Shown: one piece after another, positions 1-35,603 of the stretch
How positions within the stretch are numbered: position 1 is the stretch's first letter
Layout of the letters: each line of letters opens with the position of its first letter
Virus record (IMG/VR): IMGVR_UViG_3300032156_000044
Coordinates: 1 to 35,603 of that record
Reading direction: 5' to 3' (one strand)
From: a virus
Length of the DNA stretch: 35,603 nt
The notes under the pieces: generated by a model
Database searches by the model: none
What the model was told of the DNA's origin: nothing
Seen by the model: the letters and a program-made list of their open reading frames with translations, nothing else
Program-made: the position numbers and the translations under genes

Positions 1-1
1 T

Positions 2-814
2 TCTGGAACATCTGGAACTTCAGGATTAAATGGTAGTTCAGGTACAAGTGGAATATCTGGTTCTTCTGGAACTTCAGGAACATCTGGAACTTCTGGAATT
101 TCTGGTAGTTCAGGATCATCTGGAACATCAGGAACATCTGGTATTTCTGGATCTTCAGGTTCTTCTGGAACATCTGGAATTTCAGGATCATCTGGAACAT
201 CAGGAACATCTGGTATTTCTGGATCTTCAGGTTCTTCTGGAACATCTGGAATTTCAGGATCATCTGGAACATCAGGAACGTCTGGTATTTCTGGATCTTC
301 AGGCTCTTCTGGAACATCTGGAACATCAGGAACTTCAGGAACGAGAGGTACATCTGGAACATCAGGAACATCTGGTATTTCTGGATCTTCTGGAACATCT
401 GGTACATCTGGAACATCAGGAACATCTGGATCTTCAGGATATGCGGGCACTGTTGATCCGTTATTATATTATAGTGGAACAACATTATATACTCCGGATA
501 TTCAGATATCCAGCGGATTTACGGCGCAAGGAAATCAAAATGTTAAATATACATTTACAACAACAGATTTAATATTGGATCATACTCATTATTTTGTTGA
601 GGTGAGCGGTTCAACAGGAACAATAACAATAACATTACCAACATGTGTTGGAAAAACTGGACGAACATATATCGTCAAAAATACTGGAACTGGAATGGTT
701 GTAATTCAGCCAAATGGCGCTGAAAAAATTGATGGAATTGCTCCAAGATATTTGAATGTTCAATATATCAGCTCGACATATATAAGTAATAATATTCAGT
801 GGTTAATTAATTAA
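2..814 (+). CDS. GTSG-repeat tail fibre, C-terminal part (5' end cut by window edge)
   Basis: The frame is open from base 2, so this is the end of a gene that begins outside the window start; it very likely continues the gene that begins at 34310 if the map is circular (combined length about 615 aa). Bases 2 to about 440 encode Gly-Thr-Ser-Gly / Gly-Ile-Ser-Gly / Gly-Ser-Ser-Gly units, a collagen-like or elastic fibre shaft. From GYAGTVDPLL onward (about base 440) it becomes a non-repetitive beta-rich domain. That domain contains GTITITLP, TYIVKNTGTG and VVIQPNGAEKIDG, a pattern common in C-terminal domains of phage tail appendages. Role: probable receptor-binding fibre. An internal TTG at 575 could be mistaken for a start but lies mid-domain. 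Stop is 3 bases before the next ATG. Confidence 0.8.
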   Translation, partial: SGTSGTSGLNGSSGTSGISGSSGTSGTSGTSGISGSSGSSGTSGTSGISGSSGSSGTSGISGSSGTSGTSGISGSSGSSGTSGISGSSGTSGTSGISGSSGSSGTSGTSGTSGTRGTSGTSGTSGISGSSGTSGTSGTSGTSGSSGYAGTVDPLLYYSGTTLYTPDIQISSGFTAQGNQNVKYTFTTTDLILDHTHYFVEVSGSTGTITITLPTCVGKTGRTYIVKNTGTGMVVIQPNGAEKIDGIAPRYLNVQYISSTYISNNIQWLIN

Positions 815-817
815 ATT

Positions 818-1291
818 ATGTCATATAAACTTTCTCCCGTTACAAACGGAAATTTTTTGAGCACGGAAACTCAGCCATATACTGGATTGACTTCAGGACA
901 AACAATTACATTTAATAGTCAGGTTATCAGTATGGGCATTTCTTTAAGCGGAACAACAAAACTTGTTGTTACTTCAAATGGTTATTATAAATTTGACATA
1001 TCAGCAATTGGAAATCAGACTAGTGGAAGCGGATTTGAATATGATATTTGGTTTAGTTTAGATGGATCACAAATCACTAATAGTAATACAAAAATTATCA
1101 TTGCAAATGCCACATCAGAAGTTCTCATAACAGTTCCATTTATAATTTATATGCTACCAAATCAATATGTTGAATTGCAATGGTATTGTTCTTCCGCAAA
1201 TGGAAGATTATTGGCCACAGCGGCTGGTACAAATCCAACCAGGCCGGTAAGCCCATCAATAATCTGCTCAGTTGTTAAAATAAGTGAATAA
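818..1291 (+). CDS. C1q/TNF-like jelly-roll appendage protein
   Basis: 157 aa. The order of motifs fits the C1q/TNF-like jelly-roll seen in many phage and spore surface proteins: an early strand ITFNSQVISMGISL, then VVTSNGYYKFDISAIG (the 'G-x-Y-x-F-x-x-S' strand), SLDGSQITNSNTKII, and the late strand VPFIIYMLPNQYVELQWYCSS. Such domains trimerise and bind surface ligands, so this is a likely fibre tip or decoration protein. It lies 3 bases after the fibre gene, and its stop codon overlaps the next start (TAATG), so it is part of the same late operon. The fold is inferred from strand pattern only. Confidence 0.65.
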   Translation: MSYKLSPVTNGNFLSTETQPYTGLTSGQTITFNSQVISMGISLSGTTKLVVTSNGYYKFDISAIGNQTSGSGFEYDIWFSLDGSQITNSNTKIIIANATSEVLITVPFIIYMLPNQYVELQWYCSSANGRLLATAAGTNPTRPVSPSIICSVVKISE

Positions 1292-1929
1292 TGGACCCTA
1301 AATTTGATGTGTATTTGGACCCAGTCAATAAACTTGTTAGAGATAATAATTCATTGATATTGCTTAGATATGGAAGTACAACGCCAACACAAACCCCATC
1401 TATGTCTAAAACGCCATCATTAACGCCATCATTATCAATTTCAGCAACAAGAACACCAACACCAACACCAACACCAACAGTAACAATAACTCCAAGTAGA
1501 ACACCAACGCCATCTCCAACTTTGATAAATGTAAGTTATCGATATATTGGCGATGACACTGGCGGTAATGCGGGTAATAAAATAAGTAGCAATTTGAGAC
1601 TTGTTTTTGGCGGTACATTTACAAAAACAACTGTCAATTGGGGTGTTTCAACAGATTCAACAAGTAATGGAACAACATCTACTTTAGATAATAGCGTTCA
1701 TGCATATAGAAGCATTGCAAAAGTCGGAGGAGCTTTAGCTCATTATTTATGGGATGTAAATTGTATAATAAAACATAACGGATCTATTATATTAAATGAA
1801 ACTCATAGTTATGGCGGATCATCAATACCAACAACTCCAACAACTTTAGATGATGATTTTCAAAGTGGCACATTCACATCAAATTATGGAGATACAATTG
1901 AAGTAATTTGGACAGATAATGTCAGTTAA
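1291..1929 (+). CDS. TPS-linker structural protein
   Basis: 212 aa. A short N-terminal segment (about residues 1-28, MDPKFDVYLDPVNKLVRDN) probably anchors to the virion. Residues about 30-76 are a low-complexity Thr-Pro-Ser linker containing TPSLSISAT and repeated TPTP. Residues 77-212 form a beta-rich domain of unknown family (SYRYIGDDTGGN, VNWGVSTDSTSNG, GDTIEVIWTDNVS). The linker DNA is nearly identical to tracts in the genes at 27990 and 29505, so this is a smaller member of the same adhesin architecture. It overlaps the preceding stop by one base. Function beyond 'virion appendage' is not visible. Confidence 0.6.
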   Translation: MDPKFDVYLDPVNKLVRDNNSLILLRYGSTTPTQTPSMSKTPSLTPSLSISATRTPTPTPTPTVTITPSRTPTPSPTLINVSYRYIGDDTGGNAGNKISSNLRLVFGGTFTKTTVNWGVSTDSTSNGTTSTLDNSVHAYRSIAKVGGALAHYLWDVNCIIKHNGSIILNETHSYGGSSIPTTPTTLDDDFQSGTFTSNYGDTIEVIWTDNVS

Positions 1930-1946
1930 TTAAAGAATAAAATAAA

Positions 1947-2552
1947 ATGAAAGCATTTATTTTAAAATATAGAAATCCGATAATCTTTTTTATTATTCAA
2001 TCTCTTCTTGTTTTTGCTTATTATTCTTATAGGCCAAAATTAGTATATGATGCGGAAGGTAAAATTATCCAAATAGATAAGAAAATAGATGGAATTTATT
2101 CAACAATTAAATTACTGGCGCAAAATGATTCCATAATCAATGTCCAACTTATGCATTATCCCGCAATTCATCCTATTCCAATTATTCCTTCAACCAGAAT
2201 TTCTTCCACTTATAATGAAAGAGTAGATCCAATTAATCATGAAAGAATGTTCCACTGGGGTATTGATTATCTGGCGAATATCGGAACACCCGTTTATGCA
2301 ACCGGAGATGGAATTATTAATAATGCGGGAACCGTTGATGGTTATGGAAAAAATATTAAAATAAATCATGGCAATGGATATGAAAGCTCATATTCACATT
2401 TGTCTGAAATTGATGTTGCAATAAATCAAGATGTCAAACGAGGTGATATAATTGGCAGAGTTGGAAGCACAGGAAAATCAACAGGAAATCACTTGCATTA
2501 TGAAATTCTTTATTTGGAGAAAAAAATAAATCCAAATATCTTCATAAATTGA
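1947..2552 (+). CDS. M23-family (LytM-like) peptidase, membrane-anchored; probable lysin
   Basis: 201 aa. M23 metallopeptidases cut peptidoglycan cross-bridges using zinc. All expected ligands are visible: HWGID gives H103 and D107, SHLS gives H151, and NHLHYE gives H182 and H184. The central GTPVYATGDGIINNAG and GDIIGRVGSTGKSTG segments are typical of the family. Residues about 10-27 (PIIFFIIQSLLVFAYYSY) form a hydrophobic segment, probably an uncleaved signal anchor or SAR-like segment that carries the enzyme across the inner membrane. This is the best candidate for the phage endolysin; a virion-borne lytic enzyme is possible because it sits between fibre and portal genes. No holin or spanin was clearly recognised next to it. 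Confidence 0.85.
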   Translation: MKAFILKYRNPIIFFIIQSLLVFAYYSYRPKLVYDAEGKIIQIDKKIDGIYSTIKLLAQNDSIINVQLMHYPAIHPIPIIPSTRISSTYNERVDPINHERMFHWGIDYLANIGTPVYATGDGIINNAGTVDGYGKNIKINHGNGYESSYSHLSEIDVAINQDVKRGDIIGRVGSTGKSTGNHLHYEILYLEKKINPNIFIN

Positions 2553-2575
2553 CCACACGAAAAAATGAAAAATAA

Positions 2576-2582
2576 GTTATAT
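2576..2582 (+). promoter_or_regulatory. GTTATAT late-promoter-like element (site A)
   Basis: GTTATAT lies 17 bases upstream of the ATG at 2600, in the only sizeable gap (47 bases) between the M23 gene and the portal cluster. The same heptamer, in the direction of transcription, precedes many other transcription units here. No conserved partner is visible 15-25 bases further upstream, so it resembles a single-element promoter. The role is inferred from recurrence. Confidence 0.5.
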
Positions 2583-2599
2583 AATTATAAATCGTTATT

Positions 2600-2989
2600 A
2601 TGGAAAAAGGAATATTAACATTGGAACAAGAAAAAACACTGGCTTCTTTAGTTGATGAAACTATCAAATTGAAAGGCGTTCTTGAATTTATTGACGGATA
2701 TGTATTCAAAGCTGTTATTACATTTATTGATGATACATATGTTGATAAATTAAAAGAAGAAATAAAGGTTCAATTAGCGGCAGTTGTCGACGCAATAATG
2801 AAAAATGATGTTGCTTTGGCCGAAGAATTGGCTGGAGATCTCATTAATAATTTAGTTGACATACCAGGACTTGATGAAGATACTGAAGGCTTGCTTTTCA
2901 AAGGCGTAATTGAAATTCTGGTTGCAGCCATATTGAATTGGATCAGCAATAAAAAAGGAGAAGTTGTCAAATTAAAAATTATGAGATAA
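2600..2989 (+). CDS. Small helical protein, possible lysis or head protein
   Basis: 129 aa, predicted almost all alpha-helical and acidic (LEQEKTLASLVDETIKLK at the start, DVALAEELAGDLINNL in the middle). Residues about 100-116 (LLFKGVIEILVAAILNWI) form a hydrophobic or amphipathic stretch followed by a basic tail (SNKKGEVVKLKIMR). That C-terminus could touch a membrane, so a holin-like role beside the M23 peptidase is possible, but no holin family is recognised and only one such segment is present. It is the first gene behind the GTTATAT element at 2576 and is followed one base after its stop by the next ATG. Confidence 0.55.
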   Translation: MEKGILTLEQEKTLASLVDETIKLKGVLEFIDGYVFKAVITFIDDTYVDKLKEEIKVQLAAVVDAIMKNDVALAEELAGDLINNLVDIPGLDEDTEGLLFKGVIEILVAAILNWISNKKGEVVKLKIMR

Positions 2990-2990
2990 T

Positions 2991-3176
2991 ATGCCAAACG
3001 TACAACCAGGTGAATCAAAAGATGACTTTCTCAAAAGATGCATTCCGATGCTTCGTAATGAAGGTAAACCAGAAGATCAGGCAATAGCTATATGCGAATC
3101 AATGTATGAAGAAAAAAAGATGAGCGCATATGAAAGAACCTGCAAAAAATTAAATATAAAACCATATGTCAGATAA
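2991..3176 (+). CDS. Two-cysteine mini-protein upstream of portal
   Basis: 61 aa. The N-terminal half contains FLKRCIPMLRNEGKPEDQ followed by AIAICESM: two cysteines exactly 17 residues apart, in what looks like a helix-turn-helix hairpin. The same C-x17-C spacing with matching I, G and A positions appears in the protease-scaffold at 24889 (PWDQCISDQLAAGYSQ then ESADKVC). The C-terminal half is basic (YERTCKKLNIKPYVR). The gene overlaps the portal start by 11 bases, so it is probably translationally coupled to portal. Function unknown; a head-assembly accessory is suggested by position and the shared module. Confidence 0.65.
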   Translation: MPNVQPGESKDDFLKRCIPMLRNEGKPEDQAIAICESMYEEKKMSAYERTCKKLNIKPYVR

Positions 3177-4449
3177 TTTAATAAAATTCAAAACTATAGA
3201 AGTTAATAAGGAAAATTTCCTTCAGGTTATTAATCCAGACCAGCAAGTCAATGAATATGACGGTATTCTATATTATAATACCGGAATATATGGCTCTAAA
3301 TATGATAATGCGTTTCCTCAATTTTTACTGGATCTATATATAAATGCAACATCGGTACATTCGAATTTCATTAATCTCAAAGCCACATTAATTCAAGGAA
3401 ATAATTTACAAGCTGAAGATGATACTCAAGCATCGCTGGTAGATCCATTTTTGATGAAATACAATAAAACCGGAGATAATCTCAAAAGCATTTATTCAAA
3501 AGCTTCATCTGATATGGCTTTATTTGACGCAGTTATTTTTCAATGTGTATTCAATCGTGAAGGCGAGGTTGCTGAAATTTATCATATTCCGACACAAAAT
3601 TTCAGACTTGGAAAACTCAATAAATATGGATGGTCTGAATTCGGATATTTGAGTTCTAACTGGGGCATTATAACAAACCAAACCAGATATGTTACAATGC
3701 CGAATAAAGAATATGTAAAAATTCGAATGTGGAGCCCAGGTGACTGGAAAAAATGGCCCGTTCAATTGATGTATTGTAAACCTTATTCATATTCTCCATA
3801 TGCTATTCCAAGTTACAATGCTGGAATTAACTGGATTTTAGTGTCTCATGAGATAAGCGAATTTCACAAAAATAATTTAAAGACAAATTTATTTCTTTCT
3901 GGAATTTTAACTCAATTAAAAGGTTCAATGTCTGATGAGCAACTTGATGAGAATGCCAATGAAATAGAAAAATTTTATGCCGGATCAAAAGGTAGAAAAG
4001 TTTTACTTGCTTATGTTGATGATATGAATAATAAACCAACATTTGATTCTATTACTGGTGAAGAGCAAGATCAGATATTTGATGTATTACAAAAAGAGGC
4101 TTTTCAACAAGTAGTAACCGCTCACAATGGTTATCCGATTTTAGCTGGCGTCGATCCCAGAGGTGCAAATTTAGGCGGAGATTCAAATATGATCAATATT
4201 GCGCTTCAGGCATTTACTCATTTGGTAACCGATAAAAAGAAACAAGTTATTCTTGATAGTATAAATCGCATTTGTGCGATCAATAAGATTCCACCTGTAA
4301 CTGCAATCACAGAACCATTGAAAATCACAATGCCAATTCCTCAGCCAGATGATCTTACAAAAAATGAAAGGAGAGCATATCTTTATGACCTTCCGGAGAT
4401 TGATGAAAGTCAAAATAATGTAACACCAACAAATACAATTCCTAGTTAA
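3166..4449 (+). CDS. Portal protein
   Basis: 427 aa, the usual size for a siphovirus portal. Portals form the dodecameric DNA channel at one capsid vertex and dock terminase, then the connector. Features that fit: an N-terminal wing with SVHSNFINLKATLIQGNNL, a central helical stem region with SHEISEFHKNNLKTNLFLSG, EIEKFYAGSKGRKVLLAYV and DDMNNKPTFDSITG, and the late segment QVVTAHNGYPILAGVDPRGA and GGDSNMINIALQAF, typical of portals from Bacteroidota phages. The C-terminus is a disordered Asn/Thr/Pro tail. It is directly followed, one base after its stop, by a connector-like gene. It is unusually distant from terminase (about 8 kb, with the early genes between). Confidence 0.8.
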   Translation: MSDNLIKFKTIEVNKENFLQVINPDQQVNEYDGILYYNTGIYGSKYDNAFPQFLLDLYINATSVHSNFINLKATLIQGNNLQAEDDTQASLVDPFLMKYNKTGDNLKSIYSKASSDMALFDAVIFQCVFNREGEVAEIYHIPTQNFRLGKLNKYGWSEFGYLSSNWGIITNQTRYVTMPNKEYVKIRMWSPGDWKKWPVQLMYCKPYSYSPYAIPSYNAGINWILVSHEISEFHKNNLKTNLFLSGILTQLKGSMSDEQLDENANEIEKFYAGSKGRKVLLAYVDDMNNKPTFDSITGEEQDQIFDVLQKEAFQQVVTAHNGYPILAGVDPRGANLGGDSNMINIALQAFTHLVTDKKKQVILDSINRICAINKIPPVTAITEPLKITMPIPQPDDLTKNERRAYLYDLPEIDESQNNVTPTNTIPS

Positions 4450-4450
4450 A

Positions 4451-4990
4451 ATGGAAAGTACTTTAACAACTGTAAATGATTTAAAAAATCTGACAACAAT
4501 TTCAGCGAATGCTGATCCTGAATTGCTTTATCCATTTCTATTGATTTCTCAGCAATTATATGTAGAACCTATACTTGGAGCTGGATTATATGCTGATATT
4601 TTATATAAATTTGATCATTCTCAATTAACAGGAAGCCCTGAAACCACATTATATGAAGAATATATTGTAAATGCTATTGCTTATGGTGCCCTTTATTCAG
4701 CTATGCCTTTCATTGCTTTTAAAATACAACGTACAGGAATTTCCACAATGACAACCGATGTTCTAACGCCAGCAGATTCCGAACAAATGACAATGCTTTT
4801 ATCAAAAGCGGAGAATTTAAAAGCTTTTTATTGTAATAGATTGGAACATTATCTCGTTGATAATAAGACTTTATTTCCTCTTTATAAACAAAACACTGTT
4901 GAACAATCCAATGGCGGCAATATATATCTAGGATTCAAAGATTCACCAGATGATGATTTCTGGACCTCGGATAAAACGAGCAATTGTTAA
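4451..4990 (+). CDS. Head-tail connector-like protein (DUF6712-type)
   Basis: 179 aa. The helical N-terminal half with ISQQLYVEPILGAGLYADI, then a Tyr/Ala-rich helix (YIVNAIAYGALYSAMPFIAF), matches small helical connector proteins that follow portal in Bacteroidota phages (family name recalled, not searched). These sit under the portal and complete the head after DNA packaging. The segment RTGISTMTTDVLTPAD is a likely loop; the C-terminus is acidic and aromatic (DSPDDDFWTSDKT). It is the last gene of the rightward cluster; its stop lies only 3 bases from the stop of the convergent leftward gene. Confidence 0.6.
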   Translation: MESTLTTVNDLKNLTTISANADPELLYPFLLISQQLYVEPILGAGLYADILYKFDHSQLTGSPETTLYEEYIVNAIAYGALYSAMPFIAFKIQRTGISTMTTDVLTPADSEQMTMLLSKAENLKAFYCNRLEHYLVDNKTLFPLYKQNTVEQSNGGNIYLGFKDSPDDDFWTSDKTSNC

Positions 4991-4993
4991 TAA

Positions 4994-5350
4994 TTATTCT
5001 TTTTTTATCATTCCAATACCGTTACAAATAGAACAATCTTTCCAAAACTGACCTGGATGATATTCATTATGAGTAATTCCTTTTCTTCCTTTACAAGTGG
5101 GACAAATTTTATAGTCTTTAAATATTTTAAGAATTTCAAGTAATATTTTTTCATCATTAAGAATATCTTTCTTTTCTGCTTTTATACGACTTTTAAGTTC
5201 TTTAGTATCTTCATAAATGTCAAATATACTCACTTTTCTTTGCCATCCGTTTACTCTGATATTTTCAATAATATGGATAATATCTATACCCAGAGAACCA
5301 CTCTCGTTGAGTTTAATAATTAAATTTTTTAACAATTCTATATCATTCAT
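4994..5350 (-). CDS. DnaJ-type zinc-binding small protein
   Basis: 118 aa. The C-terminus carries two CxxCxG knuckles, CPTCKGRKG (C83, C86) and CSICNGIG (C106, C109), the spacing found in the cysteine-rich region of DnaJ and related chaperones; together they would bind one zinc. The N-terminal 80 residues are helical and unrelated to any family I recognise. Zinc modules of this type usually mediate protein contacts. It is the last gene of the leftward block and overlaps the preceding gene by 8 bases. No terminator is seen before the convergent gene. Confidence 0.65.
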   Translation of the reverse strand: MNDIELLKNLIIKLNESGSLGIDIIHIIENIRVNGWQRKVSIFDIYEDTKELKSRIKAEKKDILNDEKILLEILKIFKDYKICPTCKGRKGITHNEYHPGQFWKDCSICNGIGMIKKE

Positions 5351-5624
5351 TATTAAATTTTTTTTCCATCTGATTTAAGACTTCAAGCAGGTCAACCAGT
5401 AATATGTCACACTCATACATTTCAAGAGTTTCATACATTGATATAGAATTATCAATTATGATTTTCATTAATCTTATTCGTTCCTGTCTTTCGGCTTTTA
5501 CTGTCATTAATCCAATGGCTTCATTGAGAATTTTTTGACATAGTTTATATTTTTCCTCATCATTGCATTTGAGATATCCTTCCATTAATCCCATATGAGG
5601 AATATCCAGAATTCGAGTATTCAT
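5343..5624 (-). CDS. Small helical protein, unknown
   Basis: 93 aa, predicted helical and rich in Met/Leu/Glu (GLMEGYLKCNDEEKYKLC near the start, a regular heptad-like pattern in the C-terminal half, MYECDILLVDLLEVLNQMEK). No family is recognised. It is the first gene after a GTTATAT element at 5637-5643, 12 bases upstream, and overlaps the zinc-protein gene by 8 bases, so the pair forms its own transcription unit at the end of the leftward block. Confidence 0.6.
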   Translation of the reverse strand: MNTRILDIPHMGLMEGYLKCNDEEKYKLCQKILNEAIGLMTVKAERQERIRLMKIIIDNSISMYETLEMYECDILLVDLLEVLNQMEKKFNNE

Positions 5625-5636
5625 CTATCTTTTTAT

Positions 5637-5643
5637 ATATAAC
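5637..5643 (-). promoter_or_regulatory. GTTATAT late-promoter-like element (site H)
   Basis: On the minus strand GTTATAT (plus-strand ATATAAC) lies 12 bases upstream of the ATG at 5624. It would let the last two leftward genes be expressed separately from the rest of the block. The role is inferred from the recurrence of the element before other units. Confidence 0.45.
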
Positions 5644-5646
5644 CAA

Positions 5647-5889
5647 TTACGTCTTTACAGACTTCTTTTTTTCTTCTATCCACAAATCTATTTTTTTAAT
5701 TGTCTCTTTAAGTTCATTATCGGATGTTAATAATACACTTTCGGCAAGAACATCAGTTAATCTCATTAATTCACGAAGACTAGGTTTTATTCCATGAATA
5801 ACACAAAATTCTAATGCCAATTTGCTCTGGGATTGTCTGGCAATACTCACTTCTCGATCAAGATTCTTTCTTTCTGACATAATTTTCAT
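5647..5889 (-). CDS. Small hypothetical protein
   Basis: 80 aa. A basic N-terminus (MSERKNLDREVSIARQSQSK) precedes two helices, the second with SLRELMRLTDVLAESVLL, and a Lys-rich tail. The start at 5889 overlaps the upstream gene by 32 bases; the internal ATG at 5880 (MSERKN) is an equally good start and gives 77 aa. No family is recognised. The helix-rich pattern with a basic front could bind nucleic acid, but nothing in it proves this. Confidence 0.5.
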   Translation of the reverse strand: MKIMSERKNLDREVSIARQSQSKLALEFCVIHGIKPSLRELMRLTDVLAESVLLTSDNELKETIKKIDLWIEEKKKSVKT

Positions 5890-6127
5890 TTTTAATTTTA
5901 ATTTTATTATTTATTTTTTTTTTCATTAATTCTAATATAGAATATTCTTCGCCTGATGAATCTGTATACATCATTCGTAAATCATCAACAAAAATTATTT
6001 TTCTGCCATTTGATAGCGTAGTATCAAGTAGACATTTTTTAAATAAACTAAGTTCATAAACTCCATTATGTTTTGCTGCTTGTTTTTCAATTATCTTTAA
6101 TGCTTTTTTTGTCTTCATTTCTTCCAT
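5858..6127 (-). CDS. Small basic protein sharing its leader with the upstream gene
   Basis: 89 aa, Lys-rich (MEEMKTKKALKIIEKQAAKH, and a C-terminus of KKKINNKIKIKN type). The middle LSNGRKIIFVDDLRMMY looks like a short beta-alpha element. Its start codon lies inside a 37-bp direct repeat (6112-6148) that also covers the start of the gene at 6490, so both proteins begin MEEMK. Beyond those five residues the two proteins do not look alike. Function unknown. Confidence 0.55.
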   Translation of the reverse strand: MEEMKTKKALKIIEKQAAKHNGVYELSLFKKCLLDTTLSNGRKIIFVDDLRMMYTDSSGEEYSILELMKKKINNKIKIKNENYVRKKES

Positions 6128-6148
6128 TTTTTAAATTCATTCTTTATT
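6112..6148 (-). repeat. 37-bp direct repeat, copy 1 (leader and start codon)
   Basis: Bases 6112-6148 are identical to 6475-6511. In the direction of transcription each copy holds an A/T-rich leader, the ATG and the first codons (MEEMK). No nucleotide change was seen between the copies, while the genes downstream differ, so the repeat is either selected as a translation leader or recent. Confidence 0.85.
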
Positions 6149-6151
6149 GTT

Positions 6152-6490
6152 TTATTTATTATTTGTTAACTGAGATATAATTTCATCTTCATATACTTCA
6201 GTAAATGGAACTACGTATAATCCTTTACCTTGTAGTACGCTATATTCATTTCGTATTTTTAATCTTTCCTTTAGAAGATCTAAAACATCTTCATTAAATA
6301 TATTCCAATCATCTCTAACGTATATTTTACCATTATACCAGAAAAATAATTCTCCGTTCTTCTTTAGGTAAAATTCTTCATTGAACATACCTTTATAACC
6401 TGCTATGCCATGCATAAAACAAGTGGCGATTTTTTTTGCTTTTTCCGTATCGTATGTACGGCCATTGATTCTTTTCTTCATTTCTTCCAT
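6152..6490 (-). CDS. Hypothetical phage protein of the 'YDTEKAK / KKNGELF' type
   Basis: 112 aa. The front, KKRINGRTYDTEKAKKIATC, followed by FNEEFYLKKNGELFFWYNGK and a helix with DVLDLLKERLKI, follows the plan of a widespread phage/plasmid family of unknown function: a 'Y-[DN]-T-[DE]-x-A' front, then a beta hairpin with 'x-L-Y-x-K-K-x-G-E-x-F'. The C-terminus is a strand-rich extension ending in Asn-Asn-Lys. It starts in copy 2 of the 37-bp repeat and follows the small gene at 6500 by 9 bases. Function unknown. Confidence 0.6.
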   Translation of the reverse strand: MEEMKKRINGRTYDTEKAKKIATCFMHGIAGYKGMFNEEFYLKKNGELFFWYNGKIYVRDDWNIFNEDVLDLLKERLKIRNEYSVLQGKGLYVVPFTEVYEDEIISQLTNNK

Positions 6491-6511
6491 TTTTTAAATT
6501 CATTCTTTATT
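6475..6511 (-). repeat. 37-bp direct repeat, copy 2 (leader and start codon)
   Basis: Identical partner of 6112-6148. This copy also covers the last codons of the small gene at 6500-6658, so the same DNA is coding there and leader here. Confidence 0.85.
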
Positions 6512-6658
6512 AAATATTAATTTTGATACTTCATATCCTACTATTTCAGATCCAAATTTATCAGAGATGGTTTGTTTGTATAGTGCGTACCTATCAGTTC
6601 TTTTTAATAATTGGTATTCAATTCCATTCTTTCTAAAATTTTCTTTTAATTTTTTCAT
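6500..6658 (-). CDS. 52-aa hypothetical protein ('RTDRYALY...GYEV' type)
   Basis: 52 aa, short enough to be missed by usual cut-offs. It begins MKKLKENFRKNGIEYQLLKR, continues TDRYALYKQTISD, and ends with IVGYEVSKLIFNKE. The order 'K-R-x-D-x-x-A-x-Y ... G-Y-E-V-x-K-I' is one I associate with small phage proteins of unknown function, predicted as a small three-stranded beta sheet. Spacing supports it: its start is one base after the stop of the upstream gene (6660) and its stop is 9 bases before the next ATG (6490), filling an otherwise empty 170-base gap in a tightly packed operon. Confidence 0.65.
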   Translation of the reverse strand: MKKLKENFRKNGIEYQLLKRTDRYALYKQTISDKFGSEIVGYEVSKLIFNKE

Positions 6659-6659
6659 T

Positions 6660-6887
6660 TTATTCGTACCATTCTAAATTTTCAGATTTACAATTTAATT
6701 TATTATCGTCAATATGACGAATTTTAGTATATCCATTTGGATTATCAACAAATCTCCGAGCAATAATTAAATCAACTCGATATATCACGTCCTTTCCGTT
6801 TATATGATGTCTGGCAATTAAATTGCCATCTCTATCAATTTCCTGATTTAAGATTTCCTGAAATCTGCTTGGTCGTTCTTTTTTCAT
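6660..6887 (-). CDS. Degenerate HNH-type (HNH_3-like) small protein
   Basis: 75 aa. The C-terminal half follows the HNH_3 pattern: a strand (VIYRVDLIIARRFVDNPNGY), then RHIDDNKLNCKSENLEWYE, which carries the central His-Ile-Asp, the Asn and the 'ENLEW' end. The first catalytic His normally found in 'x-H-R-L-V-A' is replaced by Y-R-V-D, so nuclease activity is doubtful. It could be a DNA-binding remnant of a homing endonuclease or a reassigned regulator. It is the first gene behind a strong host-type promoter (6899-6929), which argues that it is expressed rather than decaying. Confidence 0.65.
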   Translation of the reverse strand: MKKERPSRFQEILNQEIDRDGNLIARHHINGKDVIYRVDLIIARRFVDNPNGYTKIRHIDDNKLNCKSENLEWYE

Positions 6888-6898
6888 ATGATTTTTTA

Positions 6899-6929
6899 CA
6901 AAGATAAAGCTTATTTTTCAACTGCCAAA
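6899..6929 (-). promoter_or_regulatory. Host-type promoter (TTTG-N19-TATCTTTG)
   Basis: Minus strand: -33 TTTG (6926-6929) and -7 TATCTTTG (6899-6906), separated by 19 bases. This matches the Bacteroidota vegetative consensus TTTG-N19..21-TAnnTTTG exactly. It lies inside the 3' end of the gene at 6911 and 12 bases upstream of the ATG at 6887, giving a very short leader. It should drive the genes from 6887 downward early in infection. Confidence 0.75.
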
Positions 6930-7315
6930 CTTTTTCTATAATTTTTTAATTGTTTATAGGTTTTTTCGAATCTCAAAAATTGAATTAATTCCTTTTTGGT
7001 AATTTCAATATCATTTAAATATATTTTTCCTCCATCTTCTGGATATTCAAATTGGAATTTTATCCTATGCATCCCCAAATAATTTTCATTCGTCCTGCAG
7101 CATTTATGAATTACTTTCAATATATTTCTTTGAGTAAATGTAACATCTTGCATCTGACATTTTTCTTCGATAATCATAAATTTACCAGTTTTATAATTTG
7201 ACCAGATATAATCTGCATCCGTTGTAACATATCCATCTTTGGAATCTAATTCTTTTTGTTGGCGTAACCAGTTACTAAACTTCGTACTGCCTGAATAATC
7301 TCTTGGTTTAGTCAT
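6911..7315 (-). CDS. PD-(D/E)XK-like putative nuclease-fold protein
   Basis: 134 aa. The N-terminus (SGSTKFSNWLRQQKELDSK) is followed by TTDADYIWSNYKTGKFMIIEEKCQ. The Asp pair D33/D35, then E50/E51 and K52 in the strand IIEEK, fits the D...ExK core of restriction-endonuclease-like folds. This 'FSxWLR ... DxDYIW ... IEEK' plan recurs in small phage proteins whose role is unknown. The C-terminal half is basic and helical (ELIQFLRFEKTYKQLKNYRK). It overlaps the upstream coiled-coil gene by 4 bases (ATGA), so it is translationally coupled. Substrate unknown; a nuclease active on host or branched DNA is a guess. Confidence 0.55.
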   Translation of the reverse strand: MTKPRDYSGSTKFSNWLRQQKELDSKDGYVTTDADYIWSNYKTGKFMIIEEKCQMQDVTFTQRNILKVIHKCCRTNENYLGMHRIKFQFEYPEDGGKIYLNDIEITKKELIQFLRFEKTYKQLKNYRKSLAVEK

Positions 7316-7566
7316 TTTCTTAATTTTAATTGTTCTGCTATTATTTTTTTTCTATATTGTTTATACACGAATACCGCCCTGTCTTTTTTCATTTTTGACA
7401 GATCCACTTTCAATTTCAATTGAGCTTTACCAGTCAGAATATCTTTGAGATGTTTTTCAATATCAACAGGCTTTTCCTCGTTGAGATTCTGTATTTCTTC
7501 TTTCATAAATTTCACCTCCGTTTCCAGTTTCTCAATTCTTTCCTGCATTTCCAATTTCGTTATCAT
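7312..7566 (-). CDS. Coiled-coil small protein
   Basis: 84 aa. Residues about 5-34 form a clear coiled coil (MQERIEKLETEVKFMKEEIQ, heptads of I/L/V). The C-terminal half is strongly basic (KKDRAVFVYKQYRKK, ending KLRK), suggesting nucleic-acid contact. It overlaps the upstream gene by 35 bases and the downstream gene by 4 bases. A small dimeric DNA- or RNA-binding protein is plausible; no family is recognised. Confidence 0.6.
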   Translation of the reverse strand: MITKLEMQERIEKLETEVKFMKEEIQNLNEEKPVDIEKHLKDILTGKAQLKLKVDLSKMKKDRAVFVYKQYRKKIIAEQLKLRK

Positions 7567-7714
7567 GTTTTTTTCTTAATAAAAGTTCTTGGAAATCGCA
7601 CATTTTATTTATTATTTCCGCACTTTCTTTTTGGACAATTCTAAGTGCTTCCTGCGACTCTTCCAGATCAAGAGCCAGTCTTTCCAATTCTCGTTCAATT
7701 TCTCTTATTTCCAT
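7532..7714 (-). CDS. 60-aa coiled-coil protein
   Basis: 60 aa, nearly all coiled coil: MEIREIERELERLALDLEES, then EALRIVQKESAEIINKMC, with a short polar tail. Its heptad-rich, acidic helix could pair with the neighbouring basic coiled-coil protein, whose gene it overlaps by 35 bases. It is the first gene behind the host-type promoter at 7735-7766, with the ATG 20 bases from the -7 element. Unknown function. Confidence 0.6.
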   Translation of the reverse strand: MEIREIERELERLALDLEESQEALRIVQKESAEIINKMCDFQELLLRKKHDNEIGNAGKN

Positions 7715-7734
7715 AATTTCAATAATTTTTTATA

Positions 7735-7766
7735 CAAATATAAACTTAATTTTCATCCTCTCCAAA
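7735..7766 (-). promoter_or_regulatory. Host-type promoter (TTTG-N20-TATATTTG)
   Basis: Minus strand: -33 TTTG (7763-7766) and -7 TATATTTG (7735-7742), 20 bases apart, an exact match to the Bacteroidota consensus. It sits in the 78-base gap between the endonuclease VII gene and the small-gene operon and should drive 7714 downward. Confidence 0.75.
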
Positions 7767-7792
7767 AAAAAAGATATGTTTAAAAACATATT

Positions 7793-8404
7793 CTACAAAT
7801 TTTTTTCTGCTGGTTGAGTTTTTATTTTTTTTTCATAATATTTTTCCAAATAAGTCAAAGCATTTTTAACTATTTTAGGATCATCTTTCAATAATCCGAT
7901 GGCAGAATTACAATTTCTACAAATCAATCCTCTTGTTTTTCCTGTCTTATGATTATGATCAACAATTAATGTTTTTCCAGTTTCCATTATTGTTATATTA
8001 CATATTGGGCATCCGCTGAATTGTTCGGTTAATTTTTCCTGGTATTGTTCCAAAGTCATATTATAGTTATTTTTTAATTTCCATCGTCTTCTCTTTTCAG
8101 AATTTTTTAAACAATATTGCTTAATATATTCAGGATTTTTTAATCTCCATTGTCTTTGATATTCTTTTTGTTCTTCAGAATTTTTTAAATAGTATTGTTT
8201 ATTATATTCTTTTTTATGTCCAGGATTTTTTAATCTCAATTGTTTATGGCGCTCCAGTACTTTTTCAGAATTTTCTTTATACCATTTTTTCTTTCTGGCT
8301 TTTTCTTTTTCAGAATTTTCAGCCCGATATTGTTTTTGTTGTTCATTACATTTTTTCTTGTTCTTTAAATAATATTGTTCATTATATTCTTTTCTTGTTT
8401 TCAT
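7793..8404 (-). CDS. Recombination endonuclease VII
   Basis: 203 aa. Endonuclease VII (as T4 gp49) resolves branched DNA before or during packaging. The C-terminal domain shows all signature elements: a helix NNYNMTLEQYQEKLTEQFSG, zinc cysteines C132/C135 (GCPIC), the His-Me core LIVDHNHKTGKTRGLIC with D149, H150, N151 and H152, and the second zinc pair C162/C165 (CRNC). The first 110 residues are an unusual basic extension made of imperfect repeats of the type KEYNKQYYLKNSE, probably a long helix or disordered DNA-binding arm; I do not see it in the T4 enzyme. The start overlaps the replication gene stop by 4 bases (ATGA). Confidence 0.85.
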   Translation of the reverse strand: MKTRKEYNEQYYLKNKKKCNEQQKQYRAENSEKEKARKKKWYKENSEKVLERHKQLRLKNPGHKKEYNKQYYLKNSEEQKEYQRQWRLKNPEYIKQYCLKNSEKRRRWKLKNNYNMTLEQYQEKLTEQFSGCPICNITIMETGKTLIVDHNHKTGKTRGLICRNCNSAIGLLKDDPKIVKNALTYLEKYYEKKIKTQPAEKNL

Positions 8405-9135
8405 TTTTTTATTTTTATTTGAGCTATTATTTTTTTATCAAAAGCAACTATCATATCGGTATACCATTCATCGCCTCTATGAATTGATGCTGTTTTATCT
8501 AAAAATTTTCTGCGGCCCATTTTCTTTAATTGATATTTCCATTGAGGTAATTCATCAAAAATAATATTAAGAGTCTTTTCCAGAATATTAATATCTGTAT
8601 CATAAGGAGATGGTTGAGGATGCTTATATGAGATGCTGGTTGAGCTTTCTTTTGTTTTTTCCTCCGACCCAACGAGAGTGGTCGGAGAAGAAAAAACCTC
8701 TGGATGCTCATTCTGGGATGCCGAATTCCTCACCGAAACTCGTTTCGTCGTTTCGGAATTCGGGTCGGATGGTCCACTAGGGTCCTGCTTATCTGGGATG
8801 CTTATTCTAGGACACTTCTTCATAGTATTGCCACCTTCCGTGGATATATTTAAAGTAAAACCAGGTTCCGTGGATATATTTAATTCAATAGATCTTGTTT
8901 TTCTTTTTCCAATAAATTTACTATTAGTTATAATAAATCCATTTAATTTTAAAAATCGTAATCTATTGTCAATACATTTTGAACTCATACAAAGTAATTC
9001 TCCAAACTGAGCATTGGTTAAATAACATTGTCCGCAATTTTTAATAACATTCTCAACTTCGGTTAGTATAATTTTATTAATTATATCCAAACCAGTTGAA
9101 TTGTACTTCGTATTAAAACAAATATATTCTCTCAT
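8401..9135 (-). CDS. Winged-helix replication initiator-like protein
   Basis: 244 aa from the ATG at 9135; an upstream TTG (9201) would extend it through a hairpin and is rejected. Residues 1-75 are a winged helix: FNTKYNSTGLDIINKIILTE, CYLTNAQFGELLCMSSKCI, DNRLRFLKLNGFIIT. This follows the N-terminal layout of phage replisome organiser proteins. Residues 85-180 are a disordered Ser/Pro/Thr linker, and the C-terminus is a small helical domain (LEKTLNIIFDELPQWKYQLK). The arrangement of DNA-binding head, disordered middle and C-terminal domain recalls lambda O, where the origin lies inside the gene; an origin-like repeat cluster is in the linker here. Regulated by a leader with an attenuator-like hairpin. 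Confidence 0.65.
   Translation of the reverse strand: MREYICFNTKYNSTGLDIINKIILTEVENVIKNCGQCYLTNAQFGELLCMSSKCIDNRLRFLKLNGFIITNSKFIGKRKTRSIELNISTEPGFTLNISTEGGNTMKKCPRISIPDKQDPSGPSDPNSETTKRVSVRNSASQNEHPEVFSSPTTLVGSEEKTKESSTSISYKHPQPSPYDTDINILEKTLNIIFDELPQWKYQLKKMGRRKFLDKTASIHRGDEWYTDMIVAFDKKIIAQIKIKK
8618..8883. other. Origin-like repeat and palindrome cluster inside the initiator gene
   Basis: Within the linker-coding part of the initiator gene there are: an 8-bp perfect stem 8662-8669 / 8680-8687 (CTCCGACC/GGTCGGAG); nested stems 8721-8729 / 8755-8763 (CCGAATTCC/GGAATTCGG) and 8733-8739 / 8750-8756 (CCGAAAC/GTTTCGG); two TCTGGGATGC copies (8712-8721, 8792-8801), with further GGATGC at 8618 and 8702; and an 18-bp direct repeat TTCCGTGGATATATTTAA at 8836-8853 and 8866-8883 (30-bp period). 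Such iteron-like repeats plus palindromes suggest an origin of replication as in lambda O. GC content is visibly higher than around it. Confidence 0.45.
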
Positions 9136-9145
9136 AATCTTCAAT

Positions 9146-9189
9146 AAAAAAACCTGGCGATTTGGTGGAGCAGCACCGCCTCGACAGGT
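9146..9189 (-). promoter_or_regulatory. Terminator-like hairpin in leader of initiator gene (attenuator candidate)
   Basis: Minus strand: outer stem ACCTG (9189-9185) with CAGGT (9156-9152), inner pairs GGTG/CACC, then seven T (9152-9146), ending 10 bases before the ATG at 9135. An intrinsic-terminator shape between promoter and start codon suggests transcription attenuation or structure-controlled translation of the replication gene. The inner stem is imperfect. Confidence 0.5.
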
Positions 9190-9233
9190 CTTGTGTAACA
9201 AATTTCTTTATGTCTATCGTTACATTCTGCTCA

Positions 9234-9240
9234 ATATAAC
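9234..9240 (-). promoter_or_regulatory. GTTATAT late-promoter-like element (site J)
   Basis: Minus-strand GTTATAT, 98 bases upstream of the initiator ATG at 9135. Unlike most other copies it is followed by a long leader that contains the terminator-like hairpin. Confidence 0.4.
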
Positions 9241-9327
9241 GAATCAACTTTATATAAATATACAGAATTTATTCATTATCTCCAAATCCATAAAGATATT
9301 TTTTTAATTTTAACATTATTTAACATT

Positions 9328-9409
9328 TCAAAAAGAAAAACCCAGATCTAATAAATGAGATTCAGACATGGAAGATCTGGGTAAAACCAATGTGGAGCAC
9401 TAGTTTTTG
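9328..9409 (-). ncRNA. Candidate small leftward RNA ending in an intrinsic terminator
   Basis: In the 341-base gene-free region 9136-9476, a perfect 10-bp stem ACCCAGATCT/AGATCTGGGT (9340-9349 with 9373-9382, loop 23) is followed, in the leftward direction only, by a T-run (9339-9328, one C inside). That is a good intrinsic terminator, yet no leftward gene lies to its right. Upstream of it a weakened host-type promoter (TTTA 9443-9446, N19, TATATTTA 9416-9423) would start an RNA near 9409, of about 70-80 nt. The RNA carries TGCTCCAC, also present in the attenuator hairpin of the next leader. It may be a regulatory RNA; it could instead be only a barrier terminator. Confidence 0.4.
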
Positions 9410-9476
9410 CAATAATAAATATAGACATTTTTTCTTTCATTTTAAACTTTTACTAAAGTTCTGCGTATTTATGTAT

Positions 9477-10097
9477 ATGAAAATTGGAGAACTGAGTTTT
9501 TTTTCGTATCTTTTTGGAATGCCACAAAAGATAGAGATATTCGATGAAGGAAAACAATGTAGCAAATGCGGAGTATTTAGGCAATTGGATGAATATTATA
9601 AAAGAAAACACAAAAACGGAAAAGAATATTATAATGCAACCTGTATTGAATGTTGCAAAAACGCCAGGGCAGAATATCATCTTGGATATAATTGGAAAAA
9701 AATTGTTGAATACCAAAATAAATGGATCATTCATAACAAACCAGGCCATTTTGCCAACCAGAAACAAAAACAGGAATTGATAGAATTCATGACAACAAAA
9801 CTTAAATGGAATTATAATGAAGAAAAAAATCTGTTCTGGAAACCAGGCTTAAAAAACGCAGATGGAACATGGGTGAATATTATTGATATACCAAAACCAA
9901 GAAAGATGAAATGGACGCCGGAAATAAAAGCTCAAATAGTCAAAGAATATAAACAAGGAAATATCACACAATCAGAATTGCGTGAAAAATATGGAATCAA
10001 TCCATTTACATTGAGAAATATACTTAAAGGAATTTTTAATGAAATCAAAGAGAGAAGAATATATGATAAAAAAGGAAATATTATTGGATTCAGATAA
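9477..10097 (+). CDS. Zinc-finger / helix-turn-helix protein
   Basis: 206 aa from the ATG at 9477; a second good start is 9519 (MPQKIEIF, 192 aa). After the second start, a treble-clef-like zinc motif is seen: KQCSKCGVFRQLDEYY (C14, C17 counted from 9519) and TCIECCKNAR (C42, C45), the 'C-x2-C ... FYK ... C-x2-C' pattern common next to HNH or DNA-binding modules. Near the C-terminus, KMKWTPEIKAQIVKEYKQGN plus TQSELREKYGINPFTLRNIL is a transposase/Myb-type helix-turn-helix. No catalytic His-Asn-His is present, so a sequence-specific DNA-binding regulator is likely. First gene of the rightward operon that also carries the sigma factor; overlaps the next gene. Confidence 0.6.
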   Translation: MKIGELSFFSYLFGMPQKIEIFDEGKQCSKCGVFRQLDEYYKRKHKNGKEYYNATCIECCKNARAEYHLGYNWKKIVEYQNKWIIHNKPGHFANQKQKQELIEFMTTKLKWNYNEEKNLFWKPGLKNADGTWVNIIDIPKPRKMKWTPEIKAQIVKEYKQGNITQSELREKYGINPFTLRNILKGIFNEIKERRIYDKKGNIIGFR

Positions 10098-10635
10098 GAG
10101 AAAAGGAAAAAGAAAAAAAGAATATATCTATTCGAAAACCAGAAATGGAAAAGACTTCAACCTTAAACCATATAACAATATGAAAATACGTATTGATATT
10201 CCAAATGTGGATAGATATTATTCAATTCAAAGCACGATGACTTGTTGGATAACCATTCAACCTGATGTACAACAAAAAGAACTGGACAACTATTTATTCT
10301 TGTTGAGAAAAAGAATAAGAAATAAAATAAGAGAATGGCAACAAGAATATTTCAGACAGGAAAGCATTGTTATCATTGATACGGCAGATCTTCCAATAAC
10401 AAGAAGAACTCAATGCCAATATTTGACAATCGAAATAACACATTTCATCATGGATAAAATGATATATAATAAAAATGAAATTCAGAATTTATTATGGCCA
10501 TTTTTAAAAGAAATAATTGATGTACATTTATGCATAGATGATGTGTTTACGATCATTAGAAATAAAAAGATGGAAGCCCGGAAAAATATAATTGCCAGGA
10601 ATAGGAATGAACGAAGAGAAAACGAAAGAATTTGA
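10039..10635 (+). CDS. Hypothetical basic protein
   Basis: 198 aa from 10039 (59-base overlap with the upstream gene); the ATG at 10063 (MIKKEIL) is an alternative with a 35-base overlap. The N-terminus is strongly basic (KRKGKRKKEYIYSKTRNGKD). The middle IRIDIPNVDRYYSIQST, then a long helix LDNYLFLLRKRIRNKIREWQ, then strands QCQYLTIEITHFI suggest an alpha/beta fold. No family is recognised. Its position between a DNA-binding protein and a sigma factor gives no clear role. Confidence 0.55.
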   Translation: MKSKREEYMIKKEILLDSDKRKGKRKKEYIYSKTRNGKDFNLKPYNNMKIRIDIPNVDRYYSIQSTMTCWITIQPDVQQKELDNYLFLLRKRIRNKIREWQQEYFRQESIVIIDTADLPITRRTQCQYLTIEITHFIMDKMIYNKNEIQNLLWPFLKEIIDVHLCIDDVFTIIRNKKMEARKNIIARNRNERRENERI

Positions 10636-11215
10636 CGAATTTTTTAAAGAGAATTATAAATATTTAAATGAATTTAGTAAATCAATCAATCCAAAGAACG
10701 ACTATAAGAGTCTGGTTCACGACGTTTATTTACGTACTCGTACACGAATCAACGAACACGGCTATGATGGACATGACTATCTCAACTTTACCAGAGTGGC
10801 CCTGATGAATTTATTTAAGTCAAATTACCGAAGTGAAAAAAAGAAGACAATGATAAACATCGAAAACGAAGACTACTACCAAACAATAGAACAAATACTA
10901 TTGCAAAAGGAAGAACAGAATGAACAGGAGAATGACAGACAGAATCTCAATGTGTACCTGACAACAATGGTCTATGATTATATCGATCACTATTATAATC
11001 AAAAAGAAGTATTCATATTCCGAACTTATTATCTGTTGAAACATAAACACCTCAATTATAAACAACTGGCGGAAGCCACAGGATATAGCATAACTTCGGT
11101 GAGCAATATCATAAAGAAAATGAAAAAAGATCTAAGACAAAACCTAAAGAGTTATATATTAAATGGACAAAGAATTAATACAACAAGTGGAACGACTGCT
11201 GAAGACAGGAATTAG
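10607..11215 (+). CDS. Phage ECF-like RNA polymerase sigma factor
   Basis: 202 aa from the ATG at 10607; the TTG at 10592 is a weaker start. Residues about 8-80 resemble sigma region 2: KNDYKSLVHDVYLRTRTRIN, DYLNFTRVALMNLFKSNYRS and a basic EKKK (the usual '-10 binding and melting' helix region). A charged Gln/Glu linker (90-112) follows. Residues about 115-180 resemble region 4: EVFIFRTYYLLKHKHLNYKQLAEATGYS with an HTH, SVSNIIKKMKKDLRQNL being the recognition part. This two-domain size and order is that of ECF sigma factors. It would redirect host RNA polymerase, probably to phage late promoters; the GTTATAT elements are the obvious candidates. Confidence 0.7.
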   Translation: MNEEKTKEFDEFFKENYKYLNEFSKSINPKNDYKSLVHDVYLRTRTRINEHGYDGHDYLNFTRVALMNLFKSNYRSEKKKTMINIENEDYYQTIEQILLQKEEQNEQENDRQNLNVYLTTMVYDYIDHYYNQKEVFIFRTYYLLKHKHLNYKQLAEATGYSITSVSNIIKKMKKDLRQNLKSYILNGQRINTTSGTTAEDRN

Positions 11216-11354
11216 CTCAAATTATTCCAACTATATCGCCATGTATGAAAAACTATATGGATCAAAATGGCGCGTATGCGCCTGTAAGAAAATTAAACTA
11301 TACAACGAAATAAATAATTGGTATATTTTAAACAAAAATAAAGATGACAATTGA
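11163..11354 (+). CDS. Small hypothetical protein
   Basis: 63 aa. MDKELIQQVERLLKTGISS is a short amphipathic helix, followed by YIAMYEKLYGSKWRVCACKK and an aromatic C-terminus (NEINNWYIL). It overlaps the sigma gene end by 53 bases and the next gene by 11, in a different frame. No family recognised. Supported mainly by its tight fit in the operon. Confidence 0.5.
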   Translation: MDKELIQQVERLLKTGISSNYSNYIAMYEKLYGSKWRVCACKKIKLYNEINNWYILNKNKDDN

Positions 11355-11622
11355 ACAGGAAATGGAACTCTGGGATGTGAACTTCTTATTGGAAAATAAT
11401 ATAGTCTTCTGGCCACAAATTGATGAGGTCTATGAATTCTTTGACGATAAGAAAATCAATGCATTTCCTCGTGAAAAAGTCTGTAAAATTAAAAGATACT
11501 ATGAGGATAACTATGAGAGACTCAAGATATTACATGAAAACTGGGTGAAGAAAAATCTCGAATTGTTTGAAGAAATGTATAATAAAAAATATAAAACTTA
11601 TAAAAGCCATGGAAATATTTAA
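11344..11622 (+). CDS. Small hypothetical protein, acidic and aromatic
   Basis: 92 aa, rich in Glu/Asp and Trp/Tyr/Phe (EMELWDVNFLLENNIVFWPQ, then DEVYEFFDDKKINAFP), ending in a basic helix (EEMYNKKYKTYKS). The surface would be highly charged. No family recognised. Overlaps its upstream neighbour by 11 and its downstream neighbour by 14 bases, typical of coupled small genes in a phage early or middle operon. Confidence 0.55.
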   Translation: MTIEQEMELWDVNFLLENNIVFWPQIDEVYEFFDDKKINAFPREKVCKIKRYYEDNYERLKILHENWVKKNLELFEEMYNKKYKTYKSHGNI

Positions 11623-12013
11623 ATTAAGTAAAGAAGAAGCAAATATCGTATTGGATTGTTATATGGATATGCAAGATAATATATTCATTGAAAAAGATAT
11701 CAATAAAGCCTATTCCTGTCTTCTAAACGTGCCAGAAGAAGCATTCCAGAGATTTAAAGTCCAGGCAATAAATAGATATGCAATGTTTAATATCGATTTA
11801 CTTGAAGCAATTGCATATGGCCCAGAATTCGTGGATATACCAAACAACATAGAAAAAGAAATGCAGAACATCGAAGCAATTAATAAAATTGAACAAGAAT
11901 TATATATGGAAACACAAGTGGTTAATAATCAGACTGGTGAAAAGAAAAAGGTTGGTAAGACAATAACCCGGCCTAAAAGAACATCAACTATAAAGAAAAG
12001 AATTAAAAAGTAG
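11609..12013 (+). CDS. Hypothetical helical protein with basic tail
   Basis: 134 aa from the ATG at 11609 (MEIFKLSKEEANIVLDCY); a TTG at 11567 would lengthen it by 14 residues and deepen the overlap, so it is not preferred. It is helical with an acidic middle (FVDIPNNIEKEMQNIEAINK) and a C-terminus of about 25 residues rich in Lys/Arg/Thr (GEKKKVGKTITRPKRTSTIK), likely nucleic-acid binding. No family recognised. It sits in the small-gene string leading to terminase. Confidence 0.55.
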   Translation: MEIFKLSKEEANIVLDCYMDMQDNIFIEKDINKAYSCLLNVPEEAFQRFKVQAINRYAMFNIDLLEAIAYGPEFVDIPNNIEKEMQNIEAINKIEQELYMETQVVNNQTGEKKKVGKTITRPKRTSTIKKRIKK

Positions 12014-12031
12014 TAAGGACAAAAAAATGAA

Positions 12032-12319
12032 ATGACTATTGAAGAACTGGCATTAATATGTAAAGCACATGAATTAATTGAAGGTGGTAATAGACATTGT
12101 AAATTAATCAATGAAGCCTATAAACTTATTCCAGGAATGCCTAAAAGCGTAACAAGGAATAATAAGATAAATGCCATCAATAGATACTTTGAGAAAATGA
12201 GAGCAGAAACACTGGCACATTTGATGGTTAATAAAGAAATAGAAAATGAAAGAAAAGAAGGAAGAAATCCAACAGGATTTACTTTTACCAACACAAAAGA
12301 AGAAATTACCAACAGGTAG
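12032..12319 (+). CDS. Small helical protein upstream of terminase
   Basis: 95 aa. MTIEELALICKAHELIEGGN and KSVTRNNKINAINRYFEKMR form two helices. The segment KINAINRYFEKM resembles KVQAINRYAMF in the preceding protein, so the two adjacent genes may be distant paralogues or share a small helical module. The C-terminus is polar. Overlaps the terminase small-subunit gene by 74 bases if that gene starts at 12246. Confidence 0.5.
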   Translation: MTIEELALICKAHELIEGGNRHCKLINEAYKLIPGMPKSVTRNNKINAINRYFEKMRAETLAHLMVNKEIENERKEGRNPTGFTFTNTKEEITNR

Positions 12320-12731
12320 TACATCAATCCTCAGTAAATCACAACGAGATCAAATGATCGATGAACTTATTATAATGCTGTATAAATGTACAAAGCGTTC
12401 AGAAATGGAAGCAAAAATTATTGAATATGGCTATTCAAAAGGCACGATAAAAGATATTATGGCTGAAGTCCAACGAAAAGCAGCTAAAAAATTCACCGAT
12501 GAGGATATCGATATTGCCAAACAACAGATAAAAGAACTCAGCGAAACTATAATGAGCGATATTGATGAGTTCTCAATGGCAAGAATTAAAGCAGCAGAAC
12601 TACTGGGCAAATTGATGAAAGCTTTTAATATCGATGTTGCTATACAAAATAATGTTGTTAACAATCTAAATCTAAGTGAATTAACAATTGATCAAATTGA
12701 GAAATTATTAAATGCAAGCGACGACCATTAA
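12246..12731 (+). CDS. Terminase small subunit (putative)
   Basis: 161 aa. TerS recognises phage DNA and loads TerL. The N-terminal half has a helical DNA-binding region (DELIIMLYKCTKRSEMEAKI, GYSKGTIKDIMAEVQRKAAK). The C-terminal part shows the pattern typical of Terminase_2-like proteins: EFSMARIKAAELLGKLMKAF, then a short oligomerisation segment (NNLNLSELTIDQIEKLLNA). The overlap of 20 bases with the large-subunit gene is strong context. The start is uncertain: 12246 overlaps the upstream gene by 74 bases; the next ATG is at 12354 (MIDELIIML). Confidence 0.7.
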   Translation: MKEKKEEIQQDLLLPTQKKKLPTGSTSILSKSQRDQMIDELIIMLYKCTKRSEMEAKIIEYGYSKGTIKDIMAEVQRKAAKKFTDEDIDIAKQQIKELSETIMSDIDEFSMARIKAAELLGKLMKAFNIDVAIQNNVVNNLNLSELTIDQIEKLLNASDDH

Positions 12732-14184
12732 GGAGCCAGAGTCTTTTTTGGACAAAATCTCGCCCGCGCAGAAATTATTTTTAAGGAAACAACTCGAAGC
12801 GGAGCTTTGTAAACGCTCTCTATATGAGTTCTTTAAATATGCGACCAAAATATTAGAGCCATCGACATCCTGGGATTACAACTGGCACTTCGAATATGTC
12901 TGCGACATCCTTCAGGCGGAATTTGAGCGGATCCAGCGTGGGGACCCGAAGGCCCGAGATATAATTCTCTCATTACCATTCCGATGTGGTAAGAGTATAT
13001 TGGTGTCCACTATATTCCCCGCGTGGGTATTGATTAAGGACCCCAGTATGGCTATAATTAATGTATCTGCGACACAGGACCTAGCCACGAAATTCAGTCA
13101 TAAAGCGAAGATATTAATAGACTCAATCTGGTATCAGGAACATTTTGGTGATATATTCAAACTCCGCCAGGATTCCAAGGCGAAGTCCAATTTCCTGACT
13201 GATAAAGGTGGATCGATCACCGCGTTCGGGATCGGATCCACTATAATCGGAAGCGGCGGGCGGATGATTCTCGTTGATGATCCAAATAGTCCAGGCACAA
13301 CAAGTCAATCCGCAATGACCGAAGTTATCAATACTTATCTCGATATTATCTATTCCAGACTTAATAACCCAATTGTAGACCTTCGTTTGGTGATGCAACA
13401 AAGGATCAATGTAAATGATCTTACTGGGTACCTATTAAGAACTCAACCTGACAAATATCAACATATATGCATTCCCGCTATATTGTCCAGCGATCTGGAA
13501 CCCGCGGAATTATCTGAAAAATATATAGATGGCTTATTTTGGAGTAATCGTTTCACACAGAAAGTCTTGGACGATTTTAGCATGACATTGCGTCCGCAGG
13601 CGTTCGCAAGTCAATTGATGATGAGGCCATCAGTTATTGAAGGAGACCTTATCAAAAGAGAGTGGTTCAAGTATATAAAACTCTCGGATGCAATGGCAAT
13701 GAACATTGTTTGGAATCTTGTTATAGATACCGCATACACAAGTCAATCCGCAAATGATCCGAGCGCGTTGATGGTCTGTGGTGTAAAGAATAACCTGTTA
13801 TATATCAGGCAAGTCAGGCAAAGATGGTTACAATTCTACGAACTCCTGGAAGAGATAAAAGAGTTGCAGAAGATCTATATGATAAAGAATATTTTTATAG
13901 AAAGTAAGGCATCTGGTATAAGCATCCAACAAGAACTCAAACGCCAGACTAATTTCAATGTGTTACCATTACAACCAATTGGAGATAAGACTGCAAGAGT
14001 TATATCAATACAACCACAATTACAGAGCGGCAGAGTTGTTCTTGTGCAGGACGATTGGAATGACGGATTCTTGAATGAATGCGCGAGCTTTCCTAATGGT
14101 CGCGATGATATGGTTGATGATCTTTGTTATGCGGTACAGGAATTTGTTAATAAAAGCACAGGAATAATATTTAAAGCGAGATGA
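12712..14184 (+). CDS. Terminase large subunit
   Basis: 490 aa, usual length. TerL is the ATP-driven packaging motor with a headful or site-specific nuclease. ATPase: Walker A LPFRCGKS (88-95; the usual Gly before Cys position is Arg, so it is a variant loop), Walker B MILVDDP (185-191), coupling motif near MQQRINVNDLTG (228-239). Nuclease (RNase H-like): LVIDTAYT (D339), IFIESKASG (E397), GRDDMVDDL (D465-D470). The N-terminal coding part, about 12735-13330, is clearly richer in G/C and in codons such as CGG, GGG and GCG than the rest and than its neighbours. Followed by a 58-base gap. Confidence 0.9.
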   Translation: MQATTIKEPESFLDKISPAQKLFLRKQLEAELCKRSLYEFFKYATKILEPSTSWDYNWHFEYVCDILQAEFERIQRGDPKARDIILSLPFRCGKSILVSTIFPAWVLIKDPSMAIINVSATQDLATKFSHKAKILIDSIWYQEHFGDIFKLRQDSKAKSNFLTDKGGSITAFGIGSTIIGSGGRMILVDDPNSPGTTSQSAMTEVINTYLDIIYSRLNNPIVDLRLVMQQRINVNDLTGYLLRTQPDKYQHICIPAILSSDLEPAELSEKYIDGLFWSNRFTQKVLDDFSMTLRPQAFASQLMMRPSVIEGDLIKREWFKYIKLSDAMAMNIVWNLVIDTAYTSQSANDPSALMVCGVKNNLLYIRQVRQRWLQFYELLEEIKELQKIYMIKNIFIESKASGISIQQELKRQTNFNVLPLQPIGDKTARVISIQPQLQSGRVVLVQDDWNDGFLNECASFPNGRDDMVDDLCYAVQEFVNKSTGIIFKAR

Positions 14185-14242
14185 GAATGCTAAAATATTA
14201 CCAATATCCTTCTGCGGATTGACTTTTAAAGTATAAATTATT

Positions 14243-15037
14243 ATGAAAGAAATATTATTTAATGAAAAGAAATACCAGGCGCCAGAATCCTGGCCCGAAG
14301 TTACATTGAGAATGGTCATCAGGACATCTCAACTGGATGCATTAATTGAGGATGCCCCGATTATCTCCATTATCGCAGGATATTGTGATATACCAACCAA
14401 TGAATTGAAGTTATCAAAGGTCAATGAGATGCAGGAGATCTTAACCACATTGGAATTCATATATGAACCATATAAGCCAACTCCCGGCAATTTCTTTATT
14501 TTAAATGGAATAACTTATGCCTGTGAAGAAGATATTCTTGACCAGACATTTGAGACCTGGGTAAGTACCCAGACCATTCTTTATAATTATCGTGAGGACC
14601 CGGTGGCAGGATTACCGAGGATGATTGCCACGTTATGCAAGAAGGAAGGAGAGACATTGGATGACATAAACCTCGATAAGAGGACAGAGTTGTTCCTGGA
14701 TCTTCCTATAACCATTGCAAAGGACATTGAAAGTTTTTTTTTAAACAGTTTGATCGCGTTAAGGACAATTACCCAGTTATATTCCAGCATTCCAGATCTG
14801 GAAAAGTTAGTCCTGCACAAGTTCAACGAATTAAGCAATATGATGAAAGCACAGCAGGAGCGACATGGTTTATCTTTGCTTATGAAATGTCAGATTGGTC
14901 TTTACCGAATTTACTTGGAACATATAAGAAAACTCTTGGTGAAGTCCTTCAATTCGCAACTTTCAAAAGGCTCAAAGAAGACTTGGATGCGGATCTTGAA
15001 AGGATTGCTTATGAGGATGCAAAGAAAAAATAAATAA
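14243..15037 (+). CDS. Tail assembly chaperone, zero-frame product (gpG-like)
   Basis: 264 aa if translated without frameshift. Residues 1-168 have the layout of Bacteroidota-phage tail assembly chaperones: ILFNEKKYQAPESWPEVTLR, a helical middle, FILNGITYACEEDILDQTFE and ELFLDLPITIAKDIESFFLN. These proteins hold the tape measure during tail polymerisation. At codons 167-168 the heptamer T-TTA-AAC is in slippery phase. Beyond it the zero frame stays open but its last 60 residues look unnatural (QERHGLSLLMKCQIGLYRIY then a poly-basic tail), whereas the -1 frame encodes a better protein. So the long zero-frame tail may be of no value or only made in part. Expected position for a chaperone is just upstream of the tape measure; here it follows terminase. 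Confidence 0.7.
   Translation: MKEILFNEKKYQAPESWPEVTLRMVIRTSQLDALIEDAPIISIIAGYCDIPTNELKLSKVNEMQEILTTLEFIYEPYKPTPGNFFILNGITYACEEDILDQTFETWVSTQTILYNYREDPVAGLPRMIATLCKKEGETLDDINLDKRTELFLDLPITIAKDIESFFLNSLIALRTITQLYSSIPDLEKLVLHKFNELSNMMKAQQERHGLSLLMKCQIGLYRIYLEHIRKLLVKSFNSQLSKGSKKTWMRILKGLLMRMQRKNK
14731..15033 (+). CDS. -1 frame extension of tail assembly chaperone (gpT-like)
   Basis: This frame opens just after a TGA at 14728-14730 and has no early ATG, so it needs a shift from the upstream frame. A slip on TTTAAAC (14740-14746) gives a 263-aa fusion: 168 zero-frame residues plus 95 beginning QFDRVKDNYPVIFQHSR. The tail GATWFIFAYEMSDWSLPNLL, TLGEVLQFATFKRLKEDLD and ERIAYEDAKKK is well formed and typical for the C-terminal part of tail chaperone fusions. 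Both frames end within 4 bases (15033 and 15037). The nine-T run also leaves open a sequencing indel, in which case the gene is simply one continuous frame. Confidence 0.65.
   Translation, partial: KFFFKQFDRVKDNYPVIFQHSRSGKVSPAQVQRIKQYDESTAGATWFIFAYEMSDWSLPNLLGTYKKTLGEVLQFATFKRLKEDLDADLERIAYEDAKKK
14740..14746 (+). promoter_or_regulatory. TTTAAAC slippery heptamer for -1 frameshift
   Basis: Zero-frame codons are ..TTT TTA AAC.., giving X-XXY-YYZ in correct phase after a run of nine T (14734-14742). It lies 10 bases after the stop that opens the -1 frame. A short palindrome CCAGATCTGG follows about 45 bases downstream, rather far for a classic stimulator. Confidence 0.6.
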
Positions 15038-15384
15038 TGATGAGTAGTACGCATGATGTAATTTGTAGAAAATGTGGCAAGAATATTGCATGGTGGTCAC
15101 AATGGGATAATATTCAATATCGGGATGAATATGAATGTCAAGGAAAAGTTTGGCAAAAGTATGAACATTGGCATTTTGGAAAAACACAAAGTAATGCCGA
15201 ACCAACGCCAGAATATGTTATTGAATGTTATGGAAAGCCATTAAAAGTCAAGCGTCATTCAAAAGAATTATGGCATTGTTCTATTGTAAATAATACTCAA
15301 TATTGTGAAGAATGTGCAAAAGAATTAAAATATAGATGTCCTAAATGCGGAGGAGAAATTAAACTCACACGAAAAAGCAGATGA
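15037..15384 (+). CDS. Multi-zinc-ribbon protein
   Basis: 115 aa with nine cysteines, of which three pairs are CxxC: C10/C13 (ICRKCGK), C90/C93 (YCEECAK) and C101/C104 (RCPKCGGEIKL). The rest is rich in His/Trp (KYEHWHFGK, KELWHCSI). The plan is a rubredoxin/zinc-ribbon type found in small phage and host proteins that bind nucleic acid or protein partners. A second ATG at 15040 is equally possible. Overlaps the chaperone stop (TAATG). No enzymatic motif seen. Confidence 0.6.
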   Translation: MMSSTHDVICRKCGKNIAWWSQWDNIQYRDEYECQGKVWQKYEHWHFGKTQSNAEPTPEYVIECYGKPLKVKRHSKELWHCSIVNNTQYCEECAKELKYRCPKCGGEIKLTRKSR

Positions 15385-15405
15385 ATATATTTTTCAATGT
15401 GCGAT

Positions 15406-15675
15406 TTAAGCATTTCTTATATCTTCCAGCATTTGCCAGAAGTTCGGATATTTTGTTTCGATATTATTCATATTAAAATAATACATAATTCCCACAAAAT
15501 TCGGATCTGTATCATCAGTAATGCAATCATCGGTAAAGCTTCTCAATGTATTATCAATGAGTCTTGCGTGGGATAATGATAAAGCATACATTGTCACATC
15601 TCCATCAATTGTTACAGTATGTCCTGTGGTGAGATTCATCAATATCCATTCTTGTGTCATTACAATTTTCGTCAT
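15406..15675 (-). CDS. Small hypothetical protein
   Basis: 89 aa. MTKIVMTQEWILMNLTTGHT and VTIDGDVTMYALSLSHARLI suggest a beta hairpin plus helix; then an acidic loop (FTDDCITDDTDPN) and an aromatic helical end (NIETKYPNFWQMLEDI). No family recognised. Transcribed leftward against the structural operon and convergent with the zinc-ribbon gene (21-base gap). It has its own upstream control region with two candidate promoter elements. Confidence 0.55.
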   Translation of the reverse strand: MTKIVMTQEWILMNLTTGHTVTIDGDVTMYALSLSHARLIDNTLRSFTDDCITDDTDPNFVGIMYYFNMNNIETKYPNFWQMLEDIRNA

Positions 15676-15693
15676 ATTATAATTTTTATATAG

Positions 15694-15700
15694 ATATAAC
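15694..15700 (-). promoter_or_regulatory. GTTATAT late-promoter-like element (site I)
   Basis: Minus-strand GTTATAT, 18 bases upstream of the ATG at 15675, downstream of the degenerate host-type promoter at 15729. The gene may therefore be expressed in two phases. Confidence 0.4.
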
Positions 15701-15728
15701 TATATTTGTATAATTTTAAATATTGGTG

Positions 15729-15760
15729 TAAAGATATGCATTAATTTTGACACAGCCACA
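15729..15760 (-). promoter_or_regulatory. Degenerate host-type promoter (TGTG-N20-TATCTTTA)
   Basis: This is a diverged copy of the promoter at 16333-16364: about 45 bases align with about seven differences. One change lies in -33 (TGTG for TTTG) and one in -7 (TATCTTTA for TATCTTTG), with the 20-base spacing kept. It probably drives 15675 more weakly. Confidence 0.5.
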
Positions 15761-15765
15761 TATTT

Positions 15766-16089
15766 TCACATATGTTCTGCTTTTAATCTTAATTTAAGTT
15801 CAGAAATTCTTAATTTAGCTCTATTAATTTCATTTTCTCTTGTTTCAGAAGTTATAAAAGTATCATTTTCAATAGTTTTAATACGATCTTCAAAATATAA
15901 TATCCTTTTCTTAATTAATGTTTCAAATTCTGTTTTACTCTCCTGCAAATCTGGTTCTGCTTCAATAGAGGCAAGTATAGCATCAGCAATCTTAGGAAAA
16001 TAATCATTCCAATTATATTGGCCTATTTCCATTTGCTTTGGATTATAGAATTCTTCAAGTATCTTCATGATCTGTTCTCTCTTTGTCAT
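15766..16089 (-). CDS. Helical protein, coiled-coil C-terminus
   Basis: 107 aa. Residues 1-25 (TKREQIMKILEEFYNPKQME) and NWNDYFPKIADAILASIEAE make a small helical domain; residues about 55-103 form a long charged helix (KKRILYFEDRIKTIENDTF, then RENEINRAKLRISELKLRL), likely a coiled coil. No family recognised. Its start overlaps the upstream membrane-protein gene by 4 bases (ATGA), so the two products are probably made together and may work together at the membrane. Confidence 0.6.
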   Translation of the reverse strand: MTKREQIMKILEEFYNPKQMEIGQYNWNDYFPKIADAILASIEAEPDLQESKTEFETLIKKRILYFEDRIKTIENDTFITSETRENEINRAKLRISELKLRLKAEHM

Positions 16090-16247
16090 GGCTTGGAGTT
16101 TAATATTAAATTTATCAAAAGCATTAAAAGACTACTGATTATAAATCCAAGAATAAAACCAAACCAGATTAATCTATTACTCTTTTTAATAACCCATCTG
16201 AGGAGATCATCTTCTGACCCAACTAAAAAATCTTTAATTATTTTCAT
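16086..16247 (-). CDS. 53-aa single-pass membrane protein
   Basis: 53 aa, too short for standard cut-offs. MKIIKDFLVGSEDDLLRWVI is an amphipathic front, KKSNR is a positive patch, then LIWFGFILGFIISSLLMLLI is a clear transmembrane helix with a short outside tail (NLILNSKP). Positive-inside rule suggests the N-terminus is in the cytoplasm. It ends in ATGA overlap with the coiled-coil gene and lies behind an exact host-type promoter (16333-16364), so it is probably expressed early. Roles to consider: superinfection exclusion or another membrane modifier, or holin/antiholin-type control; the sequence does not decide. Confidence 0.65.
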   Translation of the reverse strand: MKIIKDFLVGSEDDLLRWVIKKSNRLIWFGFILGFIISSLLMLLINLILNSKP

Positions 16248-16252
16248 ATTAT

Positions 16253-16300
16253 TTAAGGTTTCTTGGATTTTTTATTCTGTTTATCTTCCATTTGTTTCAT
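16253..16300 (-). CDS. Possible 15-aa basic leader peptide
   Basis: MKQMEDKQNKKSKKP, between the host-type promoter and the membrane-protein gene; its stop is 5 bases before the next ATG. It may be a tiny gene, a leader peptide or chance. Confidence 0.2.
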   Translation of the reverse strand: MKQMEDKQNKKSKKP

Positions 16301-16332
16301 TGATTTTCGGATTCCTCATTTTAAATATGGGA

Positions 16333-16364
16333 CAAAGATATGTATTAATTTTAATCCAGCCAAA
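16333..16364 (-). promoter_or_regulatory. Host-type promoter (TTTG-N20-TATCTTTG)
   Basis: Minus strand: -33 TTTG (16361-16364), 20-base spacer, -7 TATCTTTG (16333-16340), an exact Bacteroidota consensus match. It points leftward into the membrane-protein operon and is back to back with the rightward GTTATAT element at 16411. Confidence 0.75.
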
Positions 16365-16410
16365 TATTTTCACATATATTTTCAAAAAAAGTGCTGGTAG
16401 TTTAATTTTC

Positions 16411-16417
16411 GTTATAT
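16411..16417 (+). promoter_or_regulatory. GTTATAT late-promoter-like element (site B)
   Basis: GTTATAT, 16 bases upstream of the ATG at 16434, the first gene of the neck/tail cluster. The preceding gene-free stretch holds the leftward host-type promoter. Confidence 0.55.
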
Positions 16418-16433
16418 CCATATACTATAAAAT

Positions 16434-16871
16434 ATGACAATTCAAAATCTGGTTGATGTTTGTAAGGACATAACCTTACATAAATTACAATTTAAATCCT
16501 TTTATATTGGTAATACCTGGGATATGTCAGCTGGTAAAGCTGATATCTATCCATGTTTATGGCTTGAAATGCCAGTTTTAGTAGATTATCAGACAATTAA
16601 TAAGATCAATAAGCAATTTACATTTTCTCTTGATCTTATAATATTACCAAAATTGGATGATACCACGGATGAAATTAATATGATTTCCCACATGGAAGAA
16701 TATGCGGATGAATTTCTTTATTATTTAAAACAGAATCCGGATTTTATCTTAATGGATTTTCCGACTGGATTAACGATCAAGTCGATTAATGCCGATAATG
16801 CCTGTGGGATCAGACTTGATATTAAAGTAAAAACTGGTAGAGTATGTCCGCCATTAGATTTAATAACATAA
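16434..16871 (+). CDS. Neck / tail-completion protein (putative)
   Basis: 145 aa. Pattern: VCKDITLHKLQFKSFYIGN, then WDMSAGKADIYPCLWLEMPV, a strand FTFSLDLIILPKLDDTTDE, a helix EEYADEFLYYLKQ, and FPTGLTIKSINADNACGIR. This alpha/beta layout, with conserved 'SFyiGntWDm' and 'INADNACGIRLDI', is one I associate with a single-copy gene in Bacteroidota phages next to an HK97 gp10-like gene, as here. Small proteins in this place form the tail terminator or neck ring. Homology not tested. Confidence 0.6.
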   Translation: MTIQNLVDVCKDITLHKLQFKSFYIGNTWDMSAGKADIYPCLWLEMPVLVDYQTINKINKQFTFSLDLIILPKLDDTTDEINMISHMEEYADEFLYYLKQNPDFILMDFPTGLTIKSINADNACGIRLDIKVKTGRVCPPLDLIT

Positions 16872-16876
16872 AAAAT

Positions 16877-17335
16877 ATGCCTGGAGTAATTAAAATAAAT
16901 GTTACTGATGAATTAATCAAGGAAATTACCGCTGGTGTTAAAATAATAATGGAAGCCTATAAACTTGGCGGTAGTGATTTGATCAATAGTGTTGAATGGC
17001 AATATAAGCAGAATATATTTGTTTTGATTGCCAATGATTATTTCCAATGGATTAATTTAGGACGCAGGCCAAAAGCCCGAAAAGTTCCGGTTGAAGCATT
17101 AATTAAGTGGATAAAGAAGAAAGGAATAATACCAAGGCCAGGTCAAAGTGTGAATTCTCTGGCATTTGCAATGCAAAATTCAATATATAAAGTAGGAATA
17201 AAAGCTCGTAAATTCATTGATCCGATAATCGGGCAAACATTAGATATATTAAGTGAAGAACTGGCGGTAAGTTTAAGTATTCAAATAGCTGATGCAATCG
17301 CCGAGGATATGACATTCACATTAGGAAAAATTTAA
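16877..17335 (+). CDS. HK97 gp10-like neck protein (putative)
   Basis: 152 aa from the ATG at 16877 (MPGVIKINV), 5 bases after the previous stop; an upstream ATG at 16844 would overlap that gene by 28 bases. Features of gp10-type head-tail joining proteins: NSVEWQYKQNIFVLIANDYF, QWINLGRRPKARKVPVEAL and IKWIKKKGI, then NSLAFAMQNSIYKVGIKARK. The 'GRRPxARKVPxEALxxWIxxK' block is the best marker. It would sit between the connector and tail tube. The C-terminus is a helix (LSEELAVSLSIQIADAIAED). Confidence 0.7.
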   Translation: MPGVIKINVTDELIKEITAGVKIIMEAYKLGGSDLINSVEWQYKQNIFVLIANDYFQWINLGRRPKARKVPVEALIKWIKKKGIIPRPGQSVNSLAFAMQNSIYKVGIKARKFIDPIIGQTLDILSEELAVSLSIQIADAIAEDMTFTLGKI

Positions 17336-17347
17336 AAAAAAATTATT

Positions 17348-19675
17348 ATGGCACAAGATTATATTATTTGTTCGGGAGAAACACCAGTCACATACAGTTG
17401 CGATATAGCACTGGAGCCTGGATGGAGTTGCGGATTTGTTTGTATTATAATAACTAATTTAAATACAACTTATCATTATGTACCTTACATTTTGACCGTA
17501 GATGCTCCAGTACATAGTCCTCTTACTGTTACTTATCGATTAACATATACGGTAAATGTGTATATGGATTATGAATTAGTAGTTTCTAGTGTACGACATG
17601 AAAATCGTACACATTATTTTACTTATGGTCAAGATACTTACACAATAGAATATCCAAGTGTTGAAGCTTTTCCTTGTTATAAGAAAGTTGATCATGGCGG
17701 TGGAGACTATAACGAATCGACACTTGATCTAGTTGAAGTCATGCCGCAGGTTCCAATTCCAAATTGTGTTCCACCTCCTCCAGAATGTTCTTTATCAATC
17801 GATGCTACATCATCAACTGATCCAAGTCAGCGTGGAGCTTCTGATGGTACCATATCAGCTAATATCAATACCGATGGTGCTCCTGATTGGTATATCAATT
17901 CTGTAATCGATAGTGGTAATTTATCAGGTCATACATTTACAGGACTTACTACTGGCACATATTATATCAAAGCGGTAAGTGGAAGTTGCTGGGATGAGGA
18001 AATCGTTATTGTTTATGAAGGTGAATTCAGATCTGGTGACTTCATTGCCATCAGTCCGACATTAAGCGGTAATACGGTAGCGGTTGAGAATCCTATTTTA
18101 TTAACTCTTTCCACGGCTTTGAATAGTACATCTCCCGATTATTCTATCAATACATTCACGGTAACTGGAACGATTGCCAATGTTGTTGTTAATTTTGCAT
18201 TAACTTTTCCTTATTCTTATGAAGCAGAATTCCGTTCCAAAGGATATCCTGACAGAAGTAACTATTTTTTAGAGTCTATTCTCAAAGATCAGGTTGGAAC
18301 CACAGTTGGAAATAATAATGCTGAAGAAATAGCAACAAGTCTTGGAGAATCATTTCAAAAAGATCCTATACTTTCAAGAATTTATTATATTTCAACATCT
18401 GGATCTGTTGTAACAATGATAGCAAAAGAATTCGGGGCTGTTTATAATTTAAGTGCTACAAATGTAATGATAACTGGATCAAATCTGATTCTTGCTAATG
18501 TGACGCCAGGAATGGCCGAATATGATGGTCAATTAACCGCAGATTATTCACTTTATGCTGAATTATTTGTAAATCAAGTAGCTGAATATGGTGAAGCTGT
18601 TCTTGCAAGTGATTATAAACGAGTGATTGAATTGGAATTACCATTTTCGCAGGACAATATCCATAAATTTGATGTGGCTCCGACGCTTAAGGATTTCGTT
18701 TTATCATCAAAAATAGGTTTCACGATTACAGGTGTAACATATCTTAGTGATATGATAGCTAGTTATTATATGCGTTATGGTGAAAAATATCCATTAGTAA
18801 CCAATTCAAACACCAAAAAGAAACGATATAAAGGTGAAACTGAGAAAGGATATTGTATAAATTCAGCTTTGAATTTTGAAGATGCTAATTCAATGAACGC
18901 ATATTTTGCTACTTCTGGATGTTTGTTTCTTAATACGGCTCCAGATACCAAATATTCGCAAAGAGATGCCAAGGAATTCTATAGTTTTGTTATTCCAAAA
19001 GATTATACTTATCCTCTGGCGGTTTATGGAAACATTTATAATTATGATGGTTCTTCTACTCTTAATGTCAAATTCTTTGATATAACGACTGCTGGGTCGC
19101 CTTACAATTTTGGTGGTGTTGCAGTACTTAGCCTTGGTTATAATGATCTGGGCCTATCCGCATATGAAGCCTCGAGCAAAATTCGTAAAGTTGAATTCCA
19201 AGTCAAGCAAAATGATGGAGGATGGATCAGTTTTACCGAGACAAAGTCTTATTTATTGGAAATAGACGAGCAACCTTCAAATTACAATGTTGCATTTTTA
19301 AATAAATTAGGAGCATATGAAACATATTCATTTACTGGAGAACTTCAGGAAGTTCAGGAGATTACTAGAGATCTATATCAGCGTCCGTATTCAATTAATT
19401 CCAGCGGAGCTGCTACAGTTGGATTTCAATATAATTCAACTCTTAATACAGAATTCACAAAGACTTTTATAGTTAATACTGGAATAATCAGCGCAGATGT
19501 TTATTATTATCTTATGGGATTACTTCAAAGTAATAAGATCTATCATTACGATGATGTCCATGAAACATATTTGAATGTTGTGTCTCAAACAGCGATGAAA
19601 AGCACGAATGCAAATGAATATTTCGTACAGGTTACTTTCAAGGAAACAATTCAAGAAAATGCCGTGTCAATGTAA
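17348..19675 (+). CDS. Large tail structural protein with SprB-like domain
   Basis: 775 aa. N-terminal beta-rich domain (1-140, several cysteines), a short Pro-rich hinge (PNCVPPPPEC, ends near 147), and a domain at about 148-222 with RGASDGTISANINTDGAPDW and TGLTTGTYYIKAVSGSCWDE, which follows the SprB-repeat plan ('GasdGtI ... tGLtaGtY'). Most of the rest (225-775) is beta-rich and ends in a domain with TKTFIVNTGIISADVYYYLM and HYDDVHETYLNVVSQT. SprB repeats are known from gliding adhesins of Bacteroidota; here the domain may help host binding. Position between neck and hub genes and size suggest a tail-tip or baseplate component; no sheath motif seen. Confidence 0.6.
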   Translation: MAQDYIICSGETPVTYSCDIALEPGWSCGFVCIIITNLNTTYHYVPYILTVDAPVHSPLTVTYRLTYTVNVYMDYELVVSSVRHENRTHYFTYGQDTYTIEYPSVEAFPCYKKVDHGGGDYNESTLDLVEVMPQVPIPNCVPPPPECSLSIDATSSTDPSQRGASDGTISANINTDGAPDWYINSVIDSGNLSGHTFTGLTTGTYYIKAVSGSCWDEEIVIVYEGEFRSGDFIAISPTLSGNTVAVENPILLTLSTALNSTSPDYSINTFTVTGTIANVVVNFALTFPYSYEAEFRSKGYPDRSNYFLESILKDQVGTTVGNNNAEEIATSLGESFQKDPILSRIYYISTSGSVVTMIAKEFGAVYNLSATNVMITGSNLILANVTPGMAEYDGQLTADYSLYAELFVNQVAEYGEAVLASDYKRVIELELPFSQDNIHKFDVAPTLKDFVLSSKIGFTITGVTYLSDMIASYYMRYGEKYPLVTNSNTKKKRYKGETEKGYCINSALNFEDANSMNAYFATSGCLFLNTAPDTKYSQRDAKEFYSFVIPKDYTYPLAVYGNIYNYDGSSTLNVKFFDITTAGSPYNFGGVAVLSLGYNDLGLSAYEASSKIRKVEFQVKQNDGGWISFTETKSYLLEIDEQPSNYNVAFLNKLGAYETYSFTGELQEVQEITRDLYQRPYSINSSGAATVGFQYNSTLNTEFTKTFIVNTGIISADVYYYLMGLLQSNKIYHYDDVHETYLNVVSQTAMKSTNANEYFVQVTFKETIQENAVSM

Positions 19676-19709
19676 TATGTTGCCAAGTTCTTTCTTATCT
19701 AGTTTTTTA

Positions 19710-19716
19710 GTTATAT
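19710..19716 (+). promoter_or_regulatory. GTTATAT late-promoter-like element (site G) with a 104-base leader
   Basis: GTTATAT in the 145-base gap before 19821. Unlike other rightward copies it lies 104 bases from the ATG. The leader contains a weak hairpin (CTATAT/ATATAG around 19770-19795) and no U-run or gene. Confidence 0.4.
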
Positions 19717-19820
19717 AATAATACAAAGATAGAACTGTCCGAAGAGTAACTAACGAAAAGGTAAGGTATCTATATGAAGCTTTGGAAGATATAGTATAAT
19801 TTTTTTAATTACCAAAAATA

Positions 19821-21869
19821 ATGAGTAATATTTCGAATTTACAAATTAAAACTGAGTTGGGTGATCTAATTTATCGCCAAGTTTCGGATTTAAACCTCTC
19901 CTTTTCTCGGATTGTTGATGACTTTACGGATATTTCCAACAAATATGGAGATTTTTCTTATGAATTTAATTTACCAATTATCAAAGAAAACTCCAAAATA
20001 TTTGGGGCCCCAGAAACTATCGGCAGCAAGAATTTTTTCATAAAAAATAGAAATATTCGATGTCAAGTTTATAATAATAATCAATTGATATTAGATGGAT
20101 TAATAAATCTGGAAGGATTAACAAAAGATACATATAAATGTAAATTCTTTTCAAAATTCAAGGAGCTTGTTGATACTTTAAATTCTAAAACCACTACTGG
20201 TGAAAATAAAACATTGAGAGATCTCAATTTTCCTATCATTCATAACTGGAAATATGAAACATCAATCATTGGTCATATTTTAGCCGACTATAAAAATAGC
20301 GACGAAACATTCTATCAATACCCATTGTCCTTTTATTCAACCTTTTATACTCAATATAGCATTTATAGTGGCTTGACTGATTATCAAGGACATACATTTG
20401 ACGCAGATAGGCCCAGAGAAAATTATTATTATTTACTCAATACAGCTGGCGGGCAGAATAATCATATCTATTTTCATCAACTTCCTCCTGCTGTTTATAT
20501 TGTTTCAATAATGGAACAGATTCTAGAGGATGCAGGATGGTCTCTTGGAGGACAATTCTTCCTTGATCCTAATATTAAAAAGATAATATTATTATATTCT
20601 GGTGAAGATGACATTTATGACCAAGCTATTACAGGCAATACAGTATTTCAAGGATCTTCTCCAGTTAATTTGAATATATCTAAATTTCTTCCTGATATGG
20701 GTCAGGCTGATTTTATCAAAGGTATAATGAATTATTTTAATTTATATTTCAGGATCGATACTAATAATAAGATAATTGAATTCGAAACTTATGACACATA
20801 TTTCAGGAATACCGATGATATTGATCCATATGACATAACATCAAGAATTGATGAGAGCTCATCAAATAATAGTACGACATATTTTCTTAATAATGATCCA
20901 TCAATTGTTTTTGATAAAGCTGAGAATAGGAATATTTTTGGTGATAATAGAGTGATAACAGGAGCAACAGATAATGCTGTTACAACGCCATGGGTGGGCG
21001 TATCCAATACCAGATTCAATCAGACATTCAACAGGATCGGATATACTGAACAAACTAATGTGAATTTGAATAATTATGTTGCTACGGTTACAAAAATCGA
21101 TATACCATTTTCTGAGCCAACCATTAAAAGACATTTTATATGGAATGATTTTGATATTAATGAAGTTGATCAATCCGCTGGCTGTCATATATTGTATTTG
21201 CCATTATTATCCAAACAAACACCAGCGGATAACAACTCTATGAAATTTAATAGGAATAATGCCGACAACTATCTATTTAATAATGAATCATCAATAAAAT
21301 TTCAAGGAAGTGGCTCATTGATGTATTATTATGGAGTATCAACATCGGATTTTGAGAATAAAGCTGGTCTCGGAGCTATTCCAAATTATCTTTATATTAA
21401 TATCTTTGATTTTACAGGATCAACGATTTATAATCTTCCAATTCCTATTGTCAGTCCTTTCCAACTTTCGAATTACAGAACAGATGTTGAAGCCTGGTTA
21501 AATGGTATTAATACAACTAATCTGGAGGATCGTAGGACATCTGTTGCTTCTTACCTACAATCTATATGGCAGATGTTAGGTAGTTCAACTGGCGTTACGT
21601 CAGGTATGACTACGGATTATTCTCTGGTATTTGATGACGGCGGATATTTCCATGAAACTCTTTGGACAAAATTCCATAAATACAAATGGGATAGATATAA
21701 GAATTCGGAATTATTCACTGGAGACATAATAATGAATTCCTATGATTGGGATCAGATGCAGATAAATCGTCCACTCAGATATAAAGGAGAGTTATATTCA
21801 TTGGTGAGTATTAATGGATTCAATCCGATAACTCAACGAGGACAAATAAGCATGATAAAAAAATATTAA
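19821..21869 (+). CDS. Tail hub / tip structural protein (putative)
   Basis: 682 aa. The N-terminus has LSFSRIVDDFTDISNKYGDF and SYEFNLPIIKENSKIFGAP, a block typical of a large single-copy tail protein found beside the tape measure in Bacteroidota phages. The middle has GIMNYFNLYFRIDTNNKIIE and FETYDTYF, reminiscent of hub proteins with an 'N-x-F-N-L' followed by 'n-x-I-x-F-E-x-Y'; the C-terminal part ends with RPLRYKGELYSLVSINGFNP. A role as the tail hub through which the tape measure passes is inferred from this and from the next gene, 1 base after its stop. No peptidoglycan hydrolase motif seen. Confidence 0.6.
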   Translation: MSNISNLQIKTELGDLIYRQVSDLNLSFSRIVDDFTDISNKYGDFSYEFNLPIIKENSKIFGAPETIGSKNFFIKNRNIRCQVYNNNQLILDGLINLEGLTKDTYKCKFFSKFKELVDTLNSKTTTGENKTLRDLNFPIIHNWKYETSIIGHILADYKNSDETFYQYPLSFYSTFYTQYSIYSGLTDYQGHTFDADRPRENYYYLLNTAGGQNNHIYFHQLPPAVYIVSIMEQILEDAGWSLGGQFFLDPNIKKIILLYSGEDDIYDQAITGNTVFQGSSPVNLNISKFLPDMGQADFIKGIMNYFNLYFRIDTNNKIIEFETYDTYFRNTDDIDPYDITSRIDESSSNNSTTYFLNNDPSIVFDKAENRNIFGDNRVITGATDNAVTTPWVGVSNTRFNQTFNRIGYTEQTNVNLNNYVATVTKIDIPFSEPTIKRHFIWNDFDINEVDQSAGCHILYLPLLSKQTPADNNSMKFNRNNADNYLFNNESSIKFQGSGSLMYYYGVSTSDFENKAGLGAIPNYLYINIFDFTGSTIYNLPIPIVSPFQLSNYRTDVEAWLNGINTTNLEDRRTSVASYLQSIWQMLGSSTGVTSGMTTDYSLVFDDGGYFHETLWTKFHKYKWDRYKNSELFTGDIIMNSYDWDQMQINRPLRYKGELYSLVSINGFNPITQRGQISMIKKY

Positions 21870-21870
21870 G

Positions 21871-24849
21871 ATGGCATCACGTACAGCTCAGGTAATTATA
21901 CAAGTCGACGATAAATCATTAGTTGAACTCAATGCGGAGATCAAAACGCTTGAGAATTCTGTCAAAAATTTAAAAATTGGAACGCAAGAATGGATTACTC
22001 AGAATAATAAACTTGGCGTTCTTAAAACAAGATTCAGAGATGCAACTGATGAAGCTAAAAGATTGCAAGGAACAATTCAGAAAGTAACCGGAAGTGATCA
22101 ATTGAGATCTATTGCCAAATTAGGAGCGGGAATGGTTGGAGCTTTTCAAACAGCCAGTAGTGCTCTTGCTTTGGTCGGAGTAAATTCAAAATCATTTGAA
22201 CAGGTAACTCAAAAAGCCGTATTGCTTATGGCTACAATGAGTGGATTAAATCAATTAGCCGAGACATTCAGTTCAACGAATTTAAAAGGTTTAAAAAGTA
22301 TTGCTGCAGGATTCACTGGATTGGTAACAACTATAAAAGGATTTTCAACAGCCACAAAAGCCGCTTTGGTATCAACAGGAATTGGAGTGCTAGTTGCTGG
22401 TCTTGGAATGGTAATTGCTAACTGGAATAAAATATCATCATTTTTTGCTGGAAAACAAGAAAAAACTGGATTACAAGAAGCAACAAAAGTAAGAGAAGAG
22501 ATTATTAAATCGCTTGAAGATGAAAATAAAGCTTTTGAAGAACAAGAAAGAATTGTTAAGGAAATAAATGAATATGGAGCTAAAGGTAGAGGCGGTTTAT
22601 TAGAGGATGCGAGCACAGCAGATGCCATTGAAAAAGCAAATTTTGCACTAAGGCAACGTGGCAAATTGTTGATGGAGCAAAGAAGATTACAGGATCTTGA
22701 CAAGAAAACGAATGTAAATGAACTCTTAAAAAAGGCTGATGAAGCTAAAGCAAATCTTGATGTAGCAAAACAAAGACTTGCAGAAATTGAATCTAGCGCC
22801 AATAAAAGTGATTTAAAAACAGTTCAAGCTGTCGTTGAATTAAGAAAAAAACAATTTAATGAAGCCATTTTGAATTATAATAAACAGGTAGAAATTAATA
22901 ATGTACTGTTTATTCAACATCAAAACATCGAAAAGCAATTAAAATTGAATGAAATGGCTAACGATAAACGAGATCAATATATTAGTGATAATAAGGAAAT
23001 TATCAAGCAACAAGAAGAGAATTCAAAACAACTTCAAAGAGATTTGACGATATTAAATTCTGAAGTGGATACTGTAAATCAAATTTATCAAGCAAGAAAG
23101 AAACTCCTGGAAATTGAACAAAAACAACTTGAAGATCTTCCTATAAGGAAAACAGCTGAAGATGATAGAATTTTTGCTATTATCACAGAATTAAAAGCTC
23201 TCAAAAATCAGAATGATTTATATAATAATACAGTTAAAAAAGCTAATGAAAAATATAAACAAGATTTATTGGATTTAGAAATACAGAAAAAAATTAATAT
23301 TGAACTTGCCGATGCAGAATTAAAATATGTTCAAATTAATGAAGATAATAAAAAACGAGGCGATGAACTTCAACATATATCAGATATTCTTAATAATGAA
23401 ATAACATCAATTGAAGACCAACAGAAAAAATTTGAAGAATTACTGGCTTTTGATAGAAAAATTAATGATACCAGAAAGATTACTACTGAAGATATTGTAC
23501 AAAATTTAAAATCTGAACTTGGATTTTATATTGCCATTCAAGATGCAACAAGAGAAAAACTTGAGAATGAAAAACTGATTCTTGAAAATCAACATAAAAT
23601 AAATGATGCTAAAATTCAGGAAAAAGAAGATGCAATTGCAATTCTTGGTGAACAATATAAAATAAATGAAGCGGAAATTGAGAGAGCCAAGAAACAATTA
23701 TCTGGAGTTGGAAAAGATCCATATCTTTCAAGAGCTGAAAAACAACAGAAGATATTAGAATTACAAGGCGAGATAAATAAACTTGAACTTGAAAATAAAG
23801 GAATTATAACGTCAATTGCTGTTGCTAATAATGAAATATCAGATGCCACAAATGAAAATTTAAAAGCATCAACGCAAATTGCTGCTGTTGATATTGATAT
23901 TAATAAGACAATATCAGATACAACTGAAAAAACAATTCAGACAACAGAAGAGATCGAAAAGCAAGTTAAATTATATAAAAAATTACAAAACTTTCTTGGA
24001 AATTATGCTGAAGAAATAGATGCGATTTTAAGAGGCTTATTACAATCAATGGAATTAATTGCAACAACATTTGAAGCTAATGCTACCAGGCATCAAGATG
24101 AAATTGACAGATTAAATGTTCAATATGACGAAATGAATACCAAAGAGCAGGATCGTCAGGATAGGATTCTTGCTTATGAAGAAGAACTCAAAGATGCCAA
24201 TGGAGATCGTTATGATGAATTATTGAGATTGATTGATCAGGAAAAAGCTGCCAAGGATGTGAATTTTGTAAGCGAAATTGATCAGAAAAACAAACTTGCA
24301 ACACTTGAGCATAAAAAATTACTTGATGAAAATAAAGCTGCAAAATGGAGGAAAGCTCAATCAATAGTTGAAGCTATTATCTTAGGTTCAATAGCTTTTA
24401 TTAAAGCATTACCAAGACTCGTTCTTGCGATTGCCACAGGAATACTGGTGGCGGCACAAGTTGCCACAATTGCTGCTCAGAAAATTCCAGATGTTCCTCC
24501 ACAGGAAAAATTTAAGAAAGGTGGATTTACAGGAATTGGTGATGAGGATGAAGTAGCTGGAATAACGCATAAAGGAGAATATATCGTTCCAGCCAAAATT
24601 CTTAAATCCCCATCATCTCAGCATCATATTGCCGCTCTCGAAAAACAAAGAATAAGAGGATATGCTGAAGGCGGATTGGTATTGCCATCAAATATTTCTT
24701 CACCATCTGGTTTTGAATATGATAAACTTGTTTCTGCTTTGAGTGAAGCTATTTCCAAATTGCCAAATCCGCAAGTTGGGCTTATTAATATATCAGCCGG
24801 ATTAAGAGATGTGGAATTGACGAAGCAATCAGCTGGAATTTCAAGATAA
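21871..24849 (+). CDS. Tape measure protein
   Basis: 992 aa. Tape measure proteins set tail length and pass into the host membrane. N-terminus with VDDKSLVELNAEIKTLENSV and KLGVLKTRFRDATDEAKRLQ, then hydrophobic helices (LGAGMVGAFQTASSALALVG near 105-125; VSTGIGVLVAGLGMVIANW near 170-188), then about 600 residues of charged coiled coil. A long hydrophobic stretch near 835-870 (AIILGSIAFIKALPRLVLAI) precedes the usual C-terminal 'GGFTGIGDEDEVAGITHKGE-YIVPA' segment. About 1000 residues suggests a tail of roughly 150 nm by the usual scale. The tail assembly chaperone is not adjacent, which is unusual. Confidence 0.85.
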   Translation: MASRTAQVIIQVDDKSLVELNAEIKTLENSVKNLKIGTQEWITQNNKLGVLKTRFRDATDEAKRLQGTIQKVTGSDQLRSIAKLGAGMVGAFQTASSALALVGVNSKSFEQVTQKAVLLMATMSGLNQLAETFSSTNLKGLKSIAAGFTGLVTTIKGFSTATKAALVSTGIGVLVAGLGMVIANWNKISSFFAGKQEKTGLQEATKVREEIIKSLEDENKAFEEQERIVKEINEYGAKGRGGLLEDASTADAIEKANFALRQRGKLLMEQRRLQDLDKKTNVNELLKKADEAKANLDVAKQRLAEIESSANKSDLKTVQAVVELRKKQFNEAILNYNKQVEINNVLFIQHQNIEKQLKLNEMANDKRDQYISDNKEIIKQQEENSKQLQRDLTILNSEVDTVNQIYQARKKLLEIEQKQLEDLPIRKTAEDDRIFAIITELKALKNQNDLYNNTVKKANEKYKQDLLDLEIQKKINIELADAELKYVQINEDNKKRGDELQHISDILNNEITSIEDQQKKFEELLAFDRKINDTRKITTEDIVQNLKSELGFYIAIQDATREKLENEKLILENQHKINDAKIQEKEDAIAILGEQYKINEAEIERAKKQLSGVGKDPYLSRAEKQQKILELQGEINKLELENKGIITSIAVANNEISDATNENLKASTQIAAVDIDINKTISDTTEKTIQTTEEIEKQVKLYKKLQNFLGNYAEEIDAILRGLLQSMELIATTFEANATRHQDEIDRLNVQYDEMNTKEQDRQDRILAYEEELKDANGDRYDELLRLIDQEKAAKDVNFVSEIDQKNKLATLEHKKLLDENKAAKWRKAQSIVEAIILGSIAFIKALPRLVLAIATGILVAAQVATIAAQKIPDVPPQEKFKKGGFTGIGDEDEVAGITHKGEYIVPAKILKSPSSQHHIAALEKQRIRGYAEGGLVLPSNISSPSGFEYDKLVSALSEAISKLPNPQVGLINISAGLRDVELTKQSAGISR

Positions 24850-24867
24850 AAATAAAATAATAAAATA

Positions 24868-24874
24868 GTTATAT
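24868..24874 (+). promoter_or_regulatory. GTTATAT late-promoter-like element (site C)
   Basis: GTTATAT, 14 bases upstream of the ATG at 24889, in the 39-base gap after the tape measure gene. It would start a separate capsid transcription unit. Confidence 0.55.
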
Positions 24875-24888
24875 TAACATATCAATAT

Positions 24889-26370
24889 ATGAAAAAGAGA
24901 TTACCAATTTATGAATTTATCATAAGTGAAAATGATGATGGAAGCGGAATTTCTGCTATCTCAATAGTAAATTCACCAGCATTTCAATCAAAAGTAAAAT
25001 TAATGTTTTCAAAAGAAAAATTTCAATTTATTACTCTTGCCGATAAAAAAGGTAGGAAAAGAAAAATTGCTGGTTTGGCTTTAATACCAAATGAATTAGT
25101 TTTTCGTATTGATGATTTAACTGGTGAAAACTACTATGGCTTTTTCAGCGCTGAAACAATTGAGAAAATTGTTGAAAAATTCCATTCTGAATTAAATAAC
25201 AATAAAGTTAATCTTGACCATAATGATAATGAATTTATTAACGCAGTTCTTATTGAAGATTTCATTGTAAATTCAGAAGAAAGAATTGCTGATTTAAAAG
25301 CGATTGGAATTGAACATAAGAATATAATGGGCTCATGGTTCACGAAATATCTTATCAAAGATGATAAAGCTCTTAAAGAAATTGAAATGAGTATGGACGA
25401 AGGAAATCCAGTTGGCCTAAGCGTTGAATGTTACCTTGATCGCATAATGGTTCAAATGACCAAAAATAATTATAATTTTAAAATGAAAAAAGATAAAAAA
25501 AATCTATTGGATAAAATTGTTGCTCTCTTCAAAAGTGAAAGCTTCGAAAGAGCATTAGTCCCAGAACTGGGATTTGAAATTGAATGGAATGATGTTGGTT
25601 CTCCAGTCAACAAAGTTGAAGTTGACCCGAATGGAAACGAAACATTATCTCCTGTTGGCCCTGGCGAGTTCATAACTGAATCGGGCGTTGTTATAGCTGA
25701 TGACTCATCAAACTTATTGGAAGTTCGTGAATTGCCAGCTCAACCAGAAGAAACTATCGCAGCAGAACAACCAGTATCTGGAAATACTGAGAATCCTGAT
25801 GAAAAGTTAAAATTGCCTGTTGATGAAGAACTCAAAGATTATCCATGGGATCAATGCATATCCGATCAGTTAGCAGCAGGATATTCTCAAGAATCGGCAG
25901 ATAAAGTCTGCGGATATATTAAAAGTAAAAATATGTCTAAAGAAAGTTTAACCGATGAAATTCTCAGAGAAATTCTTGGTGATGAAAATTGTCTAACCTG
26001 CAAGGATAAGAAAAAAATGGCCGAAGATAAATTACAGGATCCAATTGAGCCACCAGTTGAACTTCCTCCTGCCGAACCGCCTGTTGATGTTAAATCAAAG
26101 ACTATTGGTGAAGTTGTTGGAACCAATGATGGTGAATATTGGGTTAAAGTAGTTGTCGAAGGCGGCATTGTAACTGAGGCTGAAGTCAGTAGTGAAACTG
26201 ATTTACTCAAGACCCAGTTAGAAGAAGTTAAAAAAGAGAATGATGAGCTTAATAAGAAGTTGAAAGAACCGATTGGCGAACCAATTCTCGAACCTGTTCC
26301 TGAAAAGAAAGAATGGAGCAAGATGAATGCTTATGAAAAAGCTCTCTATAGGGCAAAACAGGAAAAATAA
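24889..26370 (+). CDS. Capsid maturation protease fused to scaffold (XkdF-like)
   Basis: 493 aa. Residues 1-190 resemble XkdF-type serine proteases that process the head: IYEFIISENDDGSGISAISI and VNSPAF, then AGLALIPNELVFR, the likely catalytic His in VNLDHN (H111), and the Ser in GLSVEC (S178). From about 200 it becomes an acidic, Pro/Glu-rich scaffold-like extension with a predicted coiled coil (about 432-470). A C-x17-C helical hairpin starts at PWDQCISDQL (C323, C341), the same module as in the 61-aa protein beside portal. A CxxC (C368/C371, NCLTCKDKK) follows. The basic C-terminus (ALYRAKQEK) may bind capsid subunits. Placed directly before the capsid gene. Confidence 0.75.
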   Translation: MKKRLPIYEFIISENDDGSGISAISIVNSPAFQSKVKLMFSKEKFQFITLADKKGRKRKIAGLALIPNELVFRIDDLTGENYYGFFSAETIEKIVEKFHSELNNNKVNLDHNDNEFINAVLIEDFIVNSEERIADLKAIGIEHKNIMGSWFTKYLIKDDKALKEIEMSMDEGNPVGLSVECYLDRIMVQMTKNNYNFKMKKDKKNLLDKIVALFKSESFERALVPELGFEIEWNDVGSPVNKVEVDPNGNETLSPVGPGEFITESGVVIADDSSNLLEVRELPAQPEETIAAEQPVSGNTENPDEKLKLPVDEELKDYPWDQCISDQLAAGYSQESADKVCGYIKSKNMSKESLTDEILREILGDENCLTCKDKKKMAEDKLQDPIEPPVELPPAEPPVDVKSKTIGEVVGTNDGEYWVKVVVEGGIVTEAEVSSETDLLKTQLEEVKKENDELNKKLKEPIGEPILEPVPEKKEWSKMNAYEKALYRAKQEK

Positions 26371-26376
26371 AAATAA

Positions 26377-26398
26377 ATTCGTTATATAATTAACGAAT
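26377..26398 (+). promoter_or_regulatory. GTTATAT element (site D) within a perfect dyad
   Basis: GTTATAT at 26381-26387 lies in an 8+8 bp inverted repeat, ATTCGTTA (26377-26384) and TAACGAAT (26391-26398) around TATAAT. It is 35 bases from the capsid ATG. The dyad could be an operator or a short AU hairpin at the 5' end of the message; only this copy of the heptamer has it. Confidence 0.5.
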
Positions 26399-26422
26399 AA
26401 AATAAAAAAAAATAATAAAAAT

Positions 26423-27337
26423 ATGAAAAAATTAGATTTCGCTACGACATTAGTCGAATCTCAAAGCTATATCGGCGAACAGGCTCTTGAATATATTCTT
26501 GCTTGTTTTTTAAAGAACAGAACAGCTGATTCAGGAGTTCGTGTTGTTACAGATATTGTTAAATCGGCTTTTGTGGCTAAATTATCTGGTAGCAATTTGG
26601 TTGAATGCGGTGACAATTGTACATTCTCTCCAACCGGAACTCTCAATGCAACTGAAGTTGAATTGACTCCTTGCACAATGTATATCAATATAGAACTCTG
26701 TTATAGAGATTTGGTTGGTATATGGAATGGCTTAAATGGAGGTAACCTTAATACTCAGGATCTAGGTTCTGATTTTAACAGAGCTCTTCAGGAAGTACTT
26801 GTTTCAACAATGGCCGAATTTTTCGAAGATGTTCTTTGGAACGGTACCACTGGAACAACCTTAACTGGTTGCAGTTGCACACTTGATGGAATTGATGCTC
26901 AGATTACAACTCACAGATTGACAGGTTCAACATTTACAAAAGCCAACATTGTTGGATTCGTAGATGCTGCAATGGCTGCTCTTCCCGTTTGTATTCTTGA
27001 AGATACAAGTAAACTAAAAATTTACATGAATCCTAAAACTTATTTATTCTACCGTCAGGCAATGATGGCTCTTGGTTTTAATACACCTTGCGACATTTCT
27101 TGCGCACAAACTTATGACGGAATTCCAATTTACACAGTTGGAAAGATTAAAGATGATAAACTTTATGTTATCCAACCAGAAAATATCGTTATTGGTGTTG
27201 GAGCTATGGACAATTTCTCACAACTTTCAATTAAAGATATGAGAACCGTAACTCTTGACAATAGCGTTCGCATGGCCGTACAAGGAAAAGTAGATGTTAA
27301 ATTAATATACGAAGCTGAAGCTGTTGTATTAGGTTAA
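26423..27337 (+). CDS. Major capsid protein (HK97 fold, putative)
   Basis: 304 aa, right for an HK97-type shell protein. Best markers are in the C-terminal half: LKIYMNPKTYLFYRQAMMAL, a loop with CDISCAQTYDGIPIYTVGKI, then KDDKLYVIQPENIVIGVGAM and the ending DNSVRMAVQGKVDVKLIYEA. The fragment 'ppKty ... yrga ... YDG-ipi ... DNf ... Vr-f-vDV-v' is typical of capsid proteins in Bacteroidota siphoviruses. It has many Cys (for example ECGDNC, CSCTLDG), rare in its neighbours, perhaps for disulfide-stabilised capsids. Position after the protease-scaffold, with its own promoter element and a strong terminator two genes on, fits a very abundant protein. Confidence 0.8.
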   Translation: MKKLDFATTLVESQSYIGEQALEYILACFLKNRTADSGVRVVTDIVKSAFVAKLSGSNLVECGDNCTFSPTGTLNATEVELTPCTMYINIELCYRDLVGIWNGLNGGNLNTQDLGSDFNRALQEVLVSTMAEFFEDVLWNGTTGTTLTGCSCTLDGIDAQITTHRLTGSTFTKANIVGFVDAAMAALPVCILEDTSKLKIYMNPKTYLFYRQAMMALGFNTPCDISCAQTYDGIPIYTVGKIKDDKLYVIQPENIVIGVGAMDNFSQLSIKDMRTVTLDNSVRMAVQGKVDVKLIYEAEAVVLG

Positions 27338-27376
27338 TTAACTGATAATAATAAAAAAAATTAATATACATATACT

Positions 27377-27898
27377 ATGTCATGCGAATTATTAAATGGA
27401 ATTGTAGGCGTTTGTGAATATTCTTCTAGTGGATGTGAAGCCCTATGGCTAGCTAATAAATCAGACATAACAGGTTCAACTGTTTATGATGCTTGTGGTC
27501 AAGTCACTGGAATAACATGGGCTGGTGGAAGTCCAACCGTTTATGAGATTGAAGGATCATTGGACAGTATTACGTTTAGTGACGATTTGGTCGTTAATGG
27601 CTCAAGGAGAAACTGGTTACAGACTATAAACTTCGGATTGGGTTCAATTGATTGCACCATTCTTAAAACACTCGAAGATATTGGTCTATCTAATCTTGTT
27701 GCTTTTGTTAAAACAGCTGATGGTTCTTATCGAGTTTTCGGATTGAAAGGTTCGGGACTTCGTGCAACTGTTATGACATCGGCTTCAGGAACTGCAGCTG
27801 GAAATGACGGTAATGTTACCGTTACAATAGCTGGAAGTTCTCTTGGAAAAGCCTCTTTTGTCGAAAGCTCTCTTGCAGAAACATTCTTAGTTATCTAG
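27377..27898 (+). CDS. Major tail (tube) protein, putative
   Basis: 173 aa, beta-rich. SITFSDDLVVNGSRRNWLQT, then LKTLEDIGLSNLVAFVKTAD, GSYRVFGLKGSGLRATVMTS and SASGTAAGNDGNVTVTIAGS fit the tail-tube fold: strand-helix-strand, then 'sG.a.gD.ng.tvt..G'. The two next genes begin with diverged copies of the same domain (compare [20 protein letters not shown] in 29505). Cotranscribed with the capsid gene and followed by an excellent terminator, as expected for the second most abundant virion protein. Cysteines cluster in the first 40 residues. Confidence 0.65.
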   Translation: MSCELLNGIVGVCEYSSSGCEALWLANKSDITGSTVYDACGQVTGITWAGGSPTVYEIEGSLDSITFSDDLVVNGSRRNWLQTINFGLGSIDCTILKTLEDIGLSNLVAFVKTADGSYRVFGLKGSGLRATVMTSASGTAAGNDGNVTVTIAGSSLGKASFVESSLAETFLVI

Positions 27899-27928
27899 GT
27901 TGTTTTTCTTTTGTTGATTTAAATTGTT

Positions 27929-27966
27929 AAAAGCGCAGAGATTGGCTCTGCGCTTTTTGTTTTTTC
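27929..27966 (+). terminator. Strong intrinsic terminator after capsid and tail-tube genes
   Basis: Perfect 12-bp stem AAAAGCGCAGAG (27929-27940) / CTCTGCGCTTTT (27946-27957), loop ATTGG, followed by a T-rich run to 27965. It is the clearest rightward intrinsic terminator in the window and separates the highly expressed capsid unit from the adhesin genes. Confidence 0.9.
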
Positions 27967-27973
27967 GTTATAT
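27967..27973 (+). promoter_or_regulatory. GTTATAT late-promoter-like element (site E)
   Basis: GTTATAT starts immediately after the terminator T-run and lies 16 bases before the ATG at 27990. A terminator directly abutting the element strongly suggests that transcription restarts here. Confidence 0.65.
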
Positions 27974-27989
27974 ATAATATTATTGATTT

Positions 27990-29492
27990 ATGTCAATTGG
28001 AACTTGTCGTTATATAAATTCTGATATTCAAAAATTTTATCTAGCTATTTGGAACTCAACAATTGTTCCAGTTTATTCCGCAAATAATATTATAATAAGA
28101 TATGAATGGATTACCACTTGGTATGAAATTAAACTCAATACAGCCACTATAACATATCTTCAGGAATTAAGCACACAGAATCCAAATGGATTATATTATG
28201 ATGAAAAGATATCCATATCAATTCCTAAAGCTGAAAATTCCAAATGGAAGGAACTGGTAAATTTACTTACCGACAAATATATTGTGATCTTTCAAGATAG
28301 TAACAATACCTGGTTTACATTCGGATATAGATATGGAGCTCAAGTTAAAAGTTATGTTCTGGCAGAAAATCAATATATTATTTCGCTTGATAGTCCTCAT
28401 GCTAATAATTTACCAACATTAATTGATGAAAGTTATATTTTGAGTGATATAATTAATAATCCAACTCCAACTGTAAGTCCGACCATATCTTTAAGTTCAA
28501 CTATAACTCCGACTAGTACGCCTACCAGAACTCCAACCAGAACAGTTAGTAAAACGCCAACGCTAACTAGAACACCAATGATAACATCAACAGTAACACC
28601 ATCATTATCAATATCAACAACGCCATCAACAACGCCATCAGAAACACCGTCAGAAACACCAATAGAAACGCCAACAGAAACACCAACGGTAACACCATCA
28701 TTGTCAATATCAGCAACGCCATCGGTAACACCATCAGAAACACCATCAGAAACACCAACATTAACGCCATCAATATCGATGACACCATCAACAACACCAT
28801 CAATAACGATAAGCACATCTTGCGCAAGACCAGGAGGATTAACGCAATATATTTTATATTATGCATATAGTGGAATTACTGGAAGTACATCATTTATTGA
28901 TTCAGTTGCTGAAGCTTGTGAAGCTGTAGAATATTGGGGTTTAACAACATTTTATGGATTTGTGGGAGATAGTGTGAGTTTAACTATTGGACAAGCTATG
29001 TATTATTTAGGCGGTACAAGTTGTGATCTTACCGCAACAGGATATTATATTGTTAATATTGATGCCAATCCAACTGTTATATATATTCTTAATGGATATA
29101 TTGATAGTTTTCCATCCTGTCCTAATATTACGCCAACGCCAACGCCAACAATAACACCGACGATAACACCATCATTATCAATATCAATGACACCAACAGA
29201 AACGCCAACATTAACACCATCATTATCAATATCAATGACACCGACTCCAACAACAGTAGCGTTTGGTTATAATGTTAAGATATATAATTGCAGTGGTTCA
29301 ACTTGTATTAGCGTTGCTGGATTTGATCTATTTGAAGTTAATCAAGTATTAACAGTTGGAAAATATTATCATATTGAGCCTGGTGGAACGCCTTATTCAA
29401 TTGAAGTACAAAGTACTGGCTCATTAGGAGGAACAGTTGAAACAATATTAGCAGGTCCATTTGATACCTGCGGGGAAGGATGTCAAGTATAA
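27990..29492 (+). CDS. Tail-tube-domain protein with TPS linkers and adhesion domains
   Basis: 500 aa. Residues 1-155 repeat the tail-tube-like fold of the preceding gene (NGLYYDEKISISIPKAENSK, LLTDKYIVIFQDSNNTWFTF, GYRYGAQVKSYVLAENQYII). Then a Thr/Pro/Ser linker (about 157-275, units such as TPSLSISTTPS and TPSETPSETP), a compact domain at about 276-380 (CARPGGLTQYILYYAYSG, SCDLTATGYYIVNIDAN), a second linker ([20 protein letters not shown]), and a small C-terminal domain (NVKIYNCSGSTCISVAGF ... DTCGEGCQV). It probably forms an arm on the tail or tail tip and displays glycan-binding modules. The linker Thr/Ser could be glycosylated by the host. Confidence 0.6.
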   Translation: MSIGTCRYINSDIQKFYLAIWNSTIVPVYSANNIIIRYEWITTWYEIKLNTATITYLQELSTQNPNGLYYDEKISISIPKAENSKWKELVNLLTDKYIVIFQDSNNTWFTFGYRYGAQVKSYVLAENQYIISLDSPHANNLPTLIDESYILSDIINNPTPTVSPTISLSSTITPTSTPTRTPTRTVSKTPTLTRTPMITSTVTPSLSISTTPSTTPSETPSETPIETPTETPTVTPSLSISATPSVTPSETPSETPTLTPSISMTPSTTPSITISTSCARPGGLTQYILYYAYSGITGSTSFIDSVAEACEAVEYWGLTTFYGFVGDSVSLTIGQAMYYLGGTSCDLTATGYYIVNIDANPTVIYILNGYIDSFPSCPNITPTPTPTITPTITPSLSISMTPTETPTLTPSLSISMTPTPTTVAFGYNVKIYNCSGSTCISVAGFDLFEVNQVLTVGKYYHIEPGGTPYSIEVQSTGSLGGTVETILAGPFDTCGEGCQV

Positions 29493-29504
29493 AATAAAAA
29501 AATT

Positions 29505-32500
29505 ATGGCAACGGATTTATTAAATAATTGTCACTTTGATCTAACCAAAATTAAGAAACTCTATATTGGTTCTAGATTATTTGTTACTGGCGCTCCAATT
29601 ACGTATCCGATTGTCTATTCTACTTTACCTGGTTCGGATGATTCCGTAATATCTTATTTAACTGCGAATATGACTACCATTACAATTGGTGGACAAATTA
29701 TCGCTATGGATGAGGTATGGAATACTGGTGAGAATATTACATTCACTGAAGAACTGGTTATTGATAATAAAAGCAAAAATTATGTCAAAACTCTGACATT
29801 TGATGTTTCTGGAATTGATCTGACTTTAGTTGACAAAACTGAACAATCGGCTTTATCAATTTATAATAATTTAGCTCCAACAAGTTGCTTGGTAATATTA
29901 ATTGATGAAAATGATAATGAATTAATAATTGGTTATGACAATCCATTAATTCTTGATACTGTTACTAATTCAATTGATATTGATAATAATGTTATGACAT
30001 TAACATATATTTCAACCAGTAAATCCAGAGCCAGAAATACGAGTTATACTTATAGTATTGATCCTACGCCATCTAATACTAGCACGCCAAGTCGTACTCC
30101 GACGCGCACACCATCATTATCAATAAGCGCAACTTTAACACCATCATTATCAATATCATCAACATTATCAATAACTCCAACAATTACGCCAACGATAACG
30201 CCATCGCTTTCAATAAGTTCAACACCACCTATAACTCCAACTGTTACGCCATCGTTATCGATATCAAGAACACCGACTCCAACTCCAAGTTTTGTTCCTG
30301 CAAGCATAACGCCAACTCTAACTATTACTCCAACAATAACACCGAGTACCACACCTCTAGTTGGAACACCGTTCATAACCGAATGGACTGTTTCTGGAGA
30401 TACAACAGATAGAACAATAACATTACCTTTATATAGTGGTACGACTGGATTAACATTTAATGCATATGTTGATTGGGGAGATGGTTCTGGATTATCAAAT
30501 ATATTATCATTTAATGATTCAAATCGAATTCATACTTATTCATCAAATGGTTCTTATCAAGTAAAAATTTATGGAGAGGCTCCAGGTTGGTTTATGCCTT
30601 TTATGGCAGTTGAAAACTATAAACTCACTAGTATCATAAATTGGGGCGATGCATCAGGATTTGGAGGATTTGAATATTTAGAATCTGGATTCGCTGATAC
30701 AAACATTAAATCAACTGGATCTGGTAAAATTCTAGCTAAACCAGGACTTGTAAGTTTAAATTCTATTTTCAATGCCTGTTATCTTCTTACTGGATGCACA
30801 AGCGGATTATTTGATAATTGTATAGAAGTAGAAGATTTTTCATTTGCATTTGTTTCTTGTCTTACTTTTAATTCTATTCCTGCAGATTTATTTAAATTTA
30901 ATATAAATGCTAAATCTTTTATCGCCACATTTGCTACTTGTTTATCACTTGATACTATTCCTGTTGATATTTTTAAACACAATATATTAGCTACTGATAT
31001 GAATGCTGTTTTTCAACAAACTAACATATCATCTATTCCATCAGGTATTTTTGATTATAATCCTCTTGTTACTAAATTTACACAAGCATTTGGTGGTTGT
31101 ACACAATTATCATCAGTGCCATCTGGAATTTTTGCACAAAATCTTTTAGTTACGAATTTTAGGCGCGTTTTTGAATTTTGTAATAATCTGCAACTTAATA
31201 ATCAAATATTTTATCTTTCAAGTGGAGATACTGCGACAAGATTCTTTAACCAGTCTGTTGATTTTACATATGCATTTCAAAGAACATCATTTACTGGAAT
31301 TCAAGGAATTGCGCCTGATTTATGGAATTGTGATTTTGGAACTGGAACAACAATAAGTACAAATGCTTTTGCTGGTGCTGGAAATAATTTAACATCAATT
31401 TCCAATTATTGTGATATTCCTGCTGCTTGGGGAGCAATTGCTTGTTCTCCATCACCAACGCCAACAGTAACTATTACTTCATCGAGGACCCCAACAATAA
31501 CGCCATCATTATCAATATCGGCGACACCATCATTAACACCAACCAGAACATCGTCATTATCTATTTCTGCTACGCCATCAATGACGCTTTCAATAACGCC
31601 AACTATAACATCATCATTGTCTATTTCTGCTACGCCATCCTTATCAATATCATCGTCTATGACGCCATCGATGACGCCATCATTATCAATATCAAAGACG
31701 CCATCAATAACATCAACTATTACGCCATCTTTATCAATATCATCATCTATGACGCCATCAATGACGCCATCATTATCTATATCTAAAACACCGTCAATAA
31801 CTCCATCATTAACTCCAACTCCATCTACAAGTCCAGCTCCAAGAGGATTTATAACAGAATGGAAAGTTAGTGGAGACGCCGCAGCAAGAACAATTGCATT
31901 ACCATTTACTGATAATGGAGTTTATAATGCAATAGTTAATTGGGGTGATGGTTCAATATCTGGAATCACATCTTATAATGACTCAAGAAGAACACATACA
32001 TACGCTTCAAATGGTACATATCAAGTAAGTATTTCTGGTGAAACTCCAGGTTGGAGTTTCCGTTATGGCTCAAGTTCTGATGCTTCGAAAGTAAATAATA
32101 TTGTATATTGGGGAGACGCCTCAATGTTTGGTGGATTCTCATATTTAGAATATGCATTTGAAGCTTGTATAACTATGAAATCATTAGGTACTGGAAAAAT
32201 ACTTGCTAAATCTGATTTAACAAGTTTAAAAGGTGCGTTAAGAAATCTATCAGTTTTAACTGGAATAACATCAAATTTATTTGACAATTGTATTAATGTT
32301 ACAGATGCGTCATTACTATTTGAATTTAATTTCGAGACAAGTTCGGCATCGACAGTTACAATACCAAATAATTTATTTGATTATATGACTGGCGTAACAA
32401 CATTTAACGAAGCATTTGATTATAACCATAATAGAATTAAAACTATACCAACTGGTTTATTTAAATATAATACTTTATGTATTGGTTTTAATAAAACATT

Positions 32501-33887
32501 TAGTGAACCAATTGTTACTTCAGGATTACAAATTAATCCTTGGACATTTTATACATCAAGTGGAGAAACATCAACTAGATTCTTAAATCAGGATGTTAAT
32601 TTTACTAATTGTTTCCGTAGAATATCATTTAGTGGAGCTCAAGGAAAAGCACCAGATTTATGGAATTGTAATTTTGGTAGTGGCACACCTACAAAAACAG
32701 GTTGTTTTAGTGGTGCTGGAAATGATTTAACATCAATTTCGAATTATTGTGACATTCCTGCTGCTTGGGGAGCAATTGCTTGTTCTCCATCACCAACGCC
32801 AACAGTGACTATTACTCCATCGAGGACACCAACGGTAACGCCAACAGTTTCACCAACGACAGGATTATCACCGACGCCAACTAAAACACTTTCGAAGACA
32901 CCAACGGTGACGCCATCATTATCTATATCATCATCTATGACGCCAACAGTAACACCAACCATAACAGCAACTCCAAGTACCACAATTACTCCAAGTATTA
33001 CTCCAAGTATTACTCCAAGTGAAACGCCTACTCCAAGTATTACTCCAAGTTTAACACCTTCAATATCAATTACTCCGAGTGTAACAGTAAGTATAACACC
33101 AAGTTTAAGTCCTGGTTATGTTCCTCCTCCAATGGTTGATTTCTTAATTGTAGGTGGTGGTGGTGGTTCATCTCAATACGCTGGTGGTGCTGGTGGTGGT
33201 GGATTTATTTACCGTACAGGAGAAACCATAACAACTGGTTCATTTAATGTCGTTGTTGGTGCTGGCGGTATTGGAGTTGGGCCTGCTGTTCCAAATAATG
33301 GTGGTAACTCTTCATTCTCTGGTATTACTGCTTATGGTGGTGGTGGTGGTGATGGTTATGGTAATACAGCAAGAAATGGTGCATCTGGTGGTGGTGTTAA
33401 AGCTGATATTGCTGGTGGCCAAGCAATTTATGGTTCTCAAGGAAATAACGGTGGTGCTGGTGGTACTTCTTATTATGCTGGTGGTGGAGGTGGAGCTGGT
33501 GAAGTTGGACAGGATGCTCAAGGAGGTGGAGGTACTGGTTCTGGTGGAAAAGGTGGAGATGGGTTACCTTGTTCAATAACAGGCGGAACAGTTTATTTTG
33601 GTGGTGGAGGTGGAGGATGCTGCTACTATGGAACTAAAGGTTTAGGTGGACTTGGTGGTGGTGGTTACGGTGGTGGTAATGGCGCTGCTCAACCTGGTAC
33701 TCCAAATACAGGTGGTGGTGCTGGTGGAGAAACTTATAATGTGCCTGGTGTTGATGGTGGTTCTGGAATTGTTATCGCTAGATTAAAAACAAGTGATTTT
33801 TCAAATATAACTGGTGGAACGCAAAGCATTGATGGTTCATATACAGTTGTGACTTTCACTTCAGATGGAACATTAGTTTTAAGTTAA
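29505..33887 (+). CDS. Giant modular adhesin: tail-tube domain, duplicated BspA-like domains, glycine-rich tip
   Basis: 1460 aa. About 1-185: tail-tube-like domain ([28 protein letters not shown]), a paralogue of 27377. TPS linker to about 288. About 289-645: a PKD-like start ([30 protein letters not shown]) and BspA/DUF285-type repeats ('F..C..l..IP.glF..n', e.g. [16 protein letters not shown]). TPS linker to about 780. About 781-1091: a second, diverged copy of that unit ([15 protein letters not shown]). TPS linker to about 1205. About 1209-1400: poly-glycine domain ([22 protein letters not shown]) ending [10 protein letters not shown], as in glycine-rich receptor-binding tips. Likely the main receptor adhesin. 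The two units share almost identical 128-bp 3' ends. Confidence 0.75.
31368..31495 (+). repeat. 128-bp domain-junction repeat, copy 1
   Basis: Bases 31368-31495 match 32706-32833 at all but about eight positions. It encodes the end of each BspA-like unit and the start of the next TPS linker ([18 protein letters not shown], then CSPSPTPTV). The remaining domain is much more diverged, so this end has been exchanged recently or is under strong selection. Confidence 0.8.
32706..32833 (+). repeat. 128-bp domain-junction repeat, copy 2
   Basis: Partner of 31368-31495, about eight differences, same reading frame. Confidence 0.8.
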
Positions 33888-33906
33888 ACTAAAAATAATA
33901 AAATTA

Positions 33907-33913
33907 GTTATAT
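33907..33913 (+). promoter_or_regulatory. GTTATAT late-promoter-like element (site F)
   Basis: GTTATAT, 20 bases upstream of the ATG at 33934, in the 46-base gap after the giant adhesin gene. A decoy ATG at 33927 opens only a short frame. Confidence 0.55.
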
Positions 33914-33933
33914 CTTATATATAAAAATGAATT

Positions 33934-34308
33934 ATGGAAAAACTTGTAGATTTATCTCTCAGCAGCGAATATGATTTGATTGTTGATAGAAATAAAAGCC
34001 TAGGTGTATCTGTTATATGTACTTATTTTTCCGGCTCAACTGAATATAATTATGATCTAACGCCATACTCTGGGGCAACAATTACCGTTAAAAACGATTC
34101 TGGAACGATTGTACAGACTTTCTCCACTCTTGATGGATCTATACTTCTTCAAGCTGGAGGCGTCTTTAAACTCGTTAAAACAGCGGAAGAAATGAATACC
34201 GTTCGCTCAGGCGTTTATCATTATGATATGTATTTGTCAAATAGTACATACCCAAAAAGAGCATTCCTAAGAGGAAAAATAACATACATTCAAAATATAA
34301 GTAATTAA
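33934..34308 (+). CDS. BppU-like baseplate / fibre-attachment protein
   Basis: 124 aa. An Ig-like beta sandwich is suggested by DLIVDRNKSLGVSVICTYF, LTPYSGATITVKNDSGTIVQ, a 'DGSILLQAGGVFKLVKT' segment and GVYHYDMYLSNSTYPKRAFL followed by RGKI. This order matches N-terminal domains of upper baseplate proteins (BppU type) that attach fibres to the tail. It sits 1 base before the GTSG fibre gene, so it is a good candidate for the fibre adaptor. The usual C-terminal helical part of BppU is missing, so it is a single-domain version. Confidence 0.65.
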   Translation: MEKLVDLSLSSEYDLIVDRNKSLGVSVICTYFSGSTEYNYDLTPYSGATITVKNDSGTIVQTFSTLDGSILLQAGGVFKLVKTAEEMNTVRSGVYHYDMYLSNSTYPKRAFLRGKITYIQNISN

Positions 34309-34309
34309 A

Positions 34310-35603
34310 ATGCCTAATTTAATATTAAATACGGATGTTGCGAAAGTGGTTATTAAGCCAGATCCAATATCAATTATATATACAGGAGTAACAAGTGGAA
34401 CTTCTGGAACGTCAGGAACATCTGGATCTGGTACTTCAGGAACATCTGGAACATCAGGTATAAATGGATCAAGCGGAACTTCTGGAATAAAAGGTTCAAG
34501 TGGAACATCTGGAACTTCTGGAACATCTGGTACTTCAGGAACATCTGGATTTGGTTCGTCTGGAACATCTGGTACATCTGGGCATGATGGTACATTTTTC
34601 GGCTCATCTGGCACATCTGGAACTTCTGGCATAAATGGATCTTCTGGAACTTCAGGAATAAACGGATCATCTGGAACTTCTGGAATAAAAGGCTCAAGCG
34701 GTACATCTGGAACATCTGGAACTTCAGGAACAAAAGGTACATCCGGAACTTCAGGAACATCTGGAATATCTGGAATTTCAGGAACATCTGGAACATCTGG
34801 TATAAATGGTTCATCTGGAACTTCTGGCATAAATGGCTCAAGTGGAACTTCAGGAATAAACGGATCAAATGGAACGTCTGGTACTTCGGGAACATCCGGA
34901 ACATCTGGATTTGGTTCATCTGGAACTTCTGGAACATCTGGACATGATGGTACATTTTTTGGATCATCTGGCACATCTGGAACTTCTGGCATAAATGGTT
35001 CATCAGGAACATCAGGCATAAATGGATCTTCAGGTTCTTCTGGTACTTCAGGAATAAATGGATCTTCTGGAACTTCAGGAATTTCTGGTAGTTCTGGGAC
35101 ATCTGGAATAAGCGGAAGTTCTGGAACATCTGGTATTTCTGGATCTTCTGGAACTTCTGGAATAGATGGTTCTTCTGGAACATCTGGAACTTCAGGAATA
35201 AATGGATCAAATGGAACATCTGGAACTTCTGGATTGGATGGTAGTTCAGGTACAAGCGGAACATCTGGTGTTTCCGGATCATCTGGAACTTCTGGAATTT
35301 CTGGTAGTTCAGGATCATCTGGAACTTCTGGTACATCTGGTATTTCTGGAACATCTGGAACTTCAGGATTAAATGGTAGTTCAGGTACAAGTGGAATATC
35401 TGGTTCTTCTGGAACTTCAGGAACATCTGGAACTTCTGGAATTTCTGGTAGTTCAGGATCATCTGGAACTTCTGGTACATCTGGTATTTCTGGATCTTCA
35501 GGTTCTTCTGGAACATCTGGAATTTCAGGATCATCTGGAACATCAGGAACATCTGGTATTTCTGGATCTTCAGGTTCTTCTGGAACATCTGGAATTTCAG
35601 GAT
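34310..35603 (+). CDS. GTSG-repeat tail fibre, N-terminal part (3' end cut by window edge)
   Basis: The frame starts at the ATG at 34310 (MPNLILNTDVAKVVIKPDPI) and is open to the end of the window. After a 27-residue head that likely binds the adaptor, the protein is Gly-Thr-Ser-Gly, Gly-Ile-Asn-Gly, Gly-Ser-Ser-Gly units almost without interruption, broken only by inserts such as GFGSSGTSGTSGHDGTFF, which occurs twice (near 34555 and 34915). The shaft is probably an extended trimeric fibre. The final 260 bases match the first 260 of the window in the same frame, so the gene most likely continues at base 2 and ends at 814 (about 615 aa). Repeat collapse in assembly may have changed the true length. 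Confidence 0.8.
   Translation, partial: MPNLILNTDVAKVVIKPDPISIIYTGVTSGTSGTSGTSGSGTSGTSGTSGINGSSGTSGIKGSSGTSGTSGTSGTSGTSGFGSSGTSGTSGHDGTFFGSSGTSGTSGINGSSGTSGINGSSGTSGIKGSSGTSGTSGTSGTKGTSGTSGTSGISGISGTSGTSGINGSSGTSGINGSSGTSGINGSNGTSGTSGTSGTSGFGSSGTSGTSGHDGTFFGSSGTSGTSGINGSSGTSGINGSSGSSGTSGINGSSGTSGISGSSGTSGISGSSGTSGISGSSGTSGIDGSSGTSGTSGINGSNGTSGTSGLDGSSGTSGTSGVSGSSGTSGISGSSGSSGTSGTSGISGTSGTSGLNGSSGTSGISGSSGTSGTSGTSGISGSSGSSGTSGTSGISGSSGSSGTSGISGSSGTSGTSGISGSSGSSGTSGISG
35344..35603 (+). repeat. Terminal repeat of window start (260 bp, 3 mismatches)
   Basis: Bases 35344-35603 align with 1-260 without gaps; differences are A/T at 127, 130 and 133 (35470, 35473, 35476). The frame is conserved across the join. 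Either the assembly ended in overlap of a circular or circularly permuted genome, or the two ends are different units of the same fibre repeat. Confidence 0.85.

Follow-up and report, generated by a model that had tools for sequence, protein, structure and literature searches.

The uncultured phage genome analyzed here (the whole 35,603-nt IMG/VR record IMGVR_UViG_3300032156_000044, hereafter the window) encodes an ECF-like sigma factor, and the heptamer GTTATAT recurs ahead of its genes, always directed toward the gene that follows. We consider it likely that this sigma directs the host core RNA polymerase to single-element GTTATAT promoters and in this way switches on middle and late transcription. 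Motif and sigma, found as the same pair in a distant relative, G001, probably form a real gene-expression switch. The pairing was proposed in a first-pass annotation made from the sequence, and after shuffling, heptamer ranking, comparison with G001, control genomes and fold prediction it is the reading that best accounts for the data. That the sigma reads GTTATAT we infer from the co-occurrence of the two in two genomes. GTTATAT is accordingly called a putative promoter, and the early and late classes suggested below follow from gene content.

A two-domain phage sigma factor

In agreement with the ECF (group IV) plan, the sigma has about 200 aa and comprises sigma2 and sigma4 only, with neither sigma1.1 nor sigma3. 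It matches the sigma70-ECF profile TIGR02937 with E=9.3e-11 and 41.6 bits, 1.3 bits under the curated cut-off of 42.9 bits, which the G001 protein exceeds (E=2.1e-14, 53.5 bits); the window protein also matches the sigma family phrog_1740 (E=1.6e-4). Its AF2 model is of moderate confidence (pLDDT 63), and the Foldseek matches of the model are ECF sigmas. With VIA-align, the model fits sigma2 of SigR with Z 8.9 (rmsd 2.1 Å over 74 residues) and sigma4 domains with Z 8.2-8.8, the mutual placement of the two domains being unreliable (rmsd 15-18 over both). Because sequence and fold agree, the predicted two-domain ECF-like sigma is well supported, and the first-pass assignment of regions 2 and 4 was borne out by the predicted structure. 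Region 4 is the most conserved part of the protein between the window and G001. A small ORF whose start lies within the 3' end of the sigma gene encodes a product with 29% identity (E=1e-6) to the C-terminal extension that is fused to the sigma in G001 (L025:10136-10945); this could reflect either a gene fusion or a split, with GTTATAT just ahead of the ATG of the ORF.

One relative and further genome features

A sigma-based scan of viral contigs returned a single relative, G001 (IMGVR_UViG_3300050030_000049 in IMG/VR, 36,217 bp). Protein identities to the window are 39% for the sigma, 52% for TerL, 55% for the portal and 60% for the putative capsid, and the order of these genes is alike in both genomes. 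Pattern scans of viral contigs for further sigma homologues gave G001 only, and none was found in the genome contigs searched or, by tblastn, in annotated phages. A portal scan for more relatives yielded G001 and one distant contig only. L149, which came from a capsid scan, was rejected as a further independent relative because over 11.6 kb it is 99.8% identical to G001 and hence a strain of it; the comparison of motif and sigma comprises two independent genomes. Near G001 28230, the strain identity (99.8%) between L149 and L026 breaks off sharply just past the start of gene 28225, and the promoter motif ahead of this gene is retained in L149 despite the break. Possibly, a tail gene is swapped behind a constant promoter.

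Several features of the window lie apart from the motif. A long gene with a collagen-like SGTSG repeat (34,311-35,603 and 1-572) extends past both ends of the record. By eye, the record start resembles a stretch near 35,347, and no exact end repeat was found; the record is probably a circular genome cut or collapsed within the repeat. Two endonuclease VII-like proteins are encoded at 7793-8404 and 9390-10,097 (PF02945, E=2.9e-22; phrog_1035, E=2.9e-7) and may act in homing or recombination. The leftward small ORF 6660-6887 resembles three separate leftward ORFs of G001 (L025:4356-4883, G001 18645-19184 and G001 24387-24881), two of them set within the structural region, and perhaps these ORFs are a mobile family of small genes.

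A directional heptamer in the gene gaps

In the 1340 bp of gaps between curated genes (77% A+T), GTTATAT occurs ten times in sense orientation relative to the downstream gene and never in antisense (Table 1), whereas 2000 shuffles of the gaps yielded 0.41 copies on average and at most 4. The ten gap copies listed in the first-pass annotation were recovered at their positions and strands, each pointing toward the gene that it precedes, and their enrichment over a shuffled background is real. De novo ranking placed GTTATAT first among gap 7-mers, with 10 copies versus 0.44 expected when an independent mechanical gene caller defined the gaps. A genome-wide Markov ranking of k-mers did not single out the heptamer, because its signal sits in the gaps. 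Sense gaps contain only six one-mismatch variants, and the heptamer is therefore nearly all-or-none. From motif end to start codon we counted 12-20 nt at seven sites and 35 nt at one; the first-pass range of 12-35 bases hence describes most sites, with 19710 farther away (about 100 nt) and 9234 at 32 or 98 nt by choice of start codon.

Table 1. Sigma gene, GTTATAT sites, host-type promoters and neighboring features of the window.
Feature	Position	Strand	Context
GTTATAT	2576..2582	+	precedes 2600-2989, 2991-3176 and portal 3166-4449; in G001, GTGTTATATTAG 15 nt before portal gene
GTTATAT	5637..5643	-	12 nt ahead of leftward gene 5343-5624
Host-type promoter TTTG-N19-TATCTTTG	6899..6929	-	gap, ahead of leftward genes
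Host-type promoter TTTG-N20-TATATTTG	7735..7766	-	gap, ahead of leftward genes
GTTATAT	9234..9240	-	ahead of leftward gene 8401-9201, start codon uncertain
Possible imperfect host-type promoter ATTG-N20-TATCTTTT	9483..9514	+	about 1.1 kb upstream of sigma gene; by eye, weak
Phage ECF-like sigma gene	10607..11215	+	202 aa; sigma2 at about residues 1-75, sigma4 at about 113-186 (fold match at about 110-190)
Candidate internal GTTATAT	11151..11157	+	3' end of sigma gene, 5 nt ahead of ATG 11163; in G001, GTGTTATATTAGTAC at 10705
Small ORF	11163..11354	+	overlaps sigma gene end in another frame; homologous to C-terminal extension of G001 sigma
Candidate internal GTTATAT	13999..14005	+	near terL 3' end; in G001, GTGTTATATTAGTAC at matching place, 13728
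GTTATAT	15694..15700	-	18 nt ahead of leftward gene 15406-15675
Host-type promoter TTTG-N20-TATCTTTG	16333..16364	-	back to back with GTTATAT 16411 (+), gap 16248-16433
GTTATAT	16411..16417	+	16 nt ahead of 16434-16871, first gene of rightward structural region; G001 15339, same gene
GTTATAT	19710..19716	+	104 nt ahead of 19821-21869; G001 without copy at corresponding place
GTTATAT	24868..24874	+	14 nt ahead of 24889-26370 (prohead-protease-like, PF14550); G001 24891
GTTATAT	26381..26387	+	35 nt ahead of 26423-27337 (virion structural protein, probably major capsid); G001 26561
Intrinsic terminator	27929..27957	+	12-bp stem, T tail; between 27377-27898 and 27967 promoter
GTTATAT	27967..27973	+	16 nt ahead of 27990-29492, directly past terminator; G001 28202
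GTTATAT	33907..33913	+	20 nt ahead of 33934-34308; G001 32862

The strong terminator that had been noted next to the 27967 copy is real, and its position just ahead of this copy fits the start of a new transcription unit. The label of a late promoter fits seven of the ten sites; the other three precede leftward small genes and not structural ones. In the whole window, GTTATAT has 24 copies versus 9.4 expected, a number reached in 0 of 100 shuffles. Copies in coding DNA had been put down to chance, which does not hold for those at 11151 and 13999. Both have intragenic counterparts in G001 that carry the full 12-bp consensus, at 10707 (end of sigma) and 13730 (end of terL). The upstream flanks of the 11151/10707 pair are 60% alike, and coding constraint may contribute to its conservation.

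Conservation in G001 and controls

The eight copies of GTGTTATATTAG[TA]A[AC] in G001 lie without exception on its + strand, and the window heptamer is contained within this sequence. The first-pass annotation had called for a comparison of heptamer and sigma in related phages, and in G001 both are present. Five gene starts have GTTATAT in both genomes (window/G001: 16411/15339, 24868/24891, 26381/26561, 27967/28202 and 33907/32862). Their upstream flanks are 17-33% identical, which is near chance, while the heptamer is kept; the motif hence is an island of conservation. The bases adjoining the heptamer differ by phage, with T[AC]GTTATAT in the window versus GTGTTATATTAG in G001.

As controls, we used three annotated flavobacterial phages whose TerL proteins are related and five contigs, checked for the sigma by tblastn and their own annotation (phages) or by family search (contigs). 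These checks revealed no sigma of this kind in any of them, and the gaps of each contain GTTATAT once or not at all, a count that we take as supporting evidence only, since the controls are distant, several are incomplete and some contigs are near-copies of one another. A DNA scan of viral contigs with GTGTTATATTAGTAA matched mostly contigs with a single copy, besides G001's own pieces. The few contigs with repeated GTGTTATATTAGTAA have TTGACA upstream and resemble ordinary sigma70 promoters.

Upstream sequences and the -35 question

Promoters of ECF (group IV) sigmas are bipartite and include a -35, which region 4 usually reads. Ahead of the GTTATAT sites no strict -35 was found, as the first-pass annotation had noted, and no column stands out in the window. 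Among the G001 sites, only position -33 relative to the heptamer shows a weak preference, for A. A weak A-rich bias 16-20 nt upstream (AAAAT at 18-20 nt) appeared only with both phages pooled (18 sites; mononucleotide shuffles, several tests) and might represent a loose A-rich contact. Sites of the window and of G001 alike present a single conserved putative promoter element with no clear -35, as in phiEco32 gp36-type promoters.

Host-type promoters

In primary-sigma promoters of Bacteroidota, which probably is the host phylum of the window phage, TTTG is the upstream partner of TAnnTTTG. The latter is read by the primary sigma of this phylum (PMC9723704). TTTG-N19/20-TAnnTTTG occurs in three perfect copies in window gaps, each ahead of leftward genes. 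In G001, one host-type promoter (7383) lies before a leftward gene and another with one mismatch (9083) before the rightward sigma operon, whose sigma gene follows about 1 kb further downstream. The gap enrichment has p ~0.001 in the window and 0.05 in G001, with overlapping -33 matches counted apart. The leftward genes behind most of these promoters in both genomes are probably early. For the sigma operon of the window, no perfect host-type promoter was found. Of the 18 GTTATAT sites of window and G001, a single one has TAnnTTTG nearby, 47 nt upstream. A scan for canonical sigma70 promoters gave no useful excess (123 vs 102). By eye, the stretches 15,733-15,778 and 16,336-16,380 are alike, sharing GATATG[CT]ATTAATTTT...CAGCCA.ATATTTTCACATAT; as the latter stretch, on the minus strand, coincides with the host-type promoter 16333-16364, the former may be a decayed copy.

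Discussion

In the mechanism that we propose, the host primary sigma would read TTTG/TAnnTTTG promoters and express early genes, the phage sigma among them. The phage sigma would then bind the host core RNA polymerase and take it to GTTATAT, a single -10-like element without a conserved -35. These putative promoters would mostly serve portal, protease, capsid, head-tail, tail and terL-adjacent genes. By analogy with phiEco32, transcription may start about 6-8 bases past GTTATAT, which would leave very short leaders.

Other readings of the heptamer have to be weighed against this. GTTATAT could be an extended -10 (TGnTATAAT-like) used by a vegetative or alternative host sigma without any phage sigma; the G001 TGTTATATT differs from an extended -10 by one base, and TTGACA-N17-TGTTATATT was seen in unrelated contigs. 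However, in the window the base in front of the G is never T, the final position of the -10 can be A, T or C, and the sites are without a clear -35. Moreover, the likely host phylum uses TAnnTTTG (PMC9723704), which is present elsewhere in both phages, and we regard an extended -10 as unlikely. Slightly less probable still is an operator of another phage regulator, activator or repressor, next to a real promoter too degenerate to see. Regulator sites are likewise short and intergenic, but GTTATAT is not palindromic, is strictly directional with one copy per unit, and keeps an almost fixed distance of 12-20 nt at most starts.

This same spacing ahead of most start codons would suit an element of the mRNA leader acting on translation or mRNA processing. 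Against it, GTTATAT is missing before most operon-internal genes, other sites are 35 and about 100 nt away, and the internal terL copy of G001 is separated by about 150 nt from the gene that follows, so that a leader element appears improbable. Chance in gaps of 77% A+T can be practically dismissed, as the observed gap count was reached in 0 of 2000 shuffles and the element is conserved in G001. We also rejected the idea that GTTATAT is read by a single-subunit phage RNA polymerase, since none of the large proteins matched an RNA polymerase.

The closest precedent for a phage sigma reading GTTATAT is gp36 of phiEco32, which reads a single 9-bp element, tAATGTAtA, with starts 6-8 bp downstream, and is without region 4 (PMC8948821). 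As we infer for the window sigma, gp36 is an ECF-type phage sigma that redirects the host core enzyme (PMC8948821, PMC4331800). On our reading, both phages would share one -10-like element ahead of middle and late genes, no -35, and early genes on host-sigma promoters. In contrast to gp36, with no recognizable region 4, the window sigma has this region, and both the element (GTTATAT versus tAATGTAtA) and the host, probably Bacteroidota, are different. A tblastn comparison of the window sigma with the phage collection gave no gp36 match, which argues against a close relationship. The first-pass annotation had drawn the parallel to T4 gp55. Late promoters of T4 indeed have a single AT-rich -10 element, an 8-bp TATA box without a -35, read by a phage specificity subunit on host core (PMC2988020), and to this extent the parallel stands, with phiEco32 gp36 being closer (PMC8948821). 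However, the likeness of gp55 to sigma factors is confined to domain 2, whereas the window sigma also has sigma4. Moreover, gp55 acts together with gp33 and with gp45, the sliding clamp (PMC2988020), and its element is different from GTTATAT.

Phage 7-11 also encodes a sigma for late genes, SaPh711_gp47, a distant gp36 homolog (PMC8948821). For this phage, a single motif of a similar kind was first predicted in silico (PMC4331800); once transcripts had been mapped, a bipartite promoter different from GTTATAT, GTAAtg-16-aCTA, took its place (PMC8948821). This precedent is the main warning against over-trusting GTTATAT; here, the motif is statistically strong and conserved in two genomes. With cellular Bacteroidota ECF sigmas (TIGR02985), the phage sigmas share the two-domain plan, and the G001 protein is a weak match (E=3e-9), but far under the subfamily cut-off, and the gene lies in a phage operon shared with terL. 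A Flavobacterium ECF-type motif has a CGT box, not GTTATAT (PMC9723704). The pairing had been thought undescribed. The idea as such has its precedent in phiEco32 gp36, while the open literature that we searched yielded no account of a sigma with promoters of this type in Bacteroidota phages.

We may further speculate, with somewhat less than even confidence, that a phage sigma with an intact region 4 reads one element of 7-12 bp and that the role of region 4 is limited to gripping the polymerase flap or to sequence-independent contact with DNA, in a phylum whose primary sigma reads unusual promoters. The flanks of the element and the sigmas would then have diverged together.

If the proposed switch is true, it would extend the phiEco32-type phage-sigma switch to phages of Bacteroidota, a major phylum for which transcription programs have been described in few phages. 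It would also pose the question of how a two-domain sigma manages without a -35, and provide Bacteroidota, where standard promoters fail, with a compact and orthogonal pair of sigma and promoter. Furthermore, late transcription units of uncultured relatives could be predicted from GTTATAT.

Follow-up and report, generated by a model that had tools for sequence, protein, structure and literature searches.

A conserved run of nine T and two overlapping C-terminal reading frames in a candidate phage tail assembly chaperone gene

Here, we describe a phage gene that probably yields two proteins through slippage on a run of nine T (T9), with a common N-terminal domain followed by either of two long C-terminal tails, both of which appear to be maintained by selection. 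The gene was identified in a 35,603-base virus record of IMG/VR (IMGVR_UViG_3300032156_000044, analyzed over its full length and hereafter called the window), the ends of which overlap and which contains genes for a terminase, a portal, a capsid-like virion protein, and a tape measure protein. RNA polymerase, rather than the ribosome, is the somewhat better candidate for making the slip. A broader proposition, to which we give slightly less than even weight, is that phages of a widespread clade, with relatives among the phages of Bacteroidota, produce two chaperone forms of near-equal length by RNA polymerase slippage on T9, need both C-termini, encode them in the same stretch of DNA, and set their ratio at transcription. 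The sequence itself and the conservation of T9 and of both frames are demonstrated directly, and from these and the other evidence given below we infer the occurrence and level of the slip, the identity of the protein as a chaperone, and the roles of the tails.

All features considered here are on the plus strand of the window. The gene for the terminase large subunit (12712..14184; phrog_38, E = 6e-83) is followed directly by a 0-frame ORF of 264 aa (14243..15037), separated by about 7 kb from the tape measure gene (21871..24849; phrog_1506 and phrog_24). This ORF, for which homologues were found, comprises an N-terminal domain of about 163 aa (14243..14733), the T9 run (14734..14742), which comes after codon 163 and is itself followed by AAAC, and an unshifted tail of 97 codons (14743..15037). 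Overlapping this tail is a −1 frame ORF (14731..15033), preceded by a −1 stop at 14728-14730 and terminated at 15031-15033, which would provide the tail of a shifted product of 263 aa and in which ATG, GTG, and TTG are absent from the opening stop to 20 codons beyond the run. The 0-frame stop is at 15035-15037, and the ATG of the next ORF is at 15037; both stops thus adjoin that start, which is possibly a sufficient reason by itself for the near coincidence of the two ends. As an observation on the record itself, its last 100 bases recur at 161-260, within a collagen-like GTSG repeat gene (window 1-260 and 35344-35603), so that the contig is probably circular or was assembled through the repeat.

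Searches of IMG/VR, GenBank phages, and GTDB contigs with the fused protein as a direct query produced no matches, and homologues were reached via the capsid-like gene, a small conserved downstream gene (16844..17335), and alignments of two to eight sequences. The first relative, G001, found via the capsid-like gene, is 55% identical to the window protein in the N-terminal part and 50% identical in the −1 tail, and its 0-frame ORF is equally long. Later additions were G002, G003, L039, L042, L043, L045, L063, L064, and L065, along with the more distant L048, L047, and L049. Fold comparison led to gene 38 (23136-23827) of the cultured Nonlabens phage P12024S (JQ823122), which is also located directly after the terminase gene and for which profile comparisons back the homology of both parts (probability 94 and 91). 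In this gene, T9 is found at 23578 and is accompanied by a −1 ORF of 84 codons; the frameshift is unannotated, and the locus is annotated as separate hypothetical proteins. The gene 38 counterpart in phage P12024L is nearly identical. The T9 site with a −1 tail is retained in the ten clear IMG/VR homologues (G001, G002, G003, L039, L042, L043, L045, L063, L064, and L065) and in P12024S. The unshifted tail extends over 62-100 codons across the 11 T9 homologues from IMG/VR, the window included, and P12024S lacks such a long tail, with only about 25 codons. A tree of the N-terminal domain was too weak to decide between gain and loss of the long 0-frame tail.

In 13 of 14 sequences, the −1 ORF opens 3-69 nt 5′ of the run, mostly with no start codon, and where a start codon is missing it could be expressed only via a change of frame; translation of the −1 ORF as an independent downstream gene was considered and ruled out because most of these ORFs have no start codon. 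The initial annotation of this locus had described a tail chaperone with a −1 frameshift at a T-TTA-AAC heptamer and two alternative C-termini. On recheck of the sequence, the position (14740..14746) and slippery phase of the heptamer and the product lengths of 264 and 263 aa were correct, and the central observation, two long, nearly equal C-termini joined by a −1 transition, was borne out by its conservation in homologues. An indel introduced by sequencing or assembly is a trivial explanation for such an arrangement, given that homopolymers are generally error-prone, but T9 and the −1 relation recur in eleven other records, which were assembled independently and include that of a cultured phage, and on the strength of this conservation we reject the explanation as having a negligible probability. 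Phase variation, whereby the length of the run would change in the DNA and each single genome would make one form, would fit the hypermutability that A/T runs of nine can display (PMC1088944) and the T10 run of L048; it is nevertheless highly improbable, because the −1 tail is in frame in no homologue and even L048, with its T10, needs a −1 shift.

The length of the run is strikingly uniform: it is exactly nine T in all 12 clear cases (the window, the ten IMG/VR homologues, and P12024S), in codon phases 0, 1, and 2. It is present even in genomes of about 46-50% GC, and in L063 and L065 it is intact although TTT accounts for only 21-22% of the Phe codons. No second sense-strand run of at least nine T was detected within ORFs of at least 120 aa in these records. 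The heptamer TTTAAAC that the initial annotation took for the slippery element is confined to the window, the nine T being followed by other bases in the ten homologues and in P12024S. Judged from these sequences, what is conserved is T9 and not the heptamer; the original reading thus stands for the −1 transition with two long tails and falls for the motif. Among the more distant relatives, L048 has T10, L047 (65% GC) has T6 (as U_UUU_UUG), and L049 has A11. L049 (4619-5427), on a contig of a Candidatus Dependentiae MAG, is a remote relative in which the A11 run occupies the corresponding place and is accompanied by a −1 ORF.

Whether the long unshifted tail is more than a fortuitously open frame was assessed by holding one protein fixed, redrawing its codons from the codon usage of the genome, and scoring the other frame for stops. 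In the window, with the −1 protein fixed, the 0 frame was open in 0.3% of the synonymous recodings (2.8% with permuted codons), and none of 4000 recodings that kept the 0-frame protein left the −1 frame open (0.25% with permuted codons). Over the shared length, eight homologues, among them the window, individually gave P values between 0.0005 and 0.017 for openness of the 0 frame; with codons permuted within the gene, the values were mostly weaker, reaching 0.32 among the eight. The values for L063, L064, L065, and L047 were 0.05, 0.20, 0.24, and 0.57, respectively, so that openness alone is non-significant for the last three, which counts against our preferred explanation. The +1 frame contains 3-11 stops over the overlap stretch.

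In a shadow-frame similarity test on 55 pairs drawn from 11 divergent sequences, the 0 frames were more alike than conservation of the −1 protein forces them to be (z = 12.4), and the −1 frames exceeded what the 0-frame protein imposes (z = 20.3); with the pairs restricted to those of at most 40% identity, the values were 12.5 and 21.4, respectively. The N-terminal part, used as a control, gave z values of 0.5 and 1.5, and 0.3 for the 0 frame at no more than 40% identity; with control values this low, synonymous sites look saturated, and relatedness does not account for the signal. As a second control, the downstream gene gave 2.6 and −1.1, so that small z values of about 2-3 cannot be relied on, compared with 12 and 20 in the overlap. 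For the +1 frame in the overlap, the z of about 6 is what constraint on both other frames would be expected to produce. The 0-frame signal spans the whole overlap and is maximal in its middle. In two of the pairs, differences at the third positions of −1 codons decrease from the N-terminal part to the overlap, from 0.63 to 0.43 between the window and G001 and from 0.58 to 0.40 between G003 and L039.

The excess similarity of each frame, set against the low values of the N-terminal control, indicates that the long unshifted tail is a selected coding region rather than an accident; with both tails selected, about 95 codons would serve two reading frames. The initial annotation had contrasted a natural-looking −1 tail with a different, basic 0-frame tail. 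This contrast is incomplete. Both tails are under purifying selection, and the 0-frame tails carry a positive charge of +7 to +21, and recoding nulls yield about equal charge, so that the overlap alone produces a basic tail. For the same reason, basic charge was discarded as a sign of function. That only the −1 tail matters, with the 0-frame ORF open by chance and its product idle, is an already disfavored reading with very little probability left. It can draw on the better conservation of the −1 frame (z of 20 vs 12), the short 0-frame tail of P12024S, which makes the long tail not universal, and the non-significant openness in L064, L065, and L047; these points are outweighed by the low openness P values of the eight homologues and by the 0-frame similarity that persists at no more than 40% identity, where the control is flat.

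Under the proposed mechanism, the two proteins would have the N-terminal domain of about 163 residues in common but not their C-termini: the 0-frame tail would result from unslipped reading and the −1 tail from a one-base slip on T9. Messages with U9 would encode the 0-frame protein and those with U10 the −1 protein, whereas translation of U8 messages would end at the run in the window and three other sequences, and 2 to 19 codons further on elsewhere. Slippage by RNA polymerase is favored because the length of the run is kept while its phase varies, because the run is intact even where the genome avoids TTT, because the downstream sequence showed no RNA structure, and because published work points to the same length: in many bacterial genomes, A or T runs prone to slippage are selected against from a length of nine nucleotides onward (PMC1088944), and runs of nine A/T are documented sites of transcriptional slippage (PMC5009743). 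Pseudoknot-free folds of the 70 nt downstream of the run in 14 sequences had z values between −1.1 and 1.2.

The main competitor, less probable than polymerase slippage and still a substantial possibility, is programmed −1 ribosomal frameshifting by tandem tRNA slippage on U_UUU_UUU, or in the window on U_UUA_AAC, with both tails used. Every T9 contains U_UUU_UUU in phase, whatever the phase of the run, and the window has its in-phase T_TTA_AAC heptamer in addition; known tail chaperones rely on ribosomal frameshifting (PMC5009743); and in L047, where U_UUU_UUG lies on a run too short for the usual slippage by RNA polymerase, ribosomal frameshifting is the likely mode. However, seven in-phase T's would be enough for the ribosome, yet nine are retained in 12 of 12 sequences and in all phases, and the pseudoknot-free downstream folds mentioned above show no stimulatory structure.

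The protein is likely a tail assembly chaperone, as suggested by a weak fold match, a weak match to an annotated protein, and the apparent mode of expression. The N-terminal domain was modeled by AlphaFold2 with a pLDDT of about 90, and residues 83-171 of the model match the HK97 tail chaperone structure 2OB9 weakly (Z = 4.5 over 78 residues; Foldseek E = 1.9). The 0-frame tail was predicted to form long helices at lower confidence, and the −1 tail is helical in the model (pLDDT 79), with no match among solved structures and none at E ≤ 0.001 in BFVD. A phage protein annotated as a tail assembly chaperone was matched weakly in BFVD (E = 1.4e-3), and the matches at E ≤ 0.001 are uncharacterized or unnamed phage proteins. 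Searches of Pfam, PHROGs, NCBIfam, and PDB sequences returned no credible family for the protein. Tail chaperone genes usually sit just before the tape measure gene, an arrangement that is common but not universal. The present gene instead follows the terminase gene, about 7 kb away; it shares with tail chaperones a −1 extension of a common N-terminal domain conserved in relatives, and its unshifted product stops shortly beyond the site only in P12024S, not in the 11 T9 homologues from IMG/VR. The unusual location and the lack of a family match would suit a protein that is truly recoded but serves another step, such as head-tail joining. We consider this unlikely, given that the phage structure matched by the N-terminal part is the HK97 chaperone 2OB9, that the BFVD match is annotated as a chaperone, and that no alternative chaperone candidate is seen directly before the tape measure gene, the two genes immediately 5′ of it in the window being large (775 and 682 aa).

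The closest known system is the G/GT pair of phage lambda (Xu, Hendrix and Duda; reviewed in PMC5009743), which likewise consists of a single gene with a common N-terminal domain and a startless −1 extension and probably performs the same job. By this analogy, binding of the tape measure protein would fall to the shared domain and recruitment of tail tube subunits to the −1 tail, and the 0-frame tail would equip the unshifted form for a separate function. Lambda differs in that G ends soon after the site, whereas in the window type a conserved tail extends the unshifted form by up to 100 codons, in that its site is a short heptamer rather than a T9 run, and in that its gene precedes the tape measure gene rather than adjoining the terminase gene. 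P12024S gene 38, with a homologous N-terminal domain and −1 tail and T9 at the equal place, has the canonical arrangement with a short 0-frame tail, in contrast to the long one of the window type. Runs of about nine A/T within a coding region that give rise to differing C-termini are also known from Thermus thermophilus dnaX (A9), Shigella mxiE and spa13, and IS elements (PMC5009743, PMC1088944). In those genes, one product usually stops shortly after the run, whereas here both run on, over up to about 95 overlapping codons; and slippage has been demonstrated for those systems, whereas here it is predicted from sequence. A long dual-frame overlap accessed by polymerase slippage is found in Potyvirus P3N-PIPO (PMC5009743), which, however, involves an RNA virus polymerase, a G-A6 site, and a 0 frame that is the polyprotein, and is not related by descent. 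Our literature search, which covered few subscription papers, found no report of T9 slippage in tail chaperones.

Three other phage loci came to notice during these comparisons. Cellulophaga phage phi17:1 (NC_021795; 29740-30452) carries an A10 run at 30138 that, with a −1 frame, links gp56 to gp57 immediately 5′ of the tape measure gene. This chaperone-like frameshift, likewise on a homopolymer, is missing from the annotation. Croceibacter phage P2559Y (NC_023614; 10647-11390) has A10 in the middle of the ORF before the tape measure gene; slippage at this point would yield a shortened protein, similar to the case of Thermus dnaX. On the minus strand of Flavobacterium phage 6H (KC959568; about 10352-10927), a 191-aa gene, which by its length is the probable match of R9VW65, is followed by a −1 ORF of about 105 codons. 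This ORF starts only 9 nt 5′ of the stop of the 0 frame, and no homopolymer is evident.

Ordinary ORF-based annotation would lose one C-terminus in every relative of this gene, and in P12024S the shift has indeed been missed; as a cultured phage, P12024S offers a bench system for the T9 site. If the interpretation is correct, the gene would add to phage biology a candidate for transcriptional slippage that is strongly conserved, and an example of about 95 codons on which selection acts in both frames even between very divergent viruses. Should the 0-frame tail prove to be used, the unshifted chaperone would be a second specialized protein rather than a mere shorter default, and the G/GT model, in which a small number of long forms accompany many short ones, would need revision.

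Follow-up and report, generated by a model that had tools for sequence, protein, structure and literature searches.

Three tandem genes with a tail-tube-like domain, two of them extended by long S/T/P-rich arms, in a Bacteroidota-type phage

Tube-borne appendages in described phages and a probable case in the present locus

The tail-tube proteins of lambda, T5, and YSD1 project their C-terminal domains outside the tube, and in SPP1 bare and extended subunits are combined at a ratio of 3:1 (PMC8718954). Lactococcal 936 phages make an extended tube protein that binds host cells through a carbohydrate-binding module (PMC6669499), and in T5 the product of a duplicated tube gene, p140, lies inside the collar where the side fibres attach, a duplicate described there as a landmark exclusive to T5-like phages (PMC10038345). 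Tube-borne adhesins are already known from lactococcal TpeX, SPP1, and lambda, and what would be new in the locus described here is that such proteins are made by gene duplication and carry long linkers. The literature that we searched offered no description of tail-tube genes that occur in pairs and serve to dock fibres, which does not prove that none exists.

The window, by which we mean the whole 35,603-nucleotide stretch of viral DNA that was analysed, comes from a Bacteroidota-type phage and holds three tandem genes, A, B, and C (Table 1). We consider it likely that A forms the major tube of a siphophage and that B and C are scarce, diverged tube copies bearing host-binding arms. Such an arrangement would resemble 936 TpeX, a tube subunit with a C-terminal host-binding module on only part of the subunits; however, TpeX arises by a programmed frameshift on one gene, whereas here there are separate diverged copies with long S/T/P linkers and other modules. 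A TpeX-type frameshift origin was rejected, since B and C are complete separate ORFs and A has its own stop followed by a terminator. SPP1 gp17.1 and gp17.1* likewise bring bare and extended tube subunits together in one phage, but gp17.1* results from a frameshift, adds a small FN3 domain, and is dispensable for infection, whereas the present genes are duplicated and their arms extend over ~340 residues in B and ~1270 in C. T5 p140 is comparable as a tube-protein duplicate used at the place of side-fibre attachment, but it lacks an arm, and the collar protein p132 holds the fibre as a protein of its own. Lambda gpV shares the tube fold with a C-terminal outward domain, and gpV-type tubes are among the top structural matches of A and C, but gpV is the product of a single gene, and each of its subunits bears one Ig-like domain. 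Nonlabens phage P12024S has two members of the same family, gp03 and gp09, the second adjoining the fibre-like gene gp10; in contrast to the window, these are unfused, and all three are annotated as hypothetical proteins.

Table 1. Features of the locus, with positions in the window
Feature	Position	Strand	Description
Major capsid protein	26423..27337	+	304 aa; phrog_11320 (E 1e-22), phrog_1623, head and packaging (E 5e-9)
A	27377..27898	+	173 aa; single-domain tail-tube protein of the copy-1 type, probably the major tube subunit
Intrinsic terminator between A and B	27929..27957	+	12-bp stem, T tract; fold z-score -3.65
B	27990-29492	+	500 aa ORF
B N-terminal domain	27990..28466	+	~residues 1-159; putative tail-tube-family domain, copy-2 type, by independent profile match
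B arm	28467..29492	+	STP-rich linkers at aa 160-190, 197-274, and 380-414; two small modules, fold unassigned
C	29505-33887	+	1460 aa ORF
C N-terminal domain	29505..30065	+	~residues 1-187; tail-tube domain by predicted model and BLASTP with A
C arm, first block	30069..31462	+	STP linkers, then PKD-like and leucine-rich-repeat (LRR) module
C arm, second block	31464..32800	+	STP linkers, then second PKD-LRR module; PKD_4 (E 1.1e-5, aa 805-843)
C arm, end	32805..33887	+	99-aa STP linker (aa 1101-1199), then C-terminal glycine-rich domain, Gly_rich_2 (E 1e-18)
124-aa protein in front of GTSG fibre	33934..34308	+	77% identical in the sister contig; phrog_1084, function unassigned

A common domain in A, B, and C and its predicted fold

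As judged by sequence, A, B, and C have one domain in common. The preliminary description had claimed that the N-termini of B and C repeat the putative tube protein A, and this was confirmed, with the three ORFs lying exactly at the coordinates given for them. With BLASTP, A aligns with the N-terminal domain of C over 122 residues (39.7 bits, E 4e-9), an alignment that includes the motif pair quoted at the outset, ITFSDDLVV in A and ITFTEELVI in C, and A matches B at 26.9 bits (E 7e-5). Direct BLASTP of B against C gave no convincing match, but two-member profiles, each made of a window protein and its counterpart in the sister contig L003 (B/B' and C/C'), match each other at E 3.5e-5. A six-way alignment of A, B, C, and their L003 counterparts has an N-terminal C-x-[YF]-S...KLY pattern and later strands that are common to all three types, with B and C ~20% identical to A. 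When we used an independent profile of 89 proteins of relatives, from which the window, L003, P12024S, and Cellulophaga phage phi46:1 records were left out, the scores were 44.3 bits for A, 40.2 for B, and 18.1 for C, compared to maxima of 4.7, 9.4, and 7.5 bits, respectively, in 400 shuffles per sequence; the C domain of L003 alone scored 3.3 bits, which is noise level. A also matches phrog_19091 in a profile search (E 9.7e-8), a family that carries no assigned function and is matched by 63 of the 66 members of the family alignment, and the N-terminal domain of C, which has no match to phrog_19091 at E up to 1, is linked to it only via A and the wider profile.

By structure prediction, which the preliminary description had proposed as the check, the N-terminal folds of A and C do not differ, and both match tail tubes. 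The AlphaFold model of A has a pLDDT of 76.5 and a pTM of 0.71, and that of the C domain a pLDDT of 69.8 and a pTM of 0.70, with the limit that the input alignment for C included relatives of A and B, which may have steered the model. Compared with solved structures (VIA), the A model reaches a top Z of 9.7 (rmsd 3.5, 122 aligned) and the C model a top Z of 10.3 (rmsd 3.4, 130 aligned). The best chain is 9mfe for both; tubes such as those of lambda (gpV), 80alpha, and SPP1 come next, and the structural matches listed are nearly all from phage tails, GTA, contractile systems, and Hcp. Both models show a beta-sandwich with one helix, as in solved tube proteins. Foldseek against the PDB returned mainly tail proteins, with weak E-values (best ~0.01), and against predicted viral structures the C model matched a 199-aa P12024L protein (E 7e-6) of the length of a gp09-type copy. 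Since the family profile found no relative among PDB sequences, the fold assignment rests on predicted models; on these, there is good support for a tube-like fold in both A and C. For B, the independent profile score points to a tube-like domain, with shuffled sequences at 9.4 bits or less.

The capsid protein gene is the anchor of the conserved gene order. The capsid protein is 62-63% identical to that of L003, which was reached via this gene, and is homologous to P12024S gp02 and phi46:1 gp03. L003 proteins in turn led to P12024S and phi46:1, the former only when the cut-off was loose, and P12024S gp03 and its paralogue gp09 as queries led to 76 viral and 2 bacterial-genome loci. No match came from tblastn of A, the C N-terminal domain, the capsid protein, and the protease against the phage collection, nor from single-sequence scans for A, B, and C against the viral collection. 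L003 holds the same triplet, with A' 69%, B' 37%, and C' 40% identical to their counterparts, and a search for further C-type domains yielded L003 only. In this contig, B' is a stand-alone protein of 159 aa without an arm, and the C' domain is internal to a longer protein, so that the position of the arm varies, an observation that counts against the proposal.

Paired tube copies in relatives and the terminator after the first

In related loci, the genes are ordered as capsid, copy 1, a small gene, portal, connector, copy 2, and a large fibre-type gene. We found that copy 1 and copy 2 match in 492/492 non-redundant pairs of two-copy loci, and the gene after copy 2 in 102/492 locus pairs, with a median coverage of 12%. 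Since 94 of the 122 matches to this gene begin within the first 30 residues, the gene after copy 2 is, as far as sequence comparison tells, a short constant start followed by a variable rest. The large gene itself is mostly without relatives among reference proteins, and genes in this position match tail fibre, tail spike, tail protein, SGNH/GDSL hydrolase, and S74 chaperone families. In P12024S, gp09 and gp10 overlap by 4 bases, and in phi46:1 the gene after the tandem pair gp04-gp05 is gp06, which encodes an SGNH protein that the record lists as a virion component. The phi46:1 record marks the capsid, portal, tape measure, and fibre-like gp06 as found by MS/MS, and tube-family gp04 and gp05 are both without this mark; for gp04 this is awkward, as it counts against gp04 being the major tube protein. 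Three family members in a row occur in the capsid-portal interval of Phocaeicola phage BD26P1 and Bacteroides phage C2_18_80S2P, as detected by an iterated profile.

A scores higher with the copy-1 profile (31.2 bits) than with the copy-2 profile (21.0 bits), and B scores 35.6 bits with copy 2 compared to 13.0 bits with copy 1. In the tree, copy 1 forms one clade (97/97), and B falls outside it, among copy-2 branches. By these profiles A is of the copy-1 type, and B, also by its place in the tree, is best read as a copy 2 joined to an arm. On a descent of C from copy 2 the two lines disagree: the profiles lean that way (15.1 bits for copy 2 versus 8.4 for copy 1), but the tree groups C with A (97/76), on long branches. 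In the window, the portal (3166-4449) and connector (4451-4990) genes lie far from B. Neither the tail gene at 16434, which was taken as terminator-type from its position, nor that at 19821, which was taken as a hub from a weak match to phi46:1 gp20, has a PDB match.

The strong intrinsic terminator between A and B has a counterpart at the same place in L003, where the stem sequence is different. Among two-copy loci, a terminator lies within 200 nt after copy 1 in 15/33 and after copy 2 in 0/33; several of the 15 are near-identical, and about seven lineages remain. A terminator at this place would lower the transcription of the later genes. Since it follows A here and in L003, and copy 1 in relatives, A is probably the major tube subunit, and B and C are probably scarce subunits.

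Arms of B and C and their possible placement on the tail

The linkers rich in T, P, and S that had been noted in the preliminary description were confirmed: B has 3 STP-rich runs and C has 6, and within them proline recurs most often every 4 residues. The B arm has no Pfam match and matches phrog_15511, a family without function. The first block of the C arm matches LRR proteins in the PDB (E 1.4e-7) and has, at 38% identity, a counterpart in L003 that is a gene of its own (E 3e-35), and the two PKD-LRR blocks of C repeat each other, with DNA repeats 1338-1467 bp apart that are 73-81% identical. In L003, the glycine-rich domain is located at the N-terminal end of the C-type protein. Since the PKD-LRR module is a separate gene and the glycine-rich domain is relocated in L003, the modules move between tube-anchored and free fibre genes. 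P12024S gp10 was also considered as a relative of the leucine-rich arm of C and was rejected, as the two do not match. For the 124-aa protein encoded downstream of C, the sole PDB match is a phage tail collar (E 0.27, not significant), a weak lead to a possible collar or anchor.

The preliminary description suggested that minor tube subunits carry adhesin arms and that the tail may bear three kinds of appendage. The tandem tube-like domains, two of them fused to linkers and adhesin-type modules, agree with the first part, as do the terminator after A and the conserved copy 2 that pairs with a variable fibre gene; the third appendage falls away, since A is bare and only two arms would be tube-borne. 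We propose A as the major tail-tube protein of a siphophage and B and C as diverged copies produced at a low level, the tube domains of which would serve as minor subunits docked within the tube or on it. The C-termini of B and C would point outwards and carry the long S/T/P linkers, which end in putative binding modules (PKD, leucine-rich repeats, a glycine-rich domain, and small modules), so that B and C may act as host-binding arms, and B would descend from the tube copy for which relatives have a gene of its own, ahead of a variable fibre gene. The presence of B and C in the virion, their low copy number, the outward direction of the arms, and host binding are proposed by analogy to the outward C-termini of the lambda, T5, and YSD1 tubes, to the 936 phages, and to T5 p140.

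Where on the tail B and C would sit can be read in several ways. A candidate that we hold with slightly more doubt than belief is a special ring at the tail tip, away from the shaft, like that of T5 p140. That relatives have copy 2 paired with a fibre gene fits such a ring, as does T5 itself, where the tube-gene duplicate p140 lies inside the p132 fibre collar (PMC10038345), and the gene after C encodes a conserved small protein with a weak collar match. However, the likeness to p140 is one of gene neighbours only, and two fused copies would require either two rings or a mixed ring. It seems rather unlikely that B and C are instead scattered along the shaft, occasionally replacing A as SPP1 gp17.1* and 936 TpeX do. 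They belong to the same domain family as A, the terminator after A would give a low ratio, the two SPP1 forms occur at 3:1, and the TpeX extensions bind host cells; but in SPP1 and the 936 phages the tube domain does not differ between the forms, whereas at ~20% identity the ring contacts of B and C may not match those of A. An improbable placement is the neck, where copy 2 (B) would form the head-tail joining ring and the arms would be neck whiskers: lactococcal phages do have neck-borne adhesins (NPS), and copy 2 comes after the portal and connector gene in relatives, but the fibre gene follows copy 2 directly, and B adjoins A in both the window and L003, far from the portal and connector in the former. 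Least credible is that the N-terminal domains share merely the common tube fold, which terminator, distal tail, and hub proteins also use (PMC10038345), and that B and C are ordinary tail fibres whose attachment role is unrelated, since the link is also one of sequence (A-C and A-B by BLASTP, and the independent profile) and both the window and L003 hold the three genes in tandem, with three tandem members also in the Phocaeicola and Bacteroides phages.

Returning to tube-borne arms as the preferred reading, a wider version of it, to which we give belief and doubt in equal measure, is that Bacteroidota siphophages keep a second tube copy as a general dock for fast-changing receptor-binding arms. 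In the window phage, dock and arm would be fused, a third copy would bear a very long arm, and the host would be gripped via tube subunits besides the classical baseplate. The split form of the P12024S type and the fused form of the window phage make the idea of a tube copy as fibre dock directly testable. Copy 2 and its neighbour may then be where host-range determinants should be sought when fibres escape similarity searches. The results also suggest a likely function for phrog_19091 and show that, among the marine and gut Bacteroidota phages of this group, duplicated tube genes are the usual state.

Tail-tube genes and their conserved cysteine

Phages of Phocaeicola and Bacteroides carry three tail-tube-family genes in tandem downstream of the capsid gene, and all of these genes at the two loci tabulated here (L085 and L086) are annotated as hypothetical. 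Across the family, an N-terminal cysteine is near-invariant, and its context in relatives reads GRxxPCKxxxGGxK.

Locations of the features described
Feature	Location	Remark
Prohead protease, XkdF type	window 24889-26370	upstream of capsid gene
124-aa protein	window 33934-34308	between C and GTSG fibre
157-aa protein	window 818-1291	after GTSG fibre
212-aa protein	window 1291-1929	Ser/Thr/Pro-rich linker and C-terminal module
Three tandem tail-tube-family genes	L085 8440-10062	
Three tandem tail-tube-family genes	L086 8567-10114	
Near-invariant cysteine	Cys13 of A, Cys6 of B, Cys9 of C	tail-tube-family proteins of the window

Window ends and the GTSG fibre

An ORF with collagen-like GTSG repeats (34310-35603) is still open at the last base of the window, and positions 1 to about 570 hold repeats of this type, open in frame 2. 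Since the GTSG repeat is open at both ends, the record appears to be a near-complete genome of 35.6 kb, in circular or permuted form. The 124-aa protein is strongly conserved (77% in L003, a sister contig of the window phage); its sole match in the PDB was a phage tail collar, with an E value of 0.27 that falls below significance, and it is a possible candidate for a fibre collar.

Other proteins of the window

By eye, the 157-aa protein has the appearance of a small beta jelly-roll head, and the 212-aa protein is a further protein with a Ser/Thr/Pro-rich linker, apart from the tube genes; Pfam searches returned no match for either. The prohead protease has a long C-terminal extension and is possibly a protease-scaffold fusion.
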